This document shows, piece by piece, positions 1 through 64,000 of a DNA stretch of 64,000 bases. The stretch's first letter is position 1, and every line of letters begins with the position of its first letter. A program made the position numbers and the translations under genes. Origin of the DNA: Lepisosteus oculatus (lineage: Eukaryota > Chordata > Actinopteri > Semionotiformes > Lepisosteidae); assembly GCF_040954835.1 (NCBI RefSeq), contig NC_090718.1, positions 12,229,532-12,293,531 of the forward strand, read 5' to 3'. The notes under the pieces were generated by a model that made no database searches, was not told the DNA's origin, and was given only the letters and a program-made list of their open reading frames with translations.

Positions 1-2087
1 CTCTTTCACTGGCACACAGCATCAGAACATCATGTTTGCCGGTCTCTCCTGGAAGCTGGAGGTACCTTGAAATGAAGAATATGATACTTCAATTTTAACA
101 AGAAAACTGTGAACTCTTAAAGCTCCAAAACCAAAAGGCTTACATCAAGTATTATGAATTTGGATTCCACACTAGGAAGCGATAATATTTTCGGCAGCAA
201 TGTATCAATTGTAAGCTCCATTCGCCCAAAACTTTTCATGCCTAATACAAATCCATACAGAAACCACTGTGACCGAACTAAAAAGTCAGCAGTCTGGGCT
301 GAAGAGCTGGCATTCACTTTTCTTATTAAACCCTGCCAACTTCTTTTCTGCTAGCCTCTTTTTTCTGGTACAATTTCTGCCACACCAAGCCAAAGTACGC
401 ACTGTGTCCCTCCAGTAACGAGGCAGTAACCAGGAGTCGCCTGTACTGCACTCGGGTTTGGGTGTGAAGCCGCAGTATCGACTGCTTCTAATCTCTCCGC
501 GTCGTGTACACCTGAACGTTGGAGACCACGCACAGAGACCCCAGCATTGCAGTTAGCTTCAAAGAGCACCTCGGCACGGCTGACCACCTGTAGGGAAAGT
601 ACATTTAGTCACATCGAACGATTGCACCAGTTAAGAGTGTCAGCTACAGAGCTTCCTGTAGCTTTGATCTCGGCTGTTATGTAAATATGATTAATGCGGA
701 GGTTTTGTGGTGTTTGGTGGTGTTGGTTGGCGACTTGATACCTGCACGTTTTTTGGAAAATATCAATTACATTTCAAGCGCTTCCCCTCCCCAACCCACA
801 GGCACTTTTGGCGAATTCACTTGGTTTCTGCAGAAGGGCGTCTTTTATGTTTGTACAGTACTGGCAAAAAGTGCAAAACCCCGCTCACACCAACGCAAAT
901 GTAAAATGGCTGAGTGTGTGTTAAAGCAGAGGAAGAGACGTCTTTTGCGAGTTTCAGAACACACTGGCTGCGGCATCTGGTTTTTCTTTTCATTTGCGTA
1001 AATAGTAGATTACCGTGCTGTTACCTGCCGCTGAATTAAACAGGCTGTCCGTGTTTGATTTTGTACACAGGGTATAATTTTAATAAATGAGCTTTTTGTT
1101 TTAGTTTCATAGTGGTTAAAATCATGACTGACCGATTGTCCGATGTGTAACTACAGTTGTGGTATCAGTCAATCGTCTATGGATGTGTGCTACATGCCTT
1201 TGTGGTGTCATTGTATCAGTTATTGTGTATCTTTTTTTCCTGTTCTCAGACAAACAGCCCCCGATGAGGGACAGGCATCAACAGAAGGTATTCAATTACA
1301 TATTGTTTTAATGTAATGCTTATAAAACCTTGCAGAAATTTGCATGCAGGGCATTTTTCTTGTTGCCTCGCTGTGATAGATAATAGAAAATTTCGCACTG
1401 TGCTTTTAATACGGGGGTGCAGTCGATTTTATTGTAGATTCACGGGCTACCGCAATCGACAGTTTTCACTTCCCAGAGCAGCCGATTCTTTCTCAAACCG
1501 TCCGTCAGACATTGCACGTCCATGGTATGAACCAATTCCGCTCTTAGCCTGCAGATCGGTGAAAGGACTGAGCAAAGACTGTGAGGACATCAGGGGACGA
1601 GGAAGGCCATGGAGTTATTGAACAAACCGCTACAGCTCCGTGCGCTCTAGAATCGTTCTCTGGTTTTAAGACATACAACACTTTGTAATGTTGTGTGTAG
1701 TAACTTTCAGTAAAATCCAGATTCGTAATATTAGGCAGAAATATTTAAACACAAGTAAAACAAGTAATTAAAATAAAAACAAGTAAATAAAGTGGGGATA
1801 GAATACTTTTCTTTTTCAAACTGGCACTGACTGGTGCATTAAAACGTACCAGTATTAATGATGCAAGCTGCAATTTGTATGCCACCCCACTTATTTGAAG
1901 CTGTCGTTTACAGAGGAGAGTTTTGCCTTACCCCCCACCACACAGTTCCTGTTTAAATGCAGCAGAAAACCCCACTTTGGGGAGAAGTGACTCAGCTGAT
2001 ATTCTGGTTGGTCCAGGACTTGTTTCTCAGTGCTCAGGAGAAGGGCCGGTACAGAGAAACGTCACGTTACGGAAATGTGAACGTTCT
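1..2087. other. Gene-poor left edge
   Basis: I see no convincing exon, RNA gene or classified repeat here. The open frames are short, lack splice borders that join to anything, and resemble no family I know. The stretch is ordinary AT-rich intergenic DNA. Confidence 0.5.
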
Positions 2088-2432
2088 GGGGGCAGCACAG
2101 CGGTGCAGTGCCGAGCATTGCTGCCTCACGTGCTGGGGTTCTGGGTTCAGGTCCTGGGATGTCTGTGGGGAGTTTGTATGTTCTCCCTGTGTCCACGTGG
2201 GTTTTCTCCCAAGTGCTCCAGTTTCCCATAGTTCAAAAACATACTGGTGGGTTAATTGGCTTCTGGGGAAAACCAGCCCTTGGTGTGACTGTGTTTCTGT
2301 CTGTGTGAGAGTCCTGCAGTAGACTGGTGCTCCATCCAGGGTCTACTCTGCCTGGCGCCGGTCGATGCAGGAATAGGTCTGGCTCCCTTGAGACCCTGAA
2401 TGGGATGAAACGGTTCGAAAACGGATGAATGT
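2088..2432 (+). repeat. Dispersed ~350 bp repeat (GGCAGCAC head, GGATG tail)
   Basis: This is one of several copies of a repeat that starts with a GGCAGCACAG-type head. It runs through a 'TTTGTATGTTCTCCCTGTG' block and ends in a GAAAACGGATGAATG tail. The copy at 45.66-46.02 kb aligns along its whole length, and partial antisense copies lie at about 10.6 and 23.2 kb. The family is widespread in ray-finned fish genomes. Its class is not clear from the sequence. Divergence between the copies shows it is old. Confidence 0.7.
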
Positions 2433-5400
2433 TATGATACGGAAACTCACAATTCTGTTTTTTTTTGTTGTGTTTTGCCTTACGCTCTCCAGGGGGGATC
2501 TATGCAGTGCCAAAAACGCGAAAAATGAAGAGGAGGCGGGAATATGATGAAGGTCAGTAAAAATAGGTTTTGGAGCAGTTCTTGGTAAAACAAGAACGTT
2601 CGTCAACAATCACAGGAACTACGTACTACAAGAAGGGCTTAACTCGACATCTAGAAACTCTGCTTTTTGTTTTTCAGTATTATTGTTCGCTAAAGATGTT
2701 TGCTTTTTTTTTCTTTTTTGATCGCCTCCGTTTTAAAAAGTCCCAGTTAAAGTCTAGAATTGAGAAAACAAAGACACACACACACACTCAGAGGCCAAGT
2801 CATCAAGGAAACAACTATTCTGTTTCGTTTTGGAGGCTACAACTCAAAGATGAGAGGGGCCTGAGCTTATCATGGTGGTATTGTCAAGGAAACCCCTTTA
2901 TCTCAAATTACAGGGCCACCCATACGAACGTTTCACATCGTCAATGTGCACTGTGTGAGCAATGTAGATCAAAATTCTTTGCTTGGTCATACCATACATA
3001 GGCACTCCTGTTCAGCTTAGCTTGCAGTAGCTCATATAACCAAATTTCTCTGTGTCCTGCTTGATTACACCGTGCTTTCCTTTAACTGCACTCTGCATGC
3101 TTTTCACCCCAGTATACAACAGCAAACCTTTCCAGAAGAGCTGTCCATTCCTGGGCTCAGGTAGCCCATGTGTATACAGGTATTCCAGGTGACTTAAAAG
3201 CACTGGCTTCTGAAGGGCTGGGAGAAGCTGTCGAAACAGACCAAACTAATCAGTGACGAGCTGCTCGAGCTCGTTAAGAGCTCAGCTGGAATGAAAAACT
3301 TGCAGCAACACATGGCCCTCCAGGAACTGGATTGGTCAGCCCAGCTTGCAGCTTAACAGCTGCTGGGAAGGCAATGCAGAGGAAATTGAAGTATTATCAT
3401 AATGTGTCAGCCTGGAACAGCGGGGTGATGCTGATTGTGACTCTGTACGTAATGTAGTATTTTCAGATTCTGAAATTAAGAGCCTCAGGGTTTTTTCATT
3501 CGACAACTCACTGCATGAAGCATGAACGTGTCAGACACAATATTGTTAATGTTAATGGTGGATGACACAGCTGCGGCACCAAAGCATGCTTAAGTCTGTT
3601 TAATCCTCCCATTTACACACCCAGAAACAGAAAACAGATAAGATCTTCAATTTAGCTGAGCGCCGTGCCTCTAATAAAATATCCCCAGCATGGTAGCTCA
3701 CTTATGATTGCTCGAGTAAGTGCCCTGAAAGAATCCCTACACCACAATTATTAGTCTTGCATTGGTTTTCCTGAGCATCAAAACCCAAGACTGATGACTC
3801 TGTTTTGCTCTGTCCCGTCTTTGTATTAAAGTCTCCAAGCCTATTGTGGACGAAACACAGCTCATTTATGCAGACATAATTTTCCAGCCTTCGCCCGGGA
3901 ACGCAACTGGGAAGGTAAGGAAGTGACATCCGAGGTTTTAAAAAGTGGTCTGAGAATTTGTTCATGCTGCCCAGCGTATTAAAATCAACTTGAGCTTTTT
4001 CAAGTCCACAGGCACATGTTCGTTGAATTTAAACATCATTCTTAATGGCTCAGCTACACCGCTGGTCCCAGGACCCCTGACTCTGGTAGGCAAGGGGTCT
4101 ACTTTAGAAATGCCAGCCATGGTAGTAAGAATCATAGGCACACATTCCAGAGCAAGGACCATAACCTGGCTCCTCATTTTGCAGCACCCCCTGCAGGGAG
4201 GGGTGTGCAATTGCATTCATACAGCTTCATACAGCAAGCTACAGTAGATGAAAACACATAGCCTGAGTGCCTTAGAAATGCATCTAAAGAAGATGAAGTG
4301 ACTGGAAGACGTAGCCAGCCGAAGGAGGCTTGAATTGGGCAAAGAACAAATGACAGGAAATGCCGAAACAAGCTGAGGCAGAGGCACATGATGAGCTGGG
4401 AGCTGAAGGAAGAGGCATTTCCCAGAGCAGCTAATGTGACAGTTTTCGTGTTCAAGCAACAACAAGCTCTTGTTTTTGTGAAACCTATGGAAAAAAAAAA
4501 ACAACCTATAATGCCAGCCCATGGAATAAACCCCCCTCACACTGCTTATCTGAAACTCTTCTGATAAGATCACTTCGCCTTCTTGTTGTTGAAACGAAAG
4601 AAAAGTAGAATGTCAAACCATTACCTTCAGATTGTCTGACATCTCACTTACTTTATGTAATTTGGCTCGCTATCCCCTCAATAAAGAATTACTGTATAGA
4701 CAATTGACTGTGTGCTCAAAGCCAGCTTTATATCAAAGTCCACAAACTATTTCCACTAAACACTTACCACCTCAGTACCTTTGCTTTTCATTTTTCCTAA
4801 AAGAAAATAGAAAGAAAACAAAGTAAAAAAACAAATCAGTCATGTGTCACAGGACTCTTTTAGGGTTCGGATTTAAGTGCGTTAAATGTAGTTTTAGCCA
4901 TGCTACATAAAAAATTAAAGCACCTCAAAAATGTATCCATGAATCTAAACATTTACTCTTATTTCAGCTCCTAAATTTTAAATTATTTTTTGTGTGAAAG
5001 TGAGAGTTCATGTACATGTGAGAAGAGATTCAAAGGTTTTGAAATCTAATAGTTACTCCCATGAATACTACAGGTCACAATACAAAGGAGGAATGTCTTG
5101 AATTTTTTAAATTCTGGTTCAGTGACCTCTGAGTTTTTCTTTTTAATCAATTTTTTTCCCCTGTCTTTCCACACTGAGGTAATTTCATACTGCAGACACA
5201 CAAGAGCATTTCAGTGAACCTGTAGATGTTGTCTGTTGCGGTGCAGACTCTGATTCTGACCTAAGGGATGAAAATTAACTGCAAAACATTGAGAGTACGT
5301 CAAAACCAGCTGTTTTTTTCTTCTGAATGAGGGAAAAATTAACTTTTTTTTTCACCCCCAGTTTATCTTAATTTAGGTCAAAAGCAGAAAAGCTTTGAAA

Positions 5401-6055
5401 GTTGAGTCTGCCCTTCACAAATGAAAGAAACAATAAGTCACTGACCTACTTAGACCTCATCTACAGTACATGCACATACTATTGGTGCCCTGGATTGTAC
5501 TTAATTTTGTTTTCTCTACCAAGCAACCTTGAAAGTTTTTGTAACTGCACAAAAGGGCACGACGGCAAAACGCTGAGACAGAAGAAAGCTCCTTTTGACA
5601 ACAGGCAGAGACGGTCAGCTCCGATCCCTTGACAAGAAGACGGCGCCGAGCAGAAAAGGGGTTTACATCGCTAATCTGTCACTTTTGCCTTTCCAGAAAA
5701 AGTTGGACCCAGATTGTACGGAAGCCGTATACAGTACAATTCAGAAAGGGAGAAAGAGACCTTCTAGGAATGAGCACGCGGTGCATGAACAGATAAACAC
5801 TGTGTACACGCTTGCGGAGATGCCACAGCATGGAGAAACACACTGAGAGATGGATTTCTGACCTAAAAATACGCAGCTTCTTATATTGCTCCTGGAACTG
5901 AATTCGGTTGGGTGGGTTCACAGTGGACAGTTTCTCAGAAGTGACTGGGCTCTGGGATTTCCACATGGTTTCTTCATGACTGCTTTGTCCTTGGAACAGA
6001 CAGTCCACCCCATGTCGAAGTAAACCCAAGACTTCTTAGCTTGCTTGAGAGCTCT
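2433..6055. other. Intergenic stretch without recognised gene
   Basis: This is AT-rich DNA with a short CA run near 2773 and scattered A and T homopolymers. No splice-compatible exons, RNA genes or classified transposons were recognised. The open frames are short and lack family resemblance. Confidence 0.45.
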
Positions 6056-6519
6056 TTGTCAGCCGAGATGTGATGGTGCAGAATGGCATCATCTCGGTCA
6101 CGTTTTCTGATTTGCGAGGCAGCATTTGTGGGCAACAGGTTTATTTGCAGACACGAAAACTAAAGTCCTGCATGTAGCCACGGGCTCCTTCTGGTTTGTC
6201 GAACACCGTGAAGGTGAAAGATTTGCTAGCAGCGCTGTGCCTAAGCTGTGGTGTTGTGTGACCCGCGTGCTGCTTTCATACACAGCCCCCTAGCCCTCCT
6301 GTTGTACCATGAATGGCTATAGATGCGTTGGGTTTTTTTTTTCAAATCAGTGAGCAGGCGTATAGCACAGGAAACTGTGGCTTCATAATTGATTGAGCCT
6401 CGTCTAGGTTGCTCTCATATACTGCAGAAAAAGACCAAGGAAAGAGTACAGCCAAGTCTGACTAATTCAGTCTCTCTGTGAACTGTGCTTGCAGGAGTGC
6501 TGTCAGCTTGGAGGGATTT
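6056..6519. repeat. Unclassified 464 bp repeat, copy A
   Basis: This is nearly identical to 33594-34062: about a dozen substitutions, one 6-base indel and a homopolymer length change. Homology starts sharply at TTGTCAGCC and ends near GCTTG(G/C)AGGGATTT. The first 40 bases can fold into a hairpin (CCGAGATG pairing with CATCTCGG). No terminal inverted repeat, tRNA promoter boxes or open frame were seen. It could be a young non-autonomous mobile element or a small segmental duplication. Orientation is arbitrary, and both copies lie in the same direction. Confidence 0.75.
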
Positions 6520-8050
6520 TAGAGCTATGGGGGCAGATTGTAATGAGTGCTTCACTGCTTTCTTTATTTGGATTTCTATTACAGTCACAAAGACAAATTC
6601 CCTTGGTTTTCAGAAGGACACTGACGAGGCTGCTATTTTGGGACTGTCTTTTTAACTCTTCCACGGCTGTCTTCACTGCATACTTCCAGTTTCCATTGCC
6701 AAGAACTGCCCTTGCTTCCAAATCAAAGCGTCTGACAGGCGCAAAGGTGGCTCACTGTGTGCTTTCTCTCTCTTTTCCTTCTGTTTCACAGGAAGCTTCT
6801 GAAAATGCATAGTGTTCACCTCCGTCACTAATGAAGGTGCTCTTAACACCTTCGGATTGGAATACCTCTGAACAGAATGACTCTGTGATTCAGTTTCTCA
6901 CTCAGGAAACTGTGTATGTTTAATAATGAGTGTGTAGGGCATGCCATGTCTGTGCAACACACACAATGTGTTTTCCTGTCATTCCGATTTTGCTATTCAG
7001 CGAGTCATTTTTACTACACTGACTCACACAACTCCAGAAATGAGGGAAAGAAAAATCTACACTTTGAAATTTCAATGGAACATGTCTGCTTTCCAGTGAT
7101 TTTGCTGAAAGACATTTTTATAACATAATTGCTTCAACCGTTGGCATACTTGGCCAATATTAAGTAATGAGTGTAAACGAAAGTGGGTCACCTAAACAGA
7201 AAAACAAACAAATGGAAAGTATTTTTTCTTATATAAGGTATCATAGAACTTACTTAAAGAATGTGTCAGGGTTTCTGAAAGGGGTGAGTAGTTGGACAAC
7301 TGTGTGAAGCCGTGAGGAAGGGAGTTTGAGCCAAAGTAAATCCAAGATTCCAGATCCAAGTCGTTAGGCAAGAGCGAAGTCAAAAGTAGGAGAACCAGGT
7401 CGGGGTGTCAAAGGAGTCCGGTCGAGAATAGTAGTGCGCACAAGGGAAAGCTGTGGAAGACTTCTCAATAGTGAGCGTAGGAAAGCCGGAGAAGAGTGTT
7501 TAAGTATTGAAGAGAGAGACGTGGTTGGATAATTAGTTCCCGGATGAGCGTGTGTGGAATTTAGTACGCGTGGGAATGCCAGGGCGCTTACAGGAGAAGG
7601 TACGAGTCGTGACAGAATGCCTCCATCATAACCTCTTTGGAAAGTTGAAAACAAATGTTCAATAGCAAGTGTGTTTCTCATGCTTGATTTGATTATATGA
7701 ATGTTACTGCTTGTCAGTTAATGAACTGGGGCCAAGAAATTAGCTGAAGCCAGAAAAGGAACAGTAAGTGAAGTTACTAAAGGAAAACCAGGTCTCCTAG
7801 TCTGTCACACATATCTCAGCCACTCACAGCTATTGTCTGTAAATCAGAAAAGACACACTGTCTTAATCCTATACACTGCTTCGTCACAAACACTGAGAAA
7901 CTGTAGTGACCTCTTACTGCCTTGCAAGAGCATGTAGACCTTCCTTACCCTGAAACTCAGATTACCTCCATTCGATTAGACGAACTGACGGCAGAATTGG
8001 GAGGGATAGAGGAGTTTATTCGCCATATGGACCGTACATGTTATAATGGG
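6520..8050. other. Intergenic stretch, nothing recognised
   Basis: No gene was recognised. Bases 7380-7650 have a composition unlike the surroundings (more G, purine-rich, few homopolymers) and could be a worn repeat, but I cannot classify it. The reverse-strand frame across that part has no recognised domain. Confidence 0.4.
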
Positions 8051-8054
8051 ATTC

Positions 8055-8420
8055 TTATTCATGCTGTTGTCTCAGGACATGCGCAGTACAGCAGACGACA
8101 CAACACAATGTAGTACAGTACATTTCAAAACAGTAAATAGTACATAATGACAATATGGAACAGACAAACAATACACAATAAATACAAACAGAACAATAAA
8201 TACAGGGTAGAAAGTCAAAGTGCAGAGTGCCAGGGGTGTGTTGAGTCCTGAGGCATTGCACAGTTAACTGTTTATGATGCTGTAGGGTAGAAGCTGTTCT
8301 TAAGCCTAGTGGTCTGTGCTTTAATAGTGCAGTCCGCTTGGAAGAGTGCAGAGGGGAGAACAGTTTGTAGCTGGGATAGTTGGGATCTTGAATGATGGAT
8401 TGGGCTTTATTGTGACTTTT
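8055..8420. repeat. Interspersed repeat fragment (LINE-tail-like)
   Basis: The block containing 'GTAGGGTAGAAGCTGTTCTT', then 'AGTGCAGAGGGGAGAACAGTTTGTAGCTGGGATAGTTGG', resembles a repeat common in fish genomes in which an AGAAGCTGTT core is followed by a GGGTGAACAGT-type segment. It has no open reading frame. I place it with LINE-type tails from memory of similar sequences, so the family assignment is tentative. Confidence 0.4.
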
Positions 8421-9329
8421 TTTAGATAGAAGCTCTAAATCTCAGCTCCATGAGTGTTTGTCGATTGTAGATGACGGCCGCACACATATGTTTTACACAA
8501 GAAAACTGTTCGTGACAGACATTTGTGCCTGGACCATAAGGGGGTCAGCAGCTGTGGCTGTCTACACGTTTAAGAAACTCAAACCTCTGAGATATCTTTG
8601 TGTGCTATTTTCTGTAAATAGCTATTAGTAGCCGCTAGAGTGGTCTTCAATGAATGTAACTGACGTCTGTTTGCTGAAGTATTAAAGGATTGAATTAATT
8701 TAGGCTTGGCACATATCTTCTTCATCTTCTAAGCAACATTTGTGCCTTTTTCTGCTGATTCTGTTTCTCCTTACATATTGTTCAAAATATCTCTCTCCTA
8801 CTTTTTCTTTTCTCATAAAAAGATGTACAATATAAGATGACTCAGTTTGTAGCCACCGCCCTAATCCAAGCCCGAAACCTGAAGTCTCCCCCATCACACC
8901 CACGGGCACACATGGTCATAGATACCTCTGCTTCTGAAATGCCCAGCTTTCCAGCTGGCTCAGTCACATAACTTGGTGATGGTTAATGCTGTTTAAGAAG
9001 GCAATTATACGCAGTGAATAAATGGGTTAAAACTCATCAGCTGAGCACCAGTGTGAAGTTGTGGGTGGGAATTCGGACTCTCGTCTGGGAAAGCGTACTT
9101 TCCAATTCCTGGTTGGAAACATGAGCACAGCTCCAGAGAAACGGCTACTCTCTCATCTAACTAGTGGCTTGCTGATGAAAGGATCTCATCTTGCAGGAAG
9201 AAGGGGTTTCCAGGAAGAACCCAGCGTATCTGCTTCAACCGCATGGCAGGCTAGCTCGCTCCACGCCCCCACAACCCTTTCGGTAAAGAAGTGCCCCCCC
9301 TGATTTTGGTTTAAAATGCACGTGTGTCC

Positions 9330-9640
9330 TTTGGCTCGTGTTTCACTCTTCATCGTGAAGCTAGTGCCTGGGTTGGCTTGATCAGGGCCCTTGAGGAGTT
9401 TGAACACTTGTGTCAGGTCCCCTCTCAATCTTCTCTCGTCCAGACTGATAGAAGTTTGGGTCCTTCGGCCCAGCAGTGTAGTAAATTCCCTTTAGCCCTG
9501 GAATGTATCTGGTTATTCTTCTCTGGACTGATTTCAGAATGGCAGTGTATTTTCTATGACATGGTCATCCAGAATACATAATATTCTAAATGAAGCCTTA
9601 CTACTGGCACTGTATGATTTTAACATGCCTTTAGTTAAGT
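9330..9640 (-). mobile_element. CR1-like LINE fragment
   Basis: On the - strand the sequence reads like the C-terminal end of a CR1 reverse transcriptase: the motif RLHLEYYVFW corresponds to the family's RPHLEYCVQFW. The order of segments also matches CR1 read in reverse (the TCAGGTCCCCTCTCAATCTTC block, then GCCCAGCAGTGTAG, then TTATTCTTCTCTGGACTGAT). It is a short 5'-truncated and degraded piece, as expected of an old CR1 insertion. Confidence 0.7.
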
Positions 9641-9649
9641 TCTACACTT

Positions 9650-12270
9650 TTAACACTAGACCCTAACATGTCATTTTCTCGTGTGTTTCCCCACATTGTC
9701 TAGAAGATGCGAATGATGTGTCCAAATAAACATATACTGTAAGTCTTTTTTGTGAGTTGCCTCTTCTCTGTCCGTGTTGCACCTGCCTGGTTTTTGTCCA
9801 GTGTTCTGGATAAAATTGAACTTTTTTAATATCATTTTTTCGGTGTTTGCCAGCTCTCCTCATTCTTAGTGATCTGCATATCTGCCGAGTTGACTGACTC
9901 TACCAGAAGGGTGACCTTCTGCTGATGTTTAAGTCATTTTGTTTCAGGCTCATAATCAATCATGATCTGTATTCTGCAGTAAAAAAAAAAAAAATAAGCC
10001 TGTTTCCATTATGCATCTGTGGAAGAGCACAAGAGGTTAATGATGGCAAAATCTGAAAAAGAGTTAATTCGATTTGAGAGGTGTGATGGATGTGTTTCTG
10101 CAAAACATCTTACTGGCTGGTTATGTGTCATTTAACTGCAGATTTAGTGATTACGGTTCGAAATGCCGATCAGATCAATGCGAATCAAAACGTGCTAAAT
10201 GATAGTTTAGATTTCCACCGACAGTACAGTTGCCAGTCCGGGCGAAACACAACGTAAGCATCAGCAGGCTTTTCAGTGGTATTTACCGAAACTTTTAGTT
10301 TCTTATCTAGATGTAAATGTCTAGAGTTGACAGCATACATACAGAACCATCGCTTCGTGCACGTGCGCAAGAAGAAAAAAAAATGTCAAAAGACGCCCTA
10401 TATTGTAATTACCCTCTAAAAATCGATGGTATCGTTCAGCGAATGCTTTCAATAGGGTGGGAGAATCGTATTTATTTAATTTGGAAAGTGCACAAATGAA
10501 TGTGTCTTCGCGAACTGTATTCAAATTCAAAGGTGGGGAAATTCAGTGTGACTTTATCGATTAAATCGAGCAGTTTTTTTTTCCTTTCAAAATCATGACA
10601 CCAGTAGGCCCCTCTCCACGTGTCTTTGGGAAGTGGGAAAACTAACGCGAACGCGGGGTGAACATACAGACTCCACAGAGAAGGCGTGGCACTCCGGAAT
10701 TCAAGAACTGTGAGGCAGTTTAGTCACAATATGGAAGACCGCCACAGGGGAACTAGCGACGCATCATGACACATTTTTAACAAGTGCATTTTTTCTCTCT
10801 TACAAAGTTTTGAAACTGTCCAGCTGGTGGGTAACTTTCAGAGAAGATAAGGGAAACCATATCCTTAGAGATTACATTCTTCCGTTCGCGACTGGCTCTG
10901 TTGTTTCATTAGGGACCATATCCACAGGGACATAATGGGTCAAATGCAACGAGGTTTCGGATTAAGCTCGTAGCTGCATACTAAGCTGCGGACTGGTTAA
11001 TACCACACTATCTGGAGATCATCTCCAGTTTTAAGCCTAATTGAAACCAAGAGACGTGCGGTACAAAGTTAGACACCAGCTTAGTACCTGTGCTTAGTAC
11101 AGTGCTGCGGACTAATTTCAGCGGACACGTTTATTGCAATGGGTATTAAGGAAGCGCACTTGTTTAGCATGGTGCTGCATGTTAACCAAGGGTTAAACTC
11201 CAGTTAGTGCGCAGCTTTCAGTACGTTGCAATTGACCCGTAACCAGTACCATCTTTGTTTTGGTAGGTTTTTATGGTTATGGTTATTTTTTTCAATATGA
11301 TTTAAAAAAAAAAATAAACCGAAATTTCCTATATATTGCAAATGGATAAATGATTTTTTAAATGTTTTTTTTGTGTCGGAAACCCACAGGCTACGTACAG
11401 CAAAGAAAACAAAAACCCAGAACGTTTGCATACGTGTTTTTCTACCTGTTGCACACGATAAACACTTTTTATCTGATCGGCAGAAATGTCGGTGTCTCCA
11501 GTAAGTTTTCTCTGTAGTTCAGAACAGAAAGATAACATCGAAATATATATATATACCGATTAAACCGTTGGGAATAGCCTCAGACAGGCGTAGCCAATGC
11601 GCAGTTTAGTCAAACTGTAAATTATCGCGCACAGCCCATTGGCCTTCACATTTTAATACTGATGTTATAACAGACGAGTTTAAATATATAATGTAATTAG
11701 TAATTTATCAAGCACAGAGCATACGCAGGCTAAGACTAGTTACCTATAAGTCATCAAGAAATATAAACCTATTTAATCACGCACACAAAGGTAAAGGAGA
11801 CGTTTTTTTTCCCTCATCAAATGGATAATCATCAATCCCGCGTGACACAAAACAGTCCAGCCCTTTGCAAAAAAACTGATGAGGAATGAGAAACCATCGC
11901 CCAAGTTAGGCTGACGCGCTGGACACGAATGGGATGCGCATCACTGCAAGGACGGGTGTCCCCTGACTGATTTAAAAACGGCGGGCATCCACACTCGAAA
12001 CTGCATGAACAGTCAATAACGCGGCTAGAAATGCGCTCTGAAAAGTCGCTATGCTTTTTTCCCCGACTCCTGCTTAGTGGCCAAGCACCAAAATCGGTTC
12101 ATCATGCATAAAGGGCGACACCTCATGGCTGAAAAAGGGAAACACGTAGTGGAATTGATGAGCAACCAGGGTTTCATGTGATTCTGTCCGTGATAAAATA
12201 TCGCTCAGACGAAGAAAACGTATTAAAAGTATAGGATTTTTTAAAGCGGGTTAAGGTAGCTGTAAGCTTA
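9650..12270. other. Intergenic stretch with a small repeat remnant
   Basis: No gene was recognised. Around 10630-10720 a short stretch ('GAACATACAGACTCCACAGAG') is an antisense piece of the dispersed ~350 bp repeat described at 2088. From 10970 to 11200 words such as AAGCTGCGGACT recur (GCTGCGGACTGGTTAAT and GCTGCGGACTAATTTC), suggesting a worn unclassified repeat. The rest is AT-rich. Confidence 0.4.
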
Positions 12271-12279
12271 AGGTAGCTT

Positions 12280-13080
12280 GTCCCCAGAGACAAGAAGTTG
12301 CCTGCTTCCAGGTCTACAATAAATCCATTCTCTTCCAGTGGCAGCCACAAGGGGGCATCCTTGCCAGCTGCTCAAGCCACCTCACCTGGCTCCTCTGTCT
12401 TGTCACAGCAGCTCTACAGAGAATCCTCATTCCCGCCACGATCGCAGTGTTTCAGACACTGCTCACAGCTCGTGACCACAGGTGAGGACAGGGATGTGGA
12501 TCGACTGCTCAACCGAGAGCTTCATCTCGAAACTCAGTTCCTGCTTCACCATCATGGTGTTATGATCACCCTGACTCATGAACAAGACCCCGAGGAACTT
12601 GAACCCCTCCACTTGGGGCAGCTGCCCCCCCACCACCACCACCACCTGGAGGGAGCAAGCCAGTCTTTTCCAGGCAGGGGGTGTCAGAGATTGCGTGACC
12701 CGACTTTTGCTTTTGTAGACAAGTGTTGTAGTGATACAACAGTCAGCAGTGTCTTCCCAGCGCCCAGGGCACATCATAAAAACACAGCTCCGGAGGGGAC
12801 ACTTTCCAGGCCAGCCACAACCACCCCGTTCACCTCCAGGAGGAAGGTGATGCCAGAGCCTTCTTCAACTGCTCCCCGTGGGAGTCCCTGGTGTTCAAGT
12901 CCTTTCCTTGGCCCACTGCTGTCATCGGACTTTCCAAATGAGTGCCGGGGGTTAATCCTTCCGGGGGTAAGAGGCCAGCCGGAGCGTGATGCTGACCACA
13001 TCACCTCCACTTCCAGTGTCGGATGGTCAAGGAAAATGGTGGTCTTTGCCCCCCATTCCCCATGGGCCTTTATGGCCTGA
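12280..13080 (-). mobile_element. LINE reverse-transcriptase fragment (degraded)
   Basis: The - strand frame at 12463-12777 carries the pattern VEGFKFLGVLF...KQELSFEMKLSVEQSIHIPVLTCGHEL. This matches the end of many fish LINE reverse transcriptases (VEEFKYLGVLFTSEG, then KxELSxKAKLSIYQSIxVPTLTYGHELW). The flanking - strand frame at 12774-13010 probably belongs to the same insertion. The 260-residue + strand open frame over this region is only its antisense shadow. The LINE clade is not resolved. Confidence 0.7.
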
Positions 13081-13089
13081 AAAGAGACT

Positions 13090-14840
13090 GACCTACCTAC
13101 CTGCTGCTGTCATATGTGCTGCAAACCCCCCTTCTTGCAAAAGTCCAGTTTTCTCCCTCGACGGGGGGCTTTTTCAACCCTTAACAAGGGCCATTGACTC
13201 ATGGCCCCCAGAGGGTGGAAGTGACCCTGTGATGTTTTAGGTGTGGGCAGGGATAACTGCCCAGGGCTTGTTCGGGACATGGCTGTACACAGATGCCCAC
13301 GTGTATTGAAGCGTTTTTCAGCTGTATCCTGTCTTAAACTTGAACTTGAACTTGCCATACGTAACCGGTACATGTACTGGTTCAACGGAATTCTTACTTA
13401 CAGAAAGTCTCTCGATTGTTAAAAAAAAGTGGTCGCAGGTTTATCCAATCAGCGCTCTTTATATTAAATGTTACATTACATAGACAATTACGTTAGTTCA
13501 GTAACAGAGTCGGAGAAGTCACTGTGGGTGGAATATGTATCTGTAACTTGTGTTTGAAAGCAATTGTGTTGGTTACGGTGGAAATTATAGTTTAATAATG
13601 CAATGCATTGAAAAAATTGCTTGGATTCACAGATCTCAAATTCTGACATGTCCGATAGACATTATACTAATTTAAACGAGTTTAAATCTACTCAGGGCAC
13701 GGGGTGGGGGAAACTACTCTAATTTTTAATCATAACGTTCTAGCTACTGGGACTTGATTACGGAGCTAAGTCCACTGTTCGTGCAGTGTGTTGTGAAAAT
13801 AAATATTTTAAGAAGCCACGTATAAACCCATTATGCTCTTTGTGATGATAAGTGCATGTGGAATGCAAGTTATTGGCAGATATGTTAAAGTAGCCTACTG
13901 ACATTTAGATCAAATATCAATTTGTGGGATTGTATGTTGGAAGATCTCTTGATTCTAGGCATCCTTTGAATAACATCAATAAATCAGTTGGGTGATCGTC
14001 GTGGAATTCATCAGCAATGATTGCACGAAGTAAATTATGCAGATTGAAAGCACTAATTATGGATGTTTGAATTACACTTATGGTTCACAGCCCACGGCTT
14101 GTAATTTACCATTAAAAAGACCATCTCAGAGGTACTGCATCCAAACTATTATCAGCGAGGCAGTAGTTTCTGATAAAATTATATTGCATAGAACACATCG
14201 ACTAATGTCTCTTTCTTGTGGAATATGGGACGCAGAACTTATAAGGTACTTTTTATATATTTACTAAAAATAAAAAGTAGCGAGAGAAATTGTTAAATAG
14301 TGTGTGTAGTATCGATAATCTCGTTGCACCGTGTATTATTTTGTTCAAATACATTTTAAAATACCCCCCTCTAGTGGGCTAGTGGGAAAAAAGAGGATTT
14401 TCACACAAGGCATATTTTTTCTAAATACTCTTTTCTGTGTACTTTATTAGTGCTTATTCTATATATTGAAAGAAAGCTTGAAAATGGATAAAATCGGTTT
14501 CTGTCCGATTAAAGTAACATCTGTTGCATACAATCTAGTGTCTGTGTAAACAATTAACTAGAAAATATACTATCCTTTAGTACTTGTGCTCTTCGAAACT
14601 CTTCCTCCGCGAAACACACATGTATATTTTTGTTCCGAGGAGAAACATGAAACAATTGTACAGTAACAGCAATTTTTACTTGGCTTCAGTCTCAGATTAA
14701 AGTACATTTAGCGGTGGGAGACGAATCTTGAATTTCACAATTCCAGATATATACACACACAGAAGGAAAAAGTTTTAGTCACACGTTTTGCACCCGATAG
14801 CTGAGCCAAATATCACTTGAGAATAAATTCATTCCGCTGT
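13090..14840. other. Intergenic stretch upstream of tbrg1
   Basis: AT-rich, with no exon or classified repeat recognised. The stretch precedes the tbrg1 5' region. Confidence 0.4.
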
Positions 14841-14847
14841 TTACAGC

Positions 14848-14938
14848 ATGGAGGCCGGGGAAGAGCTTCAGGAGTCGCCGATGATTCATGGCAAAGAACA
14901 GCCGAGGCCCCGGGCTGACAGAGGCGGGGTAAGTCTGA
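14848..14938 (+). other. Candidate upstream exon of tbrg1 region
   Basis: An ATG preceded by a plausible acceptor (TTTACAG) opens 30 codons beginning MEAGEELQESPM and ends at a strong GTAAGT donor (phase 1). The stretch is richer in G+C than its surroundings and lies 650 bp upstream of the tbrg1 start. None of the AG sites just ahead of the 15592 ATG joins to it in frame, so if used it is probably 5' UTR or an alternative transcript. It could be chance. Confidence 0.3.
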
Positions 14939-15591
14939 AAACTAAACAGCGGTGCTGCAACAATTTGAGTGGTGCTTTTGCCGGTGTTACACGGAGACCA
15001 GAAACACGAAGCCACGAACTTTCCTAAACGCGCCTCCCGTAGAAGAGAGCGCAGACTCGGTGTACAGAACAGAGTCTCTCCCCTCTCGGAGCGAGGGCTA
15101 CTGCTGAGATGATTTATTAAACAGAGAAAACAATATTCTATCACAAAACTTGCTAACTTTAATTTTATTTTATAATAAATTTACTACGGTCTGAGGACTT
15201 TCCCCCCCCCCCTTTCTTGACTTTGAATCGGTTTAATGGTAGAGCAAAACACCCCCAATAGCACTAGCAGCGGTAGTTAAAAACACGAATAATCAGAAAA
15301 AAAAAAAAGATTTATTGCTTCTGTGAAGTGCAGTCGTAACCCGATTTTAGAATTTAGCATGTGATTTATTGCAATCTATAATATTGCGGTAGTCTGTTGT
15401 AAGGGGTAGGTAGTTCACACTGGAGTCATGTCTTGAGAGCGCTGTGAAGATGGCATTTAATGCTGTGAAATTTCCCCTTTCCAGCAGCATATCTGTACTG
15501 TGTTTGGTAAGAGAGTATGTTACAGGCTCACAGTTTTCTGGCTTTATAGCCCCCGGCCAGCAGCCAGACACCAGGTACCCCTCTCTCTCCA

Positions 15592-18500
15592 ATGGACCCT
15601 CTGAACACCCTCTCCAACTTCGAGGCCGAGATGGAGCCTGATGACCAGGGCAGCTACTCTCTGTTCCCAGCCCTGGATAACATGACCAGCCTGCCTGGGA
15701 CCTCAGAAACCCTGGAGAGGTAAGGAGACCGGCCAGCAGTCCTCTTTCGATGAGTTTTATGGTTGGTTTAATGGCTTGTTGTGAAGGTGCTGTCCCCCCA
15801 GTTAAAGGTGAGGGGTGCAGTCTCAAGAAAGGGAAAAAAAACAACTTTTCCCCTGCATCCAGCTGATGACGGGACACCCCAAAAAGGACATAATAGACGT
15901 TCAAAAATTGTTGTAGGAAAGAACTGATTTAAAAAAAAACCTAATGGAAAAGTTTGGAAGTTAGGGGTTTGAATTCCTTAAAATAAATAAGGAGTAAAAA
16001 AAATAATGCTAGTAAGGCTTATTTTCTCTCCCTTGGTGAAACTGTTTGGAGCAGGGATCTAAAACTCAGTTCCTGGGTGGCCCAGTGTCTTCTGGTTTTT
16101 GTTTGGCCATGTTCTCAACTACATAGTTGGTCTAATTACTTTAATTAACAGAATCTAATTATTAGCATAAGCTTAATACTTCTAACCTGAGGTTATTGAG
16201 AGGTAACTGTACCTCTAATTAAGTGTATGTCCTGTGTAATCAACTGTAAAAGCTCTCAAGACAAATCCTATGTAACTATAATTTAGAAAGTAATTCGTTT
16301 ATTTGTTTTAAGATGTTACTCAGGTAAGAACAACAAGCAGAAGAGAGCAGGCACTCCAGGAGTTTGAGACTCCTGGTGTTAGAGGAAGTGAAGCAACTTT
16401 TTGGTTTTAGAAATAATGTAGAAAATAAGTTGAGGAAAAAAAACCCCAAAGCCATCTTTACTTGACAATTTTTGATCAGTTATTGTTTTGCATTTTTTTT
16501 GTCTAGAGACTTTCAGGATGGCTGTATGTCTGTATGAGAAGGGAAAGAAATGATGACTCGTTTTAAAAAGCTGTTCATTTTCTCCATTTCATTTATAGTG
16601 ATCCTCCTAGTGATGTTGCAGACAAGCCTAATCTTACCTGGCTGGATGCTGCCCAGGTGTGGTGTTTTGGTTGTTTTTCTTTTGAAAATGATGCCCTGGG
16701 CTGAAAAGGCCCCAGATTATGGCCCAATTGAATTCCTTTTCACGGTCGTTTCAGATTGTACTTGAGGAAGCCGGCCGGCCAATGCACATCAAGGAGATCA
16801 AGCAGAGGATCATCGACAGGGGCTTGGTGCAATCAAAGTAGGTGCTTTTTTCAAGGAGTTATAAGTATCTTTTCTTCAAGATGTGTCCTGTTTAAGTCTG
16901 CATCGTTTTAGAGGAATTCGCAGTGGCATTGCCACAGGAAAGGTCCATTGGAAATAAATTAGTATGATCAGGACGCCACCCTGTCTGTGATGTGTGGATG
17001 TAAAGATCCAATAGAAATCTTTTAAAATAGCATTTTGCCGTTTCTGTGTAGCTTTTAAGCTGTTATACTGTAGGTTTCGTCAAACATTCCGTTCCACTCC
17101 AACATTATCACAAAGCCACATAAACAGGTGAGGGTTAAAATATTTTTTTCTTCTATGCAAAATAACTTCTCTTTTCCCTGCAGCGCAAAGTCAAGTCTGG
17201 AAGCTGTGATGTATCGTGAGGTAAGGCAGGGGACATATTCACCTTCACTGTTCATGTACCTGTAATTAATTAACCTATATTATGCTTGTTTTGGCTGCAC
17301 TTTTCACACAACTAGTATATCTTTGAGGACAGTTCACTCATATTGTGCAGATGAGCCCTTAAAAGGTTAACAACTCAAATCTAATGTTAATTATTGCTGA
17401 TTACCAGTCAGGCAGTATTTAAATGATACAAAATGATAGTCAGACCTCACCAGAATAACACCCTATGCAGGAATTGATCTTATTTCTTTATTAGACCAGT
17501 ATGCAGTGCACATTAATGATAAGAATTCATAAAGCCAGTAGTTTCTGGCATGATCTGATTTGTGCTGACTTTTCGAATCCTTGTTTTTTATGTGTCACAA
17601 CATTGTCTCTGTTCATTGTTAATTTGATTCTCTTTTTTTAAGCTTTTTGTTCTTTGGGATGTACTGTAGCTTCTTTAGATAGTTCAGCACTGCAGAGTGG
17701 TTGTAATTCTAAAAAAACCCTGCCTGCGAGGGAAGAGACTCTGATCGTGTTGATTATCTCACACCCATAGCTTAACGGGTCTTGAGAACTGAGCTGTAGC
17801 CACAGACAGGAGGAGAGTGGAGCTGTGGTCCAGTGTAGGTTCAGGGCCCGTGGCAGTTCTGGAGGGCAGAGCAGGGGGGGTTCTGAGAGCCTGGAGTCCA
17901 GTCAGTGTCCTGCTATGTTACAGACACAGAAAGGGAGCAGGCGCTTCAAGAGGATTGAGAACAGGAATGGAGTCTTTGCGCTGTTGGTAAGTTCCGACTG
18001 ACAGGGATGTTTCAGAAGAATGATTGATTTCAATGAATGGCAGCAGCATGGACATAAACTCCTTGATCTCTTGCTGACGGGGTGAAATGAATTTATTTAG
18101 CTTTTTAAAGTCTCCTTTTACAGTTGCTTGTGGAAGTGCATTTGGGATGCCAATTTTCAGGTTAATTACTTGGGCAGCGGTATGATAATAATAAAATTAG
18201 AAGCTTTGTTTTTTTCAGGTGAACCCCAAAGCATTACAATCCTCAAGTTCTAAAACCTCCTTTTTTTGTGCCTTTGCCTTAACGCTTGGTGTCCCCTGCT
18301 TAATCACTTGGTGAAAGCTGCGTCTGCCTTCATGCTATGCAAGTTATTTTCGGATGGAAAATCGCCTTTTGTTGCTGTAGTACCAGATCGGCTGCAGTGC
18401 TGTCTTCTTTAGTCTAGCTGAATTGTACATTGGGCAAAGTTCATTGGTAGTAGATTGTTTTACAGTACATCAGCATTTACTTTTAATTATGAAAGTAGAT

Positions 18501-21500
18501 TCTACAGTTTATCTTTTCTTTTTATTTGATTTATGACCATGTGTTAAATTCCCATGATCTCATTTCAGTTTTTGTGTTTGCGTGTGTAAATCTCATTCAT
18601 ATGTTGTGATTTTCGTCCTTTCTTATCATGGCGATCTTTAACGGCTTATTAACTGCGTATCCCTTTAACCAGAGCCTGCTAAATCGTTGTGTCCCCAGTG
18701 CCTGTTCTTGTGCTGTTTATAGAAGTAGTAATTAAGGCAGGCTGGAGTGTTAACCCAGTAGCGTTTTCTCCTCACTGGGCCATTTCTTACTGTTCCTAGA
18801 CTGGACTCACGATCTGATAGTCCTTGAATTATACCTCGTTATAAGTACCTTAAACTTGATCTCTGCGCATATTGTCTTGCTGTCATTAACAGAGTGGGGC
18901 GCATCAGGTAAGCTGTCCAATCTCCGTGTCTCCCACTCCACCTCTCAGCTTACGCTGCCCTGCCTTTAGCTTCCTAACCTTAGAGGAGGTCACAGGGATG
19001 ACTGCGCTTTGCTGCTGTCTGCCAGGGAAACTGCACTGGGATGGTGTATTTTTAGTCTTCTCCATGAGTGTATTCACCCGAGGAACTAAATATGTGTAGC
19101 CATTGAATTTTTGCTGCACACTGACGTCAGAAAGCTGATACTCTGCTTCCTGTAGGTCCGTCCTGTGGGTTACGCAAGGCTGCCACACGGGGGTTTTGAC
19201 AGTGTGCTGGCGAAACTGGTTTTGATGCGGCCCCCCGAGCTTGTGTTTGGACACTATTGTCGTCCTGCTCTCACTGACGAATGGAAGCTGGACTTTACCT
19301 AATGGCTCACATGTAGGCAGTCTTCCATTGTCGCGCCCTCCTGTATTCATCCCCTTTTCCTCCGGGCCCGTTTTCCCCTCAGACCGACGACGAGAGGCAG
19401 CAGGCCTTACGGGCCTTCACGGCCCAGTCTTTCCTGACGGCTCCTGGCCAGCCCGCCTTCTCCGGCTCAGGATCTGGGGGCCCCCTACCTGCCTTCCCCT
19501 CCCCGGCCAGCCTCTCCGAAGCCAAACCCAAGGTGAAGAAGCTGCTCAGGAAGAACCAGAATGAGAAGTACCGGCTGAAGTACCTGCGCCTGCGCAAGGC
19601 TGCCCGCGCCATGATCTTTGTAAGTCCTTCAAGTAGGCGGCTGCGTCGGCATGCGTAGGCCGCAAACGACCAGGTAACGGTTTATTCCAGGCTGAAAAGA
19701 GAAGACCAGAAACGCAACGCTTTGGCCGAAGAAGGCTCCGCAGCCGAAACGTTTTGTTTTTGTTCTCTTTTCAGCAGGGAAACAACCTTTACATGTTCAT
19801 TTGTAAGTCTTGACCACCAGCGAGACTAGCACACGGGTGTAATTCATGAAAGTGTTTCAAGTAGGGAGCTGCGTCAGCGTGTGTAGGCTGCAAAGGAACA
19901 GGTAAAGGTTGATTCCAGGCTGAAAAGAGAAGAAAAGAAACACGTTTTTGGCTGTGGAGCCTTCTAGGGCTGTGTGAGAGAGAGAGAGAGAAGGAAAATC
20001 GGCAGTTGGTAAAGTGTGGGAGAACAAAAACTGGAGCGGAGAGGAGGTGGGAGCAGGAGAGAGGGGAAGAGAGGTGGGAAGTCAAAACCTATAAATGAAA
20101 AGAGAGGATTAGAAGGAAACGAGTCTGTTGTTGAGAGAAGGGGGAAGATGTGATCCTCGTTTCAGGATAATTTTGGTTTCGGTTGTTTTTCTGCAATAGG
20201 AGTTCTGAAACCCCTCTTGAGAACGCAGATGGCCGTTTGAGGTGAAATGAGAAACTATGGGCTTGGAGAGATCTTTGATTCTCACAGCCATGACATGTTC
20301 CCTGAAGTGGTCTCCCAAGAAATTAATGAAAGTTCTTTCTTGAAGAAATCAACTTTATTTTTTGTATTGTATAGTTTTACTCACGGTTTTGGGAGAGCCT
20401 GTCCTTAAAAGTTTATTTTGTTTTTTGACTTGTATGTCTGGTTTCAATCAAATGATAAAAGGGTAGAACTGGAGGCTGTGATCACCCATAGCAACTGGAG
20501 TTTCAAGAGGTTCCAGCTGCCCTGTAGACCGTTGACCCCTCTGACTTCTGACCTTTGACCCCCTAGGAGAATGCTGCGCTCTGTGATGAAGTTGCCCATT
20601 TGGAAGAGAAGTTCGTGCGTGCAAAAGAAGAACGAAGGTGGGCTCATCTGTTTTGTCTTGCATCCTCTACATTTTTTTTTAAATCTCCTTTTGATAGGAC
20701 TCTCACAGTCAGGCCTTCACTGCAGTGTTCCTGTGTTTTTCAGTAAGCTTGTTGCAGCACTTGAACATCCAACAAATCATGCTGTTTAGGTTTATTGTAG
20801 ACCTAACACCTGAAGATAATACCCTCATTTTGCTACAGTTTGTGTACAAAATAAGTCATGCATAAAAAAATTGTTACCATGTGTGGACACCAGTAGTTAA
20901 AATCTTTCAGTCACGGATTTACAGTGGATATTAATAAGTCTACACACCTTTATTGAAATTTTAGCTTTTTTTGTAAAGGGAGAAAACGTGTCAGACATAT
21001 TTTTACGTTTAATAAGACCTTGTAAGCAACAATATTTAATAATAATACAATTATAATATTTTTAGGAAAAATAATTTAAAATAAAAAACGTTCAATGCCT
21101 TTCTGTGCAATATCCCAGTAATGCTGGCTGCATCACTTGGGTCACTGACTCAGGCTACACTGATTACAGACTACACTGCCTTGGCATTTGACAGTGGCTG
21201 GTGCTAATTTTGAGTTAAGGAAGTTGGCACAGTCCTGTAAGCACCATGTAGTGCAGCTGGAGTAGCTGTGCCCTCACTGTCCCCCTCCCGGGCTGCGCGC
21301 AGGTTCCTGCTGAAGTCTCTGCTGCAGTACCAGTCTCTGTCAGAGGGGGAGCTGCACTCCGCCCCGAGCGCCAGCTCCCACGCCCCGGCGTCCTTCAGCT
21401 CCGCGGCGGGGGGCGCTGCCGTTCTCGGGGCCTCCCCCGGTCTGGCCCCCGCCACCTCGGGGGGCGACGAAGGCACCAGCAAGAAGTCCAAAAAAGACCG

Positions 21501-24500
21501 GAAGGAGCGCGCGAGAGAGAACGGGCGGGAAGACGGTAGGGTGGCCCTGAGGCAGGAAGTAGCGCTGGCGGCCTCCTGGAAGCAGCTCGGAGGTGGCCGG
21601 CTCCTTGTTTGCTGGATTATTGTCACAGGCTGCGCTGCGTGAGAGTCTGTTCTTTGGAACCAGATAAATTGGAGCAATTTGCTTAATTGGCAGCCGAGCA
21701 AATGCATTCAGGAGGAGTAATAGTATGACAGGGGAACTGCAGTTGCTGTTTCTCAGACCAGGTGTGAAATCTCAGTCACAAGAGAAATTCATTGAGAGTA
21801 TAGCAAAATTGGACAAATTTACAAGTAAGTGTGCGTCTGCAAAACCACCTGGAAGTTGAAATGTGTAATTCAATTCAGTCGCACTCATTCAAATCAGCAG
21901 TCTCGAGATAAAGTCTCTAAAAACGTCGCCTTCTAAGTGTCAGTTTCAAAAAATGTGTAAATTTATGCAGTAGCAAAATTCCCTTGCTCTAAAGCGTATG
22001 CGTTATTGTAAGAGAAATAGATCGGTTTTCAAATATTGTCAGTTTGGGGTATGACGTGTATCGTATTATTTTTTCTCTTCTCTCGAGCTCACATGATTAC
22101 GAAGCCTGACAGTTCGTAATATGAAACGTATTTTCGTTTCCGATACTGAACCAAAACGTTCAAACCGTCCTACCTAGTCCTACCATTTTTGCCCGTAAAA
22201 AGCAACTGATGAATAGAGAGAACAGTGAGATGGGGGGATGGCAAATAGATAGAAAATCTATTTTTCTATCTTTGTGATTAAAGTGATCCTATTATAATTA
22301 TGCTCAAGGCTTAAGATGTGCATTAAATATGGTTTTACAGTTAATAGCAATATTCACAAGCCTGCTTGTTTACAATGTAATTCGCAACTCCGGATGTTTT
22401 GTTGCCTCATTCTGGATCGTAGCCGATGACGGCAATATGGAGCTGTGTATATCTGGGAATTTCATCTGTTTTGTGATGTAAATTGGAAGTTTTGCACATT
22501 GTACTTTCACTGCGGTTTGAAATGCTCTCATCAGTGCAGGTTCTTCATGCACCTGAAGTGTGTCAATAGCGTGGCAGTTCCCCTTGACCTCTCATTCAGA
22601 TTTTGTATTATTTTGTTCTGTGTCTGCGGCTCACCCAAAGCTTAGCTGCTTGTCGAAAAGTGCATCGGGTGAAGCGCGCAGAAGAAAATCTGTCCCCCCT
22701 CCTCCTCCTCCTCCTCCTCCTTTGTCTGTCTCCGCTCAGCGCTCAGGAAGGTCTCCAAGAAGAAGAAGCTGGCCGAGGGCGGCTCTCGGAAGCTGGTCCA
22801 GCCAATCCCTCTGGATTCCTCGGGCCGGCCGGTGTTCCCGATTGTCCTGGGAGGGCTGACCGTGTACAGCCTGGGAGAGGTCAGTGTCTGGCGTCACTGG
22901 CTGGGTGGGATGGGGAGCAGGAAGTGGGGTTCTAACAACAGGTCGTGCTGTTTTCTTAAATTGGTTCCAGCTGGAGTGCTTCATCTCTTTATGCAGTGTG
23001 TTTAATTTCCAAGGGCTTTTCCGCAGACTCAGTTTATCACTTTCCCTTTGACATGTGTCAAGGTTTTAATAGTTAAAAGACGCTATTGATTGGAATTCGA
23101 TGCAATGAACTGGCTTCACATCCGGGGTGAATCCAGCCTTGTGCCTGTGGCTTGCTGGGATAGGCCCACATACAGACTGTTACACAAACATGCACACACT
23201 CACATCAGGGACAATTATAAGTTTATTATCCAACCAGAATGTCTTTGGCCTGTGGGAGGAAACTGGAGCACCTTGAGGAAACCCATGCAAACATGCAAAC
23301 TCCACCCAGATAGCTCCCCAGGTCTAGGACTGAGCCTAGGGCTGCAGCAGTGCAAGGCGGCAATGCCAACCACTGCACGCCGTACCGCCTGCTTTTCGTA
23401 ATCATAAGAACATAACAGGTTTACAAATGGGCGGAGGTCACTTGGCTGATCTAGCCTGTTAAATAGTTCATTGATCCAAGGTTCTAATCCAGCCCTGTCT
23501 TGAGTGAAACCAAAGGTATAAGTATAATGTTCGGTTTACAACTTTTCGCTAATCCGAACATGAAGAGTTTGTACCTTGTAACTCGTTATAAGAACTGAAT
23601 TGCGCAAAATCCAAACGTTGAAGTTCAAAGGTGACCGATTTTTCCCGAGAATTCAGCGCCACCGAACAGCTGTTTGTTTCTGCACGGGGCGACAGGCATT
23701 TTAGTTATGGACACCGTGAGGCAGCAGTGCTTTGTTTACGACCACAGCGGAAGCTTGTGCTCTCATTTTCAAAGTGTTTGTTTTCTAGTTGCTGTTCATT
23801 ATGGGGTTTTAAGGATGGGAAAAAGATTCTTTAGTGTAATAGTTAACAATTCGGCCAGCAGCCATGTCACCCTGCAACTTACAATTGGCAACCCACTAAA
23901 GCTCAGCAGGTGTGAGCCTGGTCAGTACCTGGATGGGAGACTAAAAAAAACTAACTTTGCTGCTGGAAGAGGTGTTAGTGAGGCCAGCAGAGTTCGCTCA
24001 TCCTGCGGTCCATGTGGGTCCTAATGCCCCAGTATAGTAATGGGGACACTACCAGTGGAGTCACGGAGGAGCCCGGTTGTGTTGCAGATCATCACAGACC
24101 GGCTGCACTTCCACGACGAGAACGCCATCTACCCCGTGGGCTTCTGCAGCACCAGGATGTTCGCCAGCATGAAGAGCCCCGAGCAGCAGTGCCTCTACAC
24201 CTGCCAGATAAAGGACGGGGGCAGTGGCCCGCAGGTACACCGGTCACGCTCAGCACACGGGAATGCAAGGAAGGTTGAGTGCACAGTACTTTTTGTGTGC
24301 TCAGGAAAAGTTCCTATAAAGGCTCTCCCCCCTAGCAGAAGTGCTAGCATATTTTTTTTTAATTTGAAACTGATTCTGTTGCAGTTTGAAATTGTGCCCG
24401 AGGAGGACCCTCAGAATGCTATAGTGGCTTCTTCTGCCCTGACCTGTCATGCCAACCTGCTGAAGGCAATAGCGGCCATGAGGTACTTGACCAATATAGG

Positions 24501-27500
24501 ACTTGCACAACAGCAATCAACAGTGCTTCAGTACACAGCTTCTGCAGGATGTTGGTTTGCACATACACATGCATAACACTAAAAGTAGTTTTAAGTGCAA
24601 CTTAAAATTCTGTGGTGTAAGTGCAATGCATTTAGCTCTGTTCTGCCCCTACCGGGGTTTAATCATGATTACTGCACATGTTGCATAAGGATAGGAAAGA
24701 TGATTAAGCTCAACCATTTAAGGAGCTGCATTGTCATTATTTGCATAAGAAGCCATGTACCTGTTTCTTTTAATTCCTAGCTGTAAATATAGATGTATTA
24801 CCTGCAGAAGCCATGTCCTGGAGGAAATCAACAGAGAGGACATGAATATGTTCGAAATGAGCGATATATTGTTACGATGATGTGCTGTTTGCACGATCTA
24901 CCTCACTAGTTCCCAAATTTCTTCCCTTTTTTTTAAACACGAACCTGCAGGGGCAAGCCTCTCACGTCCATTGTGCCGTCAGGAGCAGATTTCTTTGGAT
25001 TCTCTCACCCCACCATCCAGAATCTGATCCAGAGCTGTCCCGGGGCGCGCAAGTGTGCGAAGTGAGTGCTCATACACGTGGCGTCTATTGATGCAGAACT
25101 CGAGCTCTGGGAATTTCAGGGAGCAAGCAGGTTTGAGACGGATCTGTTATTGTGTCAGACAGTTGTTTTCAGGGATAGAGTCTGTTGTAAAACCGTACAT
25201 TTGTATAGTAGTTTTCACCACCACTTTTTCCACACCTGAAGTGTAGCACCTACCTGGTGTTAGGAGTTCCACACAGCACACTAGGTGGAGAAGTGAAAAA
25301 GCAGCTTCGCTCCTTGAATTAATGGGGAAAGTTAGGAAGTCCGAATTGTACAATCCCAGAGTGGACTTTGGTTGGGACAGGGGTTAACACCCCTACTCTT
25401 TGAACACATCATAGGATCTTTAATATCAAAGCAGTCAAGACCTCAGTTTGACTCTTCATCCAAAGAATGAGGATGTACCTTCTGCAAGTGTTCCTGGTCA
25501 CCAGTCTATGGGAATTGGGTTGGTAAATTCTCCAAGCACCCCCTGTTGCTCCTCCAACCACACTTGCAAAAGCAACCTGAATGTCCCTGGGTCTCCCATC
25601 CCAGTGCTGGTATCTGGTGTCTTGGGGTAGGGTCATAGGATGGAACATCCCGGTCCTGTTCCCTTTGATAAATTAATAATAAGGTGCAGGAAATTGCTTT
25701 TCAGAGGTAATGTATTACTTTACAGGGTAACAATATATAAGCTAGTAAGATCACTGTAATTGTTGATTATTTAAAATTAGTTGTCCCAAACTTCTGATTT
25801 TGAAAAAGTAATACTTTACACAAGCGAATTATAAGAGTAATGGGTTACTTTTTAAAAGTAACTTTCCACAGCAAAGCCATAGAGCCCTTTGTACGTGTGA
25901 TCAGGAAAACACAATCGCAAACGAACTCGAACTCAGGGGACCCGGATCTCATTTGTCAATTTTTATTTTTCAGCAGGTGAGTCTCTCTTTTATACGTCTA
26001 AGGAAAAGGTTGTTCTGAGGCGTTTAACTCTCGGCTGTGTGAACGTCTCCTCAGTTACCAGTGGGTGCGCTTTGACGTCTGGCGTCCAGGGGACGGGCAG
26101 CTTCCTCACAGCCTGTCGGAGGACGACGCCTCCCTCAACTTCGAGGCCTTCCAGAGGCAGCAGGGCTTCGAGGAGTGTGAGGCGGCGGAGCGCGGCCTGG
26201 CGGGGGAAAAACAGTCCGGCAGCATCAGCTCTGGGGGCGTTCCACACGGCTCGATAGGTACACTGATTCACCCTAAAACTGCACCTCATCTCCTGCTGAT
26301 CAGACCGGGTTGCAACAGATTTCATCATGTACCTGCTAACTGTGATGTGTTGTTGTCGTAATTTAGTAGCGATATTGGTCTGTGATATATTGCCATGTTG
26401 TTGGAATTCAGAAATGCTAGTCCTCTCTAATGTAGTTTGTGAAGTGATTTATATCAGTCGTGTATTACAGAATAGTAATGTGGAATTGACTCCTTTGTCA
26501 GTGTAATTTGGTAGTGATAATGGTTTACAGATGTAATACGTTTCAGTCGTAATTCATCACTTGCATGGTTTTCCGTCATATTTATGTCAAAGATAAAAAG
26601 AAGTAGATGATGGGGGGCCTTCCCTTGCCTGTGCAACCTCAGGAAGGCCTAGCCTGCAGTTCAGCCTGTGTCCTCCAGATGTCCCTGTAGGAACTCTAAA
26701 TGCAACAATTAATAGGCAATCAACAGAACCTGTGATGAAGCCTGAAATGAGAAATTATGGGTTTATTGTGCAAACCAAAATATGTGGTTTCAGAAGACCA
26801 TTACAAATGCATTAATTTTAACTCATACTGTGTGGAAATGGACTGTACCCAATACAGTGGTGTTAAAGGACCTAAAATCATTGTGGGAGGTTGTGTAAGG
26901 ATGCACTCAGCGTTTTTTCTGATTGCAACATCAATGTGTAAGTATAAGTAAAGTACGTAAATAAATGTCTGGTTGACAGTGGATTGAAAGTCCAGACAAC
27001 TGAGGAATTAATAAATGCGTACCAAGATTTGGCACAGTTTACTGGCACTGCACAGACAGCACAATAAATAGACATTGTGTTAAACCTTCATTAAAATATA
27101 AAACACAAAACGCGTTTTATTGAGCCAGCTCACAGAGACACTTAAGGGTGTCGGGATCTTCGACCCAACACAAGTATGTGGTTGGGATGTGAATTCCCTT
27201 CCCACTTCCCAAGATTCTATTCCAGGCTGTGATGAGGGATGTAAATCCGAAGTGGATAAAATACAAACACTATACAAAAGAAAATGGCAGGAGTCCTGCA
27301 AGAAACCGGAAGATGATTTTCCAACTTCCGATGAAAGGGTTAGATGATATTTGCAGGTTGTTTCTAATTCTGTGGAATGTGAAAGAAATGGGTATGTACG
27401 GGCAGGTAGTTATGCACAGCAACTTCTAATTTGAATTTGTGGCTGCATTGTCTGCTATGACTCATTGAAACGATTGAGGTGCTACAATGGGACGATAGCA

Positions 27501-28564
27501 TAGTAAGTGGTTTCAGAAGAGGTGTTGGTGTTGGAGGACTGAAGCATGGCTTAGAACTTCATCAAGAATAACGCCTGTCCCGCGATTCTTCCATTTGCAT
27601 AGGTGAGACTATACTGTTTGTGTTTGCTTAAGGTTTTGAGGTAGTGAAATTATTGCAGCGTTCAGATGAACCACCTTGTGCTGTGCATGCTACAAGATAA
27701 ATGGGCACTAAAAGAAAATGGTGGGTGGAAATGTGGTGTGTGTGTGTTCTGGAAGCTCAGCCGCCGAGAATCTCGCTGCCGTTCTCATGACCGCGATGCT
27801 GTGCGTCTCTCTCCCCCCGCCAGTGCGGCTGTGCTCCAGCGTCGACACCCTGCCGGGTCACAGCGCAAAGAGCAGCGTGGGAGAGTTCTCTGCCTGTAGG
27901 ATCCAGCCACTGGGTGAGTAGTCGGGTGCCCACGAACTAACCCAGTTCAAGCAGTACAGACACGGGAATCCTCAACTCTTTTATAGAATAGGAACCTAGC
28001 TTCCTTGATCCCTTCAGAATCTGACGAATTTGTGTAGCTGTAGACAATGATATAATATAATCTGCAGGACTGAACTATTTCATCAAAGTACTCTTCACTT
28101 TGTTATTCAAATCACCAGCTTTATTGAACTTTACAGGTGTAGCCATATTTGTTTCCAGTTCCTAGGTATTCCTGAGTTTTGCCTGAGCTGAGAGCTCCAA
28201 CTTAAATTAGCAGGATGTCCTGTTACATAAGTGGGCGCAAATGGATGTTAAGTTGAAGTATATTAAAACCAAGGAGGCACTTCTTTACCCGAATAGTTGT
28301 GGGAGTATGGAACAAGTTACCCAGCCATGCTGTTGGTTAATTGACTACTACCAAAGAGGATAGGTGGGCTAGATGGCCTCCTCTCTTTTGTAGCCTTGGC
28401 TCCTTGTAAGGTTCTGTATTGTGACTTTCAAAGCTCTCTCCTCTCTTCAAGTCCGGCCACCCCAGCCTCCTCTCTCCTCCCACGCCAGGCTGCTGGGTCA
28501 GCAGCACTTGGGCCCGTCCCCGCTGCAGCCTTCAGCGTCCGCCTCGCACTTCGGCAGCCCCTGA
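15592..28564 (+). CDS. tbrg1: Transforming growth factor beta regulator 1, with N-terminal HARE-HTH domain
   Basis: There are 15 coding exons: 15592-15719, 16599-16656, 16755-16837, 17184-17220, 17924-17986, 19383-19619, 20567-20637, 21303-21535, 22740-22879, 24088-24234, 24385-24482, 24951-25061, 26055-26257, 27824-27913, 28452-28564. All are GT/AG and phase-consistent, giving about 603 residues. Residues from about 170 match human TBRG1 closely: the NQNEKYRLKYLRLRKAA basic coil, a Ser/Ala-rich linker, then FYRN (FPIVLGGLTVYSLGE) and FYRC (FEIVPEEDPQNAIV, SCPGARKC, YQWVRFDVWRPGDGQLP). Human TBRG1 (about 411 residues) lacks the first ~150 residues seen here. Residues ~56-123 read as a HARE-HTH (HB1/ASXL) winged-helix domain: TWLDAAQIVLEEAGRPMHIKEI and MYRETQKGSRRFKRI. 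TBRG1 is known as a nuclear growth-restraining protein linked to p53/ARF. FYRN/FYRC and HARE-HTH both suggest chromatin binding. The first ATG was chosen because no upstream AG joins in frame. Confidence 0.95.
16040..16270. repeat. Small dispersed repeat in tbrg1 intron 2 region
   Basis: The order GGAGCAGGGATCTAAAACTC, then TTCTGGTTTTTGTTT, then a TAATTACTTTAATTAAC segment recalls a short interspersed repeat found in many fish genomes. A related antisense piece may be present near 40200-40250 (TCTCCAGGATGAGGCTTGGTAACCCCTGCTCTAG). It has no coding content and its class is unresolved. It lies in the intron between tbrg1 coding exons 1 and 2. Confidence 0.4.
19628..20330 (-). mobile_element. Penelope-like element remnant with GIY-YIG end and terminal repeats
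   Basis: The - strand frame at 20109-20318 contains DHFREHVMAVRIKDLSKPIVSHF and a ...PPSLNNRLVSF end. This matches the C-terminal GIY-YIG endonuclease of vertebrate Penelope-like elements (DRFREHL...KPVSRHFN, ending GxLNERxSF). Downstream of it on the same strand lies a terminal segment (19855-19970) with AAGGCTCCACAGCC and an AATCAACCTTTACCTGTTCCTTTGCAG-like end. A second, partly inverted terminal segment follows (19632-19795). The element is 5'-truncated and degraded, and sits in the tbrg1 intron between exons 6 and 7. Confidence 0.7.
19977..19995. repeat. Short GA microsatellite
   Basis: A pure run of GA units lies within the Penelope-like remnant and is followed by a longer purine-rich stretch to about 20100. 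Confidence 0.8.
20929..21205. mobile_element. Tc1/mariner terminal fragment
   Basis: The sequence TTACAGTGGATATTAATAAGTCTACACACCTTTATTGAAAT is very close to the terminal inverted repeat of a Tc1/mariner family abundant in fishes (TACAGTGGATATAAAAAGTCTACACACC). It is followed by about 200 bases of AT-rich sequence that I cannot align from memory, and no clear opposite terminus is visible, so the piece appears truncated. It lies in the tbrg1 intron before exon 8. Confidence 0.6.
21730..22585. mobile_element. TTAAAGGGG-type MITE, tbrg1 intron copy
   Basis: The left end AGGGGAACTGCAGTTGC...CTCAGACC..AAATCTCAGT and the right part (CACAAGCCTGCTTGTTTACAATGTA...GCGGTTTGAAATGC...GGCAGTTCCCCT) match the MITE copies at 34291, 36566 and 31702. 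This copy is about 860 bp and so holds extra internal sequence or an insertion. Unlike the other copies, its immediate flanks are TGAC on both sides rather than TTAA. No transposase is encoded. Confidence 0.65.
22698..22721. repeat. CCT microsatellite at tbrg1 exon 9 acceptor
   Basis: A run of CCT triplets ends about 18 bases before the acceptor of tbrg1 exon 9 and forms most of its polypyrimidine tract, so length changes here could affect splicing. Confidence 0.85.
23086..23398. repeat. Mosaic copy of the dispersed ~350 bp repeat
   Basis: Bases 23086-23170 read as the right-hand part of the family in sense (GATGCAATGAACTGGCTTCACATCC, ...GGGATAGGC). Bases from about 23180 read as the left-hand part in antisense (CACACACTCACATCAGGGACAAT, ...CTGTGGGAGGAAACTGGAGCACC, ...CATGCAAACTCCACCC). 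It is therefore a head-to-head mosaic, not a simple copy. It lies in the tbrg1 intron between exons 9 and 10. Confidence 0.55.
23399..23515 (-). mobile_element. CR1-like LINE 3' end fragment
   Basis: Sequence beginning ATCATAAGAACATAACAGGTTTACAAATGGGCGGAGG, with TAAATAGTTCATTGATCCAAGG downstream, is the antisense of a LINE 3' tail common in non-teleost fishes. The same tail in sense orientation is seen at 28230-28410 (GGGCTAGATGGCCTCCTCTCTTTTGTA). Confidence 0.55.
23851..24060 (+). mobile_element. 5S rRNA-derived SINE
   Basis: The segment AAGCTCAGCAGGTGTGAGCCTGGTCAGTACCTGGATGGGAGAC is nearly the 5S rRNA internal promoter region (box A to box C), marking a SINE3-type element. It continues into a tail with GCTGCTGGAAGAGGTGTTAGTGAGGCCAGCAG and CCTAATGCCCCAGTATAGTAATGGGGACACTA. 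Its right edge lies about 27 bases before tbrg1 exon 10. Antisense relatives are at 25345-25650 and 48165-48510. Confidence 0.75.
25345..25650 (-). mobile_element. 5S-derived SINE, antisense
   Basis: Read in reverse, the segment contains GGGAGACCCAGGGACATTCAGGTTGC near its head, an AGGAGCAACAGGGGGTGCTTGGAG block, and a tail complementary to GGGGTTAACACCCCTACTCTTTGA...GGATCTTTAATATC. This order matches the 5S-derived SINE seen in sense at 23851. It lies in the tbrg1 intron between exons 12 and 13. Confidence 0.6.
28230..28410 (+). mobile_element. CR1-like LINE 3' tail
   Basis: The block GGAGGCACTTCTTTACCCGAATAGTTGTGGGAGTATGGAACAAG, then TTACCCAGCCATGCTGTTG, ending GGGCTAGATGGCCTCCTCTCTTTTGTAG, is the sense version of a LINE 3' end common in fishes such as gar and sturgeon. 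It sits in the last tbrg1 intron, 40 bases before the final exon. Confidence 0.6.
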
Positions 28565-29030
28565 GCAGAACCGTCCCGATCCCAGTCCCGGGACGTCCAA
28601 GCGAAGCAGCCCTGCGCCGTCTCAGGGTCCAGATCGGTGACCTTCCCTGCTCTTCTGGAGGAAGCGTCACACAAGCTGTGAGGGCTGTTTATGATTGACT
28701 TCTGCTCCACCAAATTATAAGGATCCAGCTGTTCCTGGTCAAAGGATGAATTACCAGCTGCACTGGACTCTGGGACAGGACAGTTGTGGATGTTTTCTAA
28801 AGGCAGCTTTGGGCTTATGGACTCCTTTTTAAGTATTGACAGTGCTAAAAAATCTGTTTTTTTTTATTATTATAATCCGATTGTACAGTCAGTCATCAAA
28901 TGAAACTTGAAAGTTTGAATGTGTTTGAACAGCAAAAAGGCAGCAGCGATGATCTGTGCTCCTTGTACATTTCTTTGGCTCACACCTAACTAGTGCGAGT
29001 AAAGCTTTGGAATAAAATGGCTGTAGGATT
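28565..29030 (+). other. tbrg1 3' UTR and poly(A) signal
   Basis: The sequence after the tbrg1 stop contains an AATAAA hexamer at 29011-29016, a plausible end of the transcript. Further AATAAA-like motifs occur near 29537. The siae stop codon lies only about 1.2 kb beyond the tbrg1 stop on the opposite strand, so the two 3' UTRs converge and may overlap. Confidence 0.6.
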
Positions 29031-29637
29031 AAAACAGACTTCTAACCATTTTTGTCTATCCATAATCCTAGGTGTTACTGGAAGAGAACTAAACTGCAAA
29101 TGTTGTTTATTCCTGCTACCACGTGTTGTGTTAGACCGTACCTGCTTAGCTCTGTTGCAGTCTTTCTCTGATTTAGGAAACAAAACTTCTAACGGACTGC
29201 TGCTGATAAACAATAGGACAAAATGGCTTTCCATTTTTCAGTTTTTATTTTAAACACTTATCTTTGCTTTACTTTTTAAGTGTTTCCCCATTTAAAAACA
29301 TTAAAACTGCAGACTATGAAACGGGAGCACTTGTACAGTGCTCAGGCAGTGGTCAGCAAACCACAGAGGCAGTTCCAGCGCCATTTGTGCAGCTTCATAC
29401 TTTTAAGCCAGAGTGGATTTCTTCAAGGCTGTGTTCATCAGCAGTAGTTAAATGAGACTTCCAGGCAAATGACTTTTGAACAGATTGGAGATGGATTCTG
29501 TGTACAGTAAGTGAACAATGTTTAATATATTAGTTAATAAATATCCTGGGTGTAAGTGTCAATGACTTCATTTCACTAGATTGGGTTCTAAATGAGGTAG
29601 GTAGAGTGACGAAAATGGAGCCATAATGCCATAATTT

Positions 29638-29724
29638 TTTATTCTCTAAGTACTCTGAATTTCACCTGAATTTGACACAATGTGCATTATTGCAATAATC
29701 GACGCTTTAGTAGAACGCATTTAT
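29638..29724 (-). other. siae poly(A) signals
   Basis: On the - strand, AATAAA hexamers occur at 29719-29724 and 29638-29643, 67 and 148 bases after the siae stop. Either could end the transcript. Confidence 0.5.
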
Positions 29725-29790
29725 TCAAGTGCAAGATTTGTTTGTGCAAAATGACATCAAGGAGGTCAAATATGTTATCTTTGCTCTGAC

Positions 29791-32700
29791 CTAATGGCCA
29801 CTGTCTACAATAAAAGGGGGAGCGGGCAGGACTCCATCAGCACTGTAGATTGGACAAGCCTTGAAGTCACATGGCCAGTCTTTCCAGGCGTAACGCAGGC
29901 CAGAAACTTTCAATTTACAGTTTTCTGTGGACAGTACAACAGAATCGCTGTTGGCCTTAGTGATTGGTGCTGGGAGCCACGAAGAGCTGGAATCGCCAAC
30001 TTCCCTCTGCCTGGAGCAGCAGACCTGTCGGTCACAGCACAGAGAACACAAAGGTAAGTCAACAGACAGCCCTGAAGTCAAGGATGAGAGTATGTGGTTT
30101 TTAATGTTGCGGTACACTCGCATCACTTGTGCAGATTTTAGGTTATAAACCCCAATTAAAACATGGATCACTTAGGGATTACAAATCAGTAAAGGCAAAC
30201 TAATAGTGTAAGTTTACGTAAGTCAGATCATTGTTCTGGTGAAATTCAGTTACACATCTTCACTTTTTCCCCATAAGGAACCAAAACAACATGCAAAGAT
30301 TCTGCCAGCATGACGAGTCTGCGAAGACTAGAGAGTGTTTGGGGTTCGACGGGATGTAATGCTACTCTTTTACCGTGCTGTAATCGAAAGCATTACGATC
30401 AGTTTGGCTCTGTAATCTAGCAGTTCATTTTAAATAGCAAATTACCAGCCTCTTCCAGACCGCTTTGAAGGTCACGGGAGTGAAATGGCACCCCTCCCTG
30501 CAGACAATCTTTGAAAAATCCATAATCAAACAGGCAGGGAAAATTATATCGGATCCTTCCCACATCCTCAGCTCTGAATATCAACTTCTTCCTTCTGGCA
30601 AACGTTTTAGGGTCCCCAAATATAAGTCAAACAGATACGAACATTCCTGTGTTCCACTATCCATTAAAGCTGCCAACGCAAATGTCAAGGATAAACATAA
30701 TTTTGACTCTTACAACCCACTTGAGTGCAATCTATTTTGTGATGTGTTATAAATGTTACATGTTGTTATGTGTTATACTGTACATGTGCAATAGAATAGA
30801 ATGTTTTCTTATTTTTTGCAATAGTGTAATGTGCAATGTTTTTCTTCTCTTTTAGCTTTCTATTTAAATGTACAGGAATGCTGGGTGTCCATTACAAATT
30901 TCCCTCAGGGGACAATACAATCTTATTTACACAATTAGCAAATTTGGCCTCATATTCTCAAGATAGTCTCATCCTGGTCTGTGAGAGCTTCAGTCCTGAA
31001 GGTTTAAGTTGTAAACTACAGTAGAAGTGAGGGTAAAGATTAAACTGGCTGACACGAACACTGAACTCCTTGAACGTCTTAGAATAGAGCTTTGAGGGCT
31101 TTATTCTAGTGTGCCTCCTCTTTTTAGACGAAAAAAAATGAACTTACTTCAAAGATGCTCTTGTGAAGCGTGACGGAGATGTTTGTGGAGTAGATGATGC
31201 TGATGTTAGCTGCTTGAACAGAAATCTTCTGCGGGAAAGGACCCTGGAAAGACACTTTTTCTCCGTAGGCCACAGCCCGCGCCCCCAGTGTCAGCCGGTA
31301 AGCCACATCCTGTTTATAGCGTGGGTGGATACTAAGAGATACAAGCACTGTGGTTAGTGCTGCACCACCAGGACAGAAGTCAGCATCGGTGGCCCTGAAG
31401 AACTACTACCTATCGATGTAACAAGTGGCTCCTAGTCAGATGGCAGACCCCGGGATACAAGGGCCAACTTGAAATTTTTAAGTGGTAATTTTTCACATTA
31501 CAGTCAGTCATAGCTGGAAAAAGCAAAAGACAGGCAGTGCGAATAAGTCTTCAGGACATAAATTGCAATGGACAAGTGGAGTTTCTGAACGTCCCCCAGC
31601 ACAGTGCTGCAAGTTGTTTTGAAAAAGTCTAAACCAGCTGGTTAAGACTTGTGCTTTAGTCAGCTCCTTCCTGAAAGGATGTACAGTGAGCCTAAATAAG
31701 ATTAAAGGGGAACTGCAAAGCTATTTTCATATTTCCGGGTTAGAAAGAATCGGCATCGATGAGTCAATCTTAAACCACGATGAAAGTCAAATGTACACAG
31801 CAATGTGGAAAACCTCCAATTCAAGTCGCAAAACAGGCCAAATTTCTAGGGATGTGCAGCTCAATATTCTGCGTTTCAGAATGAGACAACAACACTTGCG
31901 GTGATGTGAAGTGGCTCTATTACATTGTAAACAAGCAGGCTTGTGAGAACATCTCTCTTAATCCAACAGAAATATTGTGTTCGATTCCCAGACCGTTTTG
32001 CCGATAACTACTACTCTACTTGTTCCAACTTGATCTGCATGTAGAGTTAACACTTCAGTGTTGAAATGTCTGCTGCACAACCTGTACTTATTCTCTCTGT
32101 ACATCGCATTGTAGTGACTAGTGAGCAGGAAAGGCTGCATCACGTCACAATGCTTTGCAAACTCTTGCTCTTGCCAAGGGGCGAGACCAGGGGTTTGCGA
32201 CCCCATGGCGACTTTACGGTATTTTCACAATGTTCACAATTTTCTGCTCAATTTGGAACATGGTGAAAGTTTGCGGACTGCCAATGAATTTATTTTCTTA
32301 CCAAGATTTAATAACCGGTCTGAGAAATTCGGACTGCAGTTTCCCTTTTAAGGAACGCCTGCTGTTGGGAGTTGGAAAAGATTGGCGCGGGTGACCAATC
32401 CTTTTGAATCCTGCTATGATCGAAGAGCTAGAAACAAAGTTAAGCTTCTTTTTGACCAGTGAAATGGGGGTGATGTCCTACCTGCCCCATGGCGACCTCT
32501 CATCCCCCAAGTCCAGACTGACAGCCATAAAAGTATTCTTCATGCGTTTGTTAGGAGCAAAACCAAAGTCGGCTGTCTGCTGCCATCTCAGGTTAGGATA
32601 AGCATCGCTCTGTGATTTTTTCATATAGGTTGAGATCTGAGGAAACCACAATGTGGGCTTTATTTTAAGGAAGTCGTAGAAGGTCTGGTGGGTGGACTCG

Positions 32701-35700
32701 ATTGTCGTCTAAACGCACAGGTGTGGAGGGGGGGTAGGCACTGTACCTGCACGAATCCGAAGGGCAGATCTGCCGGAGTTTGGCCTCCTGAGCCCTGGTG
32801 AAAGGCCAGTCTCCAGTCATCAATCATTGCCGGGAAGGTGCAGTTGTACAGGTCCTGATGGTATTCTGTATTTGCCTCACCTGTGAGCAGGCGAGTGAGT
32901 TAGCACATTGCCTTGAAACACATAGCTGATAATGGTCTGTACAGACTTTAATGCTCTTCAAGAAGGCCGCTAAGCCAAGTACAACAAAGTGCACACATCC
33001 ACCTCTTTAAAAGACTATTTAATGATAGGCACCAAGTCTATAGGCTCAGGGTTTCAAAGCGAAGTCCTAAAAAGAGGATGTGGAAACTGAAATTATGGTA
33101 ACTTTTCTGCAGATTGTATATGACCCTGAATTAGCCCTTTGCTTTTGTGTATGAATATATTTACAGACATGCATACTGTAGCTCACAGATTCACTCAGTT
33201 CGGACTCTCTTCAGTTACATACCACTACAAGCTGTTACTGTAGGTCATATAGTGTTTGTGGTGCCTTAGACGAGTCAAGTACAGTTTTTTTAAAAGACGT
33301 ACAGATTTGAAGTTCTTTTTGAGGTGAACAATATGGAGGTGATTAGTCCCAATAATCTTGGTGAAATCGGTGACAGGGATGTGATCTCTTAGTGTGCAAA
33401 GACCAAGATCTGAGAACGAAAAGCAGTGACTGCAGTTTCTCACCCTGATACCAGATAGCTCCCCTGATGGTCATGTTGAGCAGGGGATGGATCATCGCAT
33501 TCCACAGCACTGTATTTTTCCAGTGACCCTCCTTCACCTGCAGCCTGGCAAGAGATGGATCACATCAGAGCTGAAGTGTAAGGAAATGGGGTGTTGTCAG
33601 CCGAGATGTGATGGTGCCGAATGGCGTCATCTCGGTCGCGTTTTCTGATTTGCGAGGCAGCATTTGTGGGCAACAAGTTTATTTGCAGACACGAAAACTG
33701 AAGTCCTGCATGTAGCCACGGGCTCCTTCTGGTTTGTCGAACACCGTGAAGGTGAAAGATTTGCTAGCAGCGCTGTGCCTGAGCTGTGGTGTTGTGTGAC
33801 CCGCGTGCTGCTTTCATACACAGCCCCCTAGCCCTCCTGTTGTACCATGAATGGCTATAGATGCATTGGGTTTTTTTTTCAAATCAGTGAGCAGGCGTCT
33901 AGCACAGGAAACTGTGGCTTCATAATTGATTGAGCCTCGTCTAGGTTGCTCTCATATACTGCAGAAAAAGACCAAGGAAAGAGAAGAAGTACAGCCAAGT
34001 CTGTCTCATTCAGTCTCTCTGTGAACTGTGCTTGCAGGAATGCTGTCAGCTTGCAGGGATTTGCAGTGGGAGGGGTGGTGCATTTTAATGGCTGTTGTGC
34101 CCATCACAGCAGGTTTTCCACAGAGCCCTTAACAGATTTCTTAACAACAGATACACGGAGCACAGTACGCCAGTCTGAAGATGGTGATTACTTAGTAGTC
34201 CCAAGAACCTCAACAACAACTGTTAAGCACAGCCTTTGGTCCTGTGTGGAATAACAGATCAGAGATGCCTCAACAGTCTTAGTTTATAAATTAAAGGGGA
34301 ACTGCAGTCCCAAATTTTCAGATTGGTTATTAAATCTCAGTAATTTTTTTCCCCCCAAACTTCGAGTTAAGCACAATGAACTTTGTCAAAGTACTGTATG
34401 GTCACCATTGTTGTTGCAAACTGCTGGTCTTGACACGGGCAACAGTGAGAGTTCCCACGAATTTGCGACGCGACATGGCCCTTCCTGCTACATCATGTTT
34501 TAACGTGGTCTGCATGCACAGTTAACATCTAATATCTAGCAGCAAAACCATCTTGAAATCAAGAGCAATATTTCTATGGATTTAAAAAAGATAAATTCAC
34601 AAGCCTGCTTCTTTACAATGTAGTAAGGCAGCTTCACCTCACTGGAAGTTTTGTGGCCTCGGTCTGAATCGCAGACCATGACAGCAACAGGGTGCTGTGC
34701 ATACCTGGAAACTTTGTGACATAAATCGGAAAGGTGCACATTTTACTTTCGTTGCGGTCTGAAATGCACTCATCGATGCTGGTTCTTTCGAACCCGGAAA
34801 CACGAAAATAGAGTTGCAGTTCCCCTTTAAGATAAGATCAAATCACTTTACTGGCCATATACAATTTCTTGTATTGGGAATTTTGTCTTATTCGCCTACC
34901 CCAACTTGCTCTCCATGAGACACACAGACAGGGAGAGAAGCCTGGGACAGAGCACAGGGTCAGCCATTTATACGGCACCCCTGGAGCAGTTGGGGTTAAG
35001 GGCCTTGCTCAGGGGCCCAACAGAGTAGGATTCCTCTGCCGGCTGCGGGATACGAACCGGCAACCTTCCAGCCACAGGCGCAGATCCTTGGCCACCGCAC
35101 TGCCCTTTAAGGCTGAAGACCTACGTTCTCAGTCATTGTTTTCAATTAAGTTGAAAATAGACTTCTATTTTTTCTATCCAGACAGTAGAAAACAAAAGAC
35201 ATTAAAGGCCAGATCCCAGTGTTGGAATGTGAGGCCAAGCAAGGAGATCCCAGAGGGTCGGGATACCAGAATCTGTTAAGCCAGACCCGGGAAACCTCAG
35301 CCATCGCACAGGAAACTCCATTCTGGGATGTTTTCTAAGCGAGCTGCCGGCAGCGGTGAGCAGCGTCGGTCACCGCTGCGAAGACCCTCGGGGGGCTCAC
35401 CTGCTCGGCGCGTCGGCCAGGCCACAGTGCTTCAGCGCCCTCCTCGAGGACCACGCCTCCACGGGGGTGCCGCCCCAGCACGACTCAACCAGGCCCACGG
35501 GGTCCCCCCGGCTCTTGTAGAGGTCGCGTCCAAACAGCCAGCAGACGGCGGAGAAGTGGGTGAAAATCCCTGCGCCCAGGACCTCTGCCACCGGTGACAA
35601 AACACAAACGCAAAAAAGCTTGTCTCCGACAGCGTGCCAGAATACGAGACACCAGCGGCGGCATTTTTTTAAAAATAAAGCCTGTTTACCTGCAGAAGGG

Positions 35701-38063
35701 ACAGACCAGGGCAGCTCTACTCCGGCCAAGTCGGTTAGCTTCACATCGCTTTTCTCCAGAGCCACAGAGAAGACACGTACCCTGGGGAACTTTGCAGCCT
35801 GGGATAGCTCTTCAGTGGCGTTCATCACCTGGGCAACAGGAGACGTCAGCACTGGGGAGCCCCACCAATACTATCACAAACCCAATTCGCTCAGTTCTAC
35901 CCGCTTAAAATATCCCGTGGCCTGCTCTGAGAAACTGCAGAAACTGTTGTGAATTCTGCATCTATGACCTTGTATAAATGGGAGTTACCCAGACACATAA
36001 CTACACTTGGCTCTACACATTAGTGGGGGAGGACTGTGTAGTCAAAAGGCTTTCGACTCCTCTTCGCTGTTACTTGAAGGAGGTTGCAGGTGTACCGTTT
36101 CGTCATGCTAAGCATTCTCAGGTTGCAGGAGTTAAAATGAACGTGTCCCCACTGGCTTCCTAAGAACTGAACAAAAACGCAGTGGTCAAATATGCTAAAC
36201 AAGTCAGTCCTTTTAGGGGCTGTGCGTGCTAGCCCAAAGAACCTCAAGGAGATGACAGACAAACAGCACTGTTAATTATATTCAGAATATTCTTTCGGTG
36301 AGCGATCTCCTGTTTGGTGCGTCTGCCTGCTTACTCCCTCAGACAGGCTGCAGCCTCGCACCTGGGACAGGGTCATCTCCATGTTGCTCTGTCCCCCGCA
36401 GAGCCACACGTCTCCGAAGAGGACGTCGCTCAGGTTGCGGACTGTGGTAGCCAGTCGGCTCTGCTGGACAGCACTCAGGACGAAGGGCCCTCCAGGATTC
36501 ACTGGGTCCAGAGTCACCCTCCAGATGCCTGTTGGAGTAAGGAGGGTGAACTTCTCGAGACCCCTTAAAAGGAGAACCGCAGTCCCGATCTCTCAGACGG
36601 GTTGTTAAATCTCGGCAACAAAAGAAATCCATTGATGGAAAAAAATGGACAAATTCCTTATCGTGAACTTTGTGAAAGTGGCGTAAGTCATCATGTTGTC
36701 ACACACCCCTGGTCTCGGCACGTGCCCGAGCCCACGCCAACTGTAATGTGATGCGGCCCTTCCTGCTCGCTAGTCAGGGAATGACTAATGAGATGTATGA
36801 GCGCATAAGTACAGGCTGTGTGGCAGATGTTTCACCGCAGAAATGTTCCTACGTGGCCTGCACGCAGAGCTGACGAGTTAGTAGTATTTCTCGGCAGAAA
36901 CCGTCTTGAAGGCGAGAGCAATTTTTCTACTGGCTTCAAAACGAGATGTATTCACAAGCCTGTTTGCTTACAATGTCCCAGGGCCGCAAAACATCACCGG
37001 ACGGTTTGTTGCCTTGTTCTGAATCGCTGTGCATACTTGGAAATTCCAGATATTTTGCGACGTCACCTGGAGGTTTTTACAAGTTACTGTGTCCACTTGA
37101 GTTTGAAATGCGCTCATCAATGCTGATTCTTCCTCACCTGCGGTTCCCCTTTAAGAAGAAGCTTTGCCCCGTTGGGCGTGTAACACCCCTCCCCAAAGGT
37201 AGCCAGTCTCCTTAAAGTGTGAAGTGCCTCCTAGACACAGGCTCCTACCAGATTTTCCAGATCAAGGAAAAGAATGGGCAAGTTTCAAGTTGTCTAAAAA
37301 AAGAATGCCATGAGCCTCTGAAATTGAACTTAATGGTTATGAGCTGGAGGGGGGGGGTTTGCTGACCTTTGTCCACATTCACAGTGTGTGAGACCTTCTC
37401 CCGCTCTCCCACCACAGTGACGGTAACTTCAGCCGCATCTTCGCCGTATCCCCAGACCACCGCTCGCTGCGGTGCCTTCTGGAGAACCATGTGATCCCCG
37501 TAGTAAGAGGCAAAGCGGAATTCTTGTTCTGCAACAGAGCAAGAACATCACCCGGTTTATAAGGAAGAAAGAAACGAGCATTAAAACGAATAAACGCAGA
37601 CAGCCACCAATGTCCCCGCTTCTGTTTTTCTCCAGCAACAGCCGATCAGAGTCCGGAGTTAGTGCAGTGCTTTCAGAGCTGTAGAGAGTGGGGGCAAACA
37701 GCAATTTGACAAGTGATACTTCATCTTAATCTAGTTCTGTTTGTGATCCAGACCAATCGCATTCAAGCCAAGTCTTTTGTGGAACAAGCTGTTTTTTTTT
37801 AAGTGTGCACTTCGCAGTCACTCACAAGAGAACGCTTTAGCTCCTTTAACTTCATCGGGAAACCATTCACACCCAACAGTAGGCTTACGAAAGAAAAAAC
37901 AGCCGCTGCCCACGGTTAAGCAGTAGGTATTCAATGGCTATATGGTATTCTCCGGTGAGCTAACAAAAGCAAGCCCGACTGCAAAGCTTCGTTACTTACG
38001 GAATCCATACAAATTAGCTACACAACAGAGTAGCCACAGCGTTCGCAAGCGATTCAAAGTCAT
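29791..38063 (-). CDS. siae: Sialic acid acetylesterase
   Basis: There are ten coding exons, in transcript order: 38063-38000, 37528-37367, 36528-36362, 35828-35690, 35584-35401, 33544-33444, 32880-32747, 32636-32482, 31331-31148, 30024-29791. They are phase-consistent and give about 507 residues (human 523). The ATG begins a signal peptide (MTLNRLRTLWLLCCVANLYG). The SGNH-hydrolase nucleophile motif CGGQSNMEM places the serine near residue 123, and the SIHPRYKQ motif places the catalytic histidine near residue 371. Other matches to human SIAE are FGDVWLC, SCWGGTPVEAWSS, WNAMIHPLLNMT, WYQGE, LGARAVAYGEK and LRYAWKDWPC. Several N-glycosylation sequons (NLS, NAT, NMT, NCT, NIS) fit a secretory or lysosomal enzyme. 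It removes 9-O-acetyl groups from sialic acids. The loop between AWSS and WNAM is changed relative to human. It is convergent with tbrg1. Confidence 0.95.
30440..30850 (+). mobile_element. LINE ORF2 C-terminal fragment
   Basis: The + strand frame at 30465-30752 reads KAGKII-like SDPSHILSSEYQLLPSGKRFRVPK, the typical end of a fish LINE ORF2 (IISDPSHPLHxEFxLLPSGRRFRxP). It is followed by a stop and an AT-rich tail. The element is truncated at its 5' side and lies in siae intron 9, antisense to that gene. Confidence 0.65.
31702..32351 (-). mobile_element. TTAAAGGGG-type MITE in siae intron 8
   Basis: It starts TTAAAGGGGAACTGCAAAGC and ends CTGCAGTTTCCCTTTTAA, so imperfect terminal inverted repeats are flanked by TTAA on both sides. 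The internal block TTACATTGTAAACAAGCAGGCTTGTG is the reverse of CACAAGCCTGCTT..TTTACAATGTA in the other copies, so this copy lies in the opposite orientation to them. It encodes no transposase. The TTAA target suggests piggyBac-type mobilisation. Confidence 0.75.
33594..34062. repeat. Unclassified ~465 bp repeat, copy B (siae intron 5)
   Basis: This is the second copy of the repeat described at 6056-6519, 27 kb away and about 97% identical by eye. It starts 50 bases upstream (in siae sense) of exon 6, just inside the intron. Confidence 0.75.
34291..34830 (+). mobile_element. TTAAAGGGG-type MITE in siae intron 5
   Basis: A 540 bp unit runs from TTAAAGGGGAACTGCAG to TTGCAGTTCCCCTTTAA. The terminal repeats are near-perfect over 16 bases including the TTAA. 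This copy is the cleanest of the family in the window. No coding capacity is seen. Mobilisation in trans by a piggyBac-like transposase is an inference from the TTAA flanks. Confidence 0.8.
34831..35110. repeat. Dispersed repeat in siae intron 5
   Basis: The segment beginning AAGATCAAATCACTTTACTGGCCATATACAATTTCTTGTATTGG continues through GCAGTTGGGGTTAAGGGCCTTGCTCAGGGGCCCAACAGAGTAGGATTC to CGAACCGGCAACCTTCCAGCCACAGGCGCAGATCC. It is a repeat type widespread in fishes. The class is not certain (SINE or LINE tail). It abuts the MITE directly. Confidence 0.55.
36566..37154 (+). mobile_element. TTAAAGGGG-type MITE in siae intron 2
   Basis: The unit runs from TTAAAAGGAGAACCGCAGTCCC to GCGGTTCCCCTTTAA with internal CACAAGCCTGTTTGCTTACAATGT, so it is in the same orientation as the 34291 copy. 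It is more diverged, and both flanks keep TTAA. It fills most of siae intron 2. Confidence 0.75.
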
Positions 38064-40859
38064 CGTGCATGCAGTCCAGGAAGAGAAAGTATTGCTGCAC
38101 AATACAGGCTGATCACATGCCTCATTCCCCGCTTTTAAGATCTAAACAGCACACCTAGTTTTCTTATGCCTGGTAAATTGTGCGCGTCTGATTTCTGGAA
38201 GGTATCGCAACCTCAATTAGAGGGCGTCGATCATTTAATTTGGGCGGTGGTTGTTTTTAAGAAGGGGGAATGGAGTTTTCTGTTCACTTTTAGTTTGTCT
38301 AGGAACCCAAAGTATTGCTGTTCATGTTTTACTGGGGACCAAGTATTCTGTGCCCGTTCACCAAAGGGAAAAAAAAAGATATTTCCGTTTGCATGCAGTA
38401 TTTGTTTGGAAAAATAAGCGCTTTACCATATTTCTCAGTCGGATGTTACACAATTTACGGCTAACGTCACACTGTATTCAGAAGCACTGTATCACTGGCG
38501 TTATTTCCTTTGAGATAGGCTGCTCGCCCACTGATTTGTATGTTGGCGTTATCGTTTTATCTTTTTTTATCCTTGTGAATGAACTTGGACAACCTTTGCC
38601 TAATCGGTAATGCCAGTTCACTAATAAATGATCTTTTCAAAAACATTTCTTCGACGGTGTGATTTATTGCTGTTATAATGGGTTTAAATCAAGAAATGGA
38701 AGCAAAGCGTACACTAAACTCAGAGGTTGTATGTTTTGTTTTACAGCGTTTGCGCTTTTAACATATTGTGAGCCTTCTGGAGACAATTTCATATGTCTTA
38801 CGGTAAAACATTTCAATATATCGGCAAGTACACATCTTTTGATGTAGAAAGCCCAATTGCCTAATAAACCTTGCTCACTGTAGGTCAAATGATAACGATC
38901 AAAGAGGCAGGATAAGGTTAAATATGCTATCTTCACCTACCAACACGTTTTAAGATGTTCTGTTCTGAAAACTATTTTAAAGCTCAACTTTTATAATGGG
39001 AAAACTTTTCATTCCCCCCCCCCCCCCCATTACAATCCGACGCCACTGTGTAGCACTGTTGTTGTTGTTTTAATCCTTACGGAAAGATTCCCTTTGAAAG
39101 GTACATCACTCAGCTACTCGGTACACAAGCCCGAACCCGTCCGTACCCGAGACCTTGAGACCCGACCGAGCCCGAATGCTACTGCCAAATTTAAAACCCG
39201 AACCCGAAATCGGTCACTCTCTTTTCCTCTCAGAACGAGTAGACACATGCCCACACGGAGACGTGTTCTCACAGACGCGGTTTTACAACGCTTTGCTCGG
39301 CTGCTATGCGCTGAGAAAAACTGGTATTTTATAAATCTGTACTAATTTTGAAAGTGGGGAAGGGCTGATATTGGCCTACTAAAAAAAACAGCGCTATTAA
39401 AAAAAATCATGCAGGCATGACTGGTTTTATCTGTTACACACATACGAGAGAGAGAGCGAGCGCGCAAAACGAGTTACGATGTTTTTCTAATAAAAATAAA
39501 GTTAAAACTTAAAATAATAATAATTCATTTTCACTTATTAGAAAACAGTCGGGTAGCAGATCTGTATTCGGAGTGTATAAATCTCAGTTCTGATACACGC
39601 TCACAGCCTGAGAAAAAAACAGCTGCAACGATGTAGAAAACTACAAATAATCAGAAAATGCATCAGAATGTCCGTCTGGAAAATAAATATACCGAGATGC
39701 ATTAAAATCACACCATTAGTACACAAACACATTTAAAACACAGTGCGGTTGGATTCAGTACTCAGGTACACTTGTGCTTCAAATTACTCTCCCTATAAAT
39801 AGATATGATTGCAAATGTTACAGCTATTTCTTTTCCTGTTTACAAGTATCACCTCTAATGACGTGTTCGTGACCATATTGTGGTCAGAGGCGAGAAATCC
39901 TGCTTCTAGGTACCACCAGAAGTCAGATATGTGGAGTCTTTTTTTTTCAGCACTCAATATAAAAAAACGTAGTGCAACGTCACCATTTAATGACTTACTT
40001 CTAAAAACATGGAGCAATTTTTGGTGGTCAATTAAGCAGATTATTTGTTAGACAAGATAATTTAAAGATTATTTCAGCCCACAATCAGAGTACCCTTCAA
40101 CACACAAGGATCAGAGCTCTCTTAATGGATCAGATTATTCCCTTAATTAATCATTAATGCATGAGTGGTCCTGATCTTTAGAAACAGGTGATTTCTAAGA
40201 TGATCTGGATCTGGGTTCTCCAGGATGAGGCTTGGTAACCCCTGCTCTAGATTGCATGGCATTTCAATAGTTTCCAGTGGTATGACAAATGCTGCAGTAT
40301 TATGGAATCTGGTGAGGAAGGACTTCTGTGTATATCGGGGAATTAGCCACATGGCCGTGCAAATGAAGTTCTTTTTTCCACTGGCTGGAAAGAGTCAAAG
40401 AACTACTGAGAAAGTGGAGATGGGGAGGAGAAACAGAGCTCATGTTGCCTTTGTTTATGGCTTAGCCAAACCACAACTTCTCCAAGATTCAAGTCAATTG
40501 TTATTAATCACGGCTTGTGGCTGTTCTCTCCAACACGATCATCTGTGACAAGGCCAGCACCTTAGCCAAACTGGAGTCACACCCATAGGCACACTGTGTA
40601 TTAGAAAGAGTTTTTACTTTCAGTTTATTGCTGTGAAAAAAACCCCATCAACCTATGGTTCCATACTTTTGTGAAGGTGTGCGAAGTCATCTTTTTCAAG
40701 TTGACAGGCTTTAAGCCAACCATAAAAAGGCTTTCTAGATTTTTAAAAGGCTAACTCCACCCTCTCTTTCCTCTCACAGGAAATTTGCACAAGTACACTT
40801 ACAGTACATAAAATCTCAAAGCAGAAGCTGAAGGGGACATTTTTTTTAATATCTCATGC
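38064..40859. other. Intergenic region between siae and the receptor gene
   Basis: It starts with the siae promoter side. There is a 15-base C run at about 39014. Bases 39110-39215 carry repeated CCCGAACCCG/ACCCGA words, typical of the subterminal region of some hAT transposons, so this may be a hAT fragment. A short GA/GC-rich microsatellite follows near 39447. Around 40120-40250 is a worn dispersed repeat. No SPA17-like gene, which lies head-to-head with SIAE in human, was recognised. Confidence 0.45.
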
Positions 40860-43800
40860 ATGGCTCTGGGAATGTATTTGTCACTGTTCCTTTGCTTATT
40901 AAACGGTAAGAGACGTTTTGAATTATAGGGACTGCTCTTTTCAGGACTGTTAGTTTTGGAGAATAGCGTTAAAAATGTTTATTAGCACTGCAGCTGCTGG
41001 TTCTGTTGTTTTTATACATCATTTCTTTGGGCTGAGTGGCCATCTTTCACTTTTTAACCTTTGGAGCCATTTTCATATATAAAGCAATATCCTGACATTT
41101 CAAGTAAATGTGACACACTTAAGAGAAAATAAAATATGCCTTGGGGAAAAAAGCTTCTCACTGAATTTCAGATATTGTGTTTGCCTTCAGAATGAGTTTG
41201 TGTTTAACGTCTGATTAACAGTAATGTTCAAAAATTGTTCTGGGATTCGGTTCTACTGACAAGTGATGGAGATTCAGGTCAGTTCAAATGGCTTCTTTGC
41301 CTTGAAGACATTTCAAACCCTCTGTTTTCTGTGGTATCAGGAATTACTCACCTGTGAAATCTTTTTTTAAACTTGAGGCTCATTATTCTTCGGGAATACG
41401 TTTGTGTCATATTCAGTATATATACATACTGATATGCATCAGTAGTGCTAGCAAAAGTACACTTTGAACACTTTGCATCTGTAGTGTACAAAATTATATC
41501 TTTTTTCTCTAACACCATAAAAGAATTCCAGAGTCTATTGTACTTTTCTGAAAGATCAAAACTTTTAAAAAAAATTTAACCCACAGTTAAAAAGTTGTTG
41601 CAGTGTTGTTAATCCACAGTTGCATAATACACATACTGTTTTCAGGCTGTGCAGTTTGCATTTTAAATATAAAAATGATATATTTTACATTAATTCAAAA
41701 TGTTGAAAACATTACATTAATCCAAAAGTTTACATAACAGTATATTTTTGAAATTCAGTATTTCTTAAATCCACAATTGTTTTCTTGTGTGATAATTTCT
41801 CAAGAATTAATTGGTGAACATCACCTACAGCTGGCACGTTTGTCATAAAAATACTGTACCAAGCTTTGAATTACTCTTAATCTCCATTCTTCTGGAAATC
41901 CATTTGATTTGGTTTTACATAAAGCCTCTTTCATGGAAAGTACTTTGCATGGATTCAGTAGGGCACAGAACACGAGACAAATAGAAAACACAGACCAATT
42001 GTGATAGATACACTCACAATTGACAAGTCCATTGTCATAAGACCACCATCATAAATAAGATTAGTTTTAGGTGAGTTGGGTTAAACTAGCCTCAGGGATA
42101 CATTTCAAATTTCCTGTTAACTCACTTTCATCATCTCATTTATAATCTTTTTTTAACATATAAGAATTAATGTCATTAATCATTAAGCTTTTGCCAATTT
42201 TGAAGTTCTGTAGTTAGATCCTGTGGCCAGATCCAGGTCTTTAAAGAGGTTTGGAACCACGTTTCTCTTTACAGCTGTCAGCTTGCTCACACCTTGACAG
42301 TTCTCTGCTCGGCCCTTTACTGTCATTGTTCTCACACTGCTGTGTTTACTTGGGAATTGTCTCTTGCTCTGGGTACAGGCCTCCTCCAGGCAGCTGGGCG
42401 TGGGAGTCTCCTGAACATTGAGGGGAGAGCTGGTGGGACCGCTGTCCTGCCTTGTCTCTACAACCTGACAGCTCTTGACAACAGTACAGGAAATCTGGAC
42501 ATTGAGTGGACTGTCAGAAACACAGAGAACATCAGTGATCCAGTGGTAATATTCTCAACAATTCCTCAGTAAATTTGTGAATAGGAGTAATATTTCTGTC
42601 AGATGCATGTCTGTTTGCTTTAATTAAACAGATCTTGTCTTTAAACAGCTTAATTCATATTGGTGAACAGAATAAATATAGCTGTCATATTTAAATATTT
42701 CTAGCATCTCTCAAATACTGTATCTTCATTCATATGTTATGTAACCCGAGACGGCAAGCACTCTATAGAAGATTCCCTCGGTATTCAGTATATATATATA
42801 CTAAACTTATATTGTAGCCTAATATTAAATTGACTGTCACTTTGATACTTGCATACATTTCTGTTGCTTTGAAATCACTTTACCGTTAATGTAACTGAAA
42901 TTTTGTTTTGAATCGTAGATCTGGTTTTCAGGAAACCAAGTTTTTAAACTGGTCCCGTCTTTCAAAACCAGAATATCTTTCTCAAGTGATAATCAAACTA
43001 CTGGAGATGCTTCTGTAAAGATTATCTCCCTGAGAACAGAAGACTCTGGACTTTATCAATGCAAGGTGCAGAAAGCCCCTTTTATTCAGAAGACAACCAT
43101 CAACATGACAGTTTTAGAAGATCAGAGTAAGTGATTTGATTGAATCTAAAAACTCTGGCTTGCTGCTAGCGACATACTTTAAAAAAACGGACCTTATTAG
43201 AGACACTATCAATATCACACTAAGAGTCTTCAACAACAAAAGCAGCTGATGTTACCCTCTTGAAGCCTGGATAGGGTTGAATTCTTCCACAGAGAGTCAA
43301 TTTATCGCCGCTCTGTAGCTCCAGAGGCAAATGAACTGGAGGAGGCTTATTGCAGATTGAGGAAAGTGTACAATAAAGTTAACATTATCCTGACTGCACT
43401 GTAGAGCCTTACTGCATTGCACTATGAGAATTATGCTGTTTTCTTTTAATTGAAACAGGAAAAAGGAAGGAATGAGGTATTCATATTTCTGTGGAGGTAG
43501 TTTTCTTTCATCACCAAAGTTCCACCTAAAGGAGAATTTACATGGCTTTTACTCAATTGCTCAGCTGTGTCTCGGTACAGCCTTGGGTCTGCTGTTTCCT
43601 GGAACTGTTCTGTCTCCTCAGGAATGACAGAGGAGGCCCCCTCCAAATATATTTTCACTTCTGTGCCTCTCCTGTTGCTGCTCATCTTGGTGCCTTTGGG
43701 GATTTGGTGCTTCAGAAGAAAATGTGCTTCTGAGGAGAGGTAAACACGTTTGCGGTACTTAAAAAGCCCCCAATATGAAAACTTCATGAGAATCGGTCTG

Positions 43801-45305
43801 TCCTGCTCATTCTTCCATTGTCTCTTACTTCATAATTCAACAGTGAAAGCAGTATGTCAGTTGACAACCACTCTTAAATACAACATTTCTTTCAAAAGGT
43901 CTCTAAATAACTCCTGTTTGTCTAATAGTCACAAAGATTTGATTCATATCTGCCAGCAGTATAAACAGCAGTGCTGATACATGCTAAAAGTGTAACCTCG
44001 GATCTCCTTCACAATAGTAGTTTGCTCCTTCATTAGTCAAATTGTATTTATTGTGTCTGTGTTTATTTTGAAGTGTTATACTGTTTTCATACGCATGTGC
44101 AGGGAGCCATTACTAAGGTCAAGTAATTGATGTGCTCTGATTATTTTTTAAAAAGCACATTTGGTATCGACATTTCTTAAAGGGTCTTCTGCAATTTCTG
44201 AATCACAAGGAGAACAATCCTAGGAAGATGGTCTAGTGTGCAATGTGTTTCTGGATTCCAAAAATCTCATGGAGGGCTTAAGATTTCTATTGGCGACAGC
44301 AATCAGATCACAGCTTTAAAAATGAAATGAATGTAAAACATAAAATATATAACACTTCCTCTCCAGATAAAATTTCTAAAATTCTTCTGCTTTTAGAAAG
44401 GTAGAGGGCTCTTCTTCGGTCTTAAAGGTGAGTTCATTTTTATATTCAGTAAGGCCTTTATTAGATTTAGTTTCATTACTTCATAAGTCGTATCAAAGCT
44501 TTTCATATTGTTTAAGACAGAACGCTGGACATCGTTTTGGCTTTTCAGGTAGAGTTTTGAAACAATCGAGCATTCCATAGCTTTCTGTACAAGTACTGTT
44601 TAAATTATTTTATTTCAGTGAATTTGGTAAACTTCTCTTTTGTTATTTTGTAGTAACATTGTCATCCAAAACAGCCTGTAGCAATAGAGATAACAGATAA
44701 TAGAGATAACAGATAAGATAACAGTATATTTGTAATTCTGTATGTAATGATCAAATTAAAAGTCAACACCTCCCCCATTTGTTTAAGAAGAGGGATAATC
44801 TTGAACAGGATTCCACTGACTGAGACTACTCATTTACGCAGTCTGAAATGTTTTTATTCTCTTCTTGTTTGTAAAGGATGTGTGTGAAGGTGAACACTGT
44901 GGTTTTTCTGATGGTATCTTGCAGGTCACATGATTGTACGTTTTATGTTGCATTGGATGGATATGTATGGATTTTGGTTTTGCATTACTACACAACTATT
45001 TTTGTACAAGCCATTTGGTGGATGTGTGTGTCTTTAAATTTAAACATCTCATTACAAAGGAAACAAGAATTAGCAGGGATTTTATTGGTGGTCCAGTAAT
45101 CACAAACACCTACAGATATTATTTTAATGTATTATTCATAATGGTAGGAAAGGAATGCTCGCTTGTGTTAAAAGAGAGCTCTTAATATTGAATCAGTATG
45201 TGCAGAACAGTCTATTGGCTTTTTAAGGAATCAGCTTCTTTTTTTGTTCTTTAAAAGGAGAACGAAGTTTATGAGTCAGTGGATATGCAAAGAAGACTCA
45301 AATAA
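40860..45305 (+). CDS. Single V-set Ig membrane receptor, CXADR/CTX-like
   Basis: Six coding exons join in phase: 40860-40905, 42379-42545, 42919-43126, 43622-43739, 44397-44427, 45258-45305, giving 205 residues. They encode a signal peptide (MALGMYLSLFLCLLNG), one V-set domain with Cys41 and Cys119, and the core LDIEW, GDASVKIISL and DSGLYQCKVQKAP. The latter resembles CXADR (GDASINVTNL, YQCKVKKAP). A short stalk, a transmembrane segment near 152-170 and a 35-residue tail ending in NEVYESVDMQRRLK follow. The V domain is split by a phase-0 intron, as in CTX-family genes. The usual second C2 Ig domain is absent. The tail has a YxxV motif but not a full ITIM. Human CTX genes VSIG2 and ESAM lie near SIAE, so this may descend from that cluster. 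Adhesion or immune signalling is likely, but the ligand is unknown. Confidence 0.8.
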
Positions 45306-46433
45306 AAGAAAATGCCAGGTAAGTTGTCATTCAGGTGTTGTTCTCTTAGTGAGTTCAGGCCACAGACACCTCAAAGCTTTGAGCAAGACACAGACCTCTA
45401 GGGCCGGAGTAAATGACAGGCTTTCAGTGTGTAAAAGCAAGATGGTTGTACAAAATCTGAAACAGAGTAACAGGGTTTTAATATTAAAAGTGGCAGGAGG
45501 GTGGAAGATTGGATCTAATCTCATCTTGTTTTTTTCTGGGGTAAAATCACTATTTAGAAACTTAAGAGTTTACAGCGGCTCCTGCATCTGTGAATTCTGC
45601 ATTGGAGTACTGGATCAACTAAAACTCCTTAAATCATTTATATGGACAACAAGCTGAAGGGGGTGGCACTGTGGTACACTCGTTGGCATTACTGCCTCAG
45701 AGAACCGGGGCCCTTAGGGTGCTATCTGTTTGTTTGTTTGCTATCTGGAGTTTGTATGTTCTCTCCGTGTTGGTGTGGATTTCTTCCGGGTGCTCTGGTT
45801 TCCTCCCAGGGTCCAAAAACATACTGTAGGTTTGATTCTTCTTGGAAAATTGTCCCTGGTGTGAGTGTGTGAGTGTCTGCCTCTGTGTGTGCCCCACGAT
45901 GTACTGGCGTCCCACCCAGGGTGTGTCCTGCCTTGTGACCATTGCTTTCTGGGATAGGCTCCGGCTCCCCCAGGACCGTGTTTTGGATAAAGCGGATAGA
46001 AAACGGATGGATGGAACAAGTTAAAAAGCAGATGATCCCGCAGTGAAAGAAAGGTAACTGATAATCGTATCGTTGTATACAGTTCATCCTGCAAGATCAT
46101 CCTGGGACCGAGCCCCGAGATGTGGATCTCAGAATGGCCATCTAATCCGCGGGTGTGACACACTGTCCTGGGAGAAGGTCACTCAGCGGGGAGGTCTGTG
46201 GGACTGGATGGCATTCTGAGAAAGACGACTCTGAAAAAGTTTGTGAAGCCAACTTGATCCTTCTAGTGCAATGACTGTGAAGCTAATCTGTGAAGGCTTT
46301 TCTCTTGGAAAAGGACTGGATTATACGATTGCTTTGTTCTTTTCGGCAATTTCAAAGGTAAACAAATACTTGTATTAAATGCTATTTCTGTGACATTTCT
46401 TAATTTATTAAAATACTTTTTTGGTAAATAAAG
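45301..46433 (+). other. 3' region of the receptor gene
   Basis: An AATAAA hexamer at 45301-45306 overlaps the stop codon (TAA 45303-45305). A GTAAGT donor follows at 45319. A second AATAAA at 46428-46433 is a more usual candidate for transcript end. The stretch between includes a copy of the dispersed ~350 bp repeat. Confidence 0.45.
45658..46015 (+). repeat. Dispersed ~350 bp repeat, full copy
   Basis: It starts GGGGGTGGCACTGTGGTACAC and passes through GGAGTTTGTATGTTCTCTCCGTG. It includes CCCAGGGTGTGTCCTGCCTTGTGACC and ends GAAAACGGATGGATGG. It aligns end to end with 2088-2432 and is closer to the family form seen in fishes. Confidence 0.75.
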
Positions 46434-46439
46434 TGCTTT

Positions 46440-48160
46440 AAAAAGTAATAACCTTGTTCTTCAAAGCATTCATTATTATATTATGGAGGTAAAGCATAAG
46501 ATTACCCTGAACTTATTTGGCTTACTTGTTTCAATTATTTTATTCAATACATTTGGAAATTTATATAACTCGAGGAGTTTCTGTGGCTTTGAAGTGGATT
46601 TTAAAATTTCAAGAGGAGAATTTAAATATTGAAATTCATACCTTCTTCATCATGGGATTTCTTGTGTTGTTTGGGAACATGAGAAAGCACTGCTCTGTGT
46701 CATAGCAGTTTTTTGGTGTTAGAGGAGTTATTTTTCTTTGAATAAATTAATGATGAGCAACATGAATGAGAAGGTAAAGAGAATAACTACCTTCAAAATA
46801 TGGTAAGTGGGTTTTGGAGATGTATTAGTTGAAGAGATTAAATTGTCAGAAGAATAAGGTAGTCTTTGGAAATGCATTAAATAAACACCAACTGTCTAAC
46901 ACACATGGTTGTGTATCTCAAAGGAGAACACAGCTGGTTTCACAATTCTAAGTCTCCTGAAGATTATCAGCACAAATAATGCAGAGTTTGTCGGATAACG
47001 ACTGAGTGAAGCTTATATCAAATATCTGTGAAGACAGAAATTACACCAAGCTCAGTAAGGATCACACCTGATCGCAACTTCAGATTAGATCTGCTCATTA
47101 TGTGTCTTGTACAAAATGCCCTTGGGAGTGGAAAGGTGAGGTGAAAGGTTGAAATAAACTTATTCAACATAGAAAACCATGCAAGATTTGTAGAAATGTA
47201 CAATTTCTAAACATCTGGAACAATTTCATAGTGTTATGATGAGGTAGTTGAATTGTTAAATGAAGACGTGATATTTGGCTGATATTTAGGGACTGGAGTT
47301 GCCTTATTTGAACTGATCACATGTGTAATTCATTAATAACACAAAAGTGTTGCAAATTTTTAGAAACAGACAGACTGTAAGACTCAGTAGGCTTGTGCTT
47401 TTCAGGATCAGAACTGCAGATTCCTGATTCAAGGAGCTTTTCTGCTTGTATTATTAGTTCCACTTTATCAGGGATTTTTTCAAACCCAATTGATGACATT
47501 TCATCACATAGTAATATTCCAGGCCTTGATCATGAAATCATGTGTCACAAGGACAACGTCTTGCACAATGTCTGATATTCATTTCCCCTGTGTTGCACAA
47601 GATGGTGACGTTTGAATAAGACACATTTAAGGAAACTCTGATATTTTGTCTTCCAGTTAATTAAGTAAAAAGAAGTTCCTTCAAATTTGTTGTTTAGGTT
47701 TAATCAGATTTGAAACAGATTGTAGTTACATTAGATGCAAAGCAATATAATCTTTAGCACATCATTGTATTTAAAGACATGTGAAGTTAAAGAAGGGAAA
47801 AAACCTCTGTGGAATTGGATAAAAAAAAACATATGATAAAGTATAGAAAAAAAAGGAAAAACTAAGAAGGGGCTCTAGGCTCCAGCCAACCAGTGCCACA
47901 ACCAGAAGCGTTAAGGTGGAGATGTTACTGCTATAGTTGAACCCAAGTGTTTGGAGTTGAACGTGCTGTCCAGAATGTTCAGTCCTCAAACAGAAGGAGA
48001 CAGCCCTTGCTGACTTCATTTACATTCTTGAATATGAGTGTATTTAACATTATTTGTAGCCCTCTGACTGGCTGATATTTAGTAATTGATAAAATGACCA
48101 AATGTAAAACAGAGGCAAAAACACAAGGTTGGCCTGGTTTAAATACTGAGGGAATGGCCT
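46440..48160. other. Intergenic stretch, nothing recognised
   Basis: AT-rich sequence without exons, RNA genes or classified repeats that I can identify. Confidence 0.4.
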
Positions 48161-48164
48161 ATTC

Positions 48165-48510
48165 TCACAGGCAATTGCCTGTATTTATATACAGCCTTTC
48201 ATTTCAAAGGATCACACAGCTCTTTATAAATATCTCACCCACCATAGAAGGGCAGCCCCACCTAGATGATGCCCCACCAGCAATTCCACTATTTTTCACC
48301 AGGAGCCACAGTGTACAGCGGATCAGGGGAGAAATGAGAAATTGTTTCAGCATTTGGATTGAATTGAAGGGGAGATTGAAGGAGGGTAGATTGTGCAAAA
48401 CCAGAGTGGGTTTTAGCCAGGACTCCAGAGCTTACAGCTCCAGCCTTGGAAACAGGTATTCAGGGTCTTTAATGACCAAGTATGTAGGGCCTTGGTTTCA
48501 TATTTCACTG
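48165..48510 (-). mobile_element. 5S-SINE tail, antisense
   Basis: Bases such as GCAGCCCCACCTAGATGATGCCCCACCAGC, then a GGGTTTTAGCCAGGACTCC block and TTCAGGGTCTTTAATGACCA, match the tail of the 5S-derived SINE family read in reverse. The 5S head itself is not visible in this copy. Confidence 0.5.
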
Positions 48511-48764
48511 TAATGATGGTCAAGTTTTTATTTTGTGATTTTCAACTAGATTTTACTAATAGGGAGCATAATTATTTGAGGGTCACTGAGACGTCCTTGT
48601 GCAAAAATGGATCATTGACATTTTTTATCTTGCCTAACGTGGTAAGTGTGAATCAAATCATTACTCAACTTTTGATGCTTTTGAAACAGCTCTGGTTTCT
48701 CAAAATGCTGTGAACAGAATTTTTTAGGTGTTCTGGAATAGCTGGACATGTGCTCTGGCTGGGC

Positions 48765-48812
48765 AAATGATCAGGAATTCCTCAGGAATGATCAGGATCA
48801 GGAATTCCTCAC
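48765..48812. repeat. Short direct repeat with AGGAATTCCT palindromes
   Basis: The word GATCAGGAATTCCTCA occurs twice about 27 bases apart, each containing the perfect palindrome AGGAATTCCT, with an extra AATGATCAGGATCA between them. It looks like replication slippage. Confidence 0.7.
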
Positions 48813-49087
48813 ACACCCCATCAAACCTGACATTGTCTGGGGACAGTAGATTTGCCTCCAGTGCGTCATGAGACCTCTGAGTGGCATGGCCTGCAAACTG
48901 GGAGGGAGGAGTATCAGGGTGGGAGAGCAAACAGTGAGTTTGAAAGCTGCTGTTCAGCTTTCGAGCTCTTGTTCAGGAGCACACAGGCAATGACCATTTA
49001 ACAATCAGGAAAGGTGAAAGACACTTTCCAACACAGCAAAGGCATTGCTCTCTTGTTCCTTTCTGTGTTCCTGTTTGACATCAGGCT

Positions 49088-49200
49088 TGACATGGGCAGC
49101 ACTGTGGAGCAGTTGTTAGGTTTCTGGACTTATAACTGAAAAATTGCAGGTTCCACTTTCCAGGTGAGACACTGTCGTTGTACCCTTGAGTGAGGTATTT
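49088..49200 (+). mobile_element. tRNA-derived SINE
   Basis: GGGCAGCACTGTGGAGCAGTTGTTAGGTTTCTGGACTTATAACTG resembles a tRNA-like head (box A around GGAGCAGTTGTTAGG), with a weak box B near GCAGGTTCCACTTTCC. It is followed by GACACTGTCGTTGTACCCTTGAGTGAGGTA, a body known from fish SINEs. It is degraded. Confidence 0.6.
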
Positions 49201-49650
49201 CCTAATATATTAAAAAATAATATTAAAAATTATAATCCATATTAAAAAACTAAATAGGCACAAATTATGGATTCTTATGGCAAATTTGCACAAGAACAAC
49301 GTCTACGTCGGTTGTACATAAACAGACATAATATGCTAAACGTTTTTATATACCTTCATATGCCGACATCGAGCACGCCTTTTAAGATTTGTAAATAGGA
49401 GCTTTATTTTTACACACTTATGCTAAATTTAAAAAGTCAAGACCTCGGTATATGCTAAATGACGCAGGAAAGAATCAAAGGTTATAAAATCGCTATCTAT
49501 TCAATATAAACAAAATGCGTCTTGCTGTAATCGAACCCGTTGTCTACTTCTACAAACTTCAAACGCGACCTCCTCCGCAGACGAATGTAAAAAGATTGCC
49601 ATCTAGCGCTGGTTGTCTGAAATGTCACGTGCTACATAGAAATAGATATA

Positions 49651-49825
49651 ATTGGCTGCTCGGCTTCTTACGCCCAGCCAATAGGAATTAAACAGAGTCT
49701 TCTAGCTCTTGTCCAATAGAAACAACTCTTCAGTCGAACAACAACTGACCAATAGGAATTCTACCTGCTTTACTCGTAGCAGACCAATAAGAGCTCGATT
49801 CTAGTTTCCAAGCTTAGTACGATAA
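49651..49825 (+). promoter_or_regulatory. Phased CCAAT-box array with TATA-like element
   Basis: Four CCAAT boxes lie at 49678-49682, 49713-49717, 49749-49753 and 49784-49788, spaced 35-36 bases apart, three of them within (A/G)CCAATAGGA- or CCAATAGA-like words. A reverse CCAAT (ATTGG) is at 49651. A GATAAAA TATA-like element follows at about 49820. Arrays of this kind bind NF-Y and are typical of histone, MHC class II and cell-cycle promoters. It probably drives a + strand transcript beginning near 49850. Confidence 0.6.
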
Positions 49826-50396
49826 AATCCTTTATCTCCGCAGACGTGGAAAAAGGCGACTATTACCACCTTTTAGATTTGACCTCATATTAAAGAAATC
49901 GTAATGTTTTCAGTACTGAGCTCTGTGAAGTTGGCAACAATTCCTGGCAACAAAACAGAACCGTCCCTTTTAAGATCCTACTGAGCATTTCAAAGTAAAA
50001 ATTCATTAAAGTCCCCAAAACTTTTTTTAATTGATTTATATTTGACATTTTATTGTAAAAACAAATGTATTGAATTTGTTACTTCAGAAATGGCAAATCT
50101 ATCTAAAAAGGGAAACAACGAACTACAACAAACTTCATAGTAAGGTTTCAGTTTTGACTCCCACTAAAGTAAAATGTATTCTATGGTCTGTTGAATCATT
50201 TTACAAATTTGGCATTACTGTGAAAACAAAGGATAGTAACTCAGCCAAAGCGCAGATATATGAAAAGGACAGACCTCCCCCAACCCAGAATGTGGCCTCA
50301 GTTCTGACAGATTTTCCTGGCTGCAATTATTACTGGAGTTCGAACATACCCAGCCACCCATATACACCCATACAGCCCAGAGGCCCTGTCTCTCTC

Positions 50397-50490
50397 ACAC
50401 CTGAAGAAGGCTCCACGGCCGAAACGTTGTGTTCTCTTTCTTCTTTTTTTCAGCATGGAATAAACCTATTACTTGTTCCTTTGCACCCAT
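50397..50490 (+). mobile_element. Penelope-like terminal segment with hammerhead-like motif
   Basis: CACACCTGAAGAAGGCTCCACGGCCGAAACGTTGTG is followed by TTCTTTTTTTCAGCATGGAATAAACCTATTAC and CTTGTTCCTTTGCA. The same order occurs in the Penelope-like terminal repeats at 19.6-20.0 kb. CTGAAGA plus GAAA separated by a GGC/GCC stem is the arrangement of a minimal hammerhead core, which Penelope elements are known to carry. Confidence 0.6.
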
Positions 50491-50494
50491 ATAG

Positions 50495-53318
50495 TTGAGG
50501 ACAATAACTGGTGCCTTTGAGAAGCAAGAGGATCATTTTAAGCAGAGTTTGGACCCAAGGAGCATTTGCAATGTTGTAACAGATGTGGTGCAGCTGGTAA
50601 GAAAGAAATTTGAAATAAGCAAGCTTCAAGAACCTAGACCAGAATTAAAAGTAAAGGCTACAGTTCACTTTTATTGTGGTATGCAATACCTTATCCTCTT
50701 CCATTCCAGGACACAGTGCAGAACAGGTTTGGAGCGTAGCTCTTTTCTCTCCTTTTCTTTCTCTGGGGTCTTCTGTTTGTGATACATTTTTAAAAGAACA
50801 TTTAAAAAATGTATGAAAGAAGGGAAGGCAAACAAGTACTTGAATTGATCGGTGGTCTCACATAAGCCTGCAGTCCTGCTTGACACTGTAGAATACTGGA
50901 TTTATTCAGACAATTTGCTGATAAGAATGTTTTATCTGTATTGTTTGTTTTTTAGGTGATTATTCTAACATTCTTAAATTGTAATTCAAATAATATAGTC
51001 TCTCATTCTCTTGGAATGCAGAACCATCCAATTTTTCTTAAATAATATTTTGTTTGCAAATTGGCAGACGTGTAGTCCTCAGCTACTTCCATCCTGTTGC
51101 TTAGGAAATGATGGACAGTTGTGTGAATAATCAAGCTCCAAATCTGTGTCAGAGACAGATACTGCACAGCAATGTACCAATCTCGAAGGTAAATAACTAC
51201 GTATTTGTGTTCTTATCAGCTTGCAACAAATCCATGGTATGGGACTTTAAGCTTATGGTTTTTAAAACCACTGTGTGGTTCTTCATTTGAATTACTACCA
51301 TTGTCGAGTGAGAATAGTCATAGTTGACTGGAACAAGAACCAGGTTGCAAAGCCACCATGTCCTCTTTGATGTGGGTAGTTTGGGCAACACTTTAATATT
51401 CTCAAAGTACAAATTCTGTGAGGTTTGACTTACAAATGTCGATGTTACAGTCAATGTGAGAAGTTATGTGGTTGTACTTACCAAGGGATTAAGATATGCA
51501 TCAGCTGTTAGCGCCACACGCTTGTCCTTTCCACAGCGTTGATCATTGATCTTCCTTATTCACTTGAAATGCAAACAGAAATGAAGAGGACTGTAAAACA
51601 ATTATGACAGATTTCATATTATACAGTGGGTATTGAAAGTCCCCTAACCCCTTTCAAAATATGCACTTTTTGTTGCCCTAAAGCCCCAAAAGAAGACCAA
51701 TAAAATCAGACTTTTTCCAGTTTGATTCATAAATTGGACCTTGCAACATCCAAGTGAAAAAAGAAAGCAGAATTTCTGGAGAAAAAAAATTAAAAGTAGA
51801 ATAACTGGGTTGGATAAGAGAACACCCCCCCTTGAGTTAATACTTGGTGGAAGCACCTTTTGCTTGAATTACAGTCTTGAGTCTATTTGGATACATCTCT
51901 ACCAACTTTGCACACCAAGAGGGAGGAATATTTGTCCATTCCTCCTTACAGAATTGTTCAGGCTCAGTTAAACTGCGGAGGTGATGGCCTGCCCTCTTCA
52001 AGTCATTCCAAAGATTTTCGATGGGATTGAGGTCGGGGCTCTGGACACTCAAGGACATCCACCTTCCTGTCCTTCAGCCACGGTACGGTTGCTTTGGCCG
52101 TGTGCTTTGGGTCATTGTCATGTTGAAAGGTGAACCATCATCCCATTTTCAACTTCCTGGCTGAGGGCTGCAGGTTTTCTTCAGGAATTTGCCTGTATTG
52201 TGCACCACCCACCACCACCGTGCTCTGCTGTAGGAATGGTGTTCTTTGGACGGTAAGATGTACTGGGTTTTCGCCAGACGTGCCACTTTTTGCATTCCGG
52301 CTGAAAAGTTCAATTTTGGTCTCATCTGACCACAGCTTCTTTAAGGTGCTGTTTTATCAAACCATAAACGAGACTTGATGTGGCTTTTTTTAAGGAGTGG
52401 CTTTTTTCTTGCCACAATCCAATACAGGCCTCCCCTACTTAAAGCCTTTGAAATATTTTTATACCAATCTCCTGCCTTGTGCCTTTCCACAACTTTATCT
52501 CAAAGTTCTTTTGAAAGCACCTTTCCACCCATAGTGGATGGAATGCACTTCCAAACCATAGAGTCCTCTAGAAATTACTGTTCTTATTCTGAACTCATCA
52601 AAATCACCACAATTGATAGGTGGGAGCCAATAAGTTTGTTGTGTGATCAGTAAAGTTGATTGGTTATACCTGAGCAAGTTTACAAATGCAATTGTAAGGG
52701 GTGGGGGTGTCCGAATGTAGCACGTGTCAATTCAGATTGCGTGGCACTGTAGTATGTTTATTTAATGTTTGAATCCATATAAAAATGGAATAATAAAATC
52801 TAATGAGGCATTCCTCATATGACATTTTAGTTCACAAATCTCCCTGTTCATTTCCTTTAAGACAGGACCTTTCACTCTCTTTGGAAAACACTGTCCAGGG
52901 TTGTGTACCGCTCTGATTAATAATCTAGCTAATGCAGTCGGCAGTGACATTCTGAGGATTTGTGACTTAGGTAACACTTTCACTTTTGTGAGGTTAACCC
53001 CCCCACCCCAGGTTTAGAAAACACTTCATGCTAGAGTCGAACCAACAGTTAAGATATTAGTTTTTAAAGGTACACATTTTGTGTTTAGTCTGGCTCAGAT
53101 TTGTATTGAGCTGTGGCTCAACTAACGGTGTTTTGGGCGATGCACTCCATTTGCTTAGAATAAAGTTTCCTGGTACAAGCAGTGCCTTTGTGTGGTCTGA
53201 GATTTCTTTTTTAAATGTTCATTTTCAGAATGACAGCAACATTGCCGCTGTTGTGGTAACAATGCATTCCACTCAACTGCAGCTGCGTAGATTCATCCAC
53301 ATTTGCTTAGTGGACTGA
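50495..53318 (+). CDS. Putative unrecognised gene, three phase-0 exons
   Basis: Three candidate coding exons join in frame: 50495-50596 (contains [20 protein letters not shown]), 51105-51188 ([20 protein letters not shown]...) and 53229-53318 (NDSNIAAVV... to a stop). All have AG acceptors and, except the last, GTAAG/GTAAAT donors, and all are phase 0. I do not recognise the protein. There is no ATG in the first exon, so a 5' exon is missing. A nearby AG-bordered frame starting MANLSKKGNNELQQTS (50090-50138) ends in the wrong phase. A Tc1 remnant lies in the intron before the last exon. The phased CCAAT promoter is 0.7 kb upstream. It may be a gene fragment. Confidence 0.35.
51621..52752 (-). 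mobile_element. Tc1-like transposon, degraded
   Basis: The element is bounded by TACAGTGGGTATTG at the left and CACTGTA at the right, flanked by TA as expected of Tc1/mariner. On the - strand at 51837-52058 the frame includes [17 protein letters not shown], the conserved region holding the last acidic residue of the DD34E transposase, followed by [22 protein letters not shown]. The rest of the transposase region is recognisable only as worn homology. The two ends have diverged, which points to an old copy. Confidence 0.8.
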
Positions 53319-53499
53319 TAATAAGTAAAGAGGCAGTAAATTGGACAGTGTGTGATAAACGTCTGCAGATGTGAAATCACATATCTTGGGGCATCACTGC
53401 ACTCCACATATTTCAAAGCCCTTTCATTCATTTTCCTGGGACACTCAAATATTGAATATTTCAAAAGTAGAGGAAAACAAGCACTCAGCACTGTCAGTC

Positions 53500-55440
53500 T
53501 GTAGCCACGCCCACTTGAATGACATCCTCGGTAGGCCACGCCCCGCTCACCTGTCCGCCAGGTTCTGCGAGAGAGAAGGGAAGCTGGGTGAGTTTGTTCC
53601 GCGGCTTTTTGTGGATTTTTATTATTATTCCTTTATTCGAATACAGAAAAAAAAATTAATGTAATTATGTAGTGTACACCTCGCAGTATGTGGTAAAACA
53701 TTTGAATGGGGAGTTAAATATCAATTTTTCACTGTTTCGTTAACAATGCTTCTCTTAATTTTAACAAACCGCTTGTGTTTCACACACAATGTGTGTATTC
53801 CTTATACACCGATGAAAAGCTCTGTTGCAGCAGTAAAGACACTGCAGTATTGGCAGAATGAATCTCGCTTTTCCGTGTTTCTTATCTTTTATCTTGTTTA
53901 ATCTTTCTTAATCAGACACCTCATTAACATTGCTCACAAAATCAAGCGAGTGCGTTTATCCAAACCGAAAGCAGCCCACCTAGAACTGGGTAAAGTTATT
54001 TAAATATTTTACAGAGTATTTTATTTGATTATGTTGTATGTCTGTGGTACACACGCTCCGTTTGCAACAAATACTTATAAATTTAAATTGTCTCTAAATT
54101 CTAAATTCTGCTGTTTTTCTGTTTTCAGTTTAGCAGTTTCGGGCTGGACTACAAAACGGGGGTATAAGCGTGAGTATAAACATTTTTTTCATTTCCTTAC
54201 AAGTCTTTAATTGAAATAAATTGTGCGTTATCTGTCCTGGTGAAAACGCAGTTTTCTACTAAGAAACTCGGGTTTAAATTATCGTCTAAATGTGTTCTTG
54301 TGTTTCCAGTTTGGAGTCTTCGGGCAGGACAAGCTTGACTCAGCTGCTGGAATTATCTATGTAAGTATAAACCTTTTTATTCGTTTACATGAATCATATT
54401 GAAGTACAGCATACTTCTAACTTGTTGGAAAAATTTGATCCACCTTGTCATAAGAAGATTCAAACTAGGAGATAATACATTTCTCCAGGGCAGAAGTGGT
54501 TTTGACCCGACAGCACTGTAGGTTGTAGGTTTGCTGTTTATAGGAATCATTTTCTGCCAAAAGTGCGATCACTTGACTTTTTTTGATGGGCATAATACAT
54601 CTTCGTAAGAAATCGTTTTGTTTTCCAAATTGCATCACAATGGAGCCTATAAAGATTTGGATTAGTTGTTCGTGTGTTAACTCAGCTTTTTCAGAACATT
54701 TTGAATGTTAATCAAAAAGGAAATCGTAAAAAAAAACAGTAGAATGTGGTAGTTTCTATTTAATCGATACACTATAGCTTTATTGAATGTTCTGTGCCTT
54801 CGATATTCTCACACTTTAAATGCAAGCCTGATTTCTTCAATAGCCTGCTAAACAGGAACGTTACCCGTTACACCAGGTTAAGCGCTTTATTCCAACTGTA
54901 GATCTTTTTAAACTCATCTTCTGGACCTGTCGGTTAGCTCGATCTAGTTTAATAATAAATTATATATAATAATTTCGAGAAAGCACCGCTAATACTGATT
55001 TCTCTTGTTTTGCAGGAAATTTAACGAAGTTCCAGTCTTCATTCTGATCGCTGCCTCGACAAATCCCTTGGAGAAACAGTAATGTGCCGTATGTTTCTGT
55101 GCTTTTCCGTGTACTGTAGTTGCGTGCAAATCTTTTTGTACACTGTTTATTTGTAAAAGCTTTTAGCGTAAATGTATCCGTGCTTTGACACTTTAAATCC
55201 ATGTTACTTTTCACTTCAGATCCTGTGGATCTGTCGTATGTAATGGAATGCGTTGTTTAACGTTGCATGCTAATGTTTTTGTACTCTGCTTACTTGTAAA
55301 AAGTCTTTAGTGTTAATGTAGCCTTGCTTTGACGCTTTGTAATTTAAAAGGTGTTAATTTTCATTTCGAATCTGTGCATCGCTCGTACTGGAATGCTTTG
55401 TTTTGTATGCAACTTTCGCTCAATAAATTGTTGATTGGAG
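53500..55440 (+). ncRNA. Putative spliced long non-coding RNA
   Basis: A GC-rich promoter with CCACGCCC boxes (53510-53550) is followed by a first exon ending at a GTGAGT donor (53587). Later exons are at 54129-54169, 54310-54360 (GTAAGT donor) and 55016-55440, with AATAAA at 55422-55427. No frame of useful length runs across the exons; the best ATG frame in the last exon is 24 codons. Exons 2 and 3 resemble each other, and the last exon holds a tandem duplication. The structure fits a snoRNA host or other lncRNA, but no box C/D snoRNA was found. A hairpin in intron 3 is listed separately. Confidence 0.45.
54487..54560 (+). ncRNA. H/ACA-like hairpin in lncRNA intron
   Basis: A two-level stem can form: GGCAGAA pairs with TTCTGCC, and inside it ACAGCA pairs with TGCTGT, leaving two internal single-stranded pockets of about 14 bases. 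This is the shape of one half of an H/ACA guide RNA. A clear H box or correctly spaced ACA is missing, so it may be chance. Confidence 0.25.
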
Positions 55441-55513
55441 TTTGATGTGTTTTGTTGTTTCTGTTCTCATGCAGAGTTCCGTACACCCTTGGTCCTGAAA
55501 AAGCCCGGTGTTG

Positions 55514-56253
55514 GTGAGTTTTTTGGCGGAGAGACTTTACTAACAGTTTCCGAGAAGCGATGCGAAGGGCTGTTTTTTCCTTGTTGTCACTGACCGCAAG
55601 GGGACACCCTATCGCTTTGTGACTTGGAAACTGCAGAGGCTACCCCCTTGTTAAGTCTGTCCAGATTTTCCCGCCAAAAAACTTAGTATATACCGGGGCT
55701 CTTGCAGGGCGTGGTCTCTCCCATCAATCAAACCCAGCCCCGTCTACTCCTCTTTTTGGAGAGAGGGGCTGGGTGATTGACTGCAGCTCTAGCCAAGCCC
55801 ACTCACTCCCAGCAGCAGGGGAAGGCAGGTTGGTGATGGCCTAGGTCCCTGCAGAGAGGCAGGGCTCCTGGTGTGGACTTAGAAGTCTGTTGGTTGCAAG
55901 CTGTGACTGATAGGCTGAGTCCGCCCTGGGTGCCTCCTCTCTCTCGGGCCAAAGCCACCTCCAGCCCGTCTTCCTCTCAGCTGGGAGTGAGGGGGCTTGG
56001 CTAGAGCTTCCCTCCCTTCTCCTCCCCTAGGGGCTGTACCTCGGCTCCCTCCTAGGGACCCTAACCCCCCAGAGACTATCTAAAAAGGCGGGAAAATCTG
56101 GAGCGACTTAAAAAGGGGGTAGCCCCCGCAGTTTCCAAGTCACGATGCGATAGGGTGTCCCCTTGCGGCCGTGGCGCAAAGTACAGAACAACCCATCGCA
56201 TCGCTTCTCGGAAACTGATTGCTCTCTCCAGATTTTGCAGCCAAAAACTTACA
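55514..56253. mobile_element. Fold-back element with long nested inverted repeats
   Basis: The ends form long imperfect inverted repeats. On the left are GAGTTTTTTGGC, AGTTTCCGAGAAGCGATGCGA, GCAAGGGGACACCCTATCGC, GTGACTTGGAAACTGC and CCAGATTTTCCCGCC. The same words appear in reverse order on the opposite strand from 56085 to 56253. Inside, AGCCAAGCCCACTCACTCCCAGC (55792) pairs with GCTGGGAGTGAGGGGGCTTGGCT (about 55980). A further hairpin lies at 55725-55785 (TCAATCAAACCCAGCCCC with GGGGCTGGGTGATTGA). No open frame is present. It is GC-rich against an AT-rich background. It separates two convergent transcripts. Confidence 0.75.
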
Positions 56254-56319
56254 GCAGTGAGACACCAGCCCCGAGCAAACCCTCCCAACACCTTGAAAAA
56301 ATAGCAGACAATTCAGAAA

Positions 56320-57520
56320 ATGCAAATGAACGGTTTTTATTTCACAATGCACAGCACATACAGTAGCAGCAGTCAACAGGGAACAGTTTAACAACATAAC
56401 GCCATTAAGAGCAAGATACAACACTGAATCGGTACATGACAGGCACTGTTGTCAAAAATAACATTCAAGGAAAAGCACACATTGTCAAGAAAAACTTGCC
56501 AACGCACGACGAGTTGCTGGAGTGGATACGATTTCAACGGAGCGCTGAGGATGAGGGGCCGCAGAACTGAAGACAAAAGAAAAAACACCAAGTTAACAAA
56601 ATACGGGCTTTGCAGAATGGATTCACTTGATGTGCTAAATAAAAGTTAATAAACCTTTAAACATGGTGCTTGAATAAAGATGTATACAAACACGATGAAA
56701 TGCAATGAGAAAATAACAGATTAAATGAGAAAGCAAAGATAGATCCCTGTCCCGCTACTCCAAAAAACTCCAGAACATACGTTCAGCCACATAAGAATTC
56801 AATTCCACTGAAGAACCAGCCTCTTAAGGGTTTGTTTTTCCATTCAACAAAAGCACAACGAAACGAAAAGCAGCAATGTAGTTAATATATGCCTGTTCCG
56901 GGAAAGAATGTGTGAAAAAGCAGGCACAACGTTATTCTTAACGAGTTACACAAATATTAATAGTATAGCGGAAGGTAGGAATATAACTTACCGTTAAAAA
57001 ACACTTTTCATAACTGGTATCCCGTTCTTGAAATCCGTTTGGCACCTGGAGAAATGAAAAGCTAACGAATTAGTCAGTTTAATCTTGACAATTTTTGTTA
57101 GCATTTCGGAACAAAAAACGTTCTTATAGTCCCAGGCCGCAAAAGGATATTACACAGCAAAGGACTTTAAAAAGCAAATATTTGAAGAAAAACTACAGCC
57201 CCAGACACCTAGAAATACCATATTTTAAAAACATACAATGAAAGTTCAGTGCAAGATGGTATAAGAAACTTTATACAAACTTTTCAAACATCGAGAGCAC
57301 GCCAAAACGGACAGAACACTCATTTGGCCTTCCTTAAACACAAAGAAAAGAGAAAAACAAATACAATTAACAACAAAATACTTTCATCTTGATTTCCCAA
57401 AACTTAAATTTAAATTTTGCACTTAAAATCAGAAAATTCAAAATAAAACGCAAACGCACCTCGAGCCGCCCCAGCTCGTCCCGCCGCCATCTTGCCGAGC
57501 GCACCTGTGGAACAGGTGGA
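56320..57520 (-). ncRNA. Putative spliced transcript, mostly non-coding
   Basis: On the - strand a CpG-rich start is followed by an ATG at 57490-57488 in an AAGATGGCGGCGGGA context and a donor after 57460. Exon 2 lies at 57045-56992 and exon 3 starts at 56566. AATAAA is at 56341-56336. From the ATG the frame gives only 22 codons (MAAGRAGAARG... to a stop in exon 2). Another frame stays open across all exons (VPNGFQERDTSYEKCFLT, then LRPLILSAPLKSYP) but has no ATG and no known family. I call it a lncRNA or a short-peptide gene. Confidence 0.4.
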
Positions 57521-57529
57521 CGGGGCGTG

Positions 57530-59755
57530 TCCGCTGAGGAAGGTCACTCTGGAGGCGGGCTCCGGTCCTGACGGACAGCTGCGGATTCTGTTACAAGGGC
57601 TTCAACACTGACGTTACTGGAGATACATAGAAGCTTCAGCTCACCAGATCATACATAAAGTATATATCGGCTAAGAATTTTCGGACGACCTAGTACAGCG
57701 ACATTCCCCCAACGACGTTTATCGGGATCGTTTAGCTTGCGGCCAGCTGAATCAAGAGGAATGTGCTGGATAGGGACCCCTGCCGCTCCTAGTTAGGACT
57801 GCACCTCTCTTTCACTGCTAGTGCCACACCCGTCCTGCAGGTGTCTCAGTGGTATAAGGGGCTGCTTTTTAGAATTCAGTTCATTACTAATCATTCATAA
57901 AGGACTTAAACCCCCCATTTTCCCCTGTTTTGGAGGGCCCCGAAAATGGAACCCCCAAAACGGCCGGCGTGGTAGAGAACAGCCACTTCCACAAACTCAC
58001 CCCGACAGCACGAGAGCTACACCCGGGGCTTCGATCTCACACTGACGGGGAGGCTCGGGGCTCGTCTTTAACTCCCCAGCGTCTCTGGGAGTCGATCCAA
58101 TTGTCTGGACTTTAGAAAGTGCCCGATGGGTTAGCCCACGGAGCCACCAGGCCGGCCACGCTGAAGACCGCCCATGTGACTCTCTTATTCAGTCTTAAGC
58201 CAAGTCACACTTCCGAGACGAGGCGGTTTAAAGCCTTAAGGCTAATGAGACGCTTTTGTAATGTATTTTTCTAGGCTTTTTGTGCAACTGGTCACTACTT
58301 GCTTATCTTTTCTAATAATGGTGAAAAATAAAGTATCACAATTTGCAGTAGAGTTGGAGGAGCCTGTATGTCGTGTTTCAGACGTGAAGCCTGACAGGTT
58401 AAGATGTTCATGTTTCTTTCATTCTTTTAACAATATGTCTGAAATGATTCTAAAAACAACTGTTTTCTAAAATAAATGAGCGATTCAATTAATCTAAATG
58501 TTTTATATCCCAGCTGGTGTTTGGGTAGAATAGCCCTTAAGTTCCTTTATACTAATAGTTGTCGCAACATTATCCATGTATATTTCCACGGGCTTTTGAC
58601 AAGGTTCCATATACTGTATTATATACGTTTAGTCCTTCAGAGAAAAGATGGAAAAATCCAAAGCGATGTCTATAAATACAATGGGAACAAGTGTATGGAT
58701 TGAAAACAGAATAAGATGTAATAAGTAGTTTTGCAATCAGTGGAGCATCACATCTCTCCTTATTACTGTTAGAGATGCTATATGCTCCTATCTGATATAC
58801 TAGAAGAAAGTTACTTTAGTAAAGTGCAAGGAGTGCAGGTGGTGAACTAGTGGAAGCAGTGTGCAGCAGGTATCCGGGTGTTTCATATTAACTCAAAACT
58901 GAAATCTCTATGATAGTGCAAATTCATTTTCATGAATCAAGTCATCAAAATTCTACATGTCATAGACTGTACACACAGGTTATGCAGTGAAAGGTGGGGG
59001 TACCACTGTCAATGAGTGATGTACAGTACAGTAATCACAGGTGAGACTGACTGTCAGACAGCAGAAGTTTATTCGTACTCCATGATTCAAAGCTAAAAGA
59101 CGGGAATTATGAAACTGTTTGTGGCGCAAGGTTGACGCTAATTTCTAACCCTTTACTATTCATGATCTGAATCCTTTTGGATGAATAAAATATCTGTTAA
59201 TTGAGTTGAAAACAATTCGTAAATGTCTGTTAAAGTTTCAAAGGTACTTCATTAGCGGCACAGTCAAAAGTATGGAGTGGGATTGTACTCCTGATCACTC
59301 GTTTTTGAGAGACTGTGTGTTCAGTGCGGAGACGGCCAACTCCAAGATCCAGTCCGTGTTTTAGTTATTTCCAAACAATTAAAAGTCAGGTGTGATTAAT
59401 CTTGTATCAGCCTTCAATTGGTCTCCAATTAAACTGGTTCTGGCAGCTGTATTGCGTCTTTGCCTTTAAGTAGCGGCTTTGCGCCCATTGCAATGTTTCA
59501 TTTAATCTGGGCATCAGAATATCGGATAAAGTTTCTCTGTGTTCGCACAGGAACAGTTCAAAATTAAATCGGGGATTGAGTAACTAGAAAAGCGAATTCG
59601 TCGCTGTCCAAGAACCGTTTAATTAAAGCTAAACCAACAACTTTCGTACCTCTAAAAAGGGTGGAATGAATACAGTGTATCTTTTTTTGTTACTATTTAA
59701 TCCTGCTACCTATATTTGTAATGCTTTGTCAGGTCCGTTACTCGTGTTTCGACAG
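57530..59755. other. Intergenic stretch, nothing recognised
   Basis: Mixed composition with a more GC-rich part near 57780-58160 that may be a worn repeat. No gene, RNA or classified element was identified. Confidence 0.4.
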
Positions 59756-59774
59756 GACTCATTTAATGCAGTTT

Positions 59775-60060
59775 CTCCTCTCCAGCTCCCCAGCCTTCCT
59801 GTCCTCTACAACCGTATGAAGGCCGAAGCGTGAAACTGGGGAGATGAGCGGCGAATTCGAAGGTGAGAGAATCCGGCTGGTCTGCTCTTGGCTTCAAGTT
59901 AAAAGAGCTTTGTGTTTGTACTTGGAGAAATCTCGGAAGCGGTCGACTTTTCTTCCTGCGAATAAGCCGCTTACTTCTGCCTTCAAAAAGTGGTGCAACC
60001 TTTGTATCGGCTGTGGCGAGAGGCCGAAACGTGTGACTAAAGGTATTAAAATGTGAAACG
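59775..60060 (+). repeat. Penelope-terminal-like repeat (tentative)
   Basis: GAAGGCCGAAGCGTGAAAC and, 190 bases later, GAGAGGCCGAAACGTGTGAC followed by an AAAATGTGAAACGCTTTCTCTCC segment recall the CCGAAACG-type words of Penelope terminal segments elsewhere in the window. No reverse-transcriptase sequence was recognised. A 150-codon - strand frame covers this area without family likeness. Confidence 0.35.
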
Positions 60061-60219
60061 CTTTCTCTCCTGTGTTCAAGCGGCAGGTGATCCCGGAGAG
60101 CAGCCGGACTCACCTCGCGGTCCCAGGTTACCCACCGTCTTTCCGGCTGTGTCCTGAAAGAGCAGCGTTTCCTCTCCCGGGGCTCCAGACTGCGGACCGC
60201 CTGAGCAATGTTCAATACT

Positions 60220-61720
60220 GACTAATAACGGCTGGATTCGTTAAGCCTGTATAGTTTATTTTTGAATAAACTAATGTATTACAGGATTTTCTTAATGACT
60301 GAATTTCGAGGTGGGGTTAATGTACCTGAGGGTTACCTCATCTAGGACTAGCGAGTTTCCATGTGCGATCTTCCCATCTCTTTAAAGAGCCTACAGCTAC
60401 TTCTCTTGTCGCTGCAGGCTGTTCACGGTGCCCGTCGGTCATGAAGCTAGGTGCTTCATCTTCCTCTTTATGTACTGCATCAGCTTCTTTCCTGCAACTT
60501 GATTGTAAAACCCCAGTTGCTTGTATGTGCACAAAAGGATCCTGCCTGTGAACAAGCACCTGCTTACTAACAGAATGATCTTGCATCATAATTCTGGTAA
60601 AATACACTCTCAATCCTGCAGTCCTCTATTAGAAAATATTGCTCTTGGCCAAACTGGTGTAGGCAGTAATACAGATCTGGAGGAGCAGCTCCAGCCTTAA
60701 CTGCCTTGAGCTCTACTTGTGGCAGGTGTGTAGTCCTGTTAACATGTAGACTGCTGAGCAGCTAAAGGCAGGAAGGAGAAGGGCCTCCTGTGTTAATTGT
60801 AAAGTGCTCTGTGTAGAAATGGTTAATGTGTTATTGACCAGAATTTGAAAGAGACTGCAAACAAGTTGGGGAGCTTAATGTGCTTTCCTGTGGCTTAGCT
60901 CACCATGTGAAAAATCACCACAGCACTGTATGAGCAAATCAGACTGTCTTCTGAAAGAGCATTACATGGTTAATCAGGAGCTTATGGGGTGCTGAACACA
61001 CACCCCCATAATCTGCTGTGCAACACTATAGTTCTGGACACTCTTCCACATGTACGTAGATATTTTGAGGACAGACCCATGAACTGAAGCAATTTAACTT
61101 TTAAAGATTGACAGGAGCATGTTAAAAAGAAGCACTTGGGAACTCTTCAAACATTTAATGATCAGTCAGTGACAGAAAAAATAAAGTTAACATTCAAAGA
61201 ATTAACAATGATGCAGAATCCAACTCAACTTTTCATCAAAGCAATATGTATTCTTCACTACTTTAGGGCATATATTTAACAAATGTAAATCAACATCCAT
61301 CTCCATCCAATTCTCCAAGAGATCTGTACAGTACCCACAGCATAGACACAACCAGGAAGAAACTGGACTTTACTCAGAAAAAGACAAATATAAGAAAACC
61401 ATTCTTAGTTTACATAGTAAGCCAGTTTACATTTCCTCTTTTTTCACAAAACATGAAACACTGAACTACTGTATGAACAGATTATTTGAAATGCAACAGA
61501 CAAAGAGATTCAAGTTTCAACATTTTTTACTCCAGGTGCAGAGCTGTTACTGAACATGGAGAATGTGTATCAAGTGATAGAATGATCACTGTATTGTTTT
61601 CCTAACAAATCAATCTTTTTATATCAACATTTGTTCCAGAAACTGGGAATGTGAATTTTTTTAATCCACTGAAAGAGAAAACCCTGCATCATAACTCCCT
61701 GCGAACGATGTAAGAAACTG
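60220..61720. other. Stretch without recognised exon
   Basis: No exon or classified repeat was identified. It probably includes the 3' flank of the - strand gene that ends at 61724. Confidence 0.4.
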
Positions 61721-61723
61721 CTG

Positions 61724-64000
61724 TTAAGAGTGACCTCTGCAGACTGTGTTGACTTTCCAGGTGTCCTCATGATCCTCACAGCTCAGGGACTCAGGGTAAA
61801 GGCCTGTGCTCGTCAGCACTGCTGAGAATTGAGAAATACAATCATTAAACCCTGGAAATAAAAATCATTTTTCCCCATCAATAAATCCGAAAACAGATTT
61901 CACTACGTGACAAGGTTACCTAGAACTAAAACTCCCATATAACAATTTTGTGTGCATTTCATAAATAGGAACTGATACTGAAAATCATTACAAGCCTAAA
62001 TCTCAGTCTGTTTCACAAAAGTAAAGGTTAACAACCTGCCCAACGTCCCTCTGTATTACTCAGATAGTAACTGGCCTTTGCAGGGTAGTTTTACACTGAC
62101 CCAGAGGACGTACAGTATATACACACACATACAGACACATCTGTTTAACTGCAGATTCAAATACAATTCCCAAAGTTCAAAAGAAGTATCAACAGGTTTT
62201 CTGTAGTGTCAGCAGCAGGGAGGGACAGCTGCTCAAGGCCAGAGGAAAATATAATCAATACAAAGCCTATTGTTTAATCATTGTGTATGAAGAATTATAT
62301 TGCTGTGGATAAAGGCATATTATGAGCTCAAATAATGATGATAAAACAAACTGCCAGACAAACCCAACCCAATTAAAGCAGTCTAGAATAACAGTACACA
62401 TGCCAGTGATGGATTTCTGCTCTGACAATGCGGCCCCAAAATCATACCATTCATGTTCATAAAAAGCTTTTATCTGGCTGTATAAGGGAAGGTTGGAATT
62501 AACGTGCTTAGTACAGTAGTAAGCCAAGGAGCATGTTAGCAATACTGAACACAGATAAAACTCCAAGAGTATCAGTGACAGTGACCTGTGTGATCCCTGT
62601 ATAACCCAGGATATTTAAAATATACTTCAGGGGTAAAGAGGTGTATTTTGTAAAACAGAAAATGTTACACACCTAAAGTATATACTGTATGAAGACAAAA
62701 TGGGGTCTCCCAAAAATGTCTTTGTACTCGGGCTTTGGTGTGGAAATTCTGGGTCACAGGGAAGAGCGTCACCTACTCGTTCACAGTTTATAAGCTAACA
62801 GACGTGTGAATAACAGAAAATGCTTTTTCATAACATTTTGGAAGTCAATGAAGGAAATTCACCACAGTTACAGAAGACCTACAGCTCTTTAAGAACCTTT
62901 AACAGCTGTACTGATAAAGTACTCCTCACCCCACAGGAGTCCAGGGCACTTCACCGACAGGAGGGGACACACTTCACCCACCCCTCAGTGCAGCTCTCCT
63001 GGGTCACTGACTTATATGTAGCAGCAGCTCAGTCACCACGAACCAGGTGGAGGAGTGAGAACAGACTGCGAAGGAATTGAACAGGTGATTTCAGGAGGTC
63101 AGACTTGCTGTGAAAAATAGAAGCATAAAAGTAATGTCAGGCTTTACATCAAAAATTGAAAAGCTAGACTTTAAATTGAAATATGTTGCACTTAGGTGAT
63201 AGGTATTCAATGGAAACTACAAAGTGTGATACCATGGGGGTTACAATTATCTGTCGGTTCGATTAGTAAATGGTATTTGAGACCAGTTAAACAAGTCTTT
63301 ATTTTATAGGGAAAAGTATGTGGAAAAAAACAGGATTCATTTCCAGCTGGTTGGTATATTCTGAAAAAGCAACTTCTATATTGAGGACAGTGGTATACCC
63401 TGTTAAAAAAAAAGACTAAACCAACACTGTGGGAAACAGTTCTTCCCATTCAGTACTGTGCCTCTAGCAGCATCACAAAAGTGATAAAAACAGAAATTCA
63501 TAGTTTAGAACAAAGTGATGTGAAACTAAACATTAAACATTTACCTTCCTTGGGTAACTGTTTCACAGTCCTGAATATCAAGAATATTCACGCATTCTAC
63601 CAGTGAAGGAGGTGGACAGAGCTTTAGCTACAGAAGTGAAGCTGTTATTTTACAAAATGCTTTACATTAGACATGGGGCTTTGAGCAAAAGAACCTGGAT
63701 TATAAAACACAGGTTGTGTGTCAGCAGAGCAGAGATACTCTTACCTGCATTGTGGCAGCTGTGTCCTCTAACAAGCTCAGTGTGCAGGATCTCTTCTTCC
63801 CAGAAGCAGCAGCCTTCAGGTCTGAAATAAACCACGATGCACACACTCTCCATTAAAACTGGAGGGAGACCTTTCATTAGAAAGTGAACACTATAAGTTT
63901 CAGATTCTCTTAGAGAGTGAACACTGTCACAGAAATAGGCATTTCTAAATTCTCTCACCTCACTTGCACGTTCTTGGCATTCTGTATAAATATCTAGGTT
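61724..64000 (-). CDS. C-terminal end of an unrecognised protein (partial)
   Basis: Two - strand coding exons join in phase: 63745 to the window edge (85 codons, ending ...ELVRGHSCHNA at a GTAAGA donor) and 61821-61724 (VLTSTGLYPESLSCEDHEDTWKV... to TAA). The first exon is open to the edge, so the N-terminal part lies outside. The sequence reads like a folded soluble region with several cysteines and a hydrophobic strand (ESVCIVVYF), and has no transmembrane segment. I do not recognise the family. The phase match and codon pattern argue for a real gene. The acceptor could also be three bases further in. Confidence 0.55.

Follow-up and report, generated by a model that had tools for sequence, protein, structure and literature searches.

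The 64,000-nucleotide stretch of Lepisosteus oculatus DNA analysed here, hereafter the window, carries a gene model for a receptor with a single V domain. Its structure, the kinship of its V domain, the lack of a C2 match and the coding constraint relative to a paralogue are directly supported. We consider it probable, at about 0.6, that this is a functional vertebrate type I receptor gene with a V domain of the CAR group on a P0-like chassis, that it forms an inverted pair with its paralogue, and that it acts through V-to-V binding. It looks like a variant of a known family of adhesion receptors and not like a new kind of receptor.

Structure of the gene

Spliced together, the six plus-strand exons between 40860 and 45305 (Table 1) give an open coding sequence of 618 nt and a protein of 205 aa. 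All introns are GT-AG and the exon end phases are 1, 0, 1, 2 and 0, in agreement with the coordinates and the six-exon chain given in a preliminary description of this DNA. The protein runs from a signal peptide through a single V domain, encoded over two exons, to a hydrophobic transmembrane (TM) segment at about residues 150-170 and a short tail, and has five N-glycosylation sequons N-terminal to the TM segment. Scored with a simple matrix, the donor of exon 2 and the acceptors of exons 3 and 5 are weak sites. The peptide of exon 6 was confirmed in the DNA as written, and the strong donor 13 nt beyond the stop codon, at 45318, suggests that this exon spans 45258-45318 and that the 3' UTR is spliced.

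Table 1. Features of the receptor gene and of the neighbouring siae gene, in window positions
Feature	Position	Strand	Remarks
siae coding exons	29809..37520	-	8 tblastn pieces with human SIAE; divergent from the receptor gene
exon 1	40860..40905	+	start codon and signal peptide (MALGMYLSLFLCLLN G); end phase 1; second in-frame ATG is codon 5
exon 2	42379..42545	+	first half of the V domain; 167 nt; phase 1 to 0
exon 3	42919..43126	+	second half of the V domain (DSGLYQCKVQKAP); 208 nt; phase 0 to 1
intron 3	43127..43621	+	495 nt; position of the C2 exons in a CTX-type gene; none found
exon 4	43622..43739	+	short stalk, TM segment and start of the tail; phase 1 to 2
exon 5	44397..44427	+	31-nt tail exon RKVEGSSSVLK; phase 2 to 0; donor strong, acceptor weak
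exon 6	45258..45318	+	last coding exon ENEVYESVDMQRRLK; stop 45303-45305; probable end is the donor after 45318

The tail (NEVYESVD) is the weakest part of the gene model. Only two donors in 43745-46500 reach at least 5 bits: the one after 44427, which closes the proposed exon 5, and the one after 45318, which closes the proposed exon 6. If exon 4 is joined to exon 6, the latter is read in another open frame, with 61 nt running from phase 2 to phase 0. Use of a stronger phase-2 acceptor, at 44654, would yield a short tail lacking the tyrosine. On the present model, the predicted tyrosine tail of the receptor is likely. The NEVYESVD motif of the preliminary description does stand in the modelled tail, but it forms no canonical ITIM or ITSM: the segment ENEVYESV has E at position -2 and matches neither of the respective consensus sequences ([ILVS]xYxx[ILV] and TxYxx[VI]), and among random open stretches of 26 codons from the window, 14% contain Yxx[VLIM].

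Search for a C2 domain

Proteins of the CTX family serve as receptors in adhesion and for viruses; binding falls to the V domain, and the C2 domain is a spacer. In the gene model the second V exon is joined straight to the TM exon, as first described, and no C2 exon was found; the possibility raised at the time, that one had been overlooked in 43127-43621, ended with no Ig or C2 match by Pfam, phmmer or tblastn. The three plus frames of 43100-43642 gave no Ig match in Pfam at E values up to 10 (a scan in which the HMMER filters discard most matches above about E 0.1), with two weak unrelated matches, and in the three plus frames of the receptor gene and intron 3 the V exon was the sole Ig match. 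CXADR domain 2 had no phmmer match in intron 3. Six CTX proteins used as tblastn queries (E 0.5) against the 263-kb region C26:12190001-12453000 revealed no C2 exon at either copy of the gene; three of the six (CXADR, CLMP and VSIG1) matched the V exons of one or both copies. As a control, the first C2 exon of the genome's CXADR-like gene was matched by all six queries and the second by four, and the CXADR query matched four Ig exons of CXADR on C5 (5960030, 5963296, 5966550 and 5967247). An overlooked C2 exon was thus rejected on the results of Pfam, of CXADR domain 2 and of the six-protein tblastn search.

In the genome's CXADR-like gene, with exon boundaries placed by eye, the C2 block runs from phase 1 to phase 1 and the TM exon from phase 1 to phase 2. 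Since the block is flanked by phase-1 introns, its removal keeps the frame and yields the plan of the receptor gene. Single-V products of CXADR itself exist, as hCXADR 3/7 retains D1 alone. The soluble isoforms hCXADR2/7, 3/7 and 4/7 are natural exon-skipping products (as described in a passage of PMC9865082), that is, splice forms of a V-C2 gene, whereas in the receptor the single V is the modelled form of the gene and is membrane-bound.

Affiliation of the V domain

The V domain resembles that of CXADR in sequence. Residues 29-136 of the receptor match the Pfam V-set (E 4.7e-11), and its best match in PDB is domain 1 of CXADR (E 4.8e-19, 71.9 bits), with further matches to SCN2B (sodium-channel beta-2, 38.4 bits, extending through the TM segment), JAML (27.6 bits) and MPZL1 (23.3 bits). 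Of 111 residues aligned with human CXADR, 43 are identical. Scored against group profiles, the V domain of the receptor reaches 92.8 bits with CAR, 50.9 with MPZ and 61.4 with VSIG, and that of the paralogue 71.8, 40.3 and 52.4 bits, respectively, which corresponds to a margin of CAR over MPZ of 42 bits for the receptor and 31 bits for the paralogue. These profiles comprise four CAR, seven MPZ and three VSIG rows; ESAM, mouse CXADR and the partial V (one half) of CXADR from this genome are in the tree described below and outside the profile contrast. When rows were left out one at a time, their own group scored best for all seven MPZ and all four CAR rows, but for only one of the three VSIG rows, those of VSIG1 and IGSF11 scoring best with the MPZ group. 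A search for a viral relative of the V domain returned nine pattern matches, none of which was confirmed.

The split of the V domain points in the same direction. Its intron is in phase 0 and lies at most one codon from the site in the genome's CXADR-like and CLMP genes (in the genome's CXADR the site is visible from the exon 3 side only), and the phase 1 at the end of exon 3 is common to all three genes. The TM exon, from phase 1 to 2, is as in the CXADR-like gene. The best PDB match, the best profile and the phase-0 split therefore bear out the CXADR-like split V domain of the preliminary description. The tree of V domains proposed with it gave a divided answer: among 15 V domains the two gene copies unite with a support of 98/99, but the placement of the pair is without support, since the best tree puts it with CLMP at 23/17 and an AU test of six placements (p 0.195-0.515) rejected none, including those with CXADR, VSIG, IGSF11 and the outgroups. 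The claim that the gene is a CXADR reduced by loss of its C2 domain was not sustained, because the tree neither places the pair in the CTX family nor rejects an outgroup position, and the plan is an ordinary one in MPZ.

The gene thus combines traits of two groups. With the CTX/CAR proteins it shares a CAR-type V-set and a V domain split over two exons at phase 0; no C2 domain was found between V and TM, and the modelled tail lacks the C-terminal PDZ ligand. CXADR has such a motif at its C-terminus, whereas the modelled tail of the receptor ends in RRLK. At 205 aa, with no C2 domain found, the receptor also differs from human CXADR, whose length is 365 aa (given in a part of PMC9865082). With MPZ (P0) it shares a single V and TM with phases 1-0-1-2-0, but not a P0-type V sequence, its V domain scoring far lower with the MPZ-group than with the CAR-group profile. 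MPZ, MPZL1-3 and the sodium-channel beta subunits all have a single V, a TM segment and a short tail, and the first exon boundary of MPZ is at c.67. The MPZ splice variants c.234+1, c.235-2, c.448+1, c.449-1, c.584+2 and c.646-3, found in a portion of PMC7898366, place the following boundaries at c.234/235, c.448/449, c.584 and c.646, which gives phases 0, 1, 2, 0 from exon 2 on, identical to those of the receptor. Since MPZ has one V and a TM segment on such exons, the architecture is already known; a CAR-type V on them is new.

Inverted paralogue and probable gene conversion

An inverted paralogue lies about 60 kb downstream, on the minus strand at C26:12332507-12337000, equivalent to 103.0-107.4 kb in window coordinates and outside the window. 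Its exons 1-4 match those of the receptor in length and phase (1-0-1-2), are all open, and have no C2 match. Counterparts of exons 5 and 6 gave no convincing match, whether in 13 kb searched by tblastn or in 6 kb scanned for splice sites. Because the first ATG is lost from the paralogue, in which an in-frame internal one is kept, the receptor gene may have an alternative start codon besides its first ATG.

The two copies have diverged unevenly. Their V exons have 75-83% protein identity and the TM exon is strongly diverged, with nucleotide identities of 150/167 in exon 2, 186/208 in exon 3 and 76/118 in exon 4. Over the 179 codons of exons 1-4 the dN/dS is 0.50 (Fisher p 0.0036), in a count of two sequences from which the constrained copy cannot be told apart. 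The ratio is 0.33 in the TM exon (p 0.0058), 0.59 in the V exons alone (p 0.16, indistinguishable from 1) and 0.42 in exon 1 (p 0.35, not significant; dS 0.375 over 15 codons). The value in the TM exon indicates constraint on that exon in this frame, and thereby supports a gene that passes from V to TM. The dS reaches 1.13 in the TM exon but only 0.13 (exon 2) and 0.20 (exon 3) in the V exons. This patchwork between inverted copies is most readily explained by gene conversion that homogenised the V exons of the pair. The last 175 nt of intron 1 (42204-42378) are identical at 170 positions (97%), as against 90% in the adjoining exon 2; conserved intron sequence is a possible alternative to conversion for this identity.

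Genomic neighbourhood

The receptor gene was described as a neighbour of siae, in a region that in human contains CTX genes. Its place beside siae is supported: siae was matched next to it in divergent orientation, and the same chromosome, C26, also carries CLMP and VSIG2. No Pfam domain was found on the siae minus strand (31000-40000) at E 0.01. An open frame at 19317-19655 (+) resembles tbrg1, which would give the order tbrg1, siae, receptor. In the six frames of 45300-64000, Pfam at E up to 0.1 returned transposase remnants only; Tc1/Sleeping Beauty-like remnants lie on the minus strand at about 51.9-52.6 kb of the window, below the Pfam cut-offs.

The genome has CTX genes separate from the pair, whose names follow the closest of a small set of human proteins: CXADR at C5:5.96 Mb, a CXADR-like gene at C2:64.50 Mb, CLMP at C26:13.62 Mb and VSIG2 at C26:7.79 Mb. 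An orthologue of VSIG2 or CLMP was ruled out, both being present elsewhere on C26. Human SIAE maps to band 11q24.2. Human VSIG2 is at 11q24.2 (according to a section of PMC9520664) and its gar counterpart shares C26 with the receptor, but since the genome has this VSIG2-like gene of its own, with a split V and a C2, the receptor gene is not VSIG2. SPA17, NRGN, ESAM and VSIG2 had no convincing match in C26:12190001-12453000, those of SPA17 and NRGN being weak and of low complexity, and matches of VSIG2 and ESAM that lie shortly upstream of the window belong to another Ig gene. That gene, at about 5.7-7.5 kb in the flanking piece, is an Ig receptor gene with consecutive V-set, C1-set and I-set-like domains on the plus strand.

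A separate observation concerns C18:3.3-19.1 Mb, which holds more than 100 of the 150 V-set matches scored among 2007 candidates, mostly on the minus strand and with some pairs offset by about 930 kb. This points either to a very large array of V genes that includes big duplications, or to an artefact of the assembly.

Alternative readings

The receptor could be a member of the MPZ, MPZL and sodium-channel beta group whose V domain resembles CXADR by convergence or ancestry. The receptor and MPZ share the phase series 1-0-1-2-0, SCN2B is the second-best PDB family with a match through the TM segment, and the last exons of MPZ and MPZL1 contain a Y-x-x-L-D motif. We nevertheless hold this to be rather unlikely, given the margins of 42 and 31 bits by which the CAR profile exceeds that of MPZ and the outcome of genome-wide searches: human MPZ at E 0.001 gave eight matches on C4, C5 and C26 (2.4 Mb), none of them at the receptor locus, which CXADR finds at E 7.6e-8.

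That the gene is of CTX type after all, encoding a V and a C2 domain from exons that escaped notice, would be conceivable because conservation is lower in C2 than in V exons and the structure was read from DNA alone. It is very improbable, however, as the 263-kb stretch contains no N, intron 3 is short and free of Ig matches, and the queries that matched V exons but no C2 exon at this locus recover C2 exons in the CXADR-like gene and in CXADR on C5. The absent first ATG and tail exons of the paralogue might further suggest that the receptor is a decaying or unexpressed copy; we find this quite unlikely in view of six open exons with GT-AG introns and of the dN/dS over exons 1-4 and in the TM exon.

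Proposed function and significance

In the reading that we prefer, a chassis of a signal exon, two V exons, a TM exon and short tail exons would carry a CAR-group V, and gene conversion would keep the V exons of the inverted pair alike. The V domain would most likely bind another V through a putative GFCC' face, as in CXADR; it may bind weakly to its own kind, or to CXADR or some related CTX protein that the adjoining cell carries. The short tyrosine tail would provide a docking or endocytosis site, in place of the PDZ-binding anchor of CXADR.

Some positions of CXADR bear on the partner. The equivalents of D54 and E56 are kept in both copies, and those of K121/K123 are K/Q in the receptor and Q/L in the paralogue. 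At Y80 and Y83, by contrast, both copies have F and L, which counts against the proposed binding. All of these are positions of the CXADR homodimer interface. Besides itself, CXADR has JAM-L and JAM-C on leukocytes as binding partners (as stated in a passage of PMC10317182). The receptor may thus be one of V-to-V adhesion or recognition, perhaps for CXADR. A bolder version, which we think unlikely, is that the conversion-linked single-V pair recognises CXADR itself by means of the CXADR-binding face and acts as a one-way receptor or membrane decoy whose tail signals or internalises. Keeping the acidic D54 and E56 while losing one or both lysines would then have turned a homophilic contact into a one-way one, and the pair would be a non-mammalian counterpart of the JAML-CXADR axis.

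No description of a single-V CXADR-like gene beside siae was found among the papers listed in searches of open-licence full texts. With a V of CAR type set directly on the membrane and exons laid out as in P0, the pair illustrates how the CTX and P0 families could be connected, through one symmetric exon block that was either gained or lost, and it offers a natural test of the purpose of the C2 domain. Binding to CXADR, if it occurs, would make the receptor a new regulator of a junction and virus receptor that has been studied in depth.
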